From assembly GCF_014652455.1 (NCBI RefSeq), contig NZ_BMYV01000001.1, positions 62,001 through 126,000 of the forward strand: a stretch of DNA of 64,000 nucleotides, read 5' to 3'. A program made the translations under genes and the position numbers. The stretch's first letter is position 1; every line of letters starts with the position of its first letter. Positions 1 to 64,000 of the stretch are shown here, piece by piece. The DNA comes from Litorimonas cladophorae. Lineage in GTDB: Bacteria > Pseudomonadota > Alphaproteobacteria > Caulobacterales > Maricaulaceae. The notes under the pieces are model-generated. The model did not search any database and was not told the origin of the DNA. It worked only from the letters and a program-made list of their open reading frames with translations.

Positions 1-1253
1 TTTCGTGTTGACATATCATAGCGATAAACCGTCCCAGGGCGAGATGGCGAAGAGTAGGAAAAATACAGCGTATCGGTTGCATACTCATAGCCAGATTTGA
101 TGCCGAGACCGTAGGCCGCTTCTGGCATTTCGATCGCATGTTCGTTTTGGGTTGTCATATTTCGAATGACGAGGCGGGGCAGGGCGTCTTCACGTTCAAG
201 ACGAACGAGCCAATTGGCAAAACTTTCCATCCCCAAAATCAACCGACCTGGTTTATGGGGGATGTAAATCTTCCAATCGTGATGTGTTTGGCCCGGCGTC
301 CCCGTCATGATGCAAAAATCTACGGCTGTCTGGCCATGTTCATCTGGTGCATTGGTGAGGATATAGGTGACCCCGCCAACGTCATTCAGGCTGTATTCGA
401 TCCCCTCTTGGCGTGGTGCAAAACAAACAGGAGGGGTTTGCGGAACATCTGACGGAATGCGGTGAATCTCGCCTGTGGTGTGGTTATGGGCGCTAATTTC
501 GATAAAGGCTTCATCGTCCGAGCTGCCGACGCTGACGAAAAACCCAGGGTCCTGTTCTTCATAGGCCGTATGGGTTTTGCCTTGGGCGTCAAACACATCG
601 CGGAATCGCACGGCATAAGGCCGTTGGTTCTCATCGCGTTCGACCCAAAACAGCGTGCGATTATCTGCCGCCCAGACCAAGGCGCCTGCGGATTTGTCGA
701 TACCTGTTGCGGAAACCTCCTCCGTTTCAAGGTCGCGCAGAAAAACCTGATAATTTTCGCTACCCTTATCATCGACTGAATAGGCAAGCCATTTGTGATC
801 AGGACTATGAGAGACATCGCCAAGATCGAAGAACTTTGTCCCTTTGGCAAGCGTGTCACAATCGAGAATGATTTCATCCTCTGGCGTTTCCACGGCTGTC
901 TGGTGGCGCGCATAAACGCCGTGCTGGTCACCTTCGCGGTAAAAATGAAAATAGGCGTAAGGCCCATCCGGCATAGGTACGCCGCGCGCCGTTGGCTCTA
1001 AGCGACCTTTCATTTCTGAAAAAATACTATCTTTCAAAGCTGTAAGCGGAGAGAGGGCGGTTTCAGTATAGGCGTTCTCTGCCTCAAGATGTGCCCGAAT
1101 ATCGGCATGTAGCGTATCAGGCTCGCGCATGACGGTCTGCCATTTATCATCCCGCATCCACGCGTAATCATCTGTCCATTCGACGCCGAAACGGGTTTGG
1201 GTCAGTGGACGCTTTTGCGCGAGGGGAACGGGCTGGGCAGGGCGAATTTTCAT
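1..1253 (-). CDS. ptrB: Oligopeptidase B (S9A serine peptidase), 5' part only
   Basis: The reading frame starts at an ATG at 1253 and runs off the left edge, giving about 417 N-terminal residues. It begins MKIRPAQPVPLAQKR and contains the family pattern DYAWMRDD near residue 30, then the beta-propeller part typical of S9A oligopeptidases (cleavage after Lys/Arg in small peptides). The catalytic Ser-Asp-His domain lies outside the window. The start is supported by GGAG seven bases upstream (AGGAGACTCTTG before ATG). It is divergent from the DUF2336 gene at 1377. The family is clear; oligopeptidase B rather than prolyl oligopeptidase is inferred from the N-terminal sequence style. Confidence 0.85.
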   Translation of the reverse strand, partial: MKIRPAQPVPLAQKRPLTQTRFGVEWTDDYAWMRDDKWQTVMREPDTLHADIRAHLEAENAYTETALSPLTALKDSIFSEMKGRLEPTARGVPMPDGPYAYFHFYREGDQHGVYARHQTAVETPEDEIILDCDTLAKGTKFFDLGDVSHSPDHKWLAYSVDDKGSENYQVFLRDLETEEVSATGIDKSAGALVWAADNRTLFWVERDENQRPYAVRFRDVFDAQGKTHTAYEEQDPGFFVSVGSSDDEAFIEISAHNHTTGEIHRIPSDVPQTPPVCFAPRQEGIEYSLNDVGGVTYILTNAPDEHGQTAVDFCIMTGTPGQTHHDWKIYIPHKPGRLILGMESFANWLVRLEREDALPRLVIRNMTTQNEHAIEMPEAAYGLGIKSGYEYATDTLYFSYSSPSRPGTVYRYDMSTR

Positions 1254-1319
1254 CAAGAGTCTCCTATCGGATGTCCGACATAGGGATGGTGAACCATCAT
1301 GTGTAGGGGTCACGTCCCA

Positions 1320-1343
1320 TTAACCCTCTCCCTTTAGGGTTAA
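1320..1343. promoter_or_regulatory. Inverted repeat in the ptrB/DUF2336 divergent promoter region
   Basis: TTAACCCT (1320-1327) and AGGGTTAA (1336-1343) form a perfect 8-bp inverted repeat separated by 8 bases, between two divergent genes. A possible -10 (TATACT) follows just downstream. It could be an operator for either gene; nothing in the sequence names the regulator. Confidence 0.35.
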
Positions 1344-1376
1344 GGCAGAATTATACTCACATGAGAAGCGAGCCCC

Positions 1377-2627
1377 ATGGCCGGATTGTCCATAGATCAG
1401 AAAAGCGACCTCCCTCCCGTCGCGCCGATCGTCTTGGATGCGTCGTTGAAAGACGTGGATGATAATGCGGTGCGTCGCCAGCTGGCGAAACGTTTGGCCG
1501 ACGTGATTTGCATTCCTGCCAGCCAGCTTACCCCGCAGGAACGTCACATGGCGGGGGACGTTCTGGTTGAACTCTTGCGCAGTGCGGATGCCGATATTCG
1601 GGAATCCGTTGCGAAACGTCTGGTGATGCTGAACGAAGCGCCGCGGACGATCCTTGTTATCTTGGCCAAAGATGAAATCCGTATCGCGCGCTACATTTTA
1701 GAGGAAAGCCGGTCTCTGACAGATTCAGACTTGATTCAAATCTCTCGGAAAGTCTCGGGCGCCCATCGAGCTGTGATTGCCAAACGTCGCAAAGTCTCTG
1801 ACGCTGTTGTCGATGCCCTTGTTGAGTTTCTTGAAGAGGACGTTGTCGAAGCGCTTTTGAAAAACCGTGAGGCTAATTTTTCTGAAACTGCGATCCAGCG
1901 TATTCTTACTGTCTCGCGCAATCACCAGCCCTATGTTGGCCTTTTGGCCAAACGTGATGAATTGCGCCCCTCACACGGTTTGACCATGTTTTGGTGGGCC
2001 AGCACGGAAAATCGCAAAAAAATTCTTCACCGCTTTGCCGTGACGCGTAGCGTTCTCCAAGAGAGTTGCTCTGACCTGTTCCCAAAGGCGGCAGCGGATG
2101 GATGGTCCGATGCGGGTGTCCGAAAGGCGCTGCAATTCATTGAACGTCGCCAACGTAACCGCGCAGCCATCGCACGCTCGGAATTTGAAGGTTTGGAAGA
2201 GGCGATCAATACAGCCGAAATCCACGGGCTAACGCGAAAACTGACGGAAGAAATTTCCTATATGGCTGGGATCAAACCCGCTACGGGGGCTCAGATTTTG
2301 ACAGATAAAGGCGGCGAAGCCATCGCCATTCTGTGTAAGGCTCCAGGGCTTAAACGCGAATATATCGAGAAGCTCTGGCGGGCGCTCAAACGCCCCCTAC
2401 ATGACTTAGATGGGTCCATCCATCCTTCCCTCGCGCGCGTGATGGAAACTTATGACGTCATCTCTACGGATAAGGCGCAAACTGTACTGAGATATTGGAA
2501 CTGGTCACTGACGGCGTCCCTTAACGCTGACGTTTTGCGTTACATTAAGAATGGCGTCATTCCGCGCGAAGAGGAATTTGGCGCAGCGGCTATTACAGCG
2601 GCGCTCGTCTTCTCTCATCGCGATTAA
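1377..2627 (+). CDS. DUF2336 family protein
   Basis: 416 residues, predicted all-helical and soluble, without signal peptide or membrane segment. The middle part (about residues 85-230) has the DUF2336 pattern of repeated short helices: LNEAPRTI, LAKDEIRIARYIL, SGAHRAVIAKR and an AVVDALV segment repeated as VVEALLKN, resembling HEAT-like repeats. DUF2336 proteins are almost confined to Alphaproteobacteria and their biochemical role is not established. The start ATG is just inside an A-rich leader (AGAAGCGAG before it). It is followed by the antiporter operon after a 140-base gap, so it probably has its own transcript. Confidence 0.8.
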   Translation: MAGLSIDQKSDLPPVAPIVLDASLKDVDDNAVRRQLAKRLADVICIPASQLTPQERHMAGDVLVELLRSADADIRESVAKRLVMLNEAPRTILVILAKDEIRIARYILEESRSLTDSDLIQISRKVSGAHRAVIAKRRKVSDAVVDALVEFLEEDVVEALLKNREANFSETAIQRILTVSRNHQPYVGLLAKRDELRPSHGLTMFWWASTENRKKILHRFAVTRSVLQESCSDLFPKAAADGWSDAGVRKALQFIERRQRNRAAIARSEFEGLEEAINTAEIHGLTRKLTEEISYMAGIKPATGAQILTDKGGEAIAILCKAPGLKREYIEKLWRALKRPLHDLDGSIHPSLARVMETYDVISTDKAQTVLRYWNWSLTASLNADVLRYIKNGVIPREEEFGAAAITAALVFSHRD

Positions 2628-2783
2628 TGGAACGCAATTTTGCGGCGCGTTTCATCAAGAAACAGCCTTTGCATTATGGACTTTAAACCACAGCTTTTCG
2701 CTCCAAAAAGGGTTTAATCCCCCCGATTCGCCAGCTAAGACCGACTCTAGTCCTCTAGGGAGAGAGTTCTGCTGCGTTTTACT

Positions 2784-3287
2784 TTGATACTTGTTCTGGC
2801 TTTGGCCGCAACTTGGCTGACATTGTCGGGCTATTTTAAGCCTATGCTCTTGTCTCTGGGCGTAATCTCGATCGTGTTTGTGATCTGGATGTGCAAACGC
2901 ATGCGTATCCTTGACGAGGAAACGGCGCCTTACCTCACAATGCCGCAAACTTTGGCTTATTTCGTATGGCTCTTCTCTGAAATCGTCAAAGCCAATGTCG
3001 CCGTTGTACGGGCTGTGCTCGCGCCCAATATGGTCGTGTCTCCGACCTTAACGCGTATTCCAACCCCACAAGGTTCCGACATCGGTAAAGTGATGTTTGC
3101 CAATTCGATCACATTGACACCTGGCACGGTGAGTTTGGATATCCAAGATGATCATATTCTTGTGCACGCTTTGTTGTCCGAAATGTCTGCGCCTGAAGAT
3201 TTTGCCGAAATGGCTGAACGCTCGGCCTGGGCGATTGGCGAAGATATTGACGTTCCGAAAGTCTCACATGGCGGAGAAACCTCATGA
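2784..3287 (+). CDS. mnhE: Mrp-type Na+/H+ antiporter subunit E
   Basis: 167 residues from a TTG at 2784. MnhE/MrpE is a small membrane subunit of the Mrp cation/proton antiporter. Two N-terminal membrane helices are followed by the conserved soluble part with VVSPTLTRIPTP, ANSITLTPGTVSLD and DDHILVHAL. There is no ATG or GTG in frame after the stop at 2748. The only good Shine-Dalgarno (AGGGAGAGAG, 2757-2766) lies 2-5 bases before two CTG codons at 2769 and 2772, so the real start may be CTG, adding four or five residues and matching the usual family N-terminus better. It is the first gene of the operon and overlaps mnhF by 4 bases. Confidence 0.9.
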   Translation: MILVLALAATWLTLSGYFKPMLLSLGVISIVFVIWMCKRMRILDEETAPYLTMPQTLAYFVWLFSEIVKANVAVVRAVLAPNMVVSPTLTRIPTPQGSDIGKVMFANSITLTPGTVSLDIQDDHILVHALLSEMSAPEDFAEMAERSAWAIGEDIDVPKVSHGGETS

Positions 3288-3604
3288 GTCCATTTATGGG
3301 GTATTTCATGTTGGGCAGTGCCTTTTTGATCATTGTCTCCATGGCAATGATGCTCGGCCGCTTGCTCGGGGGGCCAACGCTTTATGATCGTTTGTTGGCG
3401 GTAAATAGTTTCGGTACGAAAACTGTCCTTTTTCTTTGTGTTTTCTGCTTCATCATTGGTCGCCCTGATGGTGTGGATATCGCCTTGCTCTATGCGCTTA
3501 TGAATTTCATTGCGACGATCGCAGTCCTGAAATTCTTTAATTACAGAGCGTTGGATGTTGAGCTTCCAAGTCGCAATGTCACGGGTGCGGAGGATGTACG
3601 ATGA
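3284..3604 (+). CDS. mnhF: Mrp-type Na+/H+ antiporter subunit F
   Basis: 106 residues with three predicted membrane helices. MrpF is a small subunit of the Mrp antiporter, which exchanges Na+ (or K+) for protons across the inner membrane. The family signature is LLGGPTLYDRLLAVNSFGTK (residues about 28-47), followed by DIALLYALMNFIATIAVLKF. The ATG overlaps the stop of mnhE (ATGA) and its own stop overlaps the start of mnhG, so translation is coupled. Length is normal for the family. Confidence 0.93.
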   Translation: MSPFMGYFMLGSAFLIIVSMAMMLGRLLGGPTLYDRLLAVNSFGTKTVLFLCVFCFIIGRPDGVDIALLYALMNFIATIAVLKFFNYRALDVELPSRNVTGAEDVR

Positions 3605-4008
3605 GTCTGATCTTCTCAGCCGCCGTAGAAACCACGCACGCCGTTGAACATGCGGCTCAAATTGATTGGATCAGTGTTTTTCGCTTGATCGGAACCATTG
3701 TTTCAATGGCCGCAGGTTTGTTTTTTGTTCTGGCAGGAACTGTCGGCGTATTGCGTCTCCCTGATTTTTATACACGGCTTCACGCCGCCGGTATGACGGA
3801 CACATTGGGCGCGGAATTAATTTTATTGGCTCTGATATTTCAAAGCGACAGCCTGCAAATGGTATTGAAGCTTCTGCTCGTGGCTTTTTTCCTTTTCGTG
3901 ACGAGTCCGACGGCGACCCATGCTGTGGGTCATGCGGCCTATCGGGCAGGGTTGAAGCCGTTGCTCGGAGAATACCGCGCCCCTGATTTGGAAGAGGACA
4001 AGTCATGA
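3601..4008 (+). CDS. mnhG: Mrp-type Na+/H+ antiporter subunit G
   Basis: 135 residues with three predicted membrane helices. The MrpG signature is visible as LFFVLAGTVGVLRLPDFYTR and LHAAGMTDTLGAELILLALIF. The N-terminal 25 residues before the first helix are slightly longer than in many relatives. It overlaps its neighbours by 4 bases on both sides, as in a translationally coupled membrane-complex operon. Assignment by family pattern is strong; the transported cation cannot be told from the sequence. Confidence 0.92.
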   Translation: MSLIFSAAVETTHAVEHAAQIDWISVFRLIGTIVSMAAGLFFVLAGTVGVLRLPDFYTRLHAAGMTDTLGAELILLALIFQSDSLQMVLKLLLVAFFLFVTSPTATHAVGHAAYRAGLKPLLGEYRAPDLEEDKS

Positions 4009-4688
4009 GCCTCCTTGCTGCGGCCGTAGAGCCGGCTTTCCTCGTTCCGACGCTTTTGCTCGATATTTGTTTTTTGGCGCTTTTGGTTGTGGTGGCATTC
4101 GCCATTGTCCGCATGCGGTCACTTTTTGGTATTGTCATGTTGCAGGGCGTTTACTCGCTGCTTTCGGCGGCTTGGTTCGTGACCCTTGATGCGGTCGATG
4201 TAGCTTTTACCGAAGCGGCTGTGGGGGCAGGGGTCTCCACTGTCCTGATGCTGTCTGCGATGCTTCTCGCGGATCGTCAGTCGACGCCAGTGCCTATGCG
4301 CCGCCAATTGGGCGCTTTGGCCGTTGTCGTATTGGCGGGTGCCGCCATGCTTTATGCTGTGGGCGACATGCCCGCCTTTGGCGATGTAAATTCTCCCGCT
4401 AATAGCTATGTCGGAATGGATTTCATGGCCAAGACTGCGGAAGAGGTGAAAATCCCCAATGTGGTGACAGCCGTTCTCGCCAGCTATCGTGGCTATGATA
4501 CTTTTGGTGAGGTTGTTGTGATTTTCTCGGCCGGCCTCGGTGTTTTACTCTTGCTTGGGCTGAACGGAAATTCGGGAAATTGGGTCGCGCGTCCAAATGG
4601 ACAAGTTATTAATGATCGCACAGCCCCATCAGCAGGATTGTACCAAGATAACCGATCAGAAGAGCAGCGCGCGGAGGCGGGACAATGA
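4005..4688 (+). CDS. Antiporter subunit: MrpA C-terminal module (DUF4040/MbhD plus MbhE-like)
   Basis: 227 residues. The first part (about residues 18-95) matches the MbhD/DUF4040 pattern, including DVAFTEAAVGAGVSTVLML; the second part (about 145-188) has NVVTAVLASYRGYDTFGEV, typical of MbhE or the last part of MrpA. In classical Mrp operons these pieces are the C-terminal end of the large MrpA protein; here they are a separate gene, as in archaeal Mbh/Mbs complexes. The C-terminal 40 residues are polar. Overlaps of 4 bases on both sides place it firmly in the operon. It is expected to form the membrane link between the small subunits and the proton channels. Confidence 0.85.
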   Translation: MSLLAAAVEPAFLVPTLLLDICFLALLVVVAFAIVRMRSLFGIVMLQGVYSLLSAAWFVTLDAVDVAFTEAAVGAGVSTVLMLSAMLLADRQSTPVPMRRQLGALAVVVLAGAAMLYAVGDMPAFGDVNSPANSYVGMDFMAKTAEEVKIPNVVTAVLASYRGYDTFGEVVVIFSAGLGVLLLLGLNGNSGNWVARPNGQVINDRTAPSAGLYQDNRSEEQRAEAGQ

Positions 4689-5161
4689 GCGATCCAGACC
4701 GTGATCTTGAGCGCATGCTAGGACGTGATCCGCATGTTGTTTTGCGCGTCATTTCAAAATTTTTAATTCCGCTTATCGCGCTATTCGCGCTCTATGTGCA
4801 ATTCCATGGCGATTATGGTCCAGGTGGTGGATTCCAAGCGGGCGTTATTTTGGCCGCCTCTGTCATTCTCTACGCGCTTGTCTTTGGCCTCAAAGCCGCA
4901 AAGGCCGCGTTTCCGCCCCGTTTGATCCGTTATGGTATGACGCTTGGCGTGCTACTTTACGGCGGTACAGGGGTAGTGACCTGGTTCCTCGGCGGGGAGT
5001 TTTTGAACTACTCTGTCCTTGCCCATGACGCGTCACACGGTCAGCATTACGGCATCCTCGCCGTAGAGCTGGGTGTTTTGGTCACTGTGACCAGCGTGAT
5101 GATCGCTATCTTTTACGCATTTGGTTCGCGTCAGCCCGAAACCTCGAATGAGGATTGGTAG
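4685..5161 (+). CDS. mnhB: Mrp-type Na+/H+ antiporter subunit B
   Basis: 158 residues with four predicted membrane helices. The MnhB signature FHGDYGPGGGFQAGVILA (residues about 41-58) is intact, preceded by an N-terminal cytoplasmic stretch containing HVVLRVISKFLIP. MrpB homologues are stand-alone or the last part of MrpA in different lineages; here it is stand-alone. It overlaps the preceding gene by 4 bases and its stop codon abuts the ATG of mnhC. Confidence 0.93.
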   Translation: MSDPDRDLERMLGRDPHVVLRVISKFLIPLIALFALYVQFHGDYGPGGGFQAGVILAASVILYALVFGLKAAKAAFPPRLIRYGMTLGVLLYGGTGVVTWFLGGEFLNYSVLAHDASHGQHYGILAVELGVLVTVTSVMIAIFYAFGSRQPETSNEDW

Positions 5162-5638
5162 ATGTCTGAGCTCTTCTCACAATATAACTATGTGATTGTT
5201 ATCGTTTTGATGATGACGGGTCTTTATATCGTCTTTGCGTCTCGAAATTTAATTAAAAAACTGGTCGGCCTGTCAGTATTTCAAACGTCCGTATTTCTTC
5301 TCTATATCACAGTTGCGAAGGTCAAAGGCGGTCAACCGCCTATCTTGATCGAAGATAAACCATATGGCGTAGATAAAGACGGGCACGCTTTGCTTGAAGG
5401 ACCTATTCAGGTTGCGGCAGGCGATGGCGCCTTCCTTCTGCCTGGACCGGGTTCAGATGTTCTTTATTCAAATCCGCTCCCCCATGTTTTGATCCTGACA
5501 GCCATTGTTGTGGGCGTTGCTACGCTCGCGATTGGTTTGGCACTGACCGTGCGTATTCGGGAAGTTTATCACACGATTGAGGAAGACGAGATCCAGGAAA
5601 TGGACTTCGTGTATAATCTGGAAGGTACGGCAGACTGA
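5162..5638 (+). CDS. mnhC: Mrp-type Na+/H+ antiporter subunit C (NuoK-like)
   Basis: 158 residues with three membrane helices, homologous to NuoK of complex I. The helix-1/2 region reads GLYIVFASRNLIKKLVGLSV; the last helix region contains DVLYSNPLPHVLILTAIVVG, a firm MrpC pattern (DPLPQALVLTAIVI in relatives). A loop of about 45 residues between helices 2 and 3 (KGGQPP...GPGSDVL) is longer than in Bacillus-type MrpC but normal for this lineage. ATG follows the mnhB stop directly; its own stop overlaps mnhD by one base. Confidence 0.92.
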   Translation: MSELFSQYNYVIVIVLMMTGLYIVFASRNLIKKLVGLSVFQTSVFLLYITVAKVKGGQPPILIEDKPYGVDKDGHALLEGPIQVAAGDGAFLLPGPGSDVLYSNPLPHVLILTAIVVGVATLAIGLALTVRIREVYHTIEEDEIQEMDFVYNLEGTAD

Positions 5639-7173
5639 TGCCCGTAATGTTCTCTGTGCTCGAATTGATGCCCGACTGGCTGCTGACTCATGGTCCGGCT
5701 TTCCTCATGGCTTTGCCGCTTTTGATGGCGGCGATTATGGCTGTCCTTCCGAATAAGCGCGTGGCGTGGTTCACGACATTCATCGTGACGTCCATTCTGA
5801 CAATTACGGCGTTTGCTTTGGCGCTTTATAACGCTAAAGTCGGTACCACGATCTACAAGATGGGCGGATGGGCGCCGCCGCATGGTATTTCCCTCGTCAT
5901 TGATGCGCTGAATGCACCGGTTTTAGTGCTTATTGCACTTATGAGTTTGATCACTGTCGTTTACGCGATGCCAGCTACTGTTGCGGAAATTAAACCCAAT
6001 AAACGCGCACCCTTCTATGCGGCGTTCCTGCTTTGCGTCGCAGGTCTTCTGGGAATGGTTATCACGGGTGATGCCTTTAACGTCTTTGTCTTCCTCGAAG
6101 TGTCTTCAATTTCGACCTATGTCTTGGTGGCGATGGGCGCGGCGCGTGATCGTCGGGCTTTGTCCGCAGCTTATAATTATCTGATCCTCGGTTCGATTGG
6201 CGCGACCTTCTTCGTCATCGGTATTGGTTTCCTCTATATGGAGACGGGCACGCTGAATATGGCCGACATGGCTCGCATTCTTGCCGATCTCGACGGTGGG
6301 TCCCGTGTCGCGAAAGTTGCCTTTGCCTTTATCGTCATTGGTCTGGGCCTAAAGCTTGCGATGTTCCCGCTGCATACTTGGTTACCTGGCGCTTATGCCT
6401 ATGCGCCGACGCCCGTAACGGTGTTCTTGGCGTCGACGGCGACAAAAGCGGCGCTTTATCTGTTGCTACGCTTTACCTTCTTTGTCTTCGATCCAAGCTA
6501 TGCCTATGTCGCAGACGGGTTGCTCTACATTCTTGTCGGGATGGGCGTCATCGGGATGGTGTTTGCCTCCCTCCAAGCCATTTTCCAAACCGATGCACGC
6601 CGGATGTTGGCGTTCTCCTCGGTTGCTCAAGTCGGCTATATGTTGCTGGGTATCGGCATTGCGACAACAGCGTCTGTTGCGGCGGGTTATTTGCATCTGA
6701 TCAATCACGCCATTATTAAGGGTGGGCTGTTCATTGCGCTGGGCGCAATGTGGTATCGCTTCGGCATTACGCGGACTGAAGACTTTCAAGGCCTCGGAAA
6801 AACCATGCCGCTGACGATGGGCGCCTTCACGGTTCTGGGGCTGTCTCTTATCGGCGTGCCTTTCACGGCGGGTTTTGTCTCTAAAGTGAACTTGGCCAGC
6901 GCCGCCGCGGATGCAGGGTGGTGGTGGGCTGTTGGCATCATTATGCTGACGTCGATTTTGGCTTTGGTCTATATCGGACGCGTTCTGCTGCTGGCCTATT
7001 TCCAGTCCCCGCCACAAGTAAATGGCGAAACGGTTATTCGAAATGAAGCGCCTATCATGATGCTAATTCCAATGTGGGTCTGCGCGCTGGCGTCTGTCTT
7101 CATCGGCGTGAAATCAGATGCGGTTGTCGGGGCTTCGATCCGCGCGGCTGAACTTCTACTCGGTGCGGGGTAG
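5638..7173 (+). CDS. mnhD: Mrp-type antiporter subunit D (proton-conducting membrane subunit)
   Basis: 511 residues with about 14 membrane helices, homologous to NuoL/M/N. The key charged residues are visible: the helix-5 glutamate in NVFVFLEVSSIS, the lysine in GLGLKLAMFPLHTWLPGAY, and the lysine in ASTATKAALYLLLR. These carry protons through the half-channels in this family. Length and pattern agree with MrpD. It begins at an ATG overlapping the mnhC stop and is followed after 5 bases by another large subunit. This is the first of three NuoL/M/N-type proteins in the operon. Confidence 0.92.
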   Translation: MPVMFSVLELMPDWLLTHGPAFLMALPLLMAAIMAVLPNKRVAWFTTFIVTSILTITAFALALYNAKVGTTIYKMGGWAPPHGISLVIDALNAPVLVLIALMSLITVVYAMPATVAEIKPNKRAPFYAAFLLCVAGLLGMVITGDAFNVFVFLEVSSISTYVLVAMGAARDRRALSAAYNYLILGSIGATFFVIGIGFLYMETGTLNMADMARILADLDGGSRVAKVAFAFIVIGLGLKLAMFPLHTWLPGAYAYAPTPVTVFLASTATKAALYLLLRFTFFVFDPSYAYVADGLLYILVGMGVIGMVFASLQAIFQTDARRMLAFSSVAQVGYMLLGIGIATTASVAAGYLHLINHAIIKGGLFIALGAMWYRFGITRTEDFQGLGKTMPLTMGAFTVLGLSLIGVPFTAGFVSKVNLASAAADAGWWWAVGIIMLTSILALVYIGRVLLLAYFQSPPQVNGETVIRNEAPIMMLIPMWVCALASVFIGVKSDAVVGASIRAAELLLGAG

Positions 7174-7178
7174 GGGAG

Positions 7179-8675
7179 ATGGATTTGTATATGACACCCC
7201 AAATCGCGCTTGCATTGCTACTGATCATTCCTTTGGTCGCTGCGGCCCTCATCCCTGTCTTTGGGAAACAGCAAAATCTCCGCGAAGCCGTAACTTTTCT
7301 TGCTGGGTTCGCGCTACTCGCGACCGTTATTTATCTTTGCATAGATGTCGCCCAAGGCGGCCGACCCGAGTTGCATCTCGGCACATTTGCCGGGAAATTT
7401 GATTTTGCTCTCAAACTAGAACCTCTTGGCGCTACGTTTGCGGCCATTGCGTCTTCGCTCTGGATTATCAATTCGATCTTTACGCTGGGCTATATGCGCG
7501 GAAATAAAGAAAAGAACCAAACACGGTTTTTCGGCTTTGTCGCCATTGCGATCGCCGCATGTATGGGTATGGCAGGTTCTGCTAACTTGATCACACTCTT
7601 CATTTTCTACGAAGCTCTGACCCTTTCGACATTCCCTCTGGTCACCCACAAAGGCGATGCCAAAGCCAAACGTGGCGGCACCATATATGCTTTGATTTTG
7701 ATGGGCACATCTTTGGCGCTTTTCCTACCTGCGATTATAGGCACTTACGTGCTGGCAGGAACGACCGATTTCGTCGTCGGTGGTGTCTTCCCTGAGGGGA
7801 CATCGCTCCTCGCAACGTCTTTGCTCTTATTCCTTTTCGCTTTTGGTATCGGCAAAGCGGCCTTGATGCCGACACATCCGTGGTTGCCCAATGCGATGGT
7901 TGCACCGACGCCAGTTTCTGCGTTGCTTCATGCCGTCGCGGTTGTGAAAGCGGGTGTGTTCACCATGCTCAAAGTCGTGACCTATACGTTTGGACCTAGC
8001 CTCGCGGCGGCGACACCGGCCTCGACTTGGATTGCTTGGATTGCGGCCTTCTCTATTGTGATGGCGTCTATCATTGCGCTGCGTCAGGATAACCTGAAAG
8101 CGCGTCTGGCTTATTCCACCGTCTCGCAGCTCTCTTATGTGACGCTTGGCGCGATGTTGGCTGTCAGTATGGGTATTTTGGGCGGCGGCTTACAAATTGT
8201 TATGCATGCGTGGGGCAAGATCACGCTCTTTATGTGCGCGGGTGCGATTTACACAATCGCGCACCGGACAAATGTTTCGCAGCTAGATGGCCTCGGCCGA
8301 ACGATGCCATTCGTCTTTGGCGCGTTTTTGGTCGGCGCTTTGTCGATTATTGGTATTCCGCCCATGGGTGGGAGTTGGCCAAAGTTTCTCCTGATGATGG
8401 GCGCTGTGGATAGCGGCAAAGCCATTCTGATCGCGGCTCTGATTGCCTCGTCCATTCTCAATATTATCTACCTTGTGCCGATTGCTGTACGCGGATTCAT
8501 GAAGGCGCCGCTTGATCCTGTCGCAGATGCGGAGATTGGGCTGCTGCGGAAGCAACATCGCTGGGTCATTATTCCACCTGTCATCACCGCCATCGGGTCT
8601 TTGGTCTTGTTTTTCTTTGCAGGCGGAATTGTTGATTTCTTGCAACCGATCCTACCAGGAGGGGGCTTGCCATGA
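7179..8675 (+). CDS. Second large proton-conducting antiporter subunit (NuoL/MrpA-N-like)
   Basis: 498 residues with about 14 membrane helices. It keeps the helix-5 glutamate (LITLFIFYEALTLS) and the lysines in FGIGKAALMPTHPWLPNAM and LLHAVAVVKAGVF. The APTPVSALLHAVAVVKAG string is closer to NuoL and the N-terminal domain of MrpA than to MrpD, so it may replace the missing MrpA N-terminal part in this split operon. It has no C-terminal MrpA extension; that module is the separate gene at 4005-4688. Start ATG at 7179 has GGGGAG directly upstream. The C-terminus overlaps the next gene by 4 bases. Confidence 0.88.
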   Translation: MDLYMTPQIALALLLIIPLVAAALIPVFGKQQNLREAVTFLAGFALLATVIYLCIDVAQGGRPELHLGTFAGKFDFALKLEPLGATFAAIASSLWIINSIFTLGYMRGNKEKNQTRFFGFVAIAIAACMGMAGSANLITLFIFYEALTLSTFPLVTHKGDAKAKRGGTIYALILMGTSLALFLPAIIGTYVLAGTTDFVVGGVFPEGTSLLATSLLLFLFAFGIGKAALMPTHPWLPNAMVAPTPVSALLHAVAVVKAGVFTMLKVVTYTFGPSLAAATPASTWIAWIAAFSIVMASIIALRQDNLKARLAYSTVSQLSYVTLGAMLAVSMGILGGGLQIVMHAWGKITLFMCAGAIYTIAHRTNVSQLDGLGRTMPFVFGAFLVGALSIIGIPPMGGSWPKFLLMMGAVDSGKAILIAALIASSILNIIYLVPIAVRGFMKAPLDPVADAEIGLLRKQHRWVIIPPVITAIGSLVLFFFAGGIVDFLQPILPGGGLP

Positions 8676-9052
8676 GTGTCGAAACTAAGCTGCCGCTAGA
8701 GACGGACGTCGTGACCAAACAAATGGATGATATTCATCCCGTGAGTCGCTATTTTCTTTTCCTCGGTAAAGATAGCGTGAAACGTAATTTCATGTGGCTC
8801 CCCCTTGCTGGGATGATCATTTGTATCATCCTCGGGATTTTCCATCCGCAGAAACATCCGCTCCCCTATGAGCAATATATTCCAGGGAGTTGGGCGATTT
8901 GGGGCTTTGTCGCCTATAGTTTGATCGTGCTTTCCGCCAATACATTGTTCAAACTTTTGGGCCGTGATGAAAGCTATTACGGGGAGGGCGGTCTGCCTGA
9001 TCCCGATTATTCAACGGACCCTATGGTGACCGGGGAAGCCCATCATGAATGA
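8672..9052 (+). CDS. Small membrane protein of the antiporter operon
   Basis: 126 residues with two predicted membrane helices (about 47-63 and 83-101) joined by a short loop, a 40-residue polar N-terminus (VSRYFLFLGKDSVKRNF) and an acidic C-terminus ending in HH. I do not recognise a named family. It overlaps the large subunit genes on both sides (4 and 8 bases), which argues for an accessory subunit of the same membrane complex. No cofactor motif is visible. Confidence 0.75.
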   Translation: MSVETKLPLETDVVTKQMDDIHPVSRYFLFLGKDSVKRNFMWLPLAGMIICIILGIFHPQKHPLPYEQYIPGSWAIWGFVAYSLIVLSANTLFKLLGRDESYYGEGGLPDPDYSTDPMVTGEAHHE

Positions 9053-10811
9053 GTTTTTTCTTATTACTGAGCATTTTTCGATCCTCAAACAGATTAACCC
9101 GGGGTTTTGGGTCATTCTGGCAGGCTTAATCTGCACGCTGCTGCCAATCGGCCATGCGCGCAAAGCTTTTGTGATCGCGGCCCCTATTTTTGCAGGGCTG
9201 TTGATTTTTCAACTTTATGATGTGAACTCTACGGAGCATCTTGGCGGTGTTCTGCAATTTGGTCCGGTCGAACTGACGACACTCCGCATTGATGAGCTGT
9301 CCGTCGTCTGGGGCTATTTGTTCTGCCTTGCGGGCGTGATCAACGGTATTTTTGCGCTGCATGAGAAGTGCCGCATCACTGACAGTTCCGCCCTAGTTTA
9401 TACCGGAGCCGCAATCGCGGGCGTCTTGGCTGGCGACATGGTGACGCTCTTCGTGATGTGGGAATTGACAGCGATTTCGTCTGTTTTCTTGATCTGGAAA
9501 GGCGGTGATCACGCCTATGCTGCAGGTATTCGTTATCTTGCGATCCACGTTCTTTCGGGTGTGATGTTGCTGGCGGGGGCCGTGTTGCACGCGCAAGCCA
9601 ATGGCGGCGACTTCATGTTTAATGATATTGGGCTCGACAGTCCTGGTGGCTGGTTGATGCTGCTGGCGATGGGTATCAAAGTTGGTTTCCCAGGTCTGCA
9701 TATGTGGATGCAGGACGCTTATCCAAAAGCTTCCATTACAGGCACAGTTATTTTGGCGAGTTTCACGACGAAATTTGCCGTTTATGCTTTGGCGCGTGGC
9801 TTTGCAGGCGCGGATATTCTGATCTGGATCGGGGCGATTATGACCTGCTTCCCAGTTTTCTTTGCTGTGGTTGAAAACGACTTGCGCCGCGTCTTGGCGT
9901 TCAGCCTGAATAACCAGCTTGGCTTTATGGTTTGTGGTATTGGTATCGGCACGTCTCTCGCGCTTAACGGCGTTGTCGGGCAGGTCTTCGTCCACGTGAT
10001 CTTTAAGGGACTTTTGTTCATGTCCATCGGTGCTGTGATGTACCGCACGGGAACGGCCAAAGCTTCAGAGTTGGGCGGCCTATTCCGCTCCATGCCGTTC
10101 ACAACAGTGGCTTGCCTTATCGGGGCGGGATCGATTGCCGCTTTCCCGATGTTGGCCGCTTTCGTCACCAAGGCGATGATCTTGGCTGCCGCGGTAGAGG
10201 AGCACCTTTATATCCCATTCCTGATGATGTTGTTCGCTTCGGCGGGTGTGATGGAACATTCGGGGATCAAGGTCCCGCATTTCACCTTCTTCGCCCATGA
10301 CAGCGGCCGCCGCGTCAAAGAAGCGCCGTGGAACATGCTGCTTGCGATGGGTATCGCCAGCTTCCTCTGCTTCTATCTGGCGTGGCCATGGGGTGGATAT
10401 CAGAACCTCTATGCGCTCATGCCATATCCTATGGAATATGCGTATAAGCCCTATACGTGGGATCACGTTGTCTTCCAGATGCAGCTTCTCTTTGCCGCCA
10501 TCTTTGCCTTTACGCTCCTGAAGCGGTTCAAACTGTACCCGGCGGAACGCCGTGCGGAAATTTTGGATGCTGATTGGATGTATCGCCGCATGGGATTGAA
10601 TGTTGCGATTTGGGGATCCGCGATGTGGGACCGCTTGTCCGTCCACACCAGCCGTATTCGCACACGGACGCTCTCCAATGTCGGTCGACGTTTGTATCAA
10701 ACATTCTCTCCCGCTGGAGCGGCGTCGGAAGCGACACCTTCTGGGCTGGCGGCCGTACTAACCGCAGGTTTGCTCTTCGTGGTCCTTATGCTGGGTTACT
10801 TTGCCCGCTGA
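9045..10811 (+). CDS. Third large proton-conducting antiporter subunit (MrpD/NuoN-like)
   Basis: 588 residues with about 15 membrane helices. It has the helix-5 glutamate (TLFVMWELTAIS), the lysine in AMGIKVGFPGLHMWMQDAYP and the lysine in ASFTTKFAVYALARG, so both half-channels look functional. The C-terminal 90 residues form a polar domain (ERRAEILDADWMYRR) and a final membrane helix. Such a long third subunit is seen in other alphaproteobacterial antiporter operons of this layout. The stop codon lies inside the first codons of the mucR-like gene. Confidence 0.88.
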   Translation: MNEFFLITEHFSILKQINPGFWVILAGLICTLLPIGHARKAFVIAAPIFAGLLIFQLYDVNSTEHLGGVLQFGPVELTTLRIDELSVVWGYLFCLAGVINGIFALHEKCRITDSSALVYTGAAIAGVLAGDMVTLFVMWELTAISSVFLIWKGGDHAYAAGIRYLAIHVLSGVMLLAGAVLHAQANGGDFMFNDIGLDSPGGWLMLLAMGIKVGFPGLHMWMQDAYPKASITGTVILASFTTKFAVYALARGFAGADILIWIGAIMTCFPVFFAVVENDLRRVLAFSLNNQLGFMVCGIGIGTSLALNGVVGQVFVHVIFKGLLFMSIGAVMYRTGTAKASELGGLFRSMPFTTVACLIGAGSIAAFPMLAAFVTKAMILAAAVEEHLYIPFLMMLFASAGVMEHSGIKVPHFTFFAHDSGRRVKEAPWNMLLAMGIASFLCFYLAWPWGGYQNLYALMPYPMEYAYKPYTWDHVVFQMQLLFAAIFAFTLLKRFKLYPAERRAEILDADWMYRRMGLNVAIWGSAMWDRLSVHTSRIRTRTLSNVGRRLYQTFSPAGAASEATPSGLAAVLTAGLLFVVLMLGYFAR

Positions 10812-11211
10812 TCAAAAGGATAGGGTTGACCCTCTGCTGGCGCTGACGGCGCAAATCGTCAGTGCCCATGTCGGCACGCATCGCTCATCGCCTGAGGATA
10901 TCGCGGGTCTAATCGGGACGGTTCATGCCGCTCTTCAACAGGCGCAGTCGGGCGAGGGCCACCAAAACCAAACATTAGAGCCGGCAGTTCCCATAGCGGA
11001 GTCTCTGCGGGACGACGCACTGGTCTGTCTGGAGGACGGGCTGGAGTTTCAAAGCTTAAAGCGGCACTTGCGCGTCAAATATAACCTTACTCCGGACGCC
11101 TATCGTGAGAAATGGGGCTTGCCGCGCGATTACCCGATGGTCGCGCCCGATTATGCCCGTCGCCGTTCGGCGCTCGCTAAACGTTCAGGCTTGGGTAAAT
11201 CCACGACCTAA
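10801..11211 (+). CDS. mucR: MucR/Ros family transcriptional regulator
   Basis: 136 residues from a TTG at 10801. The MucR pattern is clear: LTAQIVSAHVG, DIAGLIGTVHAAL, then VCLEDGLEFQSLKRHL and YREKWGLPRDYPMVAPDYA. MucR proteins are H-NS-like silencers and cell-cycle/virulence regulators of Alphaproteobacteria. The zinc-finger region has Cys76, Asp79 and His89, but the usual last histidine is Lys93, so zinc binding is doubtful. No ATG is available; TTG at 10801 overlaps the antiporter gene by 11 bases, while a CTG at 10834 would fit family length too. The overlap suggests co-expression with the antiporter operon. Confidence 0.88.
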   Translation: MPADQKDRVDPLLALTAQIVSAHVGTHRSSPEDIAGLIGTVHAALQQAQSGEGHQNQTLEPAVPIAESLRDDALVCLEDGLEFQSLKRHLRVKYNLTPDAYREKWGLPRDYPMVAPDYARRRSALAKRSGLGKSTT

Positions 11212-11316
11212 TGCGTCTGGGCTCGCCCGTTATTCTCTCGCCATCTTAAATTTGATTTGCGTCATCGGCGCATTGAATCGGAGCCGATTCAGAAAAACCC
11301 GCCTTTCTGCAGCGTG

Positions 11317-11335
11317 GTTAACCAATATGGTTAAC
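11317..11335. promoter_or_regulatory. Perfect inverted repeat upstream of the PAS_5 gene
   Basis: GTTAACC-AATAT-GGTTAAC is a 7-bp perfect inverted repeat 113 bases before the PAS_5 start. It contains TTAACCA, resembling a CtrA half-site, but the two TTAA parts are 9 bases apart rather than the 7 expected of a full CtrA box. The site could bind a dimeric regulator; identity is open. The rest of the 236-base gap holds no gene I can support. Confidence 0.35.
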
Positions 11336-11447
11336 AAAGTCTTGATGCGCCGCCGCGAGCGCCGCCATACCCTGTTCATAGGGGGATGTTCCGCGGGGGT
11401 GGATCGTTCACATTTATAGACGACCATTTGCGGGAGACAGCGGTCAC

Positions 11448-11975
11448 ATGTTATCGGGGAACGCCTTGCGGCATCAGATTATATTGCCGCAGCAACAAGA
11501 ATTTTATGACTATTGGCGCAGCAAATGTCGCGAGGGACGTTTTCCCTCGCGCAATGATATTTTGCCGGAAGAGATCCATCAGCATCTCCCTATGACGACG
11601 ATTATGGAGCGTGTCGAAGGCGTCGCTGGTTCCGCTGAAACTGCAAGTAATCGTTATCGTCACCGTCTCGCAGGGACTGGATATTGGAGCTTGTACGAGC
11701 GTGAAATCCAAGGTCTCCACGTCGATGAGCTCCCGATTGGGTGCCGTGTGGAATATTGGCATCGTGTCTTGGATCAAGTGATCGATACGCGAAAACCCTA
11801 TGTGGGTGTAACACGCCCGAATACGCCGAACGGGTCGCATATGGCGCAATTTTGGGTGCGTCTTCCGCTCTCGGACAATGGAACCGACATCAATATGATC
11901 CTCGGTTTTGATCACCTCGTGAAGATGAGCGATGTTCCGGCTATCCAGCCTATCCGCGAAAAGGTTTACGCTTAA
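11448..11975 (+). CDS. PAS_5 domain protein
   Basis: 175 residues, soluble. It matches the alphaproteobacterial PAS_5 (formerly DUF1457) family: an N-terminal segment QQQEFYDYWRSKCREGRFPSR, ILPEEI, then YRHRLAGTGYWSLYEREIQG with the LVGT-like strand, and a C-terminal ILGFDHL. Members are single-domain PAS proteins; several are linked to motility or cell-cycle control, but no ligand can be deduced here. The start has GGGAGA 9 bases upstream. It is convergent with the adhesin gene, with a shared terminator between them. Confidence 0.8.
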   Translation: MLSGNALRHQIILPQQQEFYDYWRSKCREGRFPSRNDILPEEIHQHLPMTTIMERVEGVAGSAETASNRYRHRLAGTGYWSLYEREIQGLHVDELPIGCRVEYWHRVLDQVIDTRKPYVGVTRPNTPNGSHMAQFWVRLPLSDNGTDINMILGFDHLVKMSDVPAIQPIREKVYA

Positions 11976-12012
11976 TTCGCGCCCATAGCGTTTGAATATA
12001 TAACGCCGATTA

Positions 12013-12060
12013 AACAAAATTTTGGGCCGTCAGTTTTTATGCTGACAGCCCAATTTTGTT
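12013..12060. terminator. Bidirectional terminator between the PAS_5 gene and adhesin 1
   Basis: A long hairpin with the pattern AACAAAATTTTGGGC, CGTCAG, loop, CTGACAGCCCA, ATTTTGTT lies between the two convergent stop codons. The GC-rich core is flanked by A-runs on one side and T-runs on the other, so it can terminate transcription from both directions. Confidence 0.8.
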
Positions 12061-12066
12061 ACAGGC

Positions 12067-12692
12067 TTAAAATCCTTCGTAACGGACCTGAACTTTACCT
12101 GTGGCTTGATCGCCGCCCATTGCGGCGCTGCCACCGAAGGACCAGTTATCATTGCCGCGAATGGCGAGGGTTGCGCCAAAGCCGAACTCATCACCAAAGA
12201 CGGCGGCACCACCTGCGGCTGACCATTTCGCATTTGGAGACAGATACATGTCGGGCAGGGCCGCGACCGCAGCCAATCCAGATTCCATATCTTGAAGGCT
12301 CTGGAACGACTTCTCGATCGCGGCGGTGTTGGCGTCGATTTTGTTGAACGCTTGACCGATCAGAACTTTATTGGACTGAATGGCTTTTGTGTTCACATCA
12401 ATTGACTCGGCATTGACAGAGATAGAGTTGGCGTTGAAGGCGGCCAAACTCTGCTGAGCCGCAATTGAATTGCGCTGCACAGGACGGGGCGTATTTGTTG
12501 GCGCTGTGCCGATATTCGTCCCGATGGTTTCATTCGACACACCCGTGATTTGCGTGCCACCCGCACCGTCAAAGGAGGTACCGCTGGCCGTGTTTGGCGC
12601 GCTCGGATCAGAGAGCTCTGTCAGGCCCGCTTCGAACTCTGTTCCCCCGTCCACAATCGGCGTCCGCGATGAGGCGACAGGCGTTGAGGCAG
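12067..12692 (-). repeat. Long direct repeat, copy 1 (adhesin 3' end)
   Basis: This segment and 16874-17499 align without a gap over 626 bases at a constant offset of 4807, with scattered substitutions. It codes for the linker, stalk remnant and membrane anchor of adhesin 1. Both copies are in the same orientation, so recombination between them would delete the regulator and one head domain. Confidence 0.85.
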
Positions 12693-15480
12693 TCATCTTC
12701 GTTGAGCCAGTTGGTGCAGAGGGTTTGGCCCCGCCAGGGAAAACTTCCGTTTCAAGCGCGGTGACACGCGCATCCAACGCTCCGCCATCACTGGCGAGGT
12801 TTCCGTTGGCGTCTGTGGTGATCAAGCCAACCACTGCGCCCTGACGCGAGAGCGATAAGGCCGAGATAATCCCCGGCATGGCATAAGTTTCCGTCGAGGT
12901 CCCAAACATCATTTGATTGGAAAGCGTCGCGACAGCATCTGCGCCAATCGCCGTTGACTCTGAACGTTCCGCCCGCGCTTCCGCGCCGATGGCCGTTGCA
13001 TTTGCGGCAGTAGCCTCAGTTTCAGAACCGATGGCAACGGCATTCACGTTAGTTGCTTTTGAGACATAGCCGACCGCGATGGCGCTACCGCCTGTCGCGT
13101 CAGAAAACGCCCCCATCGCAAATGTGTGCGCTGCGGTGGCTTGCGCTGTATCCCCAATCGCAATCCCATTTAGTCCGCTGGCTTCGGCTTTCACGCCCAA
13201 GGCAATCGCATCCACATTCGTGGCCTGCGTCCCGGTGCCGAGGGCAAGCGAGTTATCGCCTGAGGCCTCCGCGCCGATCGTGATTGCGAGGGTACTATTG
13301 ACCCCATACCGTGCACCGCCAAGTGCAACGGATGCCTCGCCACTCGCGCGGGCGGCTTGAGAAACCTGAAATCCGGACCCAATTGCCGTTGCGCCCAGAG
13401 CGGTCGCTTGGGCTCTCGAACCAATAGCGTTGGCATTAATAGCGGTCGCGTCGGACTGAGACCCAATTGCAAGTGAAGCCATTTCAGTTGATGTGGAGCC
13501 GAAACCAACAGCGAGTGATCGAGTGCCACTCGCGGTCGCTCCTTGACCAAACGCCGATGCACTTTCTCCAGACGCTTCGCTTGCATGTCCAAACGCCGAT
13601 GCACTTCGCATTGAGGCCTCTGCGCTGGATCCTATAGCCGTCGCACGTTCATCCGTAGCCATCGCTTCGTCGCCAATCGCCAAAGTTTCTCTGTTCGTAG
13701 ATTCTGAACTTCGTCCAATCGCGATACTCGATTGACCAGATGCAAGTGAGGACGTCCCGAGAGCTATGGCATAACTACCAGATGCCTCGGCTGCTGGTGT
13801 ACCAAACAATGCCCCGCCAAACGCAATGGAGCTTAATCCTGATGCGACCGCCTCATAACCAATGGCTGTCGCAGATTCGGCATTGGCGTCAGCGGCGACG
13901 CCTATCGCAATGCTGCGGGTGTCACCTGCATTGGCATTTGGACCGATAGCCGTTGCACTTTCACCCGAAGCAGATGACGAATAACCGATAGTGATCGCGC
14001 CCGCTTCAGAGGCTTCTGAACGCACTCCCAAGGCCGTAGACCGTTCACCTGTCGCTAAAGCTTCATAGCCAATGGCAATCGATTCTAGTGTGCCCGAAGC
14101 TATCGCGCGCACACCAATTGCAGCACCTCTTTCTGCGGCCTGAGATCCGGCCCCAATCGAAACAGAGAGTGGGCCGGATGCTAAAGCCCCGGGGTTGAGA
14201 GTATCTCTTCCCCCGCCGATAGCCACCGAAAGTGAGCCTAAGGCTCTGGCAGAACTCATATCTGAGTCGCCCGCACCTATGGCCGTCGATCCTAATTCGG
14301 ACGCGACCGCATTTGCCCCAATCGCGCTGGCATTTCTTGCAAGTGCGTTTGCCGAACGGCCCAAGGCCGTGGATCTTAAGTGGGACGCGACTGCATTTGT
14401 CCCAATCGCGCTGGTGTCCTCTCCCGTTGCCGCCGAATTTGGGCCCAAGGCCAACGAGTCATCACCAGACGCAATCGCTAAATATCCTAACGCAACTGAT
14501 CGCAAACCTGACGCGTCCGTTTGCGATCCGACGGCGGTTGCCTGCACCGCTGTCGCGCTTGCATTGTAACCTAGACTGGATGACCTGGTTCCAAGTGCAT
14601 CAGAATTTGCACCTATACTCGTGGCGTCTATTGCATTGGCACGGGCGCTCGTGCCGAGAGCAAGGGCATTCGATGCACTTGCCAGAGCATTGCTGCCAAT
14701 CGCGACGCCATTGTCGCCACTTGCGAGAGCACCAAAAAGTGTGAGGTTGCCTGAACCAATCGCGATGGCGCGATCACCCGTTGCCCGTGCGCTATTGGCA
14801 TTGCTGTCGCCTGCGCCAATCGCAATCGTTCTATCACCTGATGCGAAGGCGTCTTCGCCCAAGGCCGTCGATTGAATTCCGCTTGCTGTCGATGATTGCC
14901 CAATCGCTGTCGCTTGGCTGGCCGTCGCATCTGCAGTTTGGCCAACGGCTGTCGAAGACGCGCCGGACGCAACTGCTTGCCGTCCGATTGCCGTTGAAGC
15001 GGTCAGTGTCGCTTGAGCATGTGAACCGATTGCCGTGGTATTCCCTGCAGTCGCTAATGCGTTTCGCCCAATGGCAGTGGACTCAGCGCCAGATGCCGTA
15101 GAGTCCCCGCCCAAAGCGGTAGATCCGTTCGTTAAGGCTTCCGCCGAGAAACCGATCGCAGTCGCTTGAATTCCGGTCGCCATAGAATTGCGGCCAACAG
15201 CCGTGGAGGCATCTCCCGAAGCCGTCGCGTTATTTCCAAGAGCCGTCGCACTGGCATTGCTGGCCGTTGCACCGACGCCACATGCGAGACGGCTATTGCT
15301 GCCGCTAGAATCCGCCCCGCCGTCCGTATCCGTATTTGCATCCGCGTTCCCATCATTATTTGTGTCGAGCAAGCAATCTTCGGCAAAGGCTATTTGTGGG
15401 CTCATCAATGGTATTGCGCTGGCTAGGGCGAGGATCGCTGCGCTAGATGTAAGAAAAGATTTGAGGGGGGATACTGACAT
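12067..15480 (-). CDS. YadA-like trimeric autotransporter adhesin 1
   Basis: 1137 residues from ATG 15480 (GGAG seven bases upstream; an ATG at 15516 in frame lacks a site). After a signal peptide ending ...AFAED comes a short Asp/Asn-rich repeat (DTNNDGNADANTDTDGGADS), probably calcium-binding. About 750 residues of head repeats follow, with the YadA left-handed parallel beta-roll pattern (S-x-A-x-G per 14 residues). A short coiled-coil piece (ARVTALETEV), a Pro/Thr/Ser-rich linker and the C-terminal YadA anchor (about 70 residues, SAAGGAAVFGDEFGFG, ending RYEGF) complete it. There is almost no stalk. It should form a surface trimer mediating adhesion or biofilm. Confidence 0.92.
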   Translation of the reverse strand: MSVSPLKSFLTSSAAILALASAIPLMSPQIAFAEDCLLDTNNDGNADANTDTDGGADSSGSNSRLACGVGATASNASATALGNNATASGDASTAVGRNSMATGIQATAIGFSAEALTNGSTALGGDSTASGAESTAIGRNALATAGNTTAIGSHAQATLTASTAIGRQAVASGASSTAVGQTADATASQATAIGQSSTASGIQSTALGEDAFASGDRTIAIGAGDSNANSARATGDRAIAIGSGNLTLFGALASGDNGVAIGSNALASASNALALGTSARANAIDATSIGANSDALGTRSSSLGYNASATAVQATAVGSQTDASGLRSVALGYLAIASGDDSLALGPNSAATGEDTSAIGTNAVASHLRSTALGRSANALARNASAIGANAVASELGSTAIGAGDSDMSSARALGSLSVAIGGGRDTLNPGALASGPLSVSIGAGSQAAERGAAIGVRAIASGTLESIAIGYEALATGERSTALGVRSEASEAGAITIGYSSSASGESATAIGPNANAGDTRSIAIGVAADANAESATAIGYEAVASGLSSIAFGGALFGTPAAEASGSYAIALGTSSLASGQSSIAIGRSSESTNRETLAIGDEAMATDERATAIGSSAEASMRSASAFGHASEASGESASAFGQGATASGTRSLAVGFGSTSTEMASLAIGSQSDATAINANAIGSRAQATALGATAIGSGFQVSQAARASGEASVALGGARYGVNSTLAITIGAEASGDNSLALGTGTQATNVDAIALGVKAEASGLNGIAIGDTAQATAAHTFAMGAFSDATGGSAIAVGYVSKATNVNAVAIGSETEATAANATAIGAEARAERSESTAIGADAVATLSNQMMFGTSTETYAMPGIISALSLSRQGAVVGLITTDANGNLASDGGALDARVTALETEVFPGGAKPSAPTGSTKMTASTPVASSRTPIVDGGTEFEAGLTELSDPSAPNTASGTSFDGAGGTQITGVSNETIGTNIGTAPTNTPRPVQRNSIAAQQSLAAFNANSISVNAESIDVNTKAIQSNKVLIGQAFNKIDANTAAIEKSFQSLQDMESGLAAVAALPDMYLSPNAKWSAAGGAAVFGDEFGFGATLAIRGNDNWSFGGSAAMGGDQATGKVQVRYEGF

Positions 15481-15783
15481 TTTAATCTCCAAGTTAACCT
15501 TAGGAGCGATTTTCAAATCTTAGGCGTGAAGCCATGCTCAGATTTTTAGGCGTAGTGCCTTGCGCTCGGCCGAATTAATTAATTCCGAGTGTTGGATTAT
15601 GCCGTCACTCAGGTGACTGAATTCGTGTGTTTGGGTTAAACACGCAGAAGCCAGCTACGGAGAAAACTGCAGAAAATTTTCTCAAAAGAATTGTAGGAAA
15701 CATGAGGAATGTCTGAGGAAACTCTTTTTTCTATGCATTTACACTGATATTTCCTAGTAGGAGGCAGAGGTAAGGGGCTTTTT
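15481..15783. promoter_or_regulatory. Divergent control region of adhesin 1 and the ToxR-like regulator
   Basis: This 303-base gap has no gene. It holds a 14-base palindrome (GAATTAATTAATTC, 15572-15585) and, 18 bases on, an inverted repeat GTCAC-TCAG-GTGAC (15604-15617). Their place between a winged-helix regulator and an adhesin gene makes them candidate operators for autoregulation. The regulator has AAGGGG about seven bases before its ATG. No clear -35/-10 pair stands out. Confidence 0.45.
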
Positions 15784-16725
15784 ATGAAAATCGGGAAGGC
15801 GACGATTGATTTTGCGGCGCACCGAATTTTTGGGCCAGCAGGCGACCACAGCATTGAGCCCATGGTTATGCAGGTCTTATCCGTCTTGGTTGAAAATGCG
15901 GATCAAGTTGTAACGCGCGAAGAACTTATCGATCAAGTCTGGGGCGTCGGGCATGGCGGCGATGAAAGACTGTCACGTGCGATCTATTTATTGCGTAAAG
16001 CCCTGGGCGAAAAACGCGGTAGACATAATTATATTCGAACAATCCCCAAGCAAGGATATACGCTTAAGCTCGGGGTAAAGGGTGAGGCCTTCGGTTCGGA
16101 TAGAAGCGGTCTCTCGAAATACAAACTTGGCTTGAAAACCCCTCTAATGACTCTCGCTTCCATCGCGCTGATGACCGTCATTGGCGTTCTCAATTTTGGT
16201 AAAACGGGTCTGTTCTCTTCTGAGATCGACCCTCCACTTGTCGTTATTATGGACTCCGCTCATCCCGCTCGGATTTACGATGAAGAGATTATCGCAGAGG
16301 GGGCAACCAATGCGGACATCCTGAGCGATATCCTTGCGGATCTGGAGATCAGAACGCAAAAAGAACTGATTTCTCCGAGCTGGCATCGCTATGAATCAAT
16401 CAAAAAATTCGACCCAGATTTGATTGTGATTCACTATTCGGGGTTTAAGCAGGAAGATGCGAGTGGAGATCGCCCGCAACTTAGATTTCTGGTGGAATAT
16501 TTTTCAAACTCAGACACAAAATTTCTGGTTTACAGCAGAGCCAGTCAGGACTGGCTTCAGGGAAATATGGATATCATCCTTGAGGAGGCTTACACTCAAA
16601 ACGCGCTTCTTAAAGATCGTATATATATTTTCCCTTTGCTTGAATATGGCGAACCTGAATGGAAAAATCAGGCATCCGCGCAGGCGATGAAACTTAAAGT
16701 AAAAGACATTCTAGCTCTCGAATAA
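15784..16725 (+). CDS. ToxR/CadC-like membrane-bound winged-helix regulator
   Basis: 313 residues. Residues 1-100 form an OmpR-type winged helix: QVLSVLVENADQVVTREELI, QVWG, LSRAIYLLRKALGEKR and YIRTIPKQGYTL. One membrane helix follows (about 119-136, LMTLASIALMTVIGVLNF), then a periplasmic domain of about 170 residues with alternating hydrophobic strands (DLIVIHYSGF, KFLVYSR) that I cannot assign. The topology is that of CadC/ToxR, which sense periplasmic conditions and bind DNA without phosphorylation. Lying between two adhesin genes, divergent from one, it is the likely regulator of both. Confidence 0.85.
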   Translation: MKIGKATIDFAAHRIFGPAGDHSIEPMVMQVLSVLVENADQVVTREELIDQVWGVGHGGDERLSRAIYLLRKALGEKRGRHNYIRTIPKQGYTLKLGVKGEAFGSDRSGLSKYKLGLKTPLMTLASIALMTVIGVLNFGKTGLFSSEIDPPLVVIMDSAHPARIYDEEIIAEGATNADILSDILADLEIRTQKELISPSWHRYESIKKFDPDLIVIHYSGFKQEDASGDRPQLRFLVEYFSNSDTKFLVYSRASQDWLQGNMDIILEEAYTQNALLKDRIYIFPLLEYGEPEWKNQASAQAMKLKVKDILALE

Positions 16726-16813
16726 AGAACGACTGAATACTGGGGGAAACCATTCTCCGCATAGGGCGAAGTTTTATAAACGAAAGTGACGCGCCGAGCG
16801 CGCGAAATTGACC

Positions 16814-16847
16814 CACAAAAAAGGCCGGAGCAACCGCCCCGACCTTT
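16814..16847 (-). terminator. Terminator of adhesin 2
   Basis: Read on the minus strand, AAAGGTCGG, a 10-base loop and CCGGCCTTT form a 9-bp stem followed by further T residues, 27 bases after the adhesin 2 stop. The plus strand also has a short T-run after the stem, so it may serve the convergent regulator gene as well. Confidence 0.75.
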
Positions 16848-16873
16848 CGTTTTTAAATCTAATTTCGGTTTAA

Positions 16874-17499
16874 TTAAAATCCTTCGTAACGGACTTGAAC
16901 TTTACCTGTGGCTTGATCGCCGCCCATTGCGGCGCTGCCACCGAAGGACCAATTATCATTGCCCCGAACAGCGAGTGTTGCGCCAAAGCCGAACTCATCA
17001 CCGAAGACGGCGGCACCACCTGCGGCTGACCATTTTGCATTTGGAGACAGATACATATCGGGCAGAGCAGCGACCGCAGCCAATCCAGACTCGACGTCTT
17101 GCAGGCTTTGGAAGGACTTCTCGATCGCGGCGGTGTTGGCGTCGATTTTGTTGAACGCTTGACCGATCAGGACTTTGTTGGACTGAATGGCTTTTGTATT
17201 CACGTCAATCGACTGCGCATTAACAGAGATAGAGTTGGCGTTGAACGCGGCCAAACTCTGCTGCGCGGCAATTGAATTGCGCTGCACAGGGCGGGGCGTA
17301 TTTGTCGGTGCTGTACCGATATTCGTCCCAATGGTCTCATTCGATACGCCCGTGATTTGCGTGCCACCCGCACCGTCAAAGGACGTGCCGCTGGCCGTCG
17401 TTGGCGCGCTCGGATCAGAGAGTTCTGTCAGGCCCGCTTCGAACTCCGCGCCACCGTCCACAATTGGCGCACGCGATGTGGCGACAGGGGTTGAGGATA
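16874..17499 (-). repeat. Long direct repeat, copy 2 (adhesin 3' end)
   Basis: Second copy of the 626-base segment described at 12067-12692, coding for the linker and YadA anchor of adhesin 2. Its few substitutions are mostly silent or conservative (for example AIRG to AVRG near the end), which indicates recent duplication or ongoing gene conversion. Confidence 0.85.
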
Positions 17500-20074
17500 C
17501 TGTCTTGGTCGTGCCCGGATTAGAGGTCTTGGTCGACGGAACGGATCCCGTTGTTCCCAGATTACCATCGTCATCCGTCGTGACATATTGCACATTGCCA
17601 GTTTGATTGGCCGTACCTCTGGCACTGCCGCCAAGGCCGAGACCGGGTAGTGTATAAACCGTGATTCCCGTGCCGAACATCATCTGGTTCGCCATTGTCG
17701 TCATAGAGCCTGCACCAATCGCGGTTGAGCCGTTATAGCTTGCATTGGCGCTATCACCCAAAGCCACGGATGTGTTGCCAGAGGCCTGCGCATCCGCACC
17801 GAGCGCTGTTGAGCTAAAGCCCGTCGCGTCTGCGCCTTCACCAATCGCTGTCGCATCATTCTTATCCGCGACGGAACCAGCCCCTAAAGCCGTTGCAGCA
17901 ATCCCCGATGCAGACGCATCTTGCCCGACAGCGGTGGCGTTTGTGTTCGTGGCTTCGGAGTCATCGCCTAAAGCCGAAGAGGCTGCGCCAGAAGCGAGGG
18001 CATCTGCACCCAACGCCGTCGCGCTGAAGTTCGTCGCATCCGCCATTTGGCCGATGGCTGTGGCATCCGTTGAACTCGCAATAGCTTCACCGCCAATGGC
18101 AATGCCGTTGACGCCTGTGGCTTCCGCCCCAGTTCCGATTGCGACGGCATTCACGGCCGTGGCTTCCGCACCGTCCGTGACGAGGATGCCGCCAACCTCT
18201 GTGTAAGTCGCTCCGCCCAGCGCGACCGCGCCGACAGCAGAGGCTTGCGCGCCTTCATTGAAGTTCGTTCCGCCACCCAGCGCAAGCGCGCCATCGCGAG
18301 AGGCTTGTGTCCGTCCCCCAATGGCGACGCCATTGCGCGCGGTTGCGGTTGAAGCAAACCCTAACGCAACAGCATTGCTGGAAGATGCCCGCGAAAACGC
18401 GCCCATAGAGAAGGTATGAGAGGCAGAAGCCCGCGCGCTATCACCAATGGAAATGGCGTTAATTCCTGTCGCCTCGGCCTTTACGCCAATCGCGATGGCA
18501 TCCACTCGATCCGCCCGTGTCCCAGTGCCCAACGCGATGGCATTATCGCCCTCACTTTGTGCAGCCGACGTCTGTTGGTCCCCAATCATATCATATGTGG
18601 CACCGCCAATTGCGATCGCACCTTGGCCCGCAGAATACGCACCTTCATCAAATCTTCCACCGCCAATCGCGATGCCGCTAGAGGTATTCGTTGCTGCATT
18701 TGACCCTAAAGCTGTCGAATAAGTGCCATCTGCAATGCTGCCGAAGCCCAAGGCGGCGGACCCTTCTGCGGCGAAACTAAGGGAGCCGACGGCTGTCGAA
18801 TAAGTGCCATCTGCAATGCTATTGCTGCCTAAGGCTGTAGCGTTTGCACCTATTGCAGATGCAGATAACCCAACCGCCACGGCCTCAGCGCCCTCTACTG
18901 ACGCTTGCCGTCCTACAGCCACGCTTCCTGGACCTGACGCAAAGCTTTCAAACCCGATGGCAATAGCGGAGCTGCCCCCTGCGTTGGCAAATGCACCAGC
19001 CGCGATTGAATCATTGCCCCCTGCGTTGGCAAATGCACCAGCCGCGATTGAATCATTGCCCGCCGCGACGGTCACGTACCCCAATGCGACAGCTCGATCA
19101 CCGCCTGCCGCCGCGTCGTGGCCCACCGCTGTCGCACCGTCAGCTGTCGCCTGTGCAAAGCCCCCCAACGCTGTCGTACCTTCAGCTGTCGCATTCGCCG
19201 AGACGCCCACGGCCATCGCATCGAGTTGATTAGCGACGGAGGTCTGACCAATCGCGATAGATTGTGTGCCTGCGGCATCCGAAGAGAGGCCAAGCGCGAT
19301 CGCTCCATTCGCGCCGGCCGACGCCAGGGAACCAAGTGCAACCGCAGAATTCCCAACTCCATTCGCGTTTCGTCCCAAGGCAACAGAATCCGTGCCACTC
19401 GAAAGACTATCATGGCCAATCGCGATAGCCCCCGCGGCTGAGGCATTGGCGGCCAACGCGGCGGTATTACCTGAACCAATCGCAATAGACTCCAGTCCCG
19501 TCGCTTGTGCATTTGCTCCGAATGCTACCGACGCGACGCCATCCGCGTTGGCATCGGCGCCAACCGATGTTGCACGCACGCCGCCAACATCGGCGCTCTG
19601 GCCAATGGCGGTACTGTCGATGAAGTCCGCTCTCGCGTTTTCTCCGACGGCGGTGGCCGCAGCCGCAATAGCTCTCGCATCGTCACCGATAGCGGTTGTA
19701 TTGCCACCGGTTGCGCGAGAATCTGCCCCGATCGCTGTTGCGCCATTCCCGCCAGTGGCCTGCGCACCAAACCCTACGGCAGTGCCGTCTGTGTCATTCG
19801 CGAGCGAACCTGCACCCAAGGCTGTCGAAAAAGAACCCGATGCGATAGCGCCGACCCCGCAGGCTAACAGGTTATCGCCTCCTGAGGAATCGGCCCCCCC
19901 ATCCGTATCGACATTTGAATCTGCGTTACCGTCGTTATTCGTGTCCAACAGACAATCCTCAGCATAGGCCGACCCCGCCGAGACAAATGTCAGCGGAAGC
20001 GAAAGCCCCATCGCGACGAGCAGTCCCGTCGCCGTGGTTGAAATGAGAGAAGTTTTGAAATTTGTGTTAGACAT
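16874..20074 (-). CDS. YadA-like trimeric autotransporter adhesin 2
   Basis: 1066 residues. The plan is as in adhesin 1: signal peptide ending SAYAED, the CLLDTNNDGNAD Asp-rich stretch, a long head of 14-residue S-x-A-x-G repeats, a Thr/Ser/Pro linker, and a YadA anchor ending RYEGF. The head repeats differ from adhesin 1 almost throughout, while the ends are nearly identical, so the two proteins share export and anchoring parts but display different surfaces. The ATG has GGGGA eight bases upstream. A tandem 42-base repeat lies inside the head (18973-19056). The long upstream gap separates it from the GTA activators. Confidence 0.92.
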   Translation of the reverse strand: MSNTNFKTSLISTTATGLLVAMGLSLPLTFVSAGSAYAEDCLLDTNNDGNADSNVDTDGGADSSGGDNLLACGVGAIASGSFSTALGAGSLANDTDGTAVGFGAQATGGNGATAIGADSRATGGNTTAIGDDARAIAAAATAVGENARADFIDSTAIGQSADVGGVRATSVGADANADGVASVAFGANAQATGLESIAIGSGNTAALAANASAAGAIAIGHDSLSSGTDSVALGRNANGVGNSAVALGSLASAGANGAIALGLSSDAAGTQSIAIGQTSVANQLDAMAVGVSANATAEGTTALGGFAQATADGATAVGHDAAAGGDRAVALGYVTVAAGNDSIAAGAFANAGGNDSIAAGAFANAGGSSAIAIGFESFASGPGSVAVGRQASVEGAEAVAVGLSASAIGANATALGSNSIADGTYSTAVGSLSFAAEGSAALGFGSIADGTYSTALGSNAATNTSSGIAIGGGRFDEGAYSAGQGAIAIGGATYDMIGDQQTSAAQSEGDNAIALGTGTRADRVDAIAIGVKAEATGINAISIGDSARASASHTFSMGAFSRASSSNAVALGFASTATARNGVAIGGRTQASRDGALALGGGTNFNEGAQASAVGAVALGGATYTEVGGILVTDGAEATAVNAVAIGTGAEATGVNGIAIGGEAIASSTDATAIGQMADATNFSATALGADALASGAASSALGDDSEATNTNATAVGQDASASGIAATALGAGSVADKNDATAIGEGADATGFSSTALGADAQASGNTSVALGDSANASYNGSTAIGAGSMTTMANQMMFGTGITVYTLPGLGLGGSARGTANQTGNVQYVTTDDDGNLGTTGSVPSTKTSNPGTTKTVSSTPVATSRAPIVDGGAEFEAGLTELSDPSAPTTASGTSFDGAGGTQITGVSNETIGTNIGTAPTNTPRPVQRNSIAAQQSLAAFNANSISVNAQSIDVNTKAIQSNKVLIGQAFNKIDANTAAIEKSFQSLQDVESGLAAVAALPDMYLSPNAKWSAAGGAAVFGDEFGFGATLAVRGNDNWSFGGSAAMGGDQATGKVQVRYEGF
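18973..19056 (-). repeat. Perfect 42-bp tandem duplication in the adhesin 2 head
   Basis: Units 18973-19014 and 19015-19056 are identical, adding one 14-residue head repeat (GNDSIAAGAFANAG appears twice). It is in frame and shows that head length changes by slippage or unequal crossing-over. Another short repeated string, GTCGAATAAGTGCCATCTGC, occurs at about 18715 and 18795. Confidence 0.9.
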
Positions 20075-20217
20075 AAGTGTGTCCCCGTTTTCGTTTAATT
20101 TTAGATTGGGTGATAATTGGGCCCGCAGATGTTGGTTGATCTGAGGAAAAAGCCTGGAATTGCAGTCGCAGGTTTTAAGGTGGACGCAAAAGAGAGAAGC
20201 GGATCACAGGCGCAAGA

Positions 20218-20302
20218 ACTGGGTCGATCACTCGACCCAGTTCATGCGCTACCCGTTGTCTTCGCTTTTTAGTAATAGCTCGCCCCAGCTGCGGGGCTAT
20301 TA
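20218..20302. other. Two strong hairpins upstream of the gafYZ promoter
   Basis: ACTGGGTCGA-TCAC-TCGACCCAGT (20218-20241) is a perfect 10-bp hairpin. TAATAGC...CCCC...GGGGCTATTA (20273-20302) is a second, followed within 20 bases by a T-run (CATTTTTTAC), so the pair may act as a terminator on the plus strand. They lie in the 618-base gap between adhesin 2 and gafY; 20303-20550 holds no gene I can support. Confidence 0.4.
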
Positions 20303-20584
20303 CTGCGCCCCAGCATTTTTTACATGAAGATTTGGTAAACGCCAATGGGGTGAATACCCCATTTAATTTGCCAACACAGGCGCAGTGTCCCGCGAGAGGG
20401 GCGCGTCGGTTCCGGCGCATCGAGTCAATTCTGGCTTTAATTTTCCTGTTCAAAGCTCTGATTTCGAGGCCACGCCAAACTCTTTCCCCGCTTATGCGCG
20501 CGGGTGAGGATATTGTGTAGGTGAGGGCGTTCGAACTACTGCACAGGAAAGTAAGTCTTGAATTCAGTGACTTAACACAGATTA

Positions 20585-20599
20585 GAACATAGAGTGAAC
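20585..20599. promoter_or_regulatory. Candidate LexA (SOS) box upstream of gafYZ
   Basis: GAAC-ATAGAGT-GAAC matches exactly the alphaproteobacterial LexA box GAAC-N7-GAAC. It overlaps a possible promoter (TTGAAT at 20558-20563, 17-base spacer, ATTAGA at 20581-20586) and lies 94 bases before the gafY start, a position where a repressor would act. A TTGACT at 20608-20613 follows. This is a sequence match only; eight fixed bases can occur by chance, but the location in front of a GTA activator makes it notable. Confidence 0.55.
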
Positions 20600-20692
20600 A
20601 TCACGCGTTGACTCATTCAAAAGTTAATATAGGAATTTAATCCTCGTATTGGGAGGTGCGGCTATACTGGTCGTCCACCCCAGGAGGACCCT

Positions 20693-21040
20693 ATGCGAAC
20701 ACGCCAAAATAACCCAAATGATATCGCCTTTGCCCGTCTGGCTTTGACCATTGTCGCGCTGGAATTTGGGCAACCCGATCTGTCGCTCGATATCGAAAAG
20801 ACAGGGCCAGACCGACGTCGAGCGATCTTCGTGCGCCAAGTTGCGATCTATGTCGCGCAAACCGTTTTCGATTTAACCGCGACGCGGTTAGGGGAACTTT
20901 TCTCCCGCGATAGATCGACCATCACCCATGCTGTGCGCGTGGTGGAGGACAGCCGCGAGGACCCCGTTTTCAATCGCAAACTGCTCAAGGCCGAAGACGT
21001 TTTGAGCCAGAGCTATGACGCCTTGAGAGCCGCCGCATGA
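20693..21040 (+). CDS. gafY: GafY-like GTA activator (DnaA C-terminal-like DNA-binding protein)
   Basis: 115 residues. Residues about 43-90 resemble DnaA domain IV: RRRAIFVRQVAIYVAQ, then RLGELFSRDRSTITHAVRVV, where DnaA has GGRDHTTVLHA. No ATPase domain is present. In Rhodobacter the GTA activator GafA joins such a domain to a C-terminal DUF6456 part; in Caulobacter the two parts are separate proteins, GafY and GafZ. Here the next gene is DUF6456, overlapping by 4 bases, and the GTA structural genes follow directly. The start has a strong AGGAGGA site five bases upstream. Confidence 0.85.
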   Translation: MRTRQNNPNDIAFARLALTIVALEFGQPDLSLDIEKTGPDRRRAIFVRQVAIYVAQTVFDLTATRLGELFSRDRSTITHAVRVVEDSREDPVFNRKLLKAEDVLSQSYDALRAAA

Positions 21041-21813
21041 GCTTTACCTCGCAACAAACGGCGATGAACCGTGTCGTGCGGGAAATCCATGCCGTCGATG
21101 GTTTGATCGCTCATGCCGCCGAGGGCGCAGAACGTCCCGTTTTTCCCCATCAAGATAAACGCAAACGCCCCGTTATCTGGCTGGAGGAAGTCGGCTTTCT
21201 GTGGCTACGCGGACAAGATGTCATTGAACCGGTGGCGCGTGGATTTATCCTGCGCCCATCTGTGAAGCGTCGACTCAATCAAGCGCGCGATGGGCTGATC
21301 GGTCAACATGAGGTGTTGGAAACGCGAGAGCTTTACTCGCCTGACAATGTGGTGCGCCCTGTCGCGGTGAATACGCGGTCCACGGCGTTGGATCGATTGG
21401 CGCGCAGACCTGGGCAGGAATTAAATAAACGCTGGCTTAGCCCCGCCGAAGTGGAAGCAGGACGTGCGTTGGCGCGTGATTTTCACCGCGCTGGGGAGGG
21501 TCAAATCGGCACGCAAGATTTCACGTCCTCGGGCGTGCAAGGCGGGGACCGCGCGGGCGGGGCGGAACGGGCGATGCTGCACCGCATCACGACGGCAACA
21601 CGACTTCGCACGGCGCGTGAAATTCTCGGAACCGATCTGGCCCCTGGCGTCATTGCGCTCTGCTGTCACGATGAATCACTCGACGTGATTGAACGCACCG
21701 AACGCTGGGCGGCTGGGTCGGGCAAGCAAATCATCAAGTTGGGTCTTGCACGGTTAGTGACCTTATATGGCACCGAGGCCGGCGTGCGTTCAGGGGGCGC
21801 GTCCGCCTCATAG
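21037..21813 (+). CDS. gafZ: GafZ-like GTA regulator (DUF6456)
   Basis: 258 residues. The C-terminal part (about 110-250) has the DUF6456 pattern: ALDRLARRPGQE, WLSPAEVEAGRALARDF, then LAPGVIALCCHDESLDVIERTERW and SGKQIIKLGLARLVTLYG. The N-terminal 100 residues contain a GFLWLRGQDV segment and a basic stretch, as in GafA-type proteins. The Caulobacter homologue works with GafY and lets RNA polymerase read through terminators in the GTA cluster. Coupled to gafY by ATGA overlap. A GGGG...CCCC hairpin at 21815-21830 lies just after the stop, before terS. Confidence 0.85.
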   Translation: MSFTSQQTAMNRVVREIHAVDGLIAHAAEGAERPVFPHQDKRKRPVIWLEEVGFLWLRGQDVIEPVARGFILRPSVKRRLNQARDGLIGQHEVLETRELYSPDNVVRPVAVNTRSTALDRLARRPGQELNKRWLSPAEVEAGRALARDFHRAGEGQIGTQDFTSSGVQGGDRAGGAERAMLHRITTATRLRTAREILGTDLAPGVIALCCHDESLDVIERTERWAAGSGKQIIKLGLARLVTLYGTEAGVRSGGASAS

Positions 21814-21841
21814 CGGGGTTTGCTCCCCGCTTATAAAAAAC

Positions 21842-21876
21842 ATGATCCGCGCCCTTGGCGGGTCGGGGTAAACTGG
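21842..21876 (+). promoter_or_regulatory. GTA promoter-like motif, copy 1 (before terS)
   Basis: ATGATCCGCGCCCT, four bases, GGG, two bases, GG, one base, GTAAACTGG. The same arrangement recurs at 25600-25634 before the portal gene (25 of 35 positions identical). The last part (TAAACT) would serve as a -10 element with transcription starting at or next to the terS ATG at 21881, which has no ribosome-binding site. Candidate GafY-dependent promoter. Confidence 0.5.
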
Positions 21877-21880
21877 TCCC

Positions 21881-22243
21881 ATGACAGATACACCCAAAAC
21901 AAAACTCGATCGTTTGACCCGTACAGAGGCCGCCATACAGGCCAAGTTGGATGGGCTCCTGCAAAGTCCAGACACGGATGATAACCCGCCCGACAAATGG
22001 GCGCGATCCATTTCGACGCTCATGAAAGCCCTAGACGATACGGCGCAGCAGCGCGCCGCATTAGAGGCCGACATCGCCGCCAAGACCCACACGCGGTATG
22101 AAGATATGCCACCGCCAACCCCGGAAGATGAGGCGCGTTTCTATGAACGTTTTAGAAAACTTGTCGGTGAGATCACTGACGCTCGCGGAGAAGAAAGAGG
22201 TGTGGAAGAAACTCTCGGGGTGGGACCGCGCGCAATTTCTTAG
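21881..22243 (+). CDS. GTA small terminase subunit (TerS, g1-like)
   Basis: 120 residues, mostly helical and charged. By position just before and overlapping terL, and by size, it corresponds to RcGTA gene g1, shown to be the small terminase. Visible features are an N-terminal helix (LDRLTRTEAAIQAKLDGLL), a middle helix with RSISTLMKALDDTAQQRAALE, and a C-terminal segment. No classical DNA-binding motif is seen, fitting the non-specific packaging of GTAs. There is no Shine-Dalgarno; the preceding promoter-like motif suggests a leaderless message. Its last 100 bases overlap terL in another frame. Confidence 0.75.
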   Translation: MTDTPKTKLDRLTRTEAAIQAKLDGLLQSPDTDDNPPDKWARSISTLMKALDDTAQQRAALEADIAAKTHTRYEDMPPPTPEDEARFYERFRKLVGEITDARGEERGVEETLGVGPRAIS

Positions 22244-23456
22244 GCTCTGGTCTTTTTGGGCGCGCGGCAATCAACATGCGCCCGTCAAGGATTGGCTGAT
22301 CTGGCTGATCCTCGGCGGACGGGGCGCGGGCAAAACCCGCACAGGGGCCGAATGGATTGCCCAACAAGTCAAATCAGGCGCGCGCCACATTGCGCTCGTC
22401 GGGACTTCATTTGCAGAGGCCCGCGAAGTAATGTTGGAAGGCGAAAGCGGCTTGCTCAACATTGGGCATCCGTCGGAGCGTCCGAAATTCATCGCGTCGC
22501 GCCGTCGCTTGGAATGGCCAAATGGCGCGGTGGGGCACCTATATTCCGCCCATGATCCTGATGGCTTGCGTGGCGGTCAATTTGATGCGGCGTGGGCGGA
22601 TGAATTTTGCGCATGGGCCTATCCCGAAGAGACGCTATCTAATTTACGACTGGCCCTGCGCCTGACGCCGCGATCGGGTGAAAAGCCACGCTTGGTCATC
22701 ACGACAACGCCGCGTCCGTCGCCGTCACTTCTGGCCCTGAAATCTGCAACAGGTGTCTCGACATCTCACATTCGGACCCGCGAAAATGCGCGCCATTTGG
22801 CGCCGGGGTTTTTGGACGCGATGGAGGACAGCTATGGCGGATCACCGCTGGGGCAGCAGGAATTGGAAGGCGAAATCTTGACGGACCTCCCAGGGGCGTT
22901 GTGGAAACTTTCGACGATTGCAAAACAACGACAGACCGAAACGCCTGCGCTGGAACGTATTGTTGTCGCCATCGACCCGCCCGCAACATCTGGCCCTCAC
23001 GCCGATGCCTGCGGGTTGATTGTGGCAGGTGTTGCCAAAGGCAGCGCTTATGTGCTGGAAGACGCCACGTTGAAAAATGCGCCGCCTGAAATTTGGGCCG
23101 AAAAAGTGGTCGAGTTATTTCAGTCTTATCAAGCCGATTGCGTCATTGCGGAAGGCAATCAAGGCGGGGAAATGGTCGAAGCCGTCTTGCGCCAAGTCGA
23201 TCCGAATTTACCCATCCGTCGTGTGCATGCGCGGCGTAGCAAACAAACCCGGGCCGAACCTATTGCCCATCTCTATACGCGCGGGCGGGTCTTTCATGTG
23301 GGAAGATTTGACGCGCTGGAGGCGCAAATGTGTCAAATGGGGTCGAGTCTGGGCGGCGGCACTCGGGCCTCACCTGACCGCGTCGATGCGCTTGTCTGGG
23401 CGGTACATGCGCTATTGATGAAGGGGAGGGATGACCCGCGGGTCAGGCAGATTTGA
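22143..23456 (+). CDS. GTA large terminase (TerL, g2)
   Basis: 437 residues from ATG 22143. The ATPase part has Walker A GGRGAGKT (about residues 58-65) and a Walker B-like AAWADEF; the nuclease part begins with the acidic strand RIVVAIDPPATSG and ends with SPDRVDALVWAVHAL, whose Asp is a metal ligand in terminases. This motor packages random host DNA into GTA particles. The start at 22143 gives the usual N-terminus (LSGWDRAQFLRLW follows); the ATG at 22098 would add 15 atypical residues. It overlaps terS by about 100 bases and is followed by a foreign gene set rather than by the portal gene. Confidence 0.92.
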   Translation: MNVLENLSVRSLTLAEKKEVWKKLSGWDRAQFLRLWSFWARGNQHAPVKDWLIWLILGGRGAGKTRTGAEWIAQQVKSGARHIALVGTSFAEAREVMLEGESGLLNIGHPSERPKFIASRRRLEWPNGAVGHLYSAHDPDGLRGGQFDAAWADEFCAWAYPEETLSNLRLALRLTPRSGEKPRLVITTTPRPSPSLLALKSATGVSTSHIRTRENARHLAPGFLDAMEDSYGGSPLGQQELEGEILTDLPGALWKLSTIAKQRQTETPALERIVVAIDPPATSGPHADACGLIVAGVAKGSAYVLEDATLKNAPPEIWAEKVVELFQSYQADCVIAEGNQGGEMVEAVLRQVDPNLPIRRVHARRSKQTRAEPIAHLYTRGRVFHVGRFDALEAQMCQMGSSLGGGTRASPDRVDALVWAVHALLMKGRDDPRVRQI

Positions 23457-23476
23457 GGGTGGGTAAAAAAGGCGAA

Positions 23477-23505
23477 GGAGCAGTTTACGCCCCGCAAACT
23501 GCTCC
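23477..23505. other. Perfect 10-bp hairpin after terL
   Basis: GGAGCAGTTT, a 9-base loop and AAACTGCTCC form a perfect stem 20 bases after the terL stop, at the left edge of the inserted gene set. There is no T-run, so it is not a standard terminator; it may be a weak terminator or an RNA end-protecting structure. The 219-base gap to the next gene holds nothing else I recognise. Confidence 0.45.
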
Positions 23506-23675
23506 AAGCGCCCCGTCTCAGTGTGCGGACCGCCCCACGGAACACACACGTCATGACGCTGGATCGCGCCTTCAAATAGAGTTTTCAATATTTTCGATGT
23601 CCCTGGGATTGAATTTTCTGTCCCAGACTTTCATAAAGAGACTGACAACGCTCTGGCCGTCTCTAGGAAAATTAA

Positions 23676-24407
23676 ATGCCTAAAAATTTGAGCGAAGCCT
23701 TAAAGGCCGCAAAAACAAAGAGAAATGTTCTCTCCAAACAAATTATTTGGGAAAGCGGTGTCAGCAAAAGTCAATTTTATCGCATAATAAATGGCGAGGA
23801 GGCGCCGAGCCCTGAGACGAAGCTAAAAATTTGTGAAGCTCTCGGAATTGAGTCGGACACATTCGATACGCTTCAAGACAACTCTCAACCCGGCGACCAA
23901 AGTTTAGATGACCAAAATTCAGAGGGTGGGAGCAAGAGGGCTTGGATATTATCCGCCGTCGCGGCCTCCGCCGTGGCCGTCCTCGCCATTTTCTTAGTCA
24001 CGATAGATCGTCCTGCATCTGCTGCTTTGGAGCCACGCGTAGACGTTGCGGAGCTTGAGGACAGCACACTCTTCATCAAAGACGTGACAATCCCCGATGG
24101 AACGTCAATTCCGATCAACACGACGTTTGAGAAAATATGGCGCGTGAAAAATACGGGGAAGGTGGTTTGGAAAGATCGCTACCTTCAACGCATGACGCCC
24201 GCCACCAGCCTCATTTGTTCATCCCCCAGTCGCGTGCCCATCCCTGAAACCCAGCCCGGGGAGGTGATCGATATCGCGGTGACATTCACAACGCCCTATC
24301 TACCGGGGTCCTGTCGCACAGATTGGAAAACGACGGATAAAGACGGGAACGTCTATTTCCCCGACATGCATGGATTATACTCGATCGTTGTCGTTACGGC
24401 GGAATAG
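23676..24407 (+). CDS. HTH - membrane helix - NBR1-type Ig-like domain protein
   Basis: 243 residues in three parts. Residues about 1-65 form a lambda-repressor-like helix-turn-helix (SKSQFYRIINGEEAPSPET), one membrane helix lies at about 89-110, and residues about 130-243 match the NBR1-type Ig-like fold, with the characteristic W-x-V-x-N-T-G-x-x-x-W (WRVKNTGKVVW), a late tryptophan (TDWKTTDKDG) and a cysteine pair near 181 and 213. The arrangement would put the Ig domain in the periplasm and the HTH in the cytoplasm, a one-component signalling layout. It sits between terL and portal, where GTA clusters normally have no such gene. Function unknown. Confidence 0.7.
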   Translation: MPKNLSEALKAAKTKRNVLSKQIIWESGVSKSQFYRIINGEEAPSPETKLKICEALGIESDTFDTLQDNSQPGDQSLDDQNSEGGSKRAWILSAVAASAVAVLAIFLVTIDRPASAALEPRVDVAELEDSTLFIKDVTIPDGTSIPINTTFEKIWRVKNTGKVVWKDRYLQRMTPATSLICSSPSRVPIPETQPGEVIDIAVTFTTPYLPGSCRTDWKTTDKDGNVYFPDMHGLYSIVVVTAE

Positions 24408-24517
24408 GTGGTCGCAACATATATGGGTGAAAATAGCCCCCGCAAGCGAGATATGAACAGCCATAGGCGTAACGCTAACTTTATGAGACATTGGCGCCAT
24501 AAATTTCTTTCTATCTA

Positions 24518-24549
24518 CACCCGCTTAACGTTTTCCACCTAAGCGGGTG
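24518..24549 (+). promoter_or_regulatory. Hairpin covering the translation start of the DUF2726 gene
   Basis: CACCCGCTTA (24518-24527) and TAAGCGGGTG (24540-24549) form a perfect 10-bp stem two bases before the ATG at 24552. The only purine-rich stretch that could bind the ribosome (GCGGGTGAA) is inside the stem, so translation is probably controlled by this structure, or it is a terminator-like end of the upstream unit. Confidence 0.5.
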
Positions 24550-24551
24550 AA

Positions 24552-25076
24552 ATGGAATTTCTCGTTATCATAATTATCGCAGTCTTTTGCCTGCTCTTTT
24601 TAAACATTGTCATCGGCAAGAAAAAGTCACTTGATAAACCTCCTGCGATCAAGCCCGTTGACGCGAACCAATTCGCGAACTTCACCGCCGCCCCGTCCCT
24701 TTTTGTGAATGCCTCTGAAAAAGCATTCTTCTATGCTTTGCTTTGCCATCTTCCTCCTGGCATCTATCCGCAATCAAAGGTGCGGCTGGAAGACATTATC
24801 GGCATTCGAAAAGGCTTGCCTTATAAGGAAAGCCAATCGCTTCGCGGGCGCATCAAATCTCGGCACATTGACTTTCTTATAATCGATATTGAGGGACGTT
24901 CGCGGCTTGCGATTGAGCTGGATGGTAAAAGCCACACGTCCAAACGGGCCATAGAAAATGACAAAGTGAAGACAGCGCTTTTCATGGCGGCGGGAATCCC
25001 CTTACGGCGTATCCGTGTTGGCGAAAATTTTGACCATATTGCCGCCACAATCGGCGCGGAATTAAAGCTCCATTAA
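24552..25076 (+). CDS. DUF2726 domain protein, membrane anchored
   Basis: 174 residues. One N-terminal membrane helix (about 3-21) is followed by a DUF2726 domain (about 50-170): ASEKAFFYALLCHLP, YPQSKVRLEDI, RIKSRHIDFLIID, LAIELDGKSH, then AGIPLRRIRV. DUF2726 resembles the PD-(D/E)xK nuclease fold (D in RHIDF, E-x-D in IELDGKSH), though activity has not been shown for most members. Inserted with its neighbours between terL and portal. It could act on DNA or RNA at the membrane; this is inference from fold only. Confidence 0.75.
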   Translation: MEFLVIIIIAVFCLLFLNIVIGKKKSLDKPPAIKPVDANQFANFTAAPSLFVNASEKAFFYALLCHLPPGIYPQSKVRLEDIIGIRKGLPYKESQSLRGRIKSRHIDFLIIDIEGRSRLAIELDGKSHTSKRAIENDKVKTALFMAAGIPLRRIRVGENFDHIAATIGAELKLH

Positions 25077-25120
25077 CTACGATAGATTTGTATAAGGCAT
25101 CTTTTGTGGGAATGAGAAAA

Positions 25121-25558
25121 ATGTTGAACTGGTTGACGGGTCGTCGAAAATCGAAGCTGGAGGACCAGTTGGCAAAGACGGATGCAAAACTCGCTTTGAT
25201 GAATGCGCAAATGGCGGCGGAGCTGATCCGCTTGGCAGGGCAGACCGATGACCTAGAACCTTTGGCACAGGCCGAAGACGCCATCCTTTCGGCGCGCAAA
25301 TATTACGCCTATGAGAATACGCCCGAGGAAATTGGCTTAGTTCAAGCCGCGCTGGGCGACATGTTGCTTAAACTGGGCCGCGCTAAATCCGATACAGATG
25401 CGATCACGCGCGCGCGAACCGCCTATCGCGCGGCGATTACCTTGGCGTCTATGCATGGTGATGAAGAGGCGCGGCATGACCTCCGCGATAAGGTGAAGAT
25501 CGTTGAAAGCCTCTTGGGACACCATCCGAAAACTCCATCCCTGTTTAAGGTCGCATAA
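25121..25558 (+). CDS. TPR-like helical protein
   Basis: 145 residues from ATG 25121 (GGGA eight bases upstream; ATG 25112 abuts the site and TTG 25088 has none). It is soluble and helical, with repeats that look like tetratricopeptide units: LEPLAQAEDAILSARKYY, IGLVQAALGDMLLKLGR and AITRARTAYRAAITLASM. The N-terminus is basic (MLNWLTGRRKSK). Probably a protein-interaction module; partner unknown. It follows DUF2726 after 44 bases and precedes the portal gene, making the last gene of the inserted set. Confidence 0.65.
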   Translation: MLNWLTGRRKSKLEDQLAKTDAKLALMNAQMAAELIRLAGQTDDLEPLAQAEDAILSARKYYAYENTPEEIGLVQAALGDMLLKLGRAKSDTDAITRARTAYRAAITLASMHGDEEARHDLRDKVKIVESLLGHHPKTPSLFKVA

Positions 25559-25599
25559 GACCCCATATTTTTCAAAGCCTTGAGAGAAAAATCAGGAGA

Positions 25600-25634
25600 A
25601 TGATCCACGCCCTACTGGGGCTGGTGTATAGTGG
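25600..25634 (+). promoter_or_regulatory. GTA promoter-like motif, copy 2 (before portal)
   Basis: ATGATCCACGCCCT, four bases, GGG, two bases, GG, one base, GTATAGTGG: the same arrangement as at 21842-21876 before terS. TATAGT would be the -10 element, about 48 bases before the portal ATG. It would allow the portal-to-g15 genes to be expressed independently of the inserted set. A weaker version (ATCC...TATACTGG, 20640-20670) is found before gafY. Confidence 0.5.
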
Positions 25635-25679
25635 CTTTGTCGACGCAGCTGTGTCGCTTCCCAGCTCAAGGCTCTCCCT

Positions 25680-26885
25680 ATGTTTAACCCCTTTCGTCGG
25701 TCCGCCGACCCTATTGTCGTGCCAGAACGCAAGTCTGACGGGGCAATGGCCGACAGCGGAGCTGCGCGCCCGCTAATCGCGACGCAATTGCGGCATGGCG
25801 CGAAGTCGACCGCGACGGATTATGCCACGCTTTGCCGCGAAGGGTTTGCCCGCAATCCTATCGCCCATCGTTGTGTGCGCCTGATCGCCGAGAGCGCCGC
25901 TTCTGTCCCGCTACAGACAAATGACGCGCAGGTGGCCCGCGTATTGAGCCGTGGCCTGCCAGGGTCGAGCGCGGTTGAAACATTTGAGGCGTTTTATGGC
26001 TATCTCCAAGTTGGCGGGAATGGCTTTCTGGAAACGGTCTTAAATGGCGACGCGCCGATTGCGCTGGTCGCTCATCGCCCTGACACAGTGCATGTCGGTG
26101 CCAATCGCCAAGGTGGCATGACGGGATGGGAACAGCGGGTGGAAGGCCGACGTCGGCACTTTCCGCGTGATCTGTCGACAGGTCGCTGCGCGCTCTATCA
26201 TATGCGCCTGTTCAACCCCGTCGATGACTGCCACGGATTATCGCCCTTGGCGGCGGCGGCGCAGGCCGTTGACTTGCACAATCGCGGCGGGGTGTGGGCG
26301 AAGGCGCTGCTGGAAAATTCCGCTCGTCCCAGCGGCGCGCTGGTCCATGCCCCGCAATCAGGGGAGCGCCTGACGGACGCTCAGTTCGAACGGTTGAAAT
26401 CGGAGCTTGAGCAAAGTTTCACAGGCCCCCATCAAGCGGGTCGCCCGATGGTGTTGGAAGGCGGGTTGGACTGGAAGTCTATGTCGCTCTCGCCCGCCGA
26501 TATGGACTTCACCCAATTACGCCGCGAAGCCGCGCGCGAAATTGCGCTGGCCTTTGGCGTACCGCCCATGCTGTTGGGCCTGCCAGGGGATAATAGTTAC
26601 GCGAATTACCGCGAGGCCAACCAAGCGTTTTGGCGGCAGACAATTATCCCACTGGTCGCGAAAACAGCGACGGGGCTGCAAGGCTGGCTGGGCGCATTTT
26701 TTGGAGATGATCTGCGGATTACCCCCGACATCGACAAGGTTCCCGCATTGGCAGAAGAACGCGCCGTGCTCTGGAAACGCCTGTCGGACGCCCGTTTCAT
26801 CACGTCAAATGAAGCCCGAAACATTGCGGGATTGATGACCGATTTAGACTGCGATGACCCTGTTCATTCGGGGGTTCGCTCATGA
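25680..26885 (+). CDS. GTA portal protein (HK97 family, g3)
   Basis: 401 residues of the HK97-type portal family. Recognisable stretches are NPIAHRCVRLIAESAASVPL, FYGYLQVGGNGFLE, PLAAAAQAVDLHNRG, DMDFTQLRREAAREIALAFGVP and LGLPGDNSYANYREANQAFW. The protein forms the dodecameric ring at one capsid vertex through which DNA is packaged and leaves. The start has AAGG about eight bases upstream. It overlaps g3.5 by 4 bases. Length agrees with RcGTA g3. Confidence 0.93.
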   Translation: MFNPFRRSADPIVVPERKSDGAMADSGAARPLIATQLRHGAKSTATDYATLCREGFARNPIAHRCVRLIAESAASVPLQTNDAQVARVLSRGLPGSSAVETFEAFYGYLQVGGNGFLETVLNGDAPIALVAHRPDTVHVGANRQGGMTGWEQRVEGRRRHFPRDLSTGRCALYHMRLFNPVDDCHGLSPLAAAAQAVDLHNRGGVWAKALLENSARPSGALVHAPQSGERLTDAQFERLKSELEQSFTGPHQAGRPMVLEGGLDWKSMSLSPADMDFTQLRREAAREIALAFGVPPMLLGLPGDNSYANYREANQAFWRQTIIPLVAKTATGLQGWLGAFFGDDLRITPDIDKVPALAEERAVLWKRLSDARFITSNEARNIAGLMTDLDCDDPVHSGVRS

Positions 26886-27133
26886 CCGCTCATACTGACC
26901 AGCCGTTACGCATCGACCGCACGCTGACGTTTGGTTTGATCGTCACGATCTTGATTCAAACGGCGAGTGGTTTGGTTTGGGCGGGGGCTGCGGGGGCGCG
27001 GCTTTCGGCCTTAGAATCTCAAATCGCGCTGACCCCAGGGATCTCGGAACGACTTGCCCGTGTAGAAGGCCAAACGATTCATATCGAACAAAGCCTGATG
27101 CGCATCGAACGGAGGTTGGGCCATGTTGAATGA
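26882..27133 (+). CDS. GTA g3.5-like small membrane protein
   Basis: 83 residues: a membrane helix (about 17-38, FGLIVTILIQTASGLVWAGA) and a C-terminal coiled coil (ISERLARVEGQTIHIEQSL, RIERRLGHVE). It matches by size and position the small gene g3.5 between portal and protease in RcGTA, whose role is not settled. It overlaps both neighbours (4 bases with portal, 11 with protease), so it belongs to the coupled unit. Confidence 0.75.
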   Translation: MTAHTDQPLRIDRTLTFGLIVTILIQTASGLVWAGAAGARLSALESQIALTPGISERLARVEGQTIHIEQSLMRIERRLGHVE

Positions 27134-27578
27134 TCTCCCAATCGCGGGATATGCCAGCCGATTTGCGGAAGCCGACCTGTCAGACGATATCGTCCAACGC
27201 GGTGCCTTTAGTGCCAGCCTTTTATCGCGCGCCGATCCGTTTCCCATGTTGTTCGGGCATCAAACGCACCAACCGATTGGCGTTTGGGACCGCGTGGTTG
27301 AGGATGACATCGGCCTATATGTTGAAGGCCGCATTCTGGTGGGTTCGGAGTTGTCAGCGTCGACTGCGCGATTGGTCCAGACCCGCGCGGTAGGCGGATT
27401 ATCCATTGGATACCGCACCCGTCGCGCCACGCCGCGCGCCGCGCGCGGGCGCATTCTAACTGAAATTGATCTTTGGGAGGTGTCTGTCGTCGCCTTCCCG
27501 ATGCTGCGTTCTGCGCGGATCACACAGATTGGCGACACCCCCAATTTTGACGCAACACACCACAGGAGATTTGCGTGA
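27123..27578 (+). CDS. GTA prohead protease (HK97 family, g4)
   Basis: 151 residues of the HK97 prohead protease family. GYASRFAEADLSDDIVQRGAF is the typical start, MLFGHQTHQPIG carries the catalytic histidine, and VGGLSIGYR holds the serine (S in LSIGY). The last strand reads LWEVSVVAFPML. It processes capsid protein during head maturation. Length is shorter than phage HK97 protease but normal for GTAs. It overlaps the capsid gene by 4 bases. Confidence 0.9.
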   Translation: MLNDLPIAGYASRFAEADLSDDIVQRGAFSASLLSRADPFPMLFGHQTHQPIGVWDRVVEDDIGLYVEGRILVGSELSASTARLVQTRAVGGLSIGYRTRRATPRAARGRILTEIDLWEVSVVAFPMLRSARITQIGDTPNFDATHHRRFA

Positions 27579-28753
27579 CTGCTAAACTTGAAACGAAAAC
27601 AACAGGGCCGAGCTTAAACCAAGCTCAAGTCGATTTTGCCTCGACCTTCGCCGCTTTCCGCGATGCCAATGATATGCGGCTGGCCGAGATCGAAGCTAAA
27701 TCCAGTGTCGACCCATTGCTGAGCGAAAAGGTCGAGCGATTGAACACCGCGTTGGACGCGCAAACCCGCCGCATCGAAAATCTGACATTGGCGGGGGCGA
27801 CATCTGCCTTTGGCGCGGGTCAAACCCTGGAAGGCAAATCCGCCAATCAAACCGCATGGGATAATTTCATCCGCACGGGTGATGCCTCGGCCCTGACCAC
27901 CGGTGTGGAAGGCAAGTCTATCGCCTCAGTCAATGGCGACGGCAGTTTGATTGCGCCCGTCGAAACGGAAACGCGCATTGATGCGGTGCTGGCCGAAACT
28001 TCCCCGATGCGACGTCTGGCCACCGTGCGCACCATCGGGGCCAGCGCCTTCCGCAAACCCGTCAGCACATCTGGTGCGCAATCGGGATGGGCGGGAGAGA
28101 CCGACGCCCGTCTGGAAACCGAAGCCCCAACGCTGGAGCTGATCGACTTCCCAACGGGTGAGCTCTACGCTATGCCCGCCGCGACCCAAGCCCTGCTGGA
28201 TGACAGCGTTGCCGATGTCGATGCGTGGTTAGCCGAAGAAGTGCGTGACGTCTTCGCGGCGCAGGAAACGGCGGCCTTCATCAGTGGCGATGGGGTGAAT
28301 AAACCACGAGGCTTTATCAATTCACCAGACCTCGGTGTGTTGGAACCTGAGGATTTTGACACGGATGCCTTGATCGATCTGATCTATGCGCCGCAGTCGC
28401 GATATCGCGCCAATGCCAGCTTTGTCATGAACCGCCGCACCATTAATACGGTGCGTAAATTCAAAGACGCCGATGGCAATTACATCTGGCAACCCTCGCT
28501 CTCTGCGGGCGCGCCGTCGACCTTGCTCGGCTATCCGCTGGTTGAAATGGAAGACATGCCAGACATCGGCAGCGGCGTTGCGTCAGTCGCCTTTGGTGAT
28601 TTCCGTCGCGGTTACCTGATTGCGGACCGTCAAGGTGTGCGCGTGCTACGCGATCCATACTCCGCCAAACCCTACGTGCTGTTCTACACGACAAAACGTG
28701 TGGGCGGCGGGGTGCAAGATTCGGAGGCGATTAAATTGCTGAAGATCGCGTAG
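27575..28753 (+). CDS. GTA major capsid protein (HK97 fold, g5)
   Basis: 392 residues from a GTG at 27575 with AGGAGA six bases upstream. The first 100 residues are helical (delta domain, removed in maturation); the capsid fold begins at about residue 115 with SVNGDGSLIAPVETETRI. Further marks are LLDDSVADVDAWLAEEV, FISGDGVNKPRGF, WQPSLSAGAPSTLLGYPL and YSAKPYVLFYTTKRVGGG. It forms the small oblate head of the GTA. The gene ends a block; the next GTA gene is about 1 kb further on, past an inserted gene on the other strand. Confidence 0.94.
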   Translation: MTAKLETKTTGPSLNQAQVDFASTFAAFRDANDMRLAEIEAKSSVDPLLSEKVERLNTALDAQTRRIENLTLAGATSAFGAGQTLEGKSANQTAWDNFIRTGDASALTTGVEGKSIASVNGDGSLIAPVETETRIDAVLAETSPMRRLATVRTIGASAFRKPVSTSGAQSGWAGETDARLETEAPTLELIDFPTGELYAMPAATQALLDDSVADVDAWLAEEVRDVFAAQETAAFISGDGVNKPRGFINSPDLGVLEPEDFDTDALIDLIYAPQSRYRANASFVMNRRTINTVRKFKDADGNYIWQPSLSAGAPSTLLGYPLVEMEDMPDIGSGVASVAFGDFRRGYLIADRQGVRVLRDPYSAKPYVLFYTTKRVGGGVQDSEAIKLLKIA

Positions 28754-28913
28754 GGTTTATGGGGGACTGATACCGCACGGGTGAATACGCCACTCGATTA
28801 TTCAGGGATATGCCTTCGGGTGACAGCTGAATTTTCGGGTGGTTTTTGGGGGGAGAGATGCTTGCGGTTAGATGGCCTGATTAAACGTCAAAATGCGATC
28901 ATTCTTGTGAATA

Positions 28914-29558
28914 TTATTTTGTAAATTTTTTCCACCAAGGTTTTGTTTTCTGCCAAGTGATGTTTTTAACACTTTCATACTCTGTTTCGTAAGCGTCAGT
29001 AATTTCCTCTAGTTCATCAAGTGAAAGACAATCCTGAGGCCTCCCATTGGTCTCATCAGACTGACAGGTCATGAGCCATTTTTTCCAATGGGGGGCCTCA
29101 AGCCAATTTGGGTCGGGCGGATAAGCATGACCGCCAATTTGAACGTCCAAATCTAACTTAAATAAGCTGATTATGGCTCGGTCACTTGCAAGTGAAGAAA
29201 CCATCATGTCAGCATAAAAATCTGACCCGCCGATAGGCTTAACAACGAATAATGTAATGTTACCGAGTGTGACGTCAATTCCGCAACTCGTTTCGGAGAG
29301 CCAGACTTTTGTATTTTTTCTGACGTCTCCTTTTAGTTGTCGAATGACTTCAACTTCCAAATACGTCGAGGTTGGAAAATTGTTTTCGATGCTCGTTACT
29401 GCGTCTGGGTCCCATTTTTTCGCGGTAGCTCTACCCCAGAAGACGGTTTTATCTGAAACGAATTCGCTGGTTTTTATGTCCGGCGGTGGGAAGTCACAAG
29501 CATCCGCAGTAACCGGGTAGCTGAGAAAGCAGAATGCAATAATGAGAAACCATTTCAT
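28914..29558 (-). CDS. Exported protein with TIMP/netrin-like OB-fold pattern
   Basis: 214 residues, on the strand opposite to the GTA genes. A signal peptide (MKWFLIIAFCFLSYPVTADA) precedes CDFPPP. Residues about 35-110 show VFWGRATAKKWD, YLEVEVIRQLKGDVRKN, VWLSETSCGIDVTLGNITL: the pattern of exported TIMP/NTR-like domains (two early Cys, K-G turn, CG-x5-G). The C-terminal half has no assignment and ends very basic (KPWWKKFTK). The gene and its flanks are visibly richer in A+T than the GTA genes, suggesting acquisition. It lies between capsid and g6, a position with no equivalent in RcGTA. Confidence 0.6.
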   Translation of the reverse strand: MKWFLIIAFCFLSYPVTADACDFPPPDIKTSEFVSDKTVFWGRATAKKWDPDAVTSIENNFPTSTYLEVEVIRQLKGDVRKNTKVWLSETSCGIDVTLGNITLFVVKPIGGSDFYADMMVSSLASDRAIISLFKLDLDVQIGGHAYPPDPNWLEAPHWKKWLMTCQSDETNGRPQDCLSLDELEEITDAYETEYESVKNITWQKTKPWWKKFTK

Positions 29559-29645
29559 GTAATATTATTACGTAAAATTGAAGTATGATTCAAGAAATAA
29601 TCGTCAAAACGTGTTTGCCCGCACCTGACATTACTAAGCCCAACT

Positions 29646-29755
29646 GAACCGCTTTACGGTTCGGCCCCCAGTAAAACGACACCTCGTCGTTCCTATCCCA
29701 CCCAACCTGCCTTGTGCATTTCGCGAAAAACGAATTGCACGGAGCGGGTTTTTTT
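29646..29755 (+). terminator. Series of hairpins and T-run before g6
   Basis: Three small hairpins follow each other: GAACCG-CTTTA-CGGTTC (29646-29662), ACGAC-ACCTC-GTCGT (29676-29690) and GTGCATTTCG-loop-CGAATTGCAC (29714-29740, one mismatch). A seven-T run lies at 29749-29755, eight bases after the last stem. The T-run is a little too far for a standard terminator. As GafZ homologues act by antitermination, this could be a regulated stop in front of the late genes. Confidence 0.4.
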
Positions 29756-29778
29756 ATGTCCAAAATTACGGAGCCCCT

Positions 29779-30297
29779 ATGACTTTGACTGACCTTTCTC
29801 CGCCGCCCACGGGTCCCGTGACTTTGGCGGCGGCCAAGACTTTCCTGCGGATTGATCACGCGGATGAAGATGATTTTATCGGCGATCTGATCGATGTGGC
29901 CGCGCGCCAAATCGAAGCGCGTTGCGGGGTGAGTTTGATCACACGTCCGCAACGCCTGTCTAAACCTGCAAATGGAGCTGGGGTCTATCTGAACCGCTAT
30001 CCTGTGGTCTCTATCGAGGCGGTAGAGCGTGACGGGGTCGCATTGCCCATTGACGCCAATCTACGGGCGCGGCCCGTTTTGGTGCGGGTCCAGAGATCAG
30101 GCGATGGCTCTGGCGATGTGCGGGTCGATTTCACGGCAGGGTTCGGCGCAACGCCTGAGGATATTCCGACACCCCTACGCCAAGGTGTGCTGCTCTTGCT
30201 GGCCCATCTCTATGAATATCGAAATGGGGATGGCCCACCGGGTTTTCCGATGATGGTGGATGCGTTGACCCAACCTTATCGCGGAGTGCGGCTATGA
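29779..30297 (+). CDS. GTA head-tail connector (g6, gp6-like)
   Basis: 172 residues. The phage connector pattern (DnaB-like helical bundle, HK97 gp6 family) is seen in VTLAAAKTFLRIDHADEDDFI, LIDVAARQIEARCGVSLI and the C-terminal LRQGVLLLLAHLYEYRNGD. It forms the adaptor ring below the portal. The start follows GGAG by seven bases. It restarts the GTA gene series after the second insertion; all following genes to g15 are closely packed or overlapping. Confidence 0.87.
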   Translation: MTLTDLSPPPTGPVTLAAAKTFLRIDHADEDDFIGDLIDVAARQIEARCGVSLITRPQRLSKPANGAGVYLNRYPVVSIEAVERDGVALPIDANLRARPVLVRVQRSGDGSGDVRVDFTAGFGATPEDIPTPLRQGVLLLLAHLYEYRNGDGPPGFPMMVDALTQPYRGVRL

Positions 30298-30611
30298 TTG
30301 GCCGCATGCGCGCCCGTGTGGGGCTGTATTCACCTGAAACCATTGCCGATGATTTGGGCGGGACCATTACCAGTTGGACGTTCCGCCACGCGATCTGGGC
30401 CGCGATCAAACCCAAGGCGATTTCCGAAACCCGCGAGAATGGCCGTTTGTCTGTCACCCAGACCTATCTTGTCGTCATTCGTTACACGTCGCGATTCCCT
30501 GAGCGGGCGCGTTTGGTCTGGAATGGCCGCATTTTGCGCGTCGTCGCGGCCAGTGACCCCGATACGCGCGGCGAACGCTTGCACCTGATTTGTGAAGAGG
30601 AAAGCCAATGA
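30294..30611 (+). CDS. GTA head closure / head-tail joining protein (g7)
   Basis: 105 residues of the SPP1 gp16-like head closure family: MRARVGLYSPE, TSWTFRHAIWAAIKPK, SVTQTYLVVIRYTSRF, RLVWNGRILRVVAASDPD, RGERLHLICEE. Such proteins close the connector channel after packaging. The ATG at 30294 overlaps the g6 stop; an ATG at 30306 would also fit family length. It overlaps g8 by 4 bases. Confidence 0.85.
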   Translation: MIGRMRARVGLYSPETIADDLGGTITSWTFRHAIWAAIKPKAISETRENGRLSVTQTYLVVIRYTSRFPERARLVWNGRILRVVAASDPDTRGERLHLICEEESQ

Positions 30612-31063
30612 GTGGCTCTGTAAATATCGCCGCACAGGCGGAAGACTTGGCGAGAGCGGTCCATGTGGTGCTGCGGGATAATCTGGATATTCAATATGCG
30701 TTGGGCGGCACAAATGGCGAGCCGCCGCGCCTCTATGATGCCGCACCCGAAGACCCTGTCTATCCCTATCTGACCTATGGCGCGATGCGGTCCGAAGATA
30801 TTAGCGCGGATGAGACGCCGCTGTCCTCACACCAAATAACGCTGCATCTCTGGTCGCGATATACAGGACGAGCGGAGGTGTTATCCCTGCTGAGCCGTGT
30901 GGCGGCGGCTTTGGATGCAACCTCGCTGTCGGGGGTCGGGCCGCTCTCTGTGCGCAGTTCTAATCCGATCTATTCTGACGTGTTGAGAGCAGCCGATGGG
31001 CGAACCCATCACGGCTTGTTGCGCATGTCGATGACGACCCAAGAACTGGAGGTGAACTTATGA
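30608..31063 (+). CDS. GTA tail terminator-like protein (g8, DUF3168)
   Basis: 151 residues of the DUF3168 family, which includes phage tail terminators. Marks are DNLDIQYALGG, PVYPYLTYGAMRSEDIS, SSHQITLHLWSRYTGRAEVLSL and HGLLRMSMTTQE. It would cap the tail tube and join it to the head. It overlaps neighbouring genes by 4 bases on both sides. Confidence 0.86.
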   Translation: MSGSVNIAAQAEDLARAVHVVLRDNLDIQYALGGTNGEPPRLYDAAPEDPVYPYLTYGAMRSEDISADETPLSSHQITLHLWSRYTGRAEVLSLLSRVAAALDATSLSGVGPLSVRSSNPIYSDVLRAADGRTHHGLLRMSMTTQELEVNL

Positions 31064-31467
31064 GCGCCCAACGTGGCAGCGAAATGCTGCTGAAAATCAA
31101 AACAGGTGAGGGCGACTATGTCACCGTCGCAGGGCTACGGACGAAAACCCTGCGCCTAAACGCGCGGCCCGTCGATGTGACAGACACCGCGTCCCAAGGC
31201 TGGAAAGAACTTCTGCCAGGCGCGGGTATTCGCACGGCCGAGATCTCGGGGACGGGCGTGTTTCGCGATGCTGTGTCAGATACGCTGATCCGCAGCGCCT
31301 TTTTTGACCAATCCGCGCAGGACTGTCGGTTCATCATTCCGGGCTTTGGGCAGATTGACGGTGTGTTCCTGATAACAGGGTTGAATTACGCGGGGGCCTA
31401 TAATGGTGAAGCGCAATTCGAGTTGAGTTTGGCCAGCGCTGCCCTGCCAGAATTTACCGCCCTATGA
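31060..31467 (+). CDS. GTA major tail tube protein (g9, TP901-1 family)
   Basis: 135 residues of the phage TP901-1-type major tail protein family. Visible are SEMLLKIKTGEGDYVTVAGL, RLNARPVDVTDTASQGWKEL, AEISGTGVFRD, and GQIDGVFLITGLNYAGAYNG. It stacks into the tail tube. Overlaps of 4 bases on either side. The length is typical of GTAs and siphophages with short tails. Confidence 0.9.
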   Translation: MSAQRGSEMLLKIKTGEGDYVTVAGLRTKTLRLNARPVDVTDTASQGWKELLPGAGIRTAEISGTGVFRDAVSDTLIRSAFFDQSAQDCRFIIPGFGQIDGVFLITGLNYAGAYNGEAQFELSLASAALPEFTAL

Positions 31468-31742
31468 ATGCGTATCGCCTCGGGGACCGGCAGGTCATCA
31501 TTGCAGGTGTGGAGACGCGCTTGCGATTGACGCTGTCTGGTTTGGCCGAGATCACGTCTGCTCTTGGGACGGATACGCCATCGGTGCTGGCCGCGCGATT
31601 GCGGGAAGCCACGGATGCAGATTGGAATATCGTCCTGCGGGCGATGGCACAGCCGCGTCCGAAAACGGGTCTAACCCAGGCCGATTTAGGAGAGATTTTA
31701 CCTGCCCTCAGCGCCGTCATTGCCGACGGATTAAACCCATGA
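31464..31742 (+). CDS. GTA tail assembly chaperone-like protein (g10)
   Basis: 92 residues. It matches GTA g10 proteins (GTA_TAC family): RLGDRQVIIAGVETRLRLTL, GLAEITSALGTDTPSVLAARL, LTQADLGEILPALSAVIADG. Together with the following g10.1 it is in the place where siphophages code tail assembly chaperones that guide tape-measure folding. Its stop overlaps the g10.1 ATG by 4 bases. Confidence 0.85.
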   Translation: MNAYRLGDRQVIIAGVETRLRLTLSGLAEITSALGTDTPSVLAARLREATDADWNIVLRAMAQPRPKTGLTQADLGEILPALSAVIADGLNP

Positions 31743-31963
31743 CGGAGACCGACAGTTCTTGGCCATTTGATGTTTGGCTGCGGATCGCCGTGAAGCGATT
31801 TGGGCTTTCCCCCTCAGAGTTTTGGAGCCTGCCATTGCGCGACTGGTTGGTCCTCATGTCTGACGCCAAACCCGCAACTCTGGACCGCACGCGGTTGGAA
31901 GATTTGATGAAGGTCTTTCCTGATCTAACCTCTGAAGGAGATCAAAATGAAGTCGGAAAATAA
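31739..31963 (+). CDS. GTA g10.1, phage tail assembly chaperone (TAC_2 type)
   Basis: 74 residues from ATG 31739, which overlaps the g10 stop. The pattern WPFDVWLRIAVKRFGLSPSE and FWSLPLRDWLVLM is that of the small TAC_2 proteins found between g10 and g11 in GTAs. The reading frame is open further upstream (to 31622) but that part is out of frame with g10 and not family-like. Its last 17 bases overlap the start of the tape-measure gene. Confidence 0.85.
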   Translation: MTETDSSWPFDVWLRIAVKRFGLSPSEFWSLPLRDWLVLMSDAKPATLDRTRLEDLMKVFPDLTSEGDQNEVGK

Positions 31964-32372
31964 CGTTATCAGCAATGCCGCCGATGCGCTTGATGCCTTC
32001 GCAAAAGGCCCCGCAACAGATGCCGCGAATGAGCTGGCAGATGTGTTTGAAATCGCGGGGGGTCGCATTGCGAATTCGCTCGAACGCGCGGCGCAAACGG
32101 GGGCGCTCTCGTTCAATGATTTGGCAGAATCGATCCTCAATGACTTCGCGCGATTGGCCGTGTCTGAATTGATTACGGCACCGCTGGAAGGACTCGTTTC
32201 TAGCCTCACCCAATCCATCGGGCAGGCAGCAGGGGCCTCAAAAACTGCGCCCGTGACGGTCAATCTGAACCTGGGGAATGGGGCGTCAAAACCGACAGGA
32301 CCACAACCATCGACAACCCAAATCGCGTCCCAAGTATCGCGGGCATTACAGCACGCACAATCCCGAAATTAG
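31947..32372 (+). CDS. Short GTA tape-measure protein (g11)
   Basis: 141 residues, matching the short GTA tape measure family: NAADALDAFAKGPATDAANELAD as a start, EIAGGRIANSLERAAQTGALSF, and a hydrophobic helix DFARLAVSELITAPLEGL, with a Ser/Thr/Gln-rich end. RcGTA g11 is about 219 residues, so this one is shorter and would set an even shorter tail, if tail length follows it. The start has GAAGGAG seven bases upstream. Confidence 0.8.
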   Translation: MKSENNVISNAADALDAFAKGPATDAANELADVFEIAGGRIANSLERAAQTGALSFNDLAESILNDFARLAVSELITAPLEGLVSSLTQSIGQAAGASKTAPVTVNLNLGNGASKPTGPQPSTTQIASQVSRALQHAQSRN

Positions 32373-32383
32373 AGAGTTGAATT

Positions 32384-33034
32384 ATGGAAGATTTTCACGA
32401 CGTTCGCTTTCCTCTGCATCTCGCCTATGGGACGAGCGGTGGCCCAAGGCGACCCACAGATATCTTGCAGATGGCAAACGGCTCTGAAGTTAGAAATGCA
32501 AAAGGACGACATTCCCGCCGGACCTATAATGCCATCGCTGGGATTAAGACAGAGATTGAAGCGATTGAACTTATGAATTTTTTCGAAGCTCGACGTGGGC
32601 CTTTGTGCGGGTTTCGGTTTCGCGACCCACTCGATCACAAGAGCGCAGACCCCGTAACCGCAACAGATCAAATCATCGGAACTGGCGATGGGCACCGTAA
32701 GACTTTTCAATTGGTCAAAACCTATGGCGATGATCCTCACGCTTATATTCGTCCCATCACGAAGCCTGTCGACGGCACCGTAAAAGTTGCCGTTGACGGT
32801 GTTCAAAATGAGATTTCCTATGACCCGATGACGGGGCAAGTGACGTTTGAAACCGCACCTGTCCCAGGAAGTTTGATCACGGCGGGATTTGAATTTGATG
32901 TTCCCGTTCGGTTTGCGTCGGACGCGTTGGATATTGCGCTGGATGATTTCGGCGCGATGCAAATTCAAGATGTCCCATTGATTGAAATTCACCAAGCTGC
33001 CGCCGTCTCTACCGCCCTGCAGGACGTCGCATAA
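32384..33034 (+). CDS. GTA distal tail protein (g12, DUF2460)
   Basis: 216 residues of the DUF2460 family. The typical start FHDVRFPLHLAYGTSGGP, RRTYNAIAGIKTEIEAIELM, FFEARRGPLCGFRFRDPLDH, and GDGHRKTFQLVKTYGD are present. The protein forms the distal tail ring of the GTA baseplate. Its stop overlaps the start of g13 by one base. Length is as expected. Confidence 0.92.
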   Translation: MEDFHDVRFPLHLAYGTSGGPRRPTDILQMANGSEVRNAKGRHSRRTYNAIAGIKTEIEAIELMNFFEARRGPLCGFRFRDPLDHKSADPVTATDQIIGTGDGHRKTFQLVKTYGDDPHAYIRPITKPVDGTVKVAVDGVQNEISYDPMTGQVTFETAPVPGSLITAGFEFDVPVRFASDALDIALDDFGAMQIQDVPLIEIHQAAAVSTALQDVA

Positions 33035-33654
33035 TGGATAAGGTCACAACGCTCTGCTCGCTCTGGCGATTGTCGCTCAAAGACGGCACGATCTATCGCT
33101 TCACCGATCATGATGATCTGGTGATATTCGGGGGTGAAACCTACGTTCTAAATGACAGCGCTGAGGCCGGGGTCTCGGAAAGCCAAGCCGGCTTTAGCGT
33201 CGACACGGGCGATATCCGAACCCGTGTCAATCTGCCCGACTTATCACCGCAAGCTGTTCGAGAGGGCGCACTGGATGGCGCTAAAATTTCGGCGTACCGA
33301 CATGATTGGTCCGACGGGACAACGCAGTTACTCTCCCAAGGTCGCGTCGGGGATATTCGCTTCTCGGAAAATGTCATTGAGGTTGAATGGCTGGGTCAAA
33401 CCAGTCTTTTGAACCGCTCGACGGGACGCTTGTTTTCGGGCCAATGCGACGCGCAATTTGGCGACAACCGCTGTGGATTGAACGCCGCAGATTTTCCCGC
33501 CAAAACAAATTGCCCGCGCAGCTTTGACGCGTGTCGGGATCAATTTGACAATAGCGCAAATTTCCGAGGTTTCCCTCATTTACTTGGCGATGATGTCTTG
33601 CAAGCTGGCGTGGGGGACAGAGACCGTCGCGATGGCGGGTCGCGCTACGCATGA
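33034..33654 (+). CDS. GTA hub protein (g13, DUF2163), internally shortened
   Basis: 206 residues. The N-terminal half is a normal DUF2163 hub: LCSLWRLSLKDGTIYRFTDH, SVDTGDIRTR and RVGDIRFSENVIEVEW. The C-terminal part keeps two cysteine pairs, Cys138/Cys147 (CDAQFGDNRC) and Cys160/Cys167 (CPRSFDACRDQF), and the NFRGFPHLLGDD end. In relatives about 80 residues separate the pairs; here there are only 12. The frame is intact, so this looks like an in-frame deletion of a small domain rather than a broken gene. The C-terminus runs into g14 by 4 bases. Confidence 0.85.
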   Translation: MDKVTTLCSLWRLSLKDGTIYRFTDHDDLVIFGGETYVLNDSAEAGVSESQAGFSVDTGDIRTRVNLPDLSPQAVREGALDGAKISAYRHDWSDGTTQLLSQGRVGDIRFSENVIEVEWLGQTSLLNRSTGRLFSGQCDAQFGDNRCGLNAADFPAKTNCPRSFDACRDQFDNSANFRGFPHLLGDDVLQAGVGDRDRRDGGSRYA

Positions 33655-34091
33655 GTGATCCACATACGCGGCGCGCCGTGCTCGCTTGCGCTCAAAGCTG
33701 GATAGATACGCCTTACCGACATCAAGCCAGTGTACGGGGCGTGGGAACTGACTGTCTGGGACTTATCCGCGGCATCTGGCGATCACTCTATGGCGAGGAG
33801 CCAGAGACGGCACCGCCTTACACGCCTGATTGGGCGGAAGAAACGGGGGAGGAAACCCTCTTAATGGCGGCGCAACGCTGTCTGATTCCGACCGAGGCCC
33901 CCATGTGTGGGGATGTTCTGGTCTTTCGCATGGCCGATGGCGCACCTTGCAAACATCTTGGAGTCCTATCTGCGCCAGACCGTATTCTTCACGCCTATTG
34001 GGGGAAGGCGGTGGTGGAATCCCATTTCGTTCCCTTTTGGCGGCGGCGGCACGTTGCCAGTTTCGCTTTCCCCACTCTTTTACAGGACTAG
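33651..34091 (+). CDS. GTA cell-wall peptidase (g14, NlpC/P60)
   Basis: 146 residues of the NlpC/P60 family. The catalytic cysteine is Cys35 in GTDCLGLIRGIWRSLYG; His102 in CKHLGVLS is the second catalytic residue, and His114 (ILHAYWG) is a candidate third. It is the tail-associated peptidase that helps the GTA pass the peptidoglycan of the recipient. It overlaps g13 by 4 bases and is 3 bases before g15. Confidence 0.92.
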   Translation: MSDPHTRRAVLACAQSWIDTPYRHQASVRGVGTDCLGLIRGIWRSLYGEEPETAPPYTPDWAEETGEETLLMAAQRCLIPTEAPMCGDVLVFRMADGAPCKHLGVLSAPDRILHAYWGKAVVESHFVPFWRRRHVASFAFPTLLQD

Positions 34092-34094
34092 ATT

Positions 34095-37000
34095 ATGGCC
34101 AATTTTGCGGCATCTGCCACGCAGTTGACGGGGCAAGCGCTTGTCCGCACGGCGAGTGCCCTCGCGATCAATACGGCGACAAGCTACATTAGCCGTGCCT
34201 TCGATACGCGTAATTTCCAAGGCCCGCGCCTCGATTCGCTTCATATTCAGACCAGTCGGGATGGCGCGCCGATGGCGCGGGTCTTCGGGCGTGCCCGATT
34301 GGCGGGACAAATCATCTGGGCAAGCCATGTCCGCGAAGCCTCCACCGAGACGCCTGTCGGTGGCAAAGGCGGAGGCCCGACACAGACTGACTATAGCTAC
34401 GCGATCAGCTTCGCAGTGGGCCTCTGTGAAGGCGAAATCGCGGGTATTGACCGTATCTGGGCAAATGGCGCGCCGCTCGAAACCGCCGGATTGGACATGC
34501 GCGTCTATCGCGGGACCGAAGACCAAAGCCCTGACCCAATTATTAGCGCGACTGAGCCAGGCGACGTGCCCGCCTTTCGGGGTACGGCCTATGTTGTATT
34601 CGAGGATTTCCCATTGGCCGCCTTTGGTAACCGACTGCCGCAGCTAAACTTCGAAGTCATTCGGACTGGAAAACGGACAGGGCGGTTGGAGAATTTGATT
34701 CAATCTGTAAATTTGCTGCCGGGTTCGGGCGAGTTTGCTTACGCTACAGACATCGTGGAAGAAGGCATTCGTCCGGGGGAAACGCAGCCCCTGAATATGA
34801 ATAATTTATCGGGTAAAGCCGATATTGAATTGGCATTAGATCAGTTGCAGGCGCAACTCCCCAGCTGCACCAATGTGTCCATCATCTCGTCTTGGTTTGC
34901 GACCTCAACTGATATTGCGACTTGCGAAATCCGCCCGGGCGTCGAGCGACGCAGCCGAAATATACGTCATCACACATGGCGCGTCGGGCGCGCGACACGG
35001 GCCACGGCACATCTGGTGAGTGCGGATGATGAAGGTCGCCCAAATTTCGGTGGGACTCCATCTGATGAGAGCCTAATCCAAGCCATCCGTGCCATCAAAG
35101 CTCGCGGCATGAGCGTCACGCTCTATCCCTTTATTCTGGTCGATACAGCCGGCTTTCCTTGGCGCGGACGCATCACGGGGAACGCCTCAGATGTAAGTGC
35201 TTTCTTCGGGACCGCAGACGTCACGGATTACAGCAATGGGGCGGGCGAGGACCATCATCATTCAGACGACGCAGGCTTCCGCAATTTCATCTTATCTCAC
35301 GCGAATTTGGCGCGACGGGCAGGTGGCGTGGAACGTTTTGTCATTGGCTCCGAAATGATCGGACTGACAACAATTCGCGACGCGCAAAATGGGTTTCCCG
35401 CTGTGACGGAATTGGCGCGATTAGCGGGCGATGTGAAAGTCGTTTTGGGGGATGAAACTGGCCTGACTTATGCTGCGGATTGGAGCGAATATTTTGGCTT
35501 CCACCCACTAGACGGCAGCGGAGATGTGTATTTTCATCTGGATGAATTATGGGCGCATCCTGCGATTTCTGCAATCGGAATTGATGCCTATTTTCCCCTG
35601 TCAGATTGGCGCGAAGGCGATCACTTAGATGGCCAAATTTCATCATCGATCTATGACGAAGACTATCTAAAATCTAACGTCGAAGGTGGGGAAGGATATG
35701 ACTGGTATTATGCTTCCGATGCAGATCGCGATGCGCAGGTGCGTACCCCAATTTCGGATTGGACCTATCGATATAAAGACCTCCGAAATTGGTGGTCGAA
35801 TGTTCACCGCAACAAAATTGCGGGCGCGGTGCAAGACCCAACATCGTGGGTTCCGCAAAGTAAGCCGTTCTGGCTGATGGAGGTGGGGTGTCCCGCTGTT
35901 AGATATGGGGCCAATCAGCCCAATGTCTTTTCCGATGGTAAATCCCATGAAAGCAAATTTCCATATTTTTCAGAAGGTTCACGTGATGATCTCATTCAAC
36001 GAAATTATCTGGAAGCTCTGATTGGATATTGGGGGGAGCCTGAAAATAATCCGACGTCGACGGTTACGGGCCAGCCAATGATAGATCAGTCTGCGACCTC
36101 CGTTTGGGCATGGGACGCGCGTCCTTTCCCTGATTTTCCAGCGCGAAGGACGATCTGGTCCGATGGCCTGAATTGGCAGACAGGGCATTGGATCAATGGC
36201 CGCATGGGCGGCGTCTTATTGCAAGATGTCTTAGATGAAATATGCACCGAGGTTGGGGTAAAACATGTGTCTTTTTCGGGCGTATCTGGACTGGTATCTG
36301 GCTTCGTCATTGACCGACCCATGCGTGCGCGTGATGCACTCACGCCCTTGATTGATACCTATGATGTTTCGATGGCTGTGGCGGGCGGGCGACTATTTTT
36401 CTTTCAACCCCAATTGGATGCCCCCCGTGCCATCTCGCGGGATGAATTGGTGGCACAAGACGGGGGTCCAATTCGCTTTGCCGTAGAGGATGATATGTCC
36501 TCCCTGCGGGACGTGCGTCTCACTTATATTGACGCGTCGCTTGAGTATCAGACGGCAACCTTGTCTACGCGCAATGAGGCCGCCGAAACGGTGAGGGTTG
36601 CGGACATTCAAGTCCCGATTGTCATGGATGCGGGGCAGGCGAGACAAGTCATCGATCGCCAGCTTGCCAAGTCTGAACCTTCACGGCGTCGTGCCAGTTT
36701 TGCACTGCCTACGGATATAGGCGATGATCTACGGCCCGGCGAGATTGTGACCCTGCCTGATGCTGACGGATATTGGCAAATTGAACGCCTGCGCCGAGGG
36801 GCGAACACAGATGTTGACCTTATTGGGTATCCTGATGGGCGGGGGCCATTGAACGTCGCAAACGGTGACCCAGCCGTTCAGTTACAACCTGCGTGGGTCT
36901 CTGAACCTGTTGCGATGGCCTTTAATTTGCCCGGGGTTGAAGGGTTACAGGTCGGGGCGCTGATGCACCCTTTTCGACCTGCCGACCTCTCCTTCGCTGA

Positions 37001-37709
37001 CAAGACAGTGCGCCTTCAATCGGCTGTAAAATTAGGCGTGCTGCTGTCGGACCTCCCGCGTGGCCCAATCACGATCTGGGATCGCAGCACCCATTTCGAT
37101 ATTTGGATGCCCAATGCCGCCTTCTTCTCGATTGAAGAACATAAGGTGATGTCGGGGCAGAACCGCTTTGCGGTAGAAACTCCGCTGGGGTGGGAAGTCA
37201 TTGGCGCGGCGTCCGTATCGTTAATCGGGCCAGATATCTACCGCTTGCATACGCTTTTGCGCGGCGTGGAGAATTCGGACGACTACATGGTCGATCAGAT
37301 CTTGTCAGGTGCAAGAGTGATTTCTTTAGACGGGGGGCTGGCAACGCTGGATATCGAAGAAGACTTCATCGGCGGGCCGATCCAGATTGAAGTGAGCGCG
37401 TCGGGTCGTTCGGGGGCCTCCTCAGAGTTGATCTATTCGGCAGAACATCTGAGACCGCTATCCGTTGCCCATGTGAGCGCGGTCGCTGAGGGGGAGAACA
37501 CGCGTCTGAACTGGACACCTAGACGATTGGATAATGCAACGAAAATTGACCCTTCCCAAATGTTCGATATCTGCTGGTCTGAGGGAGAGATGCGAGTCTC
37601 TGCGAATACCGCACTGATCCCCGTTAACTATAGATCAAACAATTGGGTTTCGATTACGCCCGTTCATTCCCTCACCAAGGCTGGGCGGTCCGTCAAAATT
37701 CTTGTTTAA
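34095..37709 (+). CDS. GTA tail fibre / megatron protein (g15)
   Basis: 1204 residues. The N-terminal 60 residues are hydrophobic-helical (LVRTASALAINTATSYISRA), then come the GTA hub-like domains (GAPMARVFGRARLAGQIIW, GLCEGEIAGIDRIWANG). A TIM-barrel glycosidase-like domain follows (about 340-640, with AHPAISAIGIDAYFPLSDWR and FWLMEVGCPAVRYGANQPN), then phage tail domains. It caps the baseplate and contacts the recipient cell. The order and size match RcGTA g15. It closes the GTA cluster; the DnaJ-like gene follows after 38 bases. Confidence 0.92.
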   Translation: MANFAASATQLTGQALVRTASALAINTATSYISRAFDTRNFQGPRLDSLHIQTSRDGAPMARVFGRARLAGQIIWASHVREASTETPVGGKGGGPTQTDYSYAISFAVGLCEGEIAGIDRIWANGAPLETAGLDMRVYRGTEDQSPDPIISATEPGDVPAFRGTAYVVFEDFPLAAFGNRLPQLNFEVIRTGKRTGRLENLIQSVNLLPGSGEFAYATDIVEEGIRPGETQPLNMNNLSGKADIELALDQLQAQLPSCTNVSIISSWFATSTDIATCEIRPGVERRSRNIRHHTWRVGRATRATAHLVSADDEGRPNFGGTPSDESLIQAIRAIKARGMSVTLYPFILVDTAGFPWRGRITGNASDVSAFFGTADVTDYSNGAGEDHHHSDDAGFRNFILSHANLARRAGGVERFVIGSEMIGLTTIRDAQNGFPAVTELARLAGDVKVVLGDETGLTYAADWSEYFGFHPLDGSGDVYFHLDELWAHPAISAIGIDAYFPLSDWREGDHLDGQISSSIYDEDYLKSNVEGGEGYDWYYASDADRDAQVRTPISDWTYRYKDLRNWWSNVHRNKIAGAVQDPTSWVPQSKPFWLMEVGCPAVRYGANQPNVFSDGKSHESKFPYFSEGSRDDLIQRNYLEALIGYWGEPENNPTSTVTGQPMIDQSATSVWAWDARPFPDFPARRTIWSDGLNWQTGHWINGRMGGVLLQDVLDEICTEVGVKHVSFSGVSGLVSGFVIDRPMRARDALTPLIDTYDVSMAVAGGRLFFFQPQLDAPRAISRDELVAQDGGPIRFAVEDDMSSLRDVRLTYIDASLEYQTATLSTRNEAAETVRVADIQVPIVMDAGQARQVIDRQLAKSEPSRRRASFALPTDIGDDLRPGEIVTLPDADGYWQIERLRRGANTDVDLIGYPDGRGPLNVANGDPAVQLQPAWVSEPVAMAFNLPGVEGLQVGALMHPFRPADLSFADKTVRLQSAVKLGVLLSDLPRGPITIWDRSTHFDIWMPNAAFFSIEEHKVMSGQNRFAVETPLGWEVIGAASVSLIGPDIYRLHTLLRGVENSDDYMVDQILSGARVISLDGGLATLDIEEDFIGGPIQIEVSASGRSGASSELIYSAEHLRPLSVAHVSAVAEGENTRLNWTPRRLDNATKIDPSQMFDICWSEGEMRVSANTALIPVNYRSNNWVSITPVHSLTKAGRSVKILV

Positions 37710-37747
37710 GCTATTGTATAGGCGGGTTCTTCGCCTATTTGTTAGGC

Positions 37748-38674
37748 ATGGCAAAGAACCCCTATACACTCCTTGGCGTACCCAAAACCGCGACTGATGC
37801 AGAGATCAAGTCTGCCTATCGTAAGCTTGCGAAATTGCATCACCCAGATGTAAATCCTGGTGACGCCAAAGCGGAAGAGAAATTCAAAGAAATCACGGCG
37901 GCCTATAACTTGCTGTCTAACCCAGACCTGCGCGCATCCTATGATTCAGGGCGAGTGGACGCGTCGGGCCAACAGCAAAACCCGTTTGCAGGTGGATATC
38001 GCCAAGCCAATGCGCAGGGCGGGATGGACACGGGCTTTGGCGGTTTCGGCGGCATGGGCGGTGATGACATGTCCGATCTGTTTTCCTCGCTCTTTGGCAT
38101 GAACATGGGCGCGGGGGGCCGCACGCGCACGCAACACCGTCGACCTGCACCGCCGCAGCAAGGCGAAGATTTACGATATACGCTGAAAATGAGCTTAGTG
38201 GACGCTCTGACAGGTGGCGTGAAAGATTTGGGTAAAGGGCTGAAAGTCAAATTCCCCAAGGGCATTAAAGACGGCCAAACCGTTCGTTTGCGCGGTAAAG
38301 GTCAGCCCGGGGTGAACGGGGGACCTCCCGGCGATGCGCGGGTCAAAATTTCTGTGCAGCCACACAAGCGTTTATCCCGAGATGGAAATAATCTCTGGCT
38401 GGATGTGCCAATTTCGTTGACGGAAGCCATGAAAGGCGCAAGCTTGGACCTCGATCTTCCGACGGGTAAAGTCTCATTAAAAATTCCAGCGGGAACGAAT
38501 ACGGGCAAACGGTTTCGACTAAAAGGCAAGGGTGTACGTGCCAAAGACGGGACGGGCGACGTGATCGTGACGGTCCAAATTGTTCTGACGGATGGGGAGC
38601 TAGCTGGCGCGTCTGTTCTAAGTTCACAACTTCCAGATGGTGAAAACCACGATCTTCGCAGAAATTTGATCTGA
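37748..38674 (+). CDS. DnaJ-family co-chaperone (CbpA/class II type)
   Basis: 308 residues from ATG 37748 (a longer frame upstream lacks family resemblance). The J domain (residues 1-70) has NPYTLLGV, KSAYRKLAKLHHPDV with the HPD motif, and LSNPDLRASYD. A Gly/Phe-rich linker (MDTGFGGFGGMGGDD) follows, and then the C-terminal substrate-binding domain (YTLKMSLVDALTGGVKDL, GKGQPGVNGGPPGDA). The four-Cys zinc finger of DnaJ is absent, so it is a CbpA-like class II J-protein. It may be read through from the GTA cluster, only 38 bases upstream, but a link in function is not shown. Confidence 0.9.
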   Translation: MAKNPYTLLGVPKTATDAEIKSAYRKLAKLHHPDVNPGDAKAEEKFKEITAAYNLLSNPDLRASYDSGRVDASGQQQNPFAGGYRQANAQGGMDTGFGGFGGMGGDDMSDLFSSLFGMNMGAGGRTRTQHRRPAPPQQGEDLRYTLKMSLVDALTGGVKDLGKGLKVKFPKGIKDGQTVRLRGKGQPGVNGGPPGDARVKISVQPHKRLSRDGNNLWLDVPISLTEAMKGASLDLDLPTGKVSLKIPAGTNTGKRFRLKGKGVRAKDGTGDVIVTVQIVLTDGELAGASVLSSQLPDGENHDLRRNLI

Positions 38675-38722
38675 TCGGCGAAGGCAGTCCTTGACGGCGA
38701 ATAAACATAACTTAATGCAAGT

Positions 38723-38739
38723 GTTCAGAAACCGTTCAG
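38723..38739 (+). promoter_or_regulatory. Direct repeat before the PepSY-regulator-kinase operon
   Basis: GTTCAG-AAACC-GTTCAG: two identical hexamers 11 bases apart, one turn of the helix, the usual form of a binding site for OmpR/PhoP-type regulators. It lies 24 bases before the PepSY gene, so autoregulation by the regulator at 39076 is likely. Confidence 0.5.
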
Positions 38740-38762
38740 GGGCCGAACGCTAGACCATATAC

Positions 38763-39044
38763 ATGTTGACGAAACGTCATATCTTTTCTGCCATTTTGGC
38801 AGCCGCGCTGTCCTTCAGTGCTACAACCGCCCATGCGTATCAGTGGAGCGGTCCTGTCGTGCTGGAAGCACAGCGCTCGATCTCTCCAGCTGAGGCAAAA
38901 TCTATTGCACGGAAGCGCGTACCGGGCGGCGAGGTCGTGGATATCTCTCGTCGTGGTGACACATATCGCGTTCGCGTCATTGCTAAATCTGGCAAGGTTG
39001 TTGACGTTTTGATTGACGCGAATACGGGACGTGTCAAAAAGTAG
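38763..39044 (+). CDS. PepSY-domain periplasmic protein
   Basis: 93 residues with a signal peptide ending ATTAHAYQ. The rest is a single PepSY domain: SISPAEAKSIARKRVPGGEVVDISRRGDTYRVRV split by a turn, then DVLIDANTGRVKK. Small PepSY proteins of this kind often stand before PhoP/PhoQ- or FeuP/FeuQ-like genes and are thought to tune the kinase. It is 31 bases before the response regulator, so the three genes form an operon. Confidence 0.82.
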   Translation: MLTKRHIFSAILAAALSFSATTAHAYQWSGPVVLEAQRSISPAEAKSIARKRVPGGEVVDISRRGDTYRVRVIAKSGKVVDVLIDANTGRVKK

Positions 39045-39075
39045 CCAGAATCTCGTCCCGACGAAAAGGCCCCCC

Positions 39076-39753
39076 ATGCGAATACTCATAGTTGAAGACG
39101 ATGCCGATTTGGCCCGCCAGTTGAAATCTGCGTTTAAGGACGCAGGTTACGCTGTGGACGTGGCGAAAGACGGCGAAGAAGGTCACTTCCTGGGCGATAC
39201 AGAACCCTATGATGCGGTTATCTTAGATTTGGGGCTTCCGCTGATTGATGGTGTGAGTGTTCTGCAAAAATGGCGTGCCGACGGGAAAAAATTCCCTGTT
39301 TTGATTCTGACTGCGAGAGACCAATGGTCTGAAAAAGTCGCAGGATTTGACGCGGGTGCGGATGACTACCTGACAAAACCTTTCCATGTGGAAGAATTAA
39401 TGGCGCGTTTGCGTGCCTTACTTCGCCGCGCGGCTGGACACACGACCGATACGATTGAGTTGGGTGATCTGATGGTCGACAATCGCGCCGCTCGCGCCTT
39501 TGTCGATGGCATGGCGATAAAATTGACCAGCCATGAATTCCGCCTTTTGTCCTACATGGCGGCCCATAAGGGGCGGGTGATTTCACGGACTGAGCTTGTT
39601 GAGCATATTTACGATCAAGACTTTGATCGTGATTCCAACACGATTGAAGTTTTTGTCGGACGCCTGCGTAAAAAAATCGGTACTCAACGCATCGAAACGG
39701 TGCGCGGCTTGGGATATCGTCTTCTAGACCCCGATATGGAAAGCTCTGACTGA
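39076..39753 (+). CDS. OmpR-family response regulator (PhoP/FeuP-like)
   Basis: 225 residues from ATG 39076 with AAAAGG upstream. The receiver domain has MRILIVEDDADLARQL, the phospho-acceptor Asp in AVILDLGLPL, the conserved Thr in ILTARDQW and Lys in DYLTKPF. The C-terminal winged helix has LTSHEFRLLSYM and TIEVFVGRLRKKI. The kinase gene follows after 44 bases. Sequence style is closest to the PhoP/FeuP branch, which responds to envelope or osmotic conditions, but the signal is not known here. Confidence 0.9.
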   Translation: MRILIVEDDADLARQLKSAFKDAGYAVDVAKDGEEGHFLGDTEPYDAVILDLGLPLIDGVSVLQKWRADGKKFPVLILTARDQWSEKVAGFDAGADDYLTKPFHVEELMARLRALLRRAAGHTTDTIELGDLMVDNRAARAFVDGMAIKLTSHEFRLLSYMAAHKGRVISRTELVEHIYDQDFDRDSNTIEVFVGRLRKKIGTQRIETVRGLGYRLLDPDMESSD

Positions 39754-39797
39754 TTGAAGTAAGGGATGCGTATGCATCATAAACCTTCGAGTACTTC

Positions 39798-41195
39798 ATG
39801 AGTATAAAACCCCCGCCGTCTCTCGTCAGTTCGCTTGTCCGAGCGGCCGCGCTTTGGGCTGTCCCGGGTTTGCTCCTGACCGTAATAGTGCTGACTTGGC
39901 TTTCGAATAGTTCGACCTATCGCAGTTTTGATGAGCCGTTGGAGTCTGCAGTTTTAGGACTGATTGCGAGTGTCGAGACCTCTGAAGATCGCGGTCTGCG
40001 CTTATCACGTGAATTGCCTGACCCCCGTTATCAGCGCGCTTTATCGGGGAAATATTGGGTTATCGGCACGATTGAAGACGACAGCCAAATCGTTCCGATA
40101 TTGTCGTCGCGCTCGCTCTATGGGGCGTCCTTGCCCATTCGACGCGATCATATTCAAGAACTCGCCGCGCAAGGTCAGGAACCTGTCCGCTTTACGACGG
40201 CAGGACCTGATCTAGATGCGGGTGAGACTCTTCGTGTGGTTGCGCGACAGGTCATCCTCCCTGAAATGAATAGTGCCGTTATTGTGCTTGCCGCCGCAGA
40301 TCGTGCGCCAGTCATGCGTTCGACCCGTAACTTTATTATGACCGCCGTCACGCTTTTAGCTTTGTTGATTTTGGGACTGACCTTGGCCGTTTATGCCCAA
40401 GTGCGGGTTGGGTTGCGGCCGCTTTTCGAATTGGGGCGTCGCATTGCGGATGTCCGAGAAGGGCAAGCCGTTTCGGTAGAGGGTGTATATCCGCCAGAGA
40501 TTGCTCCGCTTGCTAGAGAACTTAATTCATTGATATCGCATAATAAATCAGTCGTGGAACGGGCGCAAACGCATGTCGGAAATTTAGCCCACGCCCTGAA
40601 AACACCGATCGCGGTCTTGCGGAATGAGGCGGCTTATGCCGAGACAACCCCCTCTGACGTGGTGGCCCGCCAAACCGAAACTATGGCAGAACAAGTCGAC
40701 CATCATCTGCGGCGTGCACGCGCTGCTGCGCGGGGGCAAGCCATTGGTGTTCGTACAGAAATGGATCCCGTGATTGATGGTCTGGTGCGAACGCTGCCAA
40801 GGATTTATCGTGATAAAGATCTAACAATTGAACGCGCTGGTTTGAAAGGTTTGGTCTTTCGCGGCCATCCGCGTGACTTTGAAGACATGGTCGGAAACCT
40901 TATGGATAATGCCGCGAAGTGGACCAAAGACCGAATCGATGTCGTTGTTCGAGCCGATGACGATGGGTTCTGCGAAGTTTCTATTTCCGACAATGGCCCT
41001 GGGCTCACGGCCGAAGAAGGCAAAATCGCACTCCAACGTGGTGCGCGCTTGGATGAAGCAACCCCGGGGAGCGGATTGGGCCTGTCTATCGTTGATGATC
41101 TTGCGAATGCCTATAATGGGAAATTTGTCCTTGGTCGATCCGAGCTAGGTGGGCTGCAGGCGGTTCTGCGATTGCCTGTCGTAAAAGACCTATGA
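39798..41195 (+). CDS. Sensor histidine kinase (PhoQ/FeuQ-like)
   Basis: 465 residues. Two membrane helices (about 17-35 and 175-197) enclose a periplasmic sensor of about 140 residues; a HAMP-like linker follows. The dimerisation domain has the phospho-accepting His in NLAHALKTPIAVL (about 261), as in PhoQ-type kinases, and the ATPase domain has NLMDNAAKW, DNGPGL and GSGLGLSIVDDL. It is paired with the regulator just before it. It overlaps the DUF938 gene by 4 bases, so that gene is probably in the same transcript. Confidence 0.9.
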   Translation: MSIKPPPSLVSSLVRAAALWAVPGLLLTVIVLTWLSNSSTYRSFDEPLESAVLGLIASVETSEDRGLRLSRELPDPRYQRALSGKYWVIGTIEDDSQIVPILSSRSLYGASLPIRRDHIQELAAQGQEPVRFTTAGPDLDAGETLRVVARQVILPEMNSAVIVLAAADRAPVMRSTRNFIMTAVTLLALLILGLTLAVYAQVRVGLRPLFELGRRIADVREGQAVSVEGVYPPEIAPLARELNSLISHNKSVVERAQTHVGNLAHALKTPIAVLRNEAAYAETTPSDVVARQTETMAEQVDHHLRRARAAARGQAIGVRTEMDPVIDGLVRTLPRIYRDKDLTIERAGLKGLVFRGHPRDFEDMVGNLMDNAAKWTKDRIDVVVRADDDGFCEVSISDNGPGLTAEEGKIALQRGARLDEATPGSGLGLSIVDDLANAYNGKFVLGRSELGGLQAVLRLPVVKDL

Positions 41196-41863
41196 CCGAT
41201 CATAAAAGCGCGCCTACGCCTGTCGCTTTAGAAGCGCGGAAAGCGAGTGAGGGGCGGTTGTTCTCATCCTCTGCGGGGCGAAATAAAGCTGACATTGCCA
41301 AGGCCCTGTGTGATCTCATTCCACAAAGTGCGTCTGTTCTAGAAATCGGAAGTGGGACCGGCGAACATGGCATAGAAACTTTGTCATTGCGGCCGGATTT
41401 GCGGTGGCAATTCTCTGATCCAGATCCGCAATCCCGCGATAGCCAACGCGCGTGGATCGCCCACCACAGCGTTGTAACGGATACGGAAGCGCAAGCTGCA
41501 CCGATGGATATTGACGCGACCCTACCCAACTGGACGAAGGCTTTACCGATACGATATGACGTTTTGTTCGCATCCAACATGATCCATATTGCGCCAGTTG
41601 AAGCCCTTATAGGTCTTGCTAGGGAAGCCGAAACCGCGCTGAAGGCCGACGGAAAAATTATCCTCTATGGTCCGTTTCTATTCGGGGATTTGTCAGCGCC
41701 CTCGAATTTGAAATTTGATGGCGTTCTTAAGAGCAAAAACCACGCTTGGGGCGTGCGAGAGTTAGGTTTTGTTAAGCATATCTTCGCAAAACACGGGTTT
41801 AATCATGTCGAACTTCGCGGCATGCCGAAAAACAATCATATCATTGGGCTGTCACGACTTTGA
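41192..41863 (+). CDS. DUF938 family SAM-dependent methyltransferase
   Basis: 223 residues of the DUF938 family. It has the Rossmann-fold methyltransferase glycine motif VLEIGSGTGEHG (about 50-61), QFSDPDPQSRDSQRAW, DVLFASNMIHIAP, and LYGPFLFGD, all typical of the family. The N-terminus SEGRLFSSSAGRNKADIA is also diagnostic. The substrate is not known. The ATG overlaps the stop of the upstream kinase gene. Confidence 0.9.
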   Translation: MTDHKSAPTPVALEARKASEGRLFSSSAGRNKADIAKALCDLIPQSASVLEIGSGTGEHGIETLSLRPDLRWQFSDPDPQSRDSQRAWIAHHSVVTDTEAQAAPMDIDATLPNWTKALPIRYDVLFASNMIHIAPVEALIGLAREAETALKADGKIILYGPFLFGDLSAPSNLKFDGVLKSKNHAWGVRELGFVKHIFAKHGFNHVELRGMPKNNHIIGLSRL

Positions 41864-41958
41864 CGAAATAAATCTCTATTGTGGAGGTTTCGTCATGTTT
41901 TGGACAGCATTGGGTCATATGCCCTCTTGCAGTCTACGAGACTAGGAAGGGGATTGTC

Positions 41959-43566
41959 GTGTCCAACATAAAATTGACATTGCTAGGGTCTGTTATGGCC
42001 TTTGGCCTTGCGCCGCAGGTTGTGGCGCAGGACGCGACTTTGATTTTCGCTGACGCTGATCGCTATGAGGTTATCATTGATCAGCCGATCAACGCCGAAT
42101 TCAAATCTTTGCGAGATTTAGGCACAACGGCTGCCGCACCAACGCCTACGCCTCAGCCTGAACAAGAGGTCGGACTGCCGCTTCCTCAGGCGACGTTACC
42201 TGCGCCATCGTCACAAGCTCCTGCGTCCCAAGCGATGGCGGGCCCAAATCGAAATATGATGGACATGCCGATTAGCGCATTGCCCTCGATCGCAAATCTT
42301 GTGGATCGCGTGAGCCCGTCTGTCGTCAATATTGTCGTGACGACAGAAAGCGGTGAAACCACCAGCGAAGGTCAAGGCTCTGGTTTCGTGATTTCGGACA
42401 AGCTTGAAGTTGTTACCAATTTTCATGTGATCGAAGGTGGCACCAATATTGATATTGAGTTCAATGATGGGCGGAAATATCCCGCCAGCATCATCGGGAC
42501 GGATGAAGAGACCGATCTCGCATTACTGCGGATCGAAACGACTGAAACCATTCCCTATGTCAATTTTCACAAAACCAAAGATCTTCGCATCGGCGATTGG
42601 GTCGTCGCAATCGGCAATCCGTTTGGCATCGGTCAGTCGACATCTCTTGGTGTGATTTCTGCGATTGGTCGCGAAAAAGTCGATAGTGGCTCATACGTCG
42701 ATTATATCCAAACAGACGCAACGATTAACCGCGGTAACTCCGGTGGGCCGCTGTTTAATCTTGAAGGCGAAGTGATCGGCGTCAATTCTGCTATCTACTC
42801 TCCGACAGGCGCGAGCGTGGGCATTGCCTTCGTTATTCCGCATCATACTGCGGAGCGTATTGTATCAGCCCTGCGAACGGATGGCCGTGTCCGTCGTGGG
42901 TATTTAGGGGCAGGTTTACGCACAGCGGAGTATTCGATTGATGGTCAACCTGGAATCTTCAAGGGCGGCGCAACCGTGAATGATGTTTTGCCAGGTTCTC
43001 CTGCTGAAATTTATGGGCTGCAGGTCGACGATATTATTCTCAATATAAATGGCAAAGTCGTGAAAAACTCTGTCGAAGCGACCCGTGCGATCGCCAAAGT
43101 ACATGCCGGAGAAATGGCGACATTTATCTATGAGCGGAATGAGAAGACATTTTCCCTAGATGTTCAGATCGGCGAGCGTCCTGAGAAATACGAGATTCAA
43201 AAGGCCAGTGCAGAGGTCCAAGGCCTGCCGCCGCCCCCACCACCAGAAGACAAATCAAAGCCGAAGGTGAACATCGATACGGGCATACATGTCCTTGATA
43301 TCTCGGCAGAGTTTAGATCCGCTATCAATATGAGATCTGACCAAGTTGGAATTTATGTCGAAAGCGTTGATCCTGGCGGCGCCGCGGAGCAAGCGGGCTT
43401 CAAAATGGGTATGGTTCTGCTGGAAGCAGACGGCCAACCGATCGCCGAAGTGGCAAAATGGAAATCTATCGTGCTGAATGCCAAATCGGCGCAGCAGGAC
43501 GGGATTGTTGTGAATGTCCGTCACAAAGACGGGCGCGAAACTTATATGGTTCTACCTTTACCGTAG
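41959..43566 (+). CDS. DegP/HtrA-type periplasmic serine protease
   Basis: 535 residues from GTG 41959 (AGGAAGGGG six bases upstream); the frame continues upstream to 41881 but without a signal peptide start. A signal peptide ends at VVAQD. A Pro/Ala/Gln-rich linker follows, then the trypsin-like domain with the triad His (VVTNFHVIEGG), Asp (EETDLALLRIE) and Ser (NRGNSGGPLFN). Two PDZ domains follow, one near VNDVLPGSPAEIYGL, the other near DPGGAAEQAGFKMG. It degrades or refolds misfolded envelope proteins. It is 37 bases before a response regulator and kinase, suggesting an envelope-stress operon. Confidence 0.93.
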   Translation: MSNIKLTLLGSVMAFGLAPQVVAQDATLIFADADRYEVIIDQPINAEFKSLRDLGTTAAAPTPTPQPEQEVGLPLPQATLPAPSSQAPASQAMAGPNRNMMDMPISALPSIANLVDRVSPSVVNIVVTTESGETTSEGQGSGFVISDKLEVVTNFHVIEGGTNIDIEFNDGRKYPASIIGTDEETDLALLRIETTETIPYVNFHKTKDLRIGDWVVAIGNPFGIGQSTSLGVISAIGREKVDSGSYVDYIQTDATINRGNSGGPLFNLEGEVIGVNSAIYSPTGASVGIAFVIPHHTAERIVSALRTDGRVRRGYLGAGLRTAEYSIDGQPGIFKGGATVNDVLPGSPAEIYGLQVDDIILNINGKVVKNSVEATRAIAKVHAGEMATFIYERNEKTFSLDVQIGERPEKYEIQKASAEVQGLPPPPPPEDKSKPKVNIDTGIHVLDISAEFRSAINMRSDQVGIYVESVDPGGAAEQAGFKMGMVLLEADGQPIAEVAKWKSIVLNAKSAQQDGIVVNVRHKDGRETYMVLPLP

Positions 43567-43603
43567 AACTGAAATGACTGGGTGGGGACCTATGGAGAAG
43601 AAA

Positions 43604-44275
43604 ATGAGAATACTTGTCGTCGAAGATGACTCCGTCGCCGCCGAATATGTCCGCAAGGGCTTGATGGAGGCCGGCCACGTCGTGGACCTTGCCCCTGATG
43701 GCGATCTCGGTTTAGAAATGGCCCGAGCTGCAGATTATGATGCTTTGGTTTTGGACCGTATGCTGCCGAAGCGTGATGGCCTAGAGGTCCTGCGCGAACT
43801 GCGCGCCGATGGAGACGCAACGCCCGTCCTGATTCTATCTGCCTTGGGCGAAGTCGATCAAAAGGTTGAAGGGTTGCGGGCCGGCGGCGATGATTACCTC
43901 GCCAAACCCTATAGCTTCACTGAGCTTTTGGCGCGTGTGGAAGCGATTGGCCGACGCTCTGACCCGACCGCTGCGGTGACAAAGCTAAAGGTCGGCGGGC
44001 TAGAGATGGACTTACTGGCGCGAACCGTGCGCCGTGATGGTCAAAAGATATTGCTACAACCCCGCGAGTTCCGTCTCTTGGAGTGTTTGATGCGCAATGC
44101 AGGTCGTGTTGTGACCCGCACAATGTTGCTCGAAAAAGTCTGGGACTACCACTTTGACCCCCAAACAAACGTCATTGACGTTCACATCTCGCGTTTGCGT
44201 GGGAAGATCGACAAAGAGTTTGAAGAGCCGCTTCTGCATACAGTCCGTGGTGCGGGCTATCGTTTGCAGGTCTAG
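43604..44275 (+). CDS. OmpR-family response regulator
   Basis: 223 residues from ATG 43604, preceded at six bases by GGAG. An ATG at 43592 is also possible. The receiver has ILVVEDDSVAAEYV, Asp in ALVLDRMLPKRDG, Ser in LILSALGEVD and Lys in DYLAKPY. The winged helix has LQPREFRLLECLMRNAGR, VWDYHFDPQTNVIDVHISRL, as in the CopR/QseB-like branch of regulators. Follows the DegP-like gene and precedes its kinase by 18 bases. Confidence 0.91.
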   Translation: MRILVVEDDSVAAEYVRKGLMEAGHVVDLAPDGDLGLEMARAADYDALVLDRMLPKRDGLEVLRELRADGDATPVLILSALGEVDQKVEGLRAGGDDYLAKPYSFTELLARVEAIGRRSDPTAAVTKLKVGGLEMDLLARTVRRDGQKILLQPREFRLLECLMRNAGRVVTRTMLLEKVWDYHFDPQTNVIDVHISRLRGKIDKEFEEPLLHTVRGAGYRLQV

Positions 44276-44293
44276 CGGGATAAGGAGCGCCGC

Positions 44294-45910
44294 ATGAGCG
44301 GTGCACTCCGAAAACTCTATCGTAACACGCTCTTCAGGCTGTCTCTGTTGGGCGCGTTACTCTTTGTGTTGTCGCTTTTTGCGGCGCTGGGCTATATTTA
44401 TTACGCGACCATCGCGAGTGAGCTCCGGCAAGTCGACCGCGCAAATGAAGCGGAGATTACTGAACTTCAAACACTTTATGACCGCGCGGGTATGCTTGCG
44501 GTGAACAAGGCCGCAGAGCAAGGTTTGCTCTCGGGCACAGCTGGACCCACCCAAAAGAACTATAAACTTATCTACCATCAGGCAGGTCACGCGTTTTTGA
44601 AAAATGCCGTGTTCCAACGCGGTCTTTCAAATGGCCCGTTGCTTGAACGTGTATATGTTTTGGAAGGTCCGCCAGGTCCGGATCAGGTCACAGGTAATCT
44701 GGCCGATAAAGCAGTGAAGACCACAGGACAGGAGGTCAGTTTGATCCCTGAGCTGGAGAATGCCAGCTTCACGCGTCTCGAATTTATCTATTCGGTTCAG
44801 TCGGACGAAGGCGAACGTATTGACCGTCGTGCGCAGGCCATTGCGGGCAATATTGTCTTTGGCGATGAGCCGACAATCCGCATTCTTGTTGGTCGAGATG
44901 TCGAAGCTATTTCTCGCACAGGCGAACGGGTCCGAAACGCGATTTTGGTATCTGCGGGTATCGCATTATTCTTAGGCTTGTTGTCGTCCTGGTTTGTGTC
45001 GCGTCGTTTTGCCCGCCGCGTCGAGGGGTTCAACCGACTCGCGACGGACGTGAGAGCTGGTAATCTAGATCGCCGCGCTCCGCGAAATTACTCCGAAGAC
45101 GAAATGGACCTCTTGGCAGAGCATTTGAATGCGATGCTCGATCATATTGGTCGGTTGATGCAGGCCATGCGTTATGCAGGGGACAGTGTCGCACATGATT
45201 TACGCACGCCCCTGACGCGACTGCGCACCCGTTTAGAAACAGCCGCGGTTGAGTTGGGCGATGCTGAAGAAGCTGACATTTTATACGCGGCGGCGAATGA
45301 TGCCGATCAGCTTTTGTCAACATTTGATGCTGTGTTGCGTATCGCGCGGTTGGAAGCTGGGGAGCGACGAGAACTTCTGACGCCTCTGGACCCTAAACCC
45401 ATTCTCGATGACCTTGCGGAGCTCTATGAGCCCGCCTGTGAAGATGCGGGATTGAGCTTTGAGGCCGATATTGCACCCAAGACAACAATCCTTGCAGACC
45501 GTGGCCTGCTCTCCCAAGCCGTTTCAAACCTGCTTGAGAACGCAATAAAATATACGCCTCGCGGCGGTTCCATTCGTTTGGTTTCTCATAAACGGCGGGG
45601 TGGCGCGGGTGTCGAGATTGCGATTTGCGACGATGGCCCCGGTATCCCCAGTTGGGATCGTGAGCGAGTGAAAGAACGATTTGTCCGTCTTGATAAATCG
45701 CGCTCGCTACCGGGAAGTGGATTGGGCTTATCGCTTGTTGAGGCTGTCGCCGACTTGCATCAAGCGGCCTTTGTTATGAGTGACAATGACGCGCTGCCGC
45801 CTGTCGATAAAGGCGGCGACCCAGACCGTCCTGGCCTAAGAGCCGCTTTGATCTTCCCTAAAACCAAAGTGCGTGCTTTGGAACCGTCGAAGGACGCGCC
45901 AGCACAATAA
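44294..45910 (+). CDS. Sensor histidine kinase of the DegP-linked pair
   Basis: 538 residues. Two membrane helices (about 15-37 and 215-236) flank a periplasmic region of about 175 residues. A HAMP domain (SRRFARRVEGFNRLATDVRAG) is followed by the His-containing SVAHDLRTPLTRLRTRLE and ATPase motifs NLLENAIKYTP, DDGPGIP and GSGLGLSLVEAV. The kinase would sense envelope stress and phosphorylate the preceding regulator; the signal is unknown. Its end is 32 bases from the convergent PleC-like kinase gene. Confidence 0.91.
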   Translation: MSGALRKLYRNTLFRLSLLGALLFVLSLFAALGYIYYATIASELRQVDRANEAEITELQTLYDRAGMLAVNKAAEQGLLSGTAGPTQKNYKLIYHQAGHAFLKNAVFQRGLSNGPLLERVYVLEGPPGPDQVTGNLADKAVKTTGQEVSLIPELENASFTRLEFIYSVQSDEGERIDRRAQAIAGNIVFGDEPTIRILVGRDVEAISRTGERVRNAILVSAGIALFLGLLSSWFVSRRFARRVEGFNRLATDVRAGNLDRRAPRNYSEDEMDLLAEHLNAMLDHIGRLMQAMRYAGDSVAHDLRTPLTRLRTRLETAAVELGDAEEADILYAAANDADQLLSTFDAVLRIARLEAGERRELLTPLDPKPILDDLAELYEPACEDAGLSFEADIAPKTTILADRGLLSQAVSNLLENAIKYTPRGGSIRLVSHKRRGGAGVEIAICDDGPGIPSWDRERVKERFVRLDKSRSLPGSGLGLSLVEAVADLHQAAFVMSDNDALPPVDKGGDPDRPGLRAALIFPKTKVRALEPSKDAPAQ

Positions 45911-45942
45911 GCCGACGCGGAGTTTGCAAAGCGGCGATTGGT

Positions 45943-48768
45943 TTAAGCCGCAGTATTACGGTGGAGCGGCATGGGTGGAGGCGCGGGCTTTACGTGCGGT
46001 GGTGCGACAGGTGCACCACCTGGCATTTGTCCGCCACTGGCTTGCAGAACCTCGGCAATGTCTTGGGCCAGACGAGAAATTTCACTGCCGACCTCATTTG
46101 CATCTGGCTGCGGCGCTTTCTTCTGTACGTAACTTGGCAGGGTGAAGGTCACTGTCGTGCCTTCGCCGACAATCGAACTAATATTGAAGTTGCCACCATG
46201 CAGCTCCACCAAAGATTTCGAAAGCGCGAGACCGAGGCCCGTGCCTTCGTGCTGGCGGGAGTGTTGACTATCAATCTGTTCAAAAGGCTGGGCCAAGCGA
46301 CTAATATCTTCACTCGAAATTCCAATACCTGTGTCGGAGACCCGCACAATCAGCCCAGCTGATTTGGGCTCAACAGACAAGGTCACGACGCCGCCTTCTG
46401 GTGTGAATTTGATCGCATTTGTTGTTAGGTTGAGCAGGATTTGTTTGACCGCACGTGGGTCGGCGTCAATTTCGGGTGTTTGGTTGCCCTCATAAATAAG
46501 TTTCAAGCGGTTCTCATCCGCTCGACCTCGAACGATACGTATGACCTGACCAATCATGTCGGACATGATCATAGGCTCTGTATTCAATGTCATTTTACCC
46601 GCTTCAATCTTAGACATATCAAGAATGTCATTGATCAAAGACAGGAGGTGTTGGCCTGAGAAAAGGATGTCGTTGACATATTCTTTGTAACGCGGATCGC
46701 CCAATGGACCGAACATCTCTTTTTTCATGATGTCGGAAAAACCATTGATCGCGTTCAAAGGCGTCCGAAGTTCATGGCTCATATTCGCCAAAAACTCAGA
46801 CTTCGATTGGTTGGCTTCTTCGGCGCGGATTTTCTCTTGCTCGTAGTTTTCCGCAAGTTCCACAATACGTATCTGCGACTTTCGGAGGACGTTGATGGTT
46901 TTCTCTAAGGCGTCCTGATTGACCTGAAGCTGGTTCTCACGGGTTCGGATGGCGGTGATTTCCGTGCCAATTGAAACGCGTCCACCATCGACAGTATTGG
47001 TTTCAAGATAACGTACCCAACGACCGTCATGCAGTTGGATTTCACTGCCAGTTCCGTCGTCCAATTGTTGGGTTTGCGCCATGGATTGCTGCGCGTGGTA
47101 TTCAACCATAACATATTGCATGCCTTGCTGAAGTTGCCCCGGCAAAAAGCCAAAAAACTCTTCAAATTTGCTATTCCAGAGTACCAAACGATCCATTTGA
47201 TCCCAGATAACGAAACTGTCGTTCATCGACCGGAGTGCATCGAACAACCGGACCTCTGCTGCTTGCAAGCGGGCCTGCGCACCGCGTGCCTCCGTGATGT
47301 CCAGAGCCATTCCGATAACAAGTTTTGTTTGATCATCGCGATAGGTTGGGCGCCCTCGACAAGATAAGAAAATTGGCAGGTTCGCGGCTGCGAGTTCAAT
47401 CTCGAACGCGCCGTTCACGTTGGAACGCTTTAGCGCGCTGTAAAATTGATCGCGGTGTGAAACTGAGAACAACGCGAGGAACTGCGGAAGTGGCAGAACA
47501 CATTCGGTCTCACCCAATCCCATCGTCTTGGCGAGAGAGCGAGACAAGTAAGCGGTGTTCCGTGTGAGGTCGATTTCCCATATCCCACCATTGGAGCCAT
47601 CAACGGCCGCGCGATAGCGTTGTCTTGAGACTTCTTCATCGGCGTCTTGCTGACGAACGGCATCAATTTGCTTCAATAATTGGTTCATCAACATCCAGAT
47701 CAACCAAGCTGCGCCGAGGAACAATACGCCAAACAGAAAAAGGTTTTGAATGATGCTAGGGTCTTTTAATCGCGGGCGGACGTCCATAACGGAGAGGTTG
47801 GAATTCGGGATGTGGACGGCCCCAAACCAAACTTTCTCGTCATTACGCATCCGTGAAACGACGGTCGATGACACCGTTCCACGAGTGACGTCGGCAAGTT
47901 GGTTTGCAGAAATGCGATAAAAGGTTTGTGTACCTTGGGAGGCGATCTCAGAGGGGCCATCAATGACGCGACCAGAGTCTTCAACAACAGATAAGGTCCC
48001 CACCCGGTTACCGATCAGCGTTCCGGGTGCGAGTGCCGCCACGAGGTACATGTCACCAGATTTGCGCGTAATGACAGGGGTCGCCGTGCCTTTGTCATTG
48101 ATCAATGAGTCGATGGTCACGCCGCCTTGAGGAAAATTTCGACGGTCTAATCTGGCAAGCTGCTGTCCGGCGCCTGGCGTTTCGGCTCTTACGACCCCAT
48201 TTGCGTCAATGAGGGCTGCCCCAACAATACGGCGGGAGCGAGCCGTAAAGTTTACAATTTGCTGGGCATTTGCATTGAGCGCCAATGCAGAGTCCACCCA
48301 TTCGATTTCTGAATCTAAAGCGCGCGCAACTGACGTAGCTTGGGACGTCAACGCGGTTTCGAACAACCGAATATCTTCAGCTTTCGTCCGGTTTAGATCA
48401 TTGATGAAAACCCAAACCGCCATGACGAGAAATAATGTGAAAAACAAAAGCGTTGTGATGAGCAAACGTTTGAAGACGTTTCGACCACCCAAGCGTTCTG
48501 AGAGTCTGGCGACGAAGTCGTTTCCATCTCCTGAGGTTCCCGGAGGCACCGAATAGGGGGCCCCAATTCTGGCAGGCATAGCAGGCCCCCCATTTGCGCC
48601 GGCTTGCGTCACCCTTGGGGGTGGTGGAGCCGTTGGTGCAGGTCTGGCGGCAGCGGCTTGTTGGGGGACATAGGGCTGCGCAAGCGCGTTCGGCGCGACT
48701 GACGTCGGCGATTGCCCCGTGGCAGGTGCACCATTTGGATTCCCGTTTTGCGCGTGACCGTAGTTCAA
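45943..48768 (-). CDS. PleC-like membrane histidine kinase with PAS domains
   Basis: 941 residues from a TTG at 48768, which has GAGGGGAA at six bases; the frame is open 48 codons further but with no site. The N-terminal 110 residues are Pro/Ala/Asn-rich. Two membrane helices (LLITTLLFFTLFLVMAVWVF and LFLFGVLFLGAAWLIWMLM) bound a periplasmic sensor. At least two PAS-like domains follow, then the His box MSHELRTPLNAINGFSDIM with FGPLGDPRYKEYVNDI, very close to PleC, and ATPase motifs NLTTNAIKF, DTGIGI and GTGLGLAL. PleC-type kinases act on DivK/PleD in the cell cycle. No receiver domain is attached. Confidence 0.85.
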   Translation of the reverse strand: MNYGHAQNGNPNGAPATGQSPTSVAPNALAQPYVPQQAAAARPAPTAPPPPRVTQAGANGGPAMPARIGAPYSVPPGTSGDGNDFVARLSERLGGRNVFKRLLITTLLFFTLFLVMAVWVFINDLNRTKAEDIRLFETALTSQATSVARALDSEIEWVDSALALNANAQQIVNFTARSRRIVGAALIDANGVVRAETPGAGQQLARLDRRNFPQGGVTIDSLINDKGTATPVITRKSGDMYLVAALAPGTLIGNRVGTLSVVEDSGRVIDGPSEIASQGTQTFYRISANQLADVTRGTVSSTVVSRMRNDEKVWFGAVHIPNSNLSVMDVRPRLKDPSIIQNLFLFGVLFLGAAWLIWMLMNQLLKQIDAVRQQDADEEVSRQRYRAAVDGSNGGIWEIDLTRNTAYLSRSLAKTMGLGETECVLPLPQFLALFSVSHRDQFYSALKRSNVNGAFEIELAAANLPIFLSCRGRPTYRDDQTKLVIGMALDITEARGAQARLQAAEVRLFDALRSMNDSFVIWDQMDRLVLWNSKFEEFFGFLPGQLQQGMQYVMVEYHAQQSMAQTQQLDDGTGSEIQLHDGRWVRYLETNTVDGGRVSIGTEITAIRTRENQLQVNQDALEKTINVLRKSQIRIVELAENYEQEKIRAEEANQSKSEFLANMSHELRTPLNAINGFSDIMKKEMFGPLGDPRYKEYVNDILFSGQHLLSLINDILDMSKIEAGKMTLNTEPMIMSDMIGQVIRIVRGRADENRLKLIYEGNQTPEIDADPRAVKQILLNLTTNAIKFTPEGGVVTLSVEPKSAGLIVRVSDTGIGISSEDISRLAQPFEQIDSQHSRQHEGTGLGLALSKSLVELHGGNFNISSIVGEGTTVTFTLPSYVQKKAPQPDANEVGSEISRLAQDIAEVLQASGGQMPGGAPVAPPHVKPAPPPMPLHRNTAA

Positions 48769-48947
48769 GCGATATTCCCCTCGTGCCAATTGGCATTCCC
48801 CAGCGTGATGCGTGGTCAGAAGACCGCACGAATCACTCTCTATAGGGATAACGACCACCTGAGGCCCAGTCGAACAAAACGTGGTTAATATTGCATTGAT
48901 ATTCCCAAGCAAACCTAGGTTTCAGGGGTAATTTTGTTGCGATACCG

Positions 48948-49676
48948 TTATGAAATACGGGGTTCGGGTTCGGGGTGGCCAATTGCGTAGCCTTGGGCCG
49001 CGTCAAAGCCGAGTTGTTTGACGAAGTCGCGAATTTCTTCGGTCTCCACGCCTTCGGCGATAAAGCGAACATCAAGGGGGTCGCGCAGAGACAGCAGGGC
49101 CTTCAAAATTGCGCGATCACGAGCTGTGTTGAAAGCCGCGGCAACAAACCCACCATCAATTTTGAGCCAGTTACAGGGGAGGGCGCGTAAATAGCGAATT
49201 GAGGCAGCGCCAGCGCCGACATCATCGAGACAGACGGGGTGCCCTCTGGTCTTTAATTCGCTCAGCAAAACTTCCGCATAGCTTAACTCGGCCATGTCCC
49301 AGCTTTCAGTGAGTTCAATGATCAGCTTCGTTGGGGACGCCTTCAAAGCCGTCAAACACGCCAGCACCGACGATTTGAAGTTTGGTTTATCAACCGACGC
49401 CCCAGATAAGTTTATCGCAATGCCTGACCCATCAGGGTTCTCATTCAGCACGATGATGGCCTGAGCCAGCATCGACAGGTCCAGATCTTTGATCACGCCT
49501 GAGAGCTCGGCGGGGCGTAAAACGCCCTCAAGATGATCATCATGGTCGAAACGCACTAACCATTCGTGATGATGAATTTTGCCGTCTGCTAAATTGACAA
49601 TAGGCTGACGCAGCACAGAAAAGCGCTGCTCAGAAACATGGTCGCGAAACCCTTCGGCGGTACGTAAAGTAGACAT
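48948..49676 (-). CDS. EAL-domain protein (cyclic-di-GMP phosphodiesterase family)
   Basis: 242 residues, a single EAL domain without GGDEF or membrane part. The motif is EWL in place of EAL (HHEWLVRF), but the metal-binding set looks complete: INLSGAS, IELTESWD, CLDDVGAG, NWLKIDG, FIAEGVETEE, AAQGYAIG. DDVGAG replaces the usual DDFGxG. Activity is therefore plausible but not certain. Upstream of the PleC-like kinase on the same strand, 180 bases apart; a link to c-di-GMP cell-cycle control is inference. Confidence 0.85.
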   Translation of the reverse strand: MSTLRTAEGFRDHVSEQRFSVLRQPIVNLADGKIHHHEWLVRFDHDDHLEGVLRPAELSGVIKDLDLSMLAQAIIVLNENPDGSGIAINLSGASVDKPNFKSSVLACLTALKASPTKLIIELTESWDMAELSYAEVLLSELKTRGHPVCLDDVGAGAASIRYLRALPCNWLKIDGGFVAAAFNTARDRAILKALLSLRDPLDVRFIAEGVETEEIRDFVKQLGFDAAQGYAIGHPEPEPRIS

Positions 49677-49729
49677 AGGTTGCCCCTAACACACAAGCCG
49701 AAAGAAAGGGTTTACGCGTCAAGCAGAGG

Positions 49730-52339
49730 TTACGCCCCCAATGTTTTCTCCGCGATCTCCAACACATTTTTGCTCGGGTTACTGGCGATGACGCGCTCTA
49801 ATTCGCCTCGCACCATGTCTTGGCGGCGATCATCCAATTTCTTCCAGATTTCAAATGCCCCCAACAAGCGCGCCGCTATTTGTGGATTTCGGCTGTCCAT
49901 ATCTAAGACTTGGTCCGTGAAGAACCGATAGCCTGACCCGTCAATGCGGTGGAATAATTCGGGATTCCCCATTGCAAAACCACCCACGAGCGCGCGTACC
50001 CGGTTGGGGTTATTGCGCTGGTATCTTGAGGATTCTGTAAGCTGCTCAATGGCATGGACGCCGTCGGCGTGGCGCCGCATGGCTTGAACCGAGAACCATT
50101 TGTCCAAAACCAGTGGGTCCGATTCCCACTTGGTATAAAAATCTTCCATCGTGGTTTCGACGCGTTGCCCGCCCAGTCGCGTCAGCGCCATGAGCGCCGC
50201 CAACTCATCAGTCATATTGGTAGATTCCGAGAGCTGAGTCTGGGACAGCGTCGCCGCCAACGGATCTTGTCTGGACGCCAACAAAGCCAGGCAGCGATTG
50301 CGTAAGGCCCGGCGTCCGGCTGACCTCGCATCGGGACGGAAGTCATGAGTGTCAGCGAGCGCATGATAACGATCCAGCAGATCATCGCGAAGCAGATCGC
50401 CTATCGCTCGCGAAAGCCATTTACTCGCTTCGTGTAAGGCGATGGGATCAACCTGTTCAAGCGATTGCATAACTTCGGAGGAGGCTGGAGGTGTTAGAAC
50501 AAAGGCTTTGAAAGCATTGTTGAAATCGGGGTCATCCAATGTCTTTTTCAGGGCTTCGCAATACCCTTTTAGGGCCGTGTCTGCTGGCGGTGTCACGCCT
50601 GTTTCTATCGCTTTAGCCATATTCGCGATGAGATGGCGGGCAAGCGTTTGACCCGCTTCCCAGCGGTTAAAAGCGTTCGGGTCAGCGCCCATCAAACGCA
50701 GTAGGTCATCCGTTGTGGCATCGGTTTCCAAAGTCACGGGGGCTGAGAAGTCTTGCAAAATCGAGACGGAATAAGGTTCATCGATTCTTGGATAGGTCAC
50801 GCTGGTGCCACTGCCTGTTAGCAGCGTGAGCTTAGGCTCAGATAGGGCTCCATTATCGCCCACTATCTGCCAACGGATTGGGATAACGACAGGCGATTTT
50901 TCCGACTGGCCCGGCGTTGGTTTTGTGGATTGCATGAAATGAATACGATGCGCGCCCTGTGATATCGTCTCCCGCAAGACTTTAAGTTTAGGGGTGCCTG
51001 CCTGTTCGTACCAACGCATGAATTGAGTCAAGTCTTCGCCTGAGGCCTCTTCGAAACACGCTATGAATTGTTCGACAGTGGCGGCCGTGCCATCCATTTT
51101 CTTGAAATATAAATCTGACCCAGCGCGGAAACGCTCTGCGCCCAAAATTGTCTTAAGCATGCGGATCAGTTCAGCGCCCTTTTCATAGATTGTCGCCGTA
51201 TAGAAGTTGTCGATTTTCATATAAGCGTTGGGGCGAACGGGATGGGCGAGGGGGCCTGCGTCTTCCGCAAATTGACGGCCACGCAGGGCGCGCACGTCTT
51301 TAATGCGCTGAACCGCGCCGCCGCGTTGATCGGCCGAAAACTCCTGATCGCGGAAGACGGTGAACCCTTCTTTCAGGCAAAGCTGGAACCAATCCCGACA
51401 GGTTACGCGATTGCCCGACCAGTTATGGAAATATTCATGGGCGACAACGGATTCGATACGTTCGAAATTCATGTCTGTTGCCGAGGCCGCGTCAGCCAAC
51501 AGAAGCGACGAGTTAAAGATGTTGAGGCCTTTGTTTTCCATTGCGCCGAAATTGAAATCTCGGACAGCCACGATCATGAATAGGTCCAGATCATATTCGC
51601 GTCCGAAGACTTGTTCATCCCATTTCATCGACCGTTTCAGAGCGTCCATCGCATATTCGGCCTTCGACGCATTGCCAGGGTCAACGTAGATTTCTAACGG
51701 AATATGGCGGCCCGACATCGTCGTGAAACTGTCTTCTAAGACATCAAATTCGCCCGCGACGAGCGCGAAGAGATAGGCCGGTTTCGGGAATGGGTCATGC
51801 CAGATGGCGTAATGGCGTCCAGTCTTGTCAGAGACAGCGCCATCTTCAATCTTATTCCCATTGGCGAGGAGGTAAGGATAAGTCGCGATGTCGGCTTCGA
51901 GGCGAACTGTGAAGACGCTCATGACATCGGGGCGGTCGGGATAATAGGTAATGCGGCGAAAGCCCTCGGCCTCGCATTGCGTACAGAACCGCCCACCGGA
52001 AACATAAAGCCCCATCAGCGTTGAATTGGCGCTGGGGTCACAGACGGTTTCGATTTCGAGAACGAAACTTTCTGGCGTTTTAGCGAGCACCAGTTTTTCT
52101 TGATCCAGCTTGTAATCCGTGCGCTTCAGCACCTTACCGTCGATTTTGACAGATCTCAGGTCGATATTCTCGCCGTTCAGTACCAATGGCTCATCGCGGA
52201 GGCGTTTCACATCAATCTTGGACCGTACAGACGTCGCCGATGGTTGCAGGTCAAAATCCAAATAGACGGACGTCAGCTCATGACTCGGCGGCGTGTAATC
52301 TTCAAGAAGTGTAGGTGTCGGGGCAGTATCGGTGCGCAT
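49730..52339 (-). CDS. pepN: Aminopeptidase N (M1 zinc metallopeptidase)
   Basis: 869 residues, the normal length of bacterial PepN. The substrate motif GAMENKGLN is followed by the zinc site VAHEYFHNWSGNRVTCRDWFQ split by a turn: His-Glu-x-x-His with the third ligand Glu in LCLKEGFTVFRDQEF. The N-terminal saddle domain (PSHELTSVYLDFDL) and the C-terminal helical domain (PNRVRALVGGFAMGNPELFH) are complete. It removes N-terminal residues from peptides in the cytoplasm. The start has GGAG just upstream (AGGAGACCTCC before ATG). Monocistronic by appearance. Confidence 0.95.
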   Translation of the reverse strand: MRTDTAPTPTLLEDYTPPSHELTSVYLDFDLQPSATSVRSKIDVKRLRDEPLVLNGENIDLRSVKIDGKVLKRTDYKLDQEKLVLAKTPESFVLEIETVCDPSANSTLMGLYVSGGRFCTQCEAEGFRRITYYPDRPDVMSVFTVRLEADIATYPYLLANGNKIEDGAVSDKTGRHYAIWHDPFPKPAYLFALVAGEFDVLEDSFTTMSGRHIPLEIYVDPGNASKAEYAMDALKRSMKWDEQVFGREYDLDLFMIVAVRDFNFGAMENKGLNIFNSSLLLADAASATDMNFERIESVVAHEYFHNWSGNRVTCRDWFQLCLKEGFTVFRDQEFSADQRGGAVQRIKDVRALRGRQFAEDAGPLAHPVRPNAYMKIDNFYTATIYEKGAELIRMLKTILGAERFRAGSDLYFKKMDGTAATVEQFIACFEEASGEDLTQFMRWYEQAGTPKLKVLRETISQGAHRIHFMQSTKPTPGQSEKSPVVIPIRWQIVGDNGALSEPKLTLLTGSGTSVTYPRIDEPYSVSILQDFSAPVTLETDATTDDLLRLMGADPNAFNRWEAGQTLARHLIANMAKAIETGVTPPADTALKGYCEALKKTLDDPDFNNAFKAFVLTPPASSEVMQSLEQVDPIALHEASKWLSRAIGDLLRDDLLDRYHALADTHDFRPDARSAGRRALRNRCLALLASRQDPLAATLSQTQLSESTNMTDELAALMALTRLGGQRVETTMEDFYTKWESDPLVLDKWFSVQAMRRHADGVHAIEQLTESSRYQRNNPNRVRALVGGFAMGNPELFHRIDGSGYRFFTDQVLDMDSRNPQIAARLLGAFEIWKKLDDRRQDMVRGELERVIASNPSKNVLEIAEKTLGA

Positions 52340-52591
52340 GGAGGTCTCCTAAAGTCTCGGTACATGTGGCTAAGGCCGTTGGTAAATTCAACGGGCCAGT
52401 TAGGGCATTGCTTTGAAAATTCAGGTTGCGTTATCTTATAACAAAATGTTTCGATGGGTTTTAATTTTGGGTTTGTCCTCATTTGGCAAACCGCTTGGGC
52501 GCAACTTAATATTCGCCCCCGTGTCCACTCTTACGTCTATAGCCGCTAGGCCCGAGCGGCTTAGAGCGCCTAATTGAGGCCACGCGTGTAG

Positions 52592-53857
52592 TTACCCTGC
52601 TGATTTGGGAATTGTTCCGTCATTCATCCTTGCGCCATTCTCGATCAAAAGTGATACAACGCGCTTTCTGATTGCCATTCGTTTCTCAGAGATTTTCCAC
52701 TCGCCTTCGCCTACAAGGCTTTGCAGGAGTGTATTTTGACTCTCACGCCGAATATTGACATCTGATCCGCTGGTTATCAGGCTTTGAATGATTTTGAGCG
52801 TCTTATCCGCTTCTTCACTGTCGGCGTATTCTGCGAATACTGACGCGCCAACAAGAGGAGTTAGTTTGCGATTCTCATCCCAAATATCTGGGTATGCTCC
52901 GTAACCCAGCACTAGTTCCACCATTTTAGGCTTATTACTCCTTACGGCGGAAAAAAGAGGACTTCCCTGTTTTAACTTACTCGATCCCCCTGGCTTTTGT
53001 GAGTCTGGGTTGGCACCTGCCTCCAGAAGCAGTTTGGCTAATCGCATGTTCCCGCGATCACATGCAGTCTCTAGCGGGCAAAATTCATCTCCATGCTTTG
53101 CTGTGGGCGCCGCCCCTGCCGCTAAAAACGATTTAACGATACCAACCTTGTTTTTCATTACAGCCAGAGCGAGCGGTGTTACGTAAGCGCCGCCACCCTC
53201 AATTATGGGCTGGTCCACATCCGCACCTTTTTCAATAAGCCGGATAATCAATTCTTGATGATTTTTCTCAACGGCGGCGTAAAGTGGGTTGTCCATGTTT
53301 AAGTCTTCACCACTATCAATCATTGAGAAGGCTAGCGCATAGTCTTCGTTCTGGATGGCCTGACAGAGTGTATTGGACTGAGGCTGTTCATCCGCACCAT
53401 ATTCCTTGCCCGAATAAGAGAGCTTTGCATCAGGCTTGTGTCCCTCTTCGTTACTTCCCGTTTCATAAGAAACACTCGCTGTGAATTCCCATTCACTATC
53501 TTGGCTTTTCGTCCACGCATTTTGAGCCACATAGATCAGTGATTGGCACCAGTCGAAATCTCCCAAGTTTCGTTTTTCTTTAGAAAAAGTGTCCGCATAA
53601 AAACGAGGGCCTGAAACAACGGCGTAGCATCTTTGGTACAGGAAGCTATCTGAACTAGACTCGAGTTCGTCGATAAGAACAGCATGATCGAGCGCATAGA
53701 GCTTTTGGCTCATAATTTCTTCGAAGTCACATATGTTTTCTGGAGACTCTTTCGATAACGCTGCCGCAATTGGGGCAACACCGCTCAAGCAATCCTCTTG
53801 ATCGACCAGCTTTAAATCAGCAAGGCTAATCAGGGCCCAAAATTCTTCATCTGTCAT
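52592..53857 (-). CDS. DUF4240-like domain with ankyrin repeats
   Basis: 421 residues. The first about 120 residues start MTDEEFWALISLADLK, with SDSFLYQRCYAVVSGPRFYADTF, a pattern like DUF4240, a domain of unclear role seen in immunity-like and toxin-linked proteins. A polar linker follows, then about six ankyrin repeats (about 180-421), for example NPLYAAVEKNHQELIIRLIEKG split as usual, CPLETACDRGNMRLAKLLLEAG and TLLQSLVGEG. No signal peptide. It probably binds a protein partner. It stands alone between pepN and typA and its bases look slightly richer in A+T than the flanks. Confidence 0.7.
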   Translation of the reverse strand: MTDEEFWALISLADLKLVDQEDCLSGVAPIAAALSKESPENICDFEEIMSQKLYALDHAVLIDELESSSDSFLYQRCYAVVSGPRFYADTFSKEKRNLGDFDWCQSLIYVAQNAWTKSQDSEWEFTASVSYETGSNEEGHKPDAKLSYSGKEYGADEQPQSNTLCQAIQNEDYALAFSMIDSGEDLNMDNPLYAAVEKNHQELIIRLIEKGADVDQPIIEGGGAYVTPLALAVMKNKVGIVKSFLAAGAAPTAKHGDEFCPLETACDRGNMRLAKLLLEAGANPDSQKPGGSSKLKQGSPLFSAVRSNKPKMVELVLGYGAYPDIWDENRKLTPLVGASVFAEYADSEEADKTLKIIQSLITSGSDVNIRRESQNTLLQSLVGEGEWKISEKRMAIRKRVVSLLIENGARMNDGTIPKSAG

Positions 53858-54085
53858 GACGTAACTCTAAGTCAGGGGCGGTTAAAATAGGGTTCCATCA
53901 TCCACTTTATTAGAGGCTGTAAATTAGTCTAAAAAAAGATGCTTAAACTGTCGGTGAACTCCATCAATGCCTGATTAAGTCGATCTATCCCCGTATATGT
54001 GGAAAAATGATTTCAATATTTCAGTGCTCTACGTTCAATCTTGAGAGAATGATCCCCGCGCACCAAAGCTGTGTTATTTTACAAG

Positions 54086-54384
54086 GGTTCTTTCGGACAT
54101 GGGACAGGTGAGACGTCGCTTACTGGTTCGAAAGGCTGTGTGTGAAACGAGACTGGTTTGACAGCTTCGCTCGTTATCTCACGCATTGGAGCCTGACCGG
54201 ATAAGCGGCGGCGTTCGATGAGTTGAAACTTTAGTTTCAACGAGACGGCGCGAGCGGTGTAACGGGAAACATACTAATGAGGCCTTTGTGTGAAACGTCA
54301 CAGCCGCGTGGTTTATACTCGCGTAAAACATAACTCTTCTATATCGGTATCCGTCGCGGATATCGACCACGCGGGCTGTCCCGC
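54086..54384 (+). ncRNA. Structured leader RNA of typA (copy A of a two-copy element)
   Basis: This is the main content of the 668-base gap before typA. It shares with 61549-61822 (minus strand) a 5' box GGTTCTYTCGGACAYGGGAC and a 3' box containing GCGTAAAACAT, TCGGTAT, TATCGACCACGCGG and GTCCC. Helices: CTTTCG 54090-54095 with CGAAAG 54129-54134; CCGCGTGGT 54304-54312 with ACCACGCGG 54366-54374; a 10-bp hairpin 54344-54366; and GGGACAG 54101-54107 with CTGTCCC 54376-54382, which makes a pseudoknot with the first. A variable middle part has GTTGAAACT-TT-AGTTTCAAC. A possible -10 (TATTTT) is five bases before. I do not recognise a known RNA family. Confidence 0.75.
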
Positions 54385-54525
54385 TCATAATTTCGCCTCA
54401 GCAGTCACGAGATGGGCTGTAAACATTTGCGCTTGGCTTGCGGTCAACCTGATTTGAAAGCTGGACTTCCGCCGCTATTCCGCTAAGTCGCGCGCGAAGC
54501 CCGTAATTCTCGAAATACCTATATT

Positions 54526-56388
54526 ATGTCTAACTCAGTCGAATTCCTGCGCAATGTCGCCATCGTGGCCCACGTTGACCATGGTAAAACAACGCTTGTT
54601 GATAAGCTCCTCCGTCAATCTGGTACGCTGGACGAACGCGGTGACCGCGAAGAACGCGTCATGGATAGCGGCGACATCGAAAAAGAGCGTGGCATTACAA
54701 TTTTGGCCAAGAACACAGCCATCCGCTGGAAGGCCCCAGATGGGCAAGATTGGCGCATTAACATCGTTGACACACCGGGACATGCGGACTTTGGCGGCGA
54801 GGTCGAACGTGTCCTCTCTATGGTCGACTCTGTTGTTTTGCTCGTGGATGCCGTTGAAGGCCCAATGCCACAGACAAGCTTCGTCACGAAAAAAGCGCTC
54901 GCCCAAGGCCTTCGCCCGATCGTTGTTGTCAATAAAATTGACCGTATTGGCGCGCGCCCAGATTGGGTCGTTGACCAGACATTCGATCTGTTTGACCGAC
55001 TCGGCGCGACAGACGAGCAGCTCGACTTCCCCGTTGTCTTCGCTTCGGCGCTAAATGGCTGGGCCTCTGATGAAGCCTCAGTCGAAGGCACGGATATGAC
55101 GCCTTTATTTGAATCTATTGTCAAAAATGCGCCTGTTCCAGATGTTGACCCTGATGGGCCTGTTCAGCTGCAGGTCTCTGCGCTAGATTACAGCACCTAT
55201 ACGGGTGTTATCGGGATCGGCCGCGTCGTACGGGGTGTCTTGAACGCCAAGCAACCTGTTGTCGTTGCCACGCAAGACGGGAAAGAGCGCAAAGCCAAAA
55301 TCGTCGATTTGTTTGGCTTCATGGGCCTTGATCGCGTGAAGATGGAAAGTGTCTCCGCTGGCGACATTTGCTGTTTCACAGGTATCGATAATTTGGGCAT
55401 CTCAGACATGATTTGCGATCCAGACCATGTTGACCTTCTGCCACCGCTTTCCGTGGATGAGCCAACCATTTCGATGACCTTCCAGGTCAATGATTCCCCA
55501 TTTGCGGGTCGCGAAGGCAAATATGTGACATCGCGAAACATCAAAGACCGCCTCGACAAAGAGTTGATCTCGAACGTTGCGTTGCGGGTTGAACAGCTGG
55601 ACGACGCTGACAAATTCCGCGTCTCTGGCCGAGGTGAGTTGCATCTTTCGATCCTGATCGAGAACATGCGCCGTGAAGGGTATGAGCTTGCGATTTCTCG
55701 CCCCGAAGTGGTGAATAAGGAAATCGATGGTGTGCTTTGCGAGCCTTATGAGAATTTGACCGTCGACGTCGAAACTGACCACCAAGGTTCGATCATGGAA
55801 AAATTGGGCGAGCGTAAAGGTAATCTGAAAGACATGGCGCCAGACGGAAATGGTCGCGTGCGTTTGGATTATGAAATCCCAACACGCGGTTTGATCGGCT
55901 TCCGGTCTGAATTCATGACTCTGACATCGGGTTCTGGCCTGCTTTACCATACATTTGACAGCTACAAGCCGCGCACGAAAGCGGGCATCGGCCGTCGTCA
56001 AAAAGGCGTCCTGATTTCGAATTCCACAGGTAAGGCTTTGGCCTTCGCACTTTGGAATCTCCAAGCGCGCGGCGAGATGTTTATCGGTCATGCAACTGAG
56101 GTTTATGAGGGCATGATCATCGGGCAAAACTCCCGTAATAATGACCTGACTGTAAACCCGCTAAAGGGTAAGCAGCTGACCAACGTGCGGGCATCAGGAA
56201 CCGATGAAGCCGTCACACTGACCACACCAATTACGATGACGCTGGAGCTGGCTCTAGAATACATCAATGATGATGAACTGGTAGAAGTTACGCCAGAAAG
56301 CATCCGTATCCGAAAGCGGTATCTTGCGGAAAATATGCGTAAGAAAGATCAGCGTCGCATGGAAGCCCTCGAAAAAGAGGCGAATTAG
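54526..56388 (+). CDS. typA: Translational GTPase TypA/BipA
   Basis: 620 residues, near the family's usual 605-615. GTPase motifs are complete: [12 protein letters not shown] (G1), ERGITI (G2), [12 protein letters not shown] (G3) and VNKID (G4). Domains II, III and V and the TypA-specific C-terminal domain ([43 protein letters not shown]) follow. It binds the ribosome like EF-G and helps 50S assembly, mainly at low temperature. No Shine-Dalgarno is seen before the ATG (ACCTATATT), in agreement with control by the long structured leader upstream. Confidence 0.97.
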
Positions 56389-56396
56389 TCGAATTT

Positions 56397-56427
56397 CAGG
56401 TTAGCCTTCTTAAGGTCGGCTAACCTG
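56397..56427. terminator. Hairpin between convergent typA and TerB-like genes
   Basis: CAGGTTAGCC, an 11-base loop and GGCTAACCTG form a perfect 10-bp stem eight bases after the typA stop. It overlaps the stop codon of the convergent gene (56420). There is no clear T-run, so it is probably a shared, weak or factor-assisted terminator. Confidence 0.55.
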
Positions 56428-56845
56428 CTATCAGCGTCATTTCGTCGAGGCTCGGCATACCGCTTTTCCAAATGTTTAAAGCGATTTTGATAAAGGCGGC
56501 TTCTTCGTCTTGGAACTCATAATCGCAAATACAGATCGCGAAGATTGAGGCTAAGACGCTACGACGCAGCTCTGGATCGCGGATTTTTTCAAGCGCCTGG
56601 GTTTTGAATGTATCATCCGTATCATTGGCCAGCGCGATTGCGATTTTCTCTCTCTCCGCCTCATACCAACTCAGTATGGTTTTTCGGGGTAGGATGACCC
56701 CAGGGCGAAGACGTTGATTGATTGTCATGACGGAGTGACAGAACTCGATCATTTCTTGATCTTTTTGGCGTCGATCTAGCAATACGGTCACAGCCAAAAT
56801 GTGGGCGACGGCCCGCATTACATTGTCTGTGTCCGCGTTTTTCAC
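56420..56845 (-). CDS. TerB-like small helical protein, second of a pair
   Basis: 141 residues, all helical. It resembles the preceding gene product in layout: an N-terminal hydrophobic helix (AHILAVTVLLDRRQKDQEM), a middle helix bundle, and a C-terminal half with RRSVLASIFAICICDYEFQDEEAAFI. The spacing of hydrophobic and acidic residues (A/S-x5-A-D-x-E-x3-E) is like TerB/DjlA-type domains, where acidic residues can bind metal. Function is unknown. It overlaps the upstream gene by 4 bases, so the two are made together. Confidence 0.6.
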   Translation of the reverse strand: MKNADTDNVMRAVAHILAVTVLLDRRQKDQEMIEFCHSVMTINQRLRPGVILPRKTILSWYEAEREKIAIALANDTDDTFKTQALEKIRDPELRRSVLASIFAICICDYEFQDEEAAFIKIALNIWKSGMPSLDEMTLIAG

Positions 56846-57240
56846 GATCTGTCGACTTTAATCGGCGGGCGAGGGAAGCCCCAAATGGCGGCGGCTGACT
56901 TTATCAATTCGCTTTCCGAAACGACATATTCTTTGTCGCTAACGGAGATAGAGACCATTGCGTCATAGATCGCCTCAACATCGCGTTCCTCTTTGAAACG
57001 CGACAGGGCCCGCAGAACGAGAGTATTGCGCCGCTCGCCCTTGAGTTTCGTTTCCAAGTCTTTGGAATGAGCTTTGAACCACTCTTGGATGTCATTATCT
57101 TCCATGGGCTCAAGTTCAAACAACTCAAACAGACCCGTCGCCTGCGTTGCTAAGCTCTGCATCTCGGGGGACCTAACCTTGCGGTCGATGATCACCGTGA
57201 TGGCAAGTGGAAGAAGGATGTCGTCATGAGTAAAGGCCAT
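56842..57240 (-). CDS. TerB-like small helical protein, first of a pair
   Basis: 132 residues from ATG 57240 (GGAG six bases before; the open frame further upstream runs into the hydrolase gene). Helical, with DILLPLAITVIIDRKVRSPE at the start and AIYDAMVSISVSDKEYVVSE near the end, the A-x5-S-D-x-E-x5-E pattern of TerB-like domains. It is a distant paralogue of the next gene. The fumarylacetoacetase-family gene is 43 bases upstream on the same strand, making a probable three-gene unit. No function can be given. Confidence 0.6.
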   Translation of the reverse strand: MAFTHDDILLPLAITVIIDRKVRSPEMQSLATQATGLFELFELEPMEDNDIQEWFKAHSKDLETKLKGERRNTLVLRALSRFKEERDVEAIYDAMVSISVSDKEYVVSESELIKSAAAIWGFPRPPIKVDRS

Positions 57241-57283
57241 GTTTATCTCCATAGTCTCAACAATTGCGCACGACAAGGCGTGG

Positions 57284-57949
57284 CTAGACGAAACGAACGG
57301 TGATGCGCTGCAGGCCTTCGACGCCACCTGACAGCTCATCTCCAATCCGGACGGGGCCAACGCCTGAAGGCGTTCCCGTATATATTAAATCCCCAGGTTG
57401 GAGGTCCATGTCTTCGCGCAAACGGGCAATAATTTCATCCACGCCCCAGATCATATTTGACAAAGCGCTAGCCTGAACGATGTCGCCATTTTTGCGCAAT
57501 ACAATATGAGCGGCGTCCAGATTGACCTTTTCAGCCGGTGTGATGGCGGAGCAGGGCGCGGAGCGATGGAAACTTTTGGAACGATCCCAAGGGCCACCTT
57601 TCTTTTTAGCGGCGCTCTGTAAATCTCGTCGGGTAAGATCAATGCCCACGCCGTAACCATATATTCCGCCATTCATGTCTTCTGGACCGATGGCGACGAC
57701 GAGCTCCACTTCGTAGTGCAGATCTGACGTATTGGGCGGATATGGAATATCTGCGCCATTATGAACGATGGTCTCGGCCGCCTTGGTGAAAAAAATGGGT
57801 TCTGATCGCGCAACATCCCCGCCCATCTCGGCGATATGATCGGCATAGTTTTTCCCGATGCAGTAAATCCTACGCACAGGAAACCGAGCGTCCAATCCAG
57901 CAATCGGTAAACTAACAGGGTCATGTGGGGGAAATACAAAATTGGTCAT
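57284..57949 (-). CDS. Fumarylacetoacetate hydrolase family protein (fumarylpyruvate hydrolase-like)
   Basis: 221 residues from ATG 57949; the open frame upstream overlaps a divergent gene and is not family-like. Single-domain FAH fold: PVRRIYCIGKNYADHIAEMG at the start, PIFFTKAAETIVHNG, the metal-binding HYEVELVVAIG and GVGIDLTRRDLQ, then GPWDRSKSFHRSAP and GDLIYTGTPSGVGPV. Members hydrolyse C-C bonds of acylpyruvates such as fumarylpyruvate, using Mg2+ or Mn2+. The exact substrate is open. Divergent from the ParB-like gene with 63 bases between. Confidence 0.9.
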   Translation of the reverse strand: MTNFVFPPHDPVSLPIAGLDARFPVRRIYCIGKNYADHIAEMGGDVARSEPIFFTKAAETIVHNGADIPYPPNTSDLHYEVELVVAIGPEDMNGGIYGYGVGIDLTRRDLQSAAKKKGGPWDRSKSFHRSAPCSAITPAEKVNLDAAHIVLRKNGDIVQASALSNMIWGVDEIIARLREDMDLQPGDLIYTGTPSGVGPVRIGDELSGGVEGLQRITVRFV

Positions 57950-58012
57950 ATCATCTCGATTGCATTCAGCGTCGTCGCGCCTATCGTTATACCACATAAC
58001 ATGGAGTTTCAC

Positions 58013-58258
58013 ATGCGCATTGTCGATGTGCCGATTGATAAAATCTACGTTCCCGCGGCGAAGAAGAACACGCTCGATCAAGATAAGGTCGTCGAGCTGG
58101 CTGAAGATATTTTGGAAAATGGACTGCAGAAGCCTATTTATGTCCGTATCGGCAAGGATCGCTATGTCTTGCAAGAAGGGCTGCACCGTGTCGAAGCGGT
58201 TAAGTTGTTAGGCGAGACCTTGATCGAGGCCCATATCGTTGCGGCGCAGCGTAAGTGA
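58013..58258 (+). CDS. Free-standing ParB/sulfiredoxin-like domain protein
   Basis: 81 residues from ATG 58013 with GGAG six bases upstream. It consists of a single ParB N-terminal-like domain: VDVPIDKIYVPAAKK, LAEDILENGLQKPIYVRIG, YVLQEGLHRVEAVKLLGE. The G-x-H-R-x-x-A stretch corresponds to ParB box II (GERRWRA), which binds CTP in ParB and ATP in sulfiredoxin. The HTH and dimerisation parts of ParB are missing. It is 28 bases before the dehalogenase gene and likely in one transcript. Role unknown. Confidence 0.75.
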   Translation: MRIVDVPIDKIYVPAAKKNTLDQDKVVELAEDILENGLQKPIYVRIGKDRYVLQEGLHRVEAVKLLGETLIEAHIVAAQRK

Positions 58259-58286
58259 GTGTGCCCGTAATATTGGACGTTGCACC

Positions 58287-59198
58287 ATGAAGTTCCTCCG
58301 TACGCCCGATATCTGTTTTTCCAATCTGCCAGAGTTTGAATTTGCGCCGACCTACTGCAATGTGGTTGCCGCAGACGGAACGCTGTTGCGTTTGCATTAC
58401 GTAGATTATGGCCCACAGAGTGGCCGCACGATTGTTTTATTGCATGGTGAACCGAGCTGGTCCTTCCTCTATCGTTTCATGATCCGTCAGCTTAGCGACG
58501 CTGGGTTTAGGATTCTAGCGCCAGACCTGATTGGGTTTGGAAAATCTGATAAACCCGTTGAAATGGGTGACTACAGCTACACGGCGCATGTCAATTGGAT
58601 GCAGCGATGGCTGGACCATGTTGAAGTGTCTGACGCGGTTCTGTTTTGTCAGGACTGGGGTGGATTGATTGGTTTGCGGCTGGTGGCGGATAATATAGAT
58701 CGTTTCGCGGCTGTCATGGCTGGAAATACGGGACTTCCGATTGGAAAAGGCACGCCGCCTGAGGCTTTCTTGAAATGGCAAAAATTCTCTCAAGTTGTGC
58801 CTGAATTTCCGACGGGCAATATTCTGCAAGGCGCCACTGTGCGCGATCTGTCGTCTGAAGAGATCGCGGCATATGATGCGCCATTTCCTGATGAGCGCTA
58901 CAAAGCGGGCGCTCGCATTTTCCCAGCACTTGTTCCGACGCGACCGGATATGGACGGTGTCGCCGAGAATCTTGAGGCCTGGAAAATTTTGCAACAATGG
59001 ACGAAGCCTTTTGTTACAGCCTTTTCCGATCAAGACCCCGTCACCAGAGGGGGCGAAGCGGTTTTCCAGAAACTTATTCCGGGGGCTGCGGGGCAGCCGC
59101 ATCAAATCTTGAAAGGTGGTGGACACTTCTTGCAAGAAGACGTCCATGCTGAATTGAGCGAGATGTTGATCTCGCTCGCTTCACGTTTGGACGGCTAG
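58287..59198 (+). CDS. Haloalkane dehalogenase (alpha/beta hydrolase, HLD-I type)
   Basis: 303 residues from ATG 58287. Alpha/beta-hydrolase fold with HGEPSWSFLYR (oxyanion hole), the nucleophile Asp in LFCQDWGGLIG, and the catalytic His in LKGGGHFLQEDV. The W after the nucleophile, which holds the halide, and the FCQDWGG string are typical of haloalkane dehalogenases of the DhlA/DhmA branch. The N-terminal PDICFSNLPEFEFAP is also family-like. It splits carbon-halogen bonds to alcohols; the natural substrate is not known. The gene ends 12 bases before the convergent helicase gene. Confidence 0.87.
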   Translation: MKFLRTPDICFSNLPEFEFAPTYCNVVAADGTLLRLHYVDYGPQSGRTIVLLHGEPSWSFLYRFMIRQLSDAGFRILAPDLIGFGKSDKPVEMGDYSYTAHVNWMQRWLDHVEVSDAVLFCQDWGGLIGLRLVADNIDRFAAVMAGNTGLPIGKGTPPEAFLKWQKFSQVVPEFPTGNILQGATVRDLSSEEIAAYDAPFPDERYKAGARIFPALVPTRPDMDGVAENLEAWKILQQWTKPFVTAFSDQDPVTRGGEAVFQKLIPGAAGQPHQILKGGGHFLQEDVHAELSEMLISLASRLDG

Positions 59199-59210
59199 TC
59201 CTCCATTAAA

Positions 59211-61307
59211 TTATTTGGGCTTGCGGGTACTTTTACGCGAGCCTTTTTTGACCCCGCCTTTGCTCCCAAAGCTGCTGGGGGCGCCTTTTTCTTTTAACGC
59301 TGCTGCGCGAGCTAGTTTTTTCTTATGCGGTTTCTTGGCGCCATCTTTTGGCCCAGACTTGGGTTTGTCATATGATGGCATATCGGAGCCCGTCGCTTTG
59401 CGCGATTTACGCTTGAACGTACCCTCTTCGAAGTTTTGATTTCGCTTTGGCTTGTCCTCATATGACGGCTTCTTTTCACCAGCGGGCTTATCGTCATAGG
59501 ACTTTTTCTTGTCGCCCCACGGCTTTTTATTGCCTGATGGTTTGTCGTCGTAAGAGCGTTTTTTGTCACCCCATGGCTTTTTGTCGCCGCCAGATTTGCG
59601 CTTATCGCCGTAAGGTTTACCTTTGCTGCGGCCAGAACCGCCATCGCGATCACGTCCACGATAATTTTCGGTCGGTTGGGCAAGGTTTGGTTTGCCGTCG
59701 ACACGGGCGGCCGTGATGGCGGCTTCGATTTTCATGTCGGGACCGATGTTTTCAAGAAAGCGCTCGACGCCTTTAGGTGCCATTTCCACGAAGGTCTGAT
59801 TGTCGATAATCTTGATCGCGCCAATCTCACCTTTTTTCAGTCCACCTGATTTCATGAGCATGGGCAAAATCCATTTTGGTTCTGCCTTTTGCTTGCGACC
59901 CACATTCAATGAGAACCAAACGCCATTGTCAAAATTTTCGCGCGGGCCAGAATTGCGGGCGTCTGGGTGACGGTCTTCCTTGCTCGGTTTATAATTTGCG
60001 GGCATCAATTCTTCTGGTGCCGACTGGCCTTCACGATATTGGCGAATGAAGGCGGTTGCGATGTGTTCTGCAGAGTGCGCTTTAAGCAGACGCGCGACCA
60101 TTGTGCGCTCTTCGTCCGAAACCTCTTCGGTGAGGGTCATGTTATCTAACAGGCGCTCATTGTCTTTGGCGATGATGGCATCGGCGCTCGGCGCTTCGCC
60201 CCATTCTGCTGTGATTCCCGCATCCCGCAATAGGCGCTCTGCGTTACGGCGGCGACTGGGTGCGACGATCAAGGCTGATACGCCCTTGCGACCGGCACGA
60301 CCTGTTCGTCCAGAACGATGGAGCAGGGCTTCGCGATTTCGCGGCACATCGGCATGAATTACCAATTCCAGATCGGGTAGATCCAAGCCCCGTGCGGCAA
60401 CATCTGTTGCAACACAAACCTGAGCGCGACCGTCGCGTAGAGCTTGCAGCGCATTACTACGTTCGGCCTGTGACAATTCGCCAGACAGTGCAACTACGGA
60501 GAACCCGCGATTGTTGAAACGTTGCGTCATGCGATTTACCGCAACACGCGTGTCGCCAAAGACGATGGCATTTTTCGCATTATAAAAGCGCAAGACATTG
60601 ATGATCGCGTTTTCGCGGTCGGCGTTGGAGACCGTCATGACTTGGTAGTCGATGTCCAAATGCTGTTTGGCTTCGGCAGCCGTATTCACGCGCACGGCGT
60701 TACGTTGATATTTCTTAGTCATGCCCAAGATCGTCTTTGGAACCGTTGCGGAGAACATGAGTGTGCGGCGCTCATCTGGCGCGGCGCCGAGAATGATTTC
60801 CAACTCTTCCCGGAAACCCATTTTGAGCATTTCATCGGCTTCGTCGAGAACGATGCATTGTAGCTCGCTCATATCGAGTGAGCCGCGTTTAATGTGATCA
60901 CAGAGGCGGCCTGGTGTGCCGACAACAATATGTGCGCCGCGTGTCAGAGCCGCACGTTCCGTGCGCATATCCATACCGCCAACGCAGCTGGCCGTTTTTG
61001 CGCCTGCATCTTTATAGAGCCAGTCCAGTTCGCGTTTGACTTGGAGCGCAAGTTCGCGCGTTGGGGCGATACAAAGCGCGAGTGGTGCGTCGGCGCGCAG
61101 TAACGCGGAACTTTCGCCCAGCAATGTCGAGGCCATCGTCAGGCCAAAAGCAACAGTTTTGCCAGATCCTGTTTGGGCAGAAACAAGAAGGTCTTGGTCC
61201 TGAAGTTCAGGTGCGAGCGCGGCATCTTGGACGGGTGTCAGGGTTTTGTAGCCCTTTTTTTCCAAAGCGATAGCGAGTGCTGGATGCACGTTTTCAATAT
61301 TGGACAT
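59211..61307 (-). CDS. DEAD-box RNA helicase with DbpA-type RNA-binding domain and basic repeat tail
   Basis: 698 residues. Helicase motifs: Q motif (GYKTLTPVQDAAL), AQTGSGKT, PTRELALQ, GTPGRL, VLDEADEM, SATVP, and in the second domain ATDVAARGLDLP and HRSGRTGRAGR. Residues about 470-565 resemble the DbpA RNA-binding domain (VWFSLNVGRKQKAEPKWILP, IGAIKIIDNQTFVEM). The last 130 residues are a Lys/Asp-rich tail with repeats such as KKPWGDKK and SYDDKP. DeaD/CsdA/DbpA helicases help ribosome assembly and are cold-induced in many bacteria. The start has no good ribosome-binding site (AAAGAAAACGGCC); a long structured leader lies upstream. Confidence 0.93.
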   Translation of the reverse strand: MSNIENVHPALAIALEKKGYKTLTPVQDAALAPELQDQDLLVSAQTGSGKTVAFGLTMASTLLGESSALLRADAPLALCIAPTRELALQVKRELDWLYKDAGAKTASCVGGMDMRTERAALTRGAHIVVGTPGRLCDHIKRGSLDMSELQCIVLDEADEMLKMGFREELEIILGAAPDERRTLMFSATVPKTILGMTKKYQRNAVRVNTAAEAKQHLDIDYQVMTVSNADRENAIINVLRFYNAKNAIVFGDTRVAVNRMTQRFNNRGFSVVALSGELSQAERSNALQALRDGRAQVCVATDVAARGLDLPDLELVIHADVPRNREALLHRSGRTGRAGRKGVSALIVAPSRRRNAERLLRDAGITAEWGEAPSADAIIAKDNERLLDNMTLTEEVSDEERTMVARLLKAHSAEHIATAFIRQYREGQSAPEELMPANYKPSKEDRHPDARNSGPRENFDNGVWFSLNVGRKQKAEPKWILPMLMKSGGLKKGEIGAIKIIDNQTFVEMAPKGVERFLENIGPDMKIEAAITAARVDGKPNLAQPTENYRGRDRDGGSGRSKGKPYGDKRKSGGDKKPWGDKKRSYDDKPSGNKKPWGDKKKSYDDKPAGEKKPSYEDKPKRNQNFEEGTFKRKSRKATGSDMPSYDKPKSGPKDGAKKPHKKKLARAAALKEKGAPSSFGSKGGVKKGSRKSTRKPK

Positions 61308-61326
61308 GGCCGTTTTCTTTCGGGTT

Positions 61327-61345
61327 GATCGGGAATATCCCGATC
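61327..61345 (-). promoter_or_regulatory. Perfect hairpin just before the helicase start
   Basis: GATCGGGA and TCCCGATC, separated by three bases, form a perfect 8-bp hairpin that ends 19 bases before the helicase ATG. Placed at the end of a leader of about 500 bases, it may affect ribosome entry. Confidence 0.45.
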
Positions 61346-61548
61346 TGACAAATTTTGTCTGGCTGATCGATCACGTCGATCTCGTCGGCCAACTCAAAAT
61401 TAACAGGCCTAAGGGCGCTCCCTATGGTGTTTTACACCCGCTGCATAGCCTAGCGTACAGGCGAGGTTTTTGGGATCGGTCTGAGACATACGCAAGGGGA
61501 CGCCATTGCAGCCTATCGTGAGGTCTGCCGACTTGCGATATCCTGATA

Positions 61549-61822
61549 AATGGGACGTCCGCGTGGTCGATACTCACGACGGAATACCGAGATAGAAAAA
61601 TGTTTTACGCGAATATCGATGTGCATTTTAACTCTCGCTAACTTGCACGACCACGCGGCGGTGTTTTGCGGAAGGCGGCCGGAATTTATATCCTGTCGTT
61701 CCAGACAGTTCAGCTCACACCATCAGGCCCCTCTATATCTGCGTTACCGGATATAAGTAAGCACACCGTCTCTCGATACAAACCAGTCACGTATACTTGC
61801 CTGTCCCGTGTCCGAGAGAACC
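61549..61822 (-). ncRNA. Structured leader RNA of the DEAD-box helicase gene (copy B)
   Basis: This lies in the 726-base gap between the helicase and DJ-1 genes, on the helicase strand. It is homologous to 54086-54384: 5' box at 61822-61800, 3' boxes at 61610-61552. Helices: CTCTCG (61818-61813) with CGAGAG (61775-61770), where copy A has CTTTCG with CGAAAG, a compensatory change; CCGCGTGGTCG (61658-61648) with CGACCACGCGG (61569-61559); the TCGGTAT hairpin; and GGGAC with GTCCC (61556-61552), again a pseudoknot. A possible -10 (TATGTT) is at the same distance before the 5' box. Remaining bases 61823-62033 hold only the probable DJ-1 promoter. Confidence 0.75.
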
Positions 61823-62033
61823 ATCTAAACATAGGGCTAAAATAAAGGACGGGGATTAGAATTTTCGAAAGCTCACTATTCTTGGGCTTTTTTAAGTTTA
61901 AAACAGGGAGAGATATTTTCTTCCCCTCGAATTCCCAACCTTATTTCATTGAATTGCAACTTCGAGGGCCGACGCGCGTTAGCTAATCAAGCAGCACGCG
62001 TTGCGCCCCAGAAATAGAATAAGGTTTACGCTC

Positions 62034-62708
62034 ATGAAAATTTTAATGGTTCTCACTTCACATGATAAACTTGGCGAAACAGGTAAAAAAACTGGATTTT
62101 GGTTAGAGGAATTTGCAGCGCCTTATTACGTCTTCAATGATGCAGGCGCGGATATCACATTGGCCTCTCCCAAAGGTGGAAGACCCCCAATTGACCCATC
62201 CAGCGATGCTGAAAATGCGCAAACAGAAGCGACGGAACGCTTTAAGGGCGATTCAGACGCGCAAGGACGACTGGATGGGACGCTTGGGCTGAGCACTGTA
62301 AATGCTGATGACTATGATGCGGTATTCTATCCGGGTGGTCACGGACCGCTCTGGGATTTGGCCGACGATCAGGACAGTATCGCTTTGATTGAGTCCTTCG
62401 CAAAGTCAGACCGCCCAATCGCAGCCGTGTGCCATGCGCCGGGTGTGTTTAAACACACAAATGGGAAAGACGGAAAACCGCTTGTTTCAGGTAAAACTGT
62501 GACAGGATTCACCAACACGGAAGAAGAGGCGCAGGGCCTAACGGATGTTGTGCCGTTCCTTGTCGAAGACATGCTGAAGGCCAATGGTGGGCAATATGAA
62601 AAAGGTGACGACTGGGCCAATTTCGTTGTGACCGACGGGAAACTCGTGACGGGTCAAAACCCCGCCTCGTCAGAGGACGCTGCACGCGCTCTGTTGAAGC
62701 TACTTTAA
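62034..62708 (+). CDS. DJ-1/PfpI family protein (type 1 glutamine amidotransferase-like)
   Basis: 224 residues from ATG 62034 (AAGG nine bases upstream). The Hsp31-like branch of the DJ-1/PfpI superfamily: MKILMVLTSHDKLGETG, KTGFWLEEFAAPYYVFNDAG, DITLASPKGGRPPIDP, YDAVFYPGGHGPLWDLADD and the nucleophile Cys in IAAVCHAPGVF. Members are chaperones or glyoxalase-like deglycases that respond to oxidative or carbonyl stress. The C-terminal VTDGKLVTGQNPASSED is also typical. Divergent from the helicase leader; followed by a terminator. Confidence 0.92.
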   Translation: MKILMVLTSHDKLGETGKKTGFWLEEFAAPYYVFNDAGADITLASPKGGRPPIDPSSDAENAQTEATERFKGDSDAQGRLDGTLGLSTVNADDYDAVFYPGGHGPLWDLADDQDSIALIESFAKSDRPIAAVCHAPGVFKHTNGKDGKPLVSGKTVTGFTNTEEEAQGLTDVVPFLVEDMLKANGGQYEKGDDWANFVVTDGKLVTGQNPASSEDAARALLKLL

Positions 62709-62714
62709 TAAAAG

Positions 62715-62740
62715 GCGCAGGAGGCCCCGCTCTCCTGCGC
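62715..62740 (+). other. Hairpin after the DJ-1 gene
   Basis: GCGCAGGAG, eight bases and CTCCTGCGC form a perfect 9-bp stem seven bases after the stop codon. No T-run follows; the proper terminator is probably the next hairpin at 62794. Confidence 0.5.
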
Positions 62741-62793
62741 GCCAGCTGCTGGGTTGCTCAGAAATAAGTCTTAGCATTCGGCAGCGATTAGTT

Positions 62794-62823
62794 CAGAGGG
62801 CTTAGCCCTCTGAGTGATTTTTT
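62794..62823 (+). terminator. Terminator of the DJ-1 gene
   Basis: CAGAGGGC-TTA-GCCCTCTG is a perfect 8-bp hairpin followed by AGTGATTTTTT. It overlaps the 3' end of the convergent small membrane protein gene; its loop is that gene's stop codon. Confidence 0.75.
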
Positions 62824-63050
62824 AAAGATTCAGAATTCTTCGCAATTTCTTTTTCGGTCTGCACCGACATTCGGAAGAAAAAACCAGCCGCGATACATGT
62901 CGCGATTACGGCGACGGCTTCGCCACCAAATTCCACGGCGTGGGGCGCATGCAAGCTCTGCATCAACAGCCATATAAGAGCCACGGCCACGACACCGATG
63001 ATCAGCATAATCAGCATCGTTTCGATCAATGCATTCAAATATATTTTCAT
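62802..63050 (-). CDS. Small two-helix membrane protein
   Basis: 82 residues with two predicted membrane helices (about 9-31, ETMLIMLIIGVVAVALIWLL, and 44-62, EAVAVIATCIAAGFFFRM) and a charged C-terminus (EKEIAKNSESLKNHSEG). I do not recognise a family. It is 33 bases after the CBS protein gene on the same strand and may be in its operon. Confidence 0.6.
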   Translation of the reverse strand: MKIYLNALIETMLIMLIIGVVAVALIWLLMQSLHAPHAVEFGGEAVAVIATCIAAGFFFRMSVQTEKEIAKNSESLKNHSEG

Positions 63051-63083
63051 AGTAAGCGCTTTCTGAGATTTACAAACGGAGGC

Positions 63084-63545
63084 TTAAGCCGCTTGTGAGT
63101 TGAGAGATTCTATAAGGTTAGCTTTGACTTGTTCGAGCTCGGCCTGATCCTGTTCATGGATTTTCGCCAAGATGTCGTGGCGGGTTACAGATCCAATGAG
63201 GCGATTGCCGTCTTGGAGAACCAAATGGCGGACTGAATGTTGTGCCATCAGATTTTCGGCGGTCGTCAGTAAATCGGATGTTCTGCAAAATGCTATCGTT
63301 GACCGCATCCAATCTTTTACTTTCTCACGGCAGATGGATGAGCCGGCGGTGCCCTTTAGCTTTACTGCGCATAGAATATCGGAATCGGTCAGTATTCCCG
63401 CAACACTCCCATCCGTCTTTGTCACCAAGACCGAGCTTTCTTCCAGCTGCGCCATCATATCGATGACCTCGTCCAAATATGTATCTCCGCTACAACGCGC
63501 TCTGTTGAAGTGGCCGCAGCGGACAAGTTCTTTTACCGTTTTCAT
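63084..63545 (-). CDS. CBS-domain pair protein
   Basis: 153 residues from ATG 63545, ten bases after the upstream gene's stop. Two CBS repeats form one Bateman module: SVLVTKTDGSVAGILTDSDI in the first and SVRHLVLQDGNRLIGSVTRHDI in the second. The C-terminal helix HEQDQAELEQVKANLIESL is shared in part with the next gene. CBS modules bind adenine nucleotides or similar ligands. The Shine-Dalgarno is weak, so translation is probably coupled. The two CBS genes are tandem paralogues. Confidence 0.82.
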   Translation of the reverse strand: MKTVKELVRCGHFNRARCSGDTYLDEVIDMMAQLEESSVLVTKTDGSVAGILTDSDILCAVKLKGTAGSSICREKVKDWMRSTIAFCRTSDLLTTAENLMAQHSVRHLVLQDGNRLIGSVTRHDILAKIHEQDQAELEQVKANLIESLNSQAA

Positions 63546-63555
63546 CAGAATATCT

Positions 63556-64000
63556 TTACGCGACGTCGGCCACACGCGCGCTTCTGGCGAGGTCGCGTAG
63601 GACTTTGACCTCAAGCTCATCCTGCTCATGCATTTTGCTTAAAATATCGCGGATGCTGATAATGGCAGTTGGTTTGCCCGCGTCCATCGCGACGATGTGC
63701 CTAATTTTGTGGCGTCCCATAAGTTTCAAAACTTCATTGAGTTTGGCAGAGACATCGCAGGTCACGACATTATGTGACATCCAATCTGAGGCTTTCGAGC
63801 TCTCGATTGATCGGCCTAGACTTTGTGTTTTATGCACGGCACGAATAATATCATGATCCGTAATAATGCCGCGCAGGATCGTCCCGCTTTCCATGACAAT
63901 GACTGCATTTCGACCGGTCTCAACCATCTTGGAGACGACTTCGTCAAGGAAGTCGTGTGGCAACGCGACCGGCAGGGGATTGGGGTTTTGACGAATAACA
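63556..64000 (-). CDS. CBS-domain pair protein, 5' end outside the window
   Basis: At least 147 residues; the frame stays open to the right edge (VIRQNPNPLPVALPHDFLDE at the visible start), so the true start lies beyond 64000. Two CBS repeats are complete or nearly so: RNAVIVMESGTILRGIITDHD and KIRHIVAMDAGKPTAIISIRD. The end SKMHEQDELEVKVLRDL parallels that of the following gene. Probably a signalling or metabolic sensor module; ligand unknown. Confidence 0.82.
   Translation of the reverse strand, partial: VIRQNPNPLPVALPHDFLDEVVSKMVETGRNAVIVMESGTILRGIITDHDIIRAVHKTQSLGRSIESSKASDWMSHNVVTCDVSAKLNEVLKLMGRHKIRHIVAMDAGKPTAIISIRDILSKMHEQDELEVKVLRDLARSARVADVA

Follow-up and report, generated by a model that had tools for sequence, protein, structure and literature searches.

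A candidate LexA box in front of the gene transfer agent activator genes gafYZ of Litorimonas cladophorae and its close relatives

Gene transfer agents (GTAs) are domesticated phages that move host DNA between cells, and those of Caulobacter crescentus help cells survive DNA damage. To our knowledge the natural trigger of GTA production is an open question, and the physiological signal that relieves the repressor RogA in C. crescentus is unclear. The locus described here, which lies in a window of 64,000 nucleotides from the genome of Litorimonas cladophorae, raises the question of whether the genes for the GTA activators, gafY and gafZ, could be controlled directly by LexA, which represses the DNA-damage response of bacteria.

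The two genes lie on the plus strand and encode a DnaA domain IV-like activator of 115 aa (gafY, 20693-21040; Pfam Bac_DnaA_C, 7.6e-09) and a DUF6456 protein of 258 aa (gafZ, 21037-21813; Pfam DUF6456, 7.4e-22), with a 4-base overlap between them. The names gafY and gafZ used in the original prediction are right, as the DnaA-like and DUF6456 genes are adjacent and gafZ is the sole DUF6456 match in the genome. They are followed on the same strand by a g1-like gene (21881-22243), recognized from its position and its conservation in relatives with no Pfam match, the GTA large terminase gene g2 (22098-23456; Terminase_6N/6C) and the rest of the GTA cluster (25680-37709; Pfam and PHROGs). The latter region includes genes for the portal, prohead protease, capsid, head-tail adaptor, tail completion and tail tube proteins, as well as a short tape-measure-like protein, a DUF2460 protein, a hub protein, an NlpC/P60 protein and a large tail protein. 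By Pfam and PHROGs the structural cluster g1-g15 is intact, with not every small gene assigned to a family. The gafYZ pair was found directly ahead of g1 and the terminase in all 14 genomes of the genus in which this arrangement was testable; genus g7 provided one further case, while no terminase was found within the 1.5 kb fetched beyond gafYZ in other genera. A LexA box before gafY would thus head the GTA cluster in this genus, and the comparison with a prophage made at the outset is a fair one, since gafYZ stands at the head of a cluster with intact head and tail genes.

The GTA cluster has an insertion between the terminase and portal genes (23676-25558), which encodes a DUF2726 protein and a helix-turn-helix protein bearing an NBR1-like Ig domain (N_BRCA1_IG, 9e-19). 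A hairpin without a T run, AGCGGGG-TTTG-CTCCCCGCT, lies between gafZ and g1 (21814-21850) and may act as an attenuator or belong to a second promoter region. Upstream of gafY, the minus strand carries a 1066-aa repeat-rich adhesin-like open reading frame (16874-20074) at the place taken in some relatives, among them G013 and G016, by a PAS_5 gene.

The sequence GAACATAGAGTGAAC at 20585-20599 on the plus strand is an exact GAAC-N7-GAAC, the alphaproteobacterial SOS box that had been claimed for this site, and 93 bases separate the end of this core from the gafY ATG at 20693. Taken with its flanks, the box GAACATAGAGTGAACAT (20585-20601, plus strand), predicted from its motif, its conservation and a matrix trained on SOS boxes, has the form GAACA-N6-GAACAT. 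This is a perfect fit to the Caulobacter LexA consensus (T/A)TGTTC(N6)TGTTC, as quoted in PMC13384398, which reads GAACA-N6-GAACA(A/T) on the opposite strand. A chance match would be suggested by the behavior of the bare 8-base pattern, which is no commoner in the 3.02-Mb genome than its reversed control (101 and 108 occurrences respectively). In the window it occurs 5 times against 2.15 expected. As neither window nor genome is enriched, the bare count was dropped as evidence. In contrast, the extended motif GAACA-N6-GAACAW is found 11 times in the genome against 2 for the reversed control, with the gafY box among the 11; summed across the 18 genomes of the genus, the counts are 148 and 18.

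When the fetchable exact GAAC-N7-GAAC matches of the genome were compared in position with the open reading frames, exact boxes were found to precede lexA, recA, the gene for DNA polymerase IV (dinB), ruvC and the divergent uvrA/ssb pair, as well as an RmuC-like gene (rmuC) and the genes for YifB/ComM, a radical-SAM repair protein (rSAM-UDG) and the replicative polymerase alpha subunit. The box of lexA itself, GAACATCCATAGAAC, is situated 52 bases ahead of the start of the gene, whose product combines LexA_DNA_bind and Peptidase_S24 domains, and in the genus 13 of the 15 lexA loci retrieved have the same motif ahead of the gene. The presence of exact boxes before lexA, recA and other repair genes implies that this organism uses the usual alphaproteobacterial LexA box. 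With a scoring matrix trained on eight DNA-repair boxes, from which the gafY box was left out, the latter ranked first of 96 at 23.5 bits; the boxes of lexA and recA, each scored with itself left out of the training, reached 18.6 and 15.2 bits respectively. Further exact boxes in the same genome lie before genes for a FAN1-like nuclease, a C-5 cytosine methylase and a DUF5710 protein (L105 1501, L118 1475 and L136 1549), which are likely to be SOS genes of the genus.

Of the 18 genomes of the genus, 16 proved to have a gafY ortholog, and 8 of these 16 loci carry the exact box. Seven of the eight (G000, G013, G012, G011, G016, G009 and G008) make up a single clade (support 1.000), all of whose members have the box; the eighth, G010, pairs in the tree with the box-free G005. 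The presence of the box in close relatives, which the original prediction had proposed as a check, was therefore observed throughout the nearest clade (7/7) and in one further species, in each case exactly and in the same place. Conservation was scored on sequences aligned with the box as anchor, since MAFFT had set the G010 box in the wrong position. In this alignment all eight half-site columns are invariant across the eight loci, whereas pairs of sequences differ at 55% of positions in the spacer, 65% in the 5' flank and 52% in the 3' flank. Within the seven-member clade 8/8 half-site columns are invariant as against 1/37 columns of the spacer and 5' flank (p about 4e-8, with columns treated as independent). 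The half-sites have thus stayed constant in flanks that are nearly saturated with change, and the box is kept while the gene upstream of gafY varies between species. The fixed position in eight species whose spacers and flanks have diverged, together with the enrichment of the extended motif and the first rank by the SOS-trained matrix, argues that the gafY box is more than a chance match, an explanation to which we would give hardly any weight. The conservation in the nearest clade and the likeness to the genome's own SOS boxes, including that of lexA, likewise support the initial identification of the site as a candidate LexA box.

A conserved site could nevertheless serve a protein other than LexA, most plausibly GafY acting on its own promoter, or some other regulator that recognizes a direct repeat of GAAC, in which case the likeness to SOS boxes would be incidental. 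GafY of C. crescentus does bind its own promoter (PMC9632790), and no consensus is known for it. However, GafY, unlike the box, occurs across the whole genus and family, the element mutated in studies of GafY in C. crescentus (ACTATG) is unlike the box, and the box matches both the LexA consensus and the genome's SOS boxes down to the AW flank, so we regard this explanation as improbable. In our estimation 20585-20601 is probably a functional LexA operator, and gafYZ a member of the SOS regulon under the joint control of LexA and RogA.

The patchy distribution of the box bears on this proposal of a LexA operator. No box was found at gafY in seven of the 16 loci of the genus (G001, G002, G005, G007, G004, G017 and G006), and G015 has a reversed copy. 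Outside the genus the box occurs within 200 bases of gafY in 3 of 80 upstream regions sampled from the family (G084, G097 and G099), where composition-matched 4-mers used as a control gave a mean of 0.36 and a maximum of 4, and in 1 of 40 gafY upstream regions sampled from four other families of the order. Independent gains in G084, G097 and G099 are not claimed, three of 80 being too few against a control maximum of 4. Absence from most other members of the genus and almost all other genera counts against a LexA operator, as does the contrast between G010 and its box-free sister G005, and indicates that gafYZ needs no such box in general. Given that it is missing from the rest of the genus, bar the one reversed copy, and from nearly all other genera, the predicted operator is a lineage-specific addition kept under selection and not a general feature of gafYZ promoters. 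In G004 (L045), which is box-free at gafY, gafY is preceded by a PAS_5 gene, and a full-consensus LexA box GAACAGCCCGCGAACAT lies about 100 bases upstream of that gene and 703 bases before the RogA-type operator.

The promoter region itself contains further conserved elements on the plus strand. Upstream of the box is an IHF-like site, ATTCAGTGACTTA (WATCARNNNNTTR with one mismatch; 20562-20574), assigned from its conservation and the role of IHF in C. crescentus, whose gafYZ promoter is bound and activated by IHF (PMC11150451). With at most one mismatch this site recurs at -69 to -71 from the core of the RogA-type operator in 13 of the 16 loci of the genus, and it is perfect in G008 and G007. 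A TTGACT (20608-20613) that begins 8 bases downstream of the box and is conserved in aligned relatives is a possible -35 element; TATACT (20663-20668), also conserved in aligned relatives, may be the -10 of an activator-dependent promoter, and the sequence AGGAGG (20682-20687) provides a ribosome-binding site. The original prediction had the box overlapping a possible promoter; it may do so, but this was not confirmed, as a sigma-70 promoter scan before gafY called none. A GANTC (CcrM-type) site, GACTC at 20610-20614, overlaps the TTGACT in all seven members of the box-bearing clade, and is found nearby in some box-free members; this is a possible cell-cycle input. Full CtrA sites (TTAA-N7-TTAA) were absent from the scanned gafYZ promoter region in every member of the genus, so that a CtrA-gafA link of the kind known from Rhodobacter capsulatus is not seen here.

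Downstream of the box by 31 bases lies an imperfect palindrome of the form GGA-N6-TCC, AGGAATTTAATCCT (20631-20644, plus strand), whose variant of the motif is GGAATTTAATCC at 20632-20643. C. crescentus RogA binds GGAA-N4-TTCC repeats (PMC9632790), an exact form that is found in other genera and families, and the present palindrome, a predicted RogA-type operator, fits these repeats of the known gafYZ repressor. A palindrome of this type precedes gafY at all 16 loci of the genus and in nearly all of the 80 genomes sampled elsewhere in the family. Beyond the family it occurs in the majority of genomes sampled from two families and in about half of those from a third. It is thus the conserved center of the gafYZ promoter, older and far more widespread than the LexA box, and the candidate LexA box, placed between the IHF-like site and the RogA-type operator, sits inside this older promoter. 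In the eight box-bearing genomes the box is 41-47 bases upstream of the palindrome. In a survey of 137 genomes from 19 genera of the family, the composite of box and RogA-type operator was found only at gafY, once per genome, and in these eight genomes alone, with zero control hits in the 137 genomes.

With a putative RogA operator at this distance, LexA would not be the only lock on the promoter. It might even be the lesser one, binding the box with a small or conditional effect on GTA production and fine-tuning basal expression while RogA dominates. Control of this promoter in C. crescentus is known to be by RogA and not by LexA (PMC9632790), which is also a point against a LexA operator as such, and deletion of rogA alone there raises gafY expression about 350-fold (PMC11150451). 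The near-universal occurrence of the RogA-type operator in the family, and its frequency in three other families of the order, fit such a subordinate role for LexA. Against it stand the strong purifying selection on the half-sites of the box and the self-cleavage residues retained by the RogA of this genus, through which damage might lift both locks. A subordinate LexA is a possibility that we take seriously but do not favor.

The best candidate for RogA is the second full-length S24 protein of the genome, of 208 aa (G000:C2:250546-250905, L096), encoded by 16 of the genus's 18 genomes; no LexA box was found upstream of rogA. The Caulobacter-like f3 genomes tested have one strong ortholog each, and that of the closed genome G266 (213 aa, at 85 kb) is RogA-like, in that its lack of the catalytic Ser and Lys agrees with published RogA. 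The copies of the genus, in contrast, retain in all 16 cases the G-D-S-M motif and the MAKEL Lys, as well as an A-G where LexA is cleaved; the Ala-Gly was aligned by eye, as the program had put a gap there. With these residues in place the RogA of this genus may itself be cleavable. Among other genomes, the Ser is missing from RogA orthologs of Caulobacter-like genomes, some of which also lack the Lys, and Ser only is missing in G112, from another genus.

From this arrangement we infer that LexA binds and represses, that damage induces expression and what each element of the promoter does, and the following mechanism is offered in that sense. In undamaged cells LexA on the box, between the IHF-like site and TTGACT, would keep the gafYZ promoter from being activated, by blocking either the activation assisted by IHF and GafY or RNA polymerase. 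DNA damage would lead to RecA filaments and thereby to self-cleavage of LexA, so that the box would be vacated and transcription of gafYZ permitted. As LexA would act on top of the older repressor RogA, the promoter would read two locks, and GafY and GafZ would be made after LexA cleavage if RogA were lifted too; the two proteins would then switch on the GTA cluster directly downstream, as GafYZ do in C. crescentus. A more speculative extension, which we put forward with considerable reserve, is that two damage-sensitive repressors meet at this promoter, the host LexA and a RogA whose Ser-Lys pair and Ala-Gly bond allow RecA-stimulated self-cleavage, making the GTA an SOS-inducible domesticated prophage whose release would supply repair templates to neighboring cells.

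The proposed control resembles the RogA-GafYZ-IHF system of CcGTA in C. crescentus (PMC9632790, PMC11150451) in that gafYZ is a split GafA with the GTA cluster as its target, and in the RogA-type inverted repeat at the core promoter with an IHF-like site upstream. It differs in the addition of a LexA box to the gafYZ promoter, the location of gafYZ directly before the GTA cluster, and the Ser/Lys pair and Ala-Gly bond kept by the RogA ortholog. In R. capsulatus LexA likewise influences GTA production, indirectly via cckA and CtrA phosphorylation according to Kuchinski et al. 2016, as relayed in PMC6363796 and PMC9638019, whereas here the site stands before the activator genes themselves. A LexA site tied to GTA genes has also been predicted in silico in Dinoroseobacter shibae, at the GTA cluster before Dshi_2167/2168, with none reported for gafA in the accessible parts of that paper (PMC6473078). 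The prediction there relied on a loose matrix with no test of conservation, while the present site at the gafYZ promoter is conserved between species. The phages GIL01 and CTX use the host LexA for their lytic switch (reviewed in PMC9437464), and here too a phage-like element would have an activator or lytic gene controlled by a host LexA site; unlike these phages the GTA does not self-replicate, and the site would serve a decision of the host to lyse and share DNA. No report of a LexA site at gafA or gafYZ was found in the literature searched, a provisional result for a search with subscription papers mostly outside it and some sources accessible in part.

If LexA acts at its conserved site before the activator genes, this would constitute a specific and testable trigger for a GTA, one that fits the benefit of GTAs in surviving DNA damage, and box-bearing and box-free sister species allow a direct comparison. 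These observations suggest that the GTA particles of this group of Caulobacterales may be freed from repression upon DNA damage in the manner of a prophage, and that in a single lineage a domesticated phage may have held on to, or regained, a damage switch of the prophage type.
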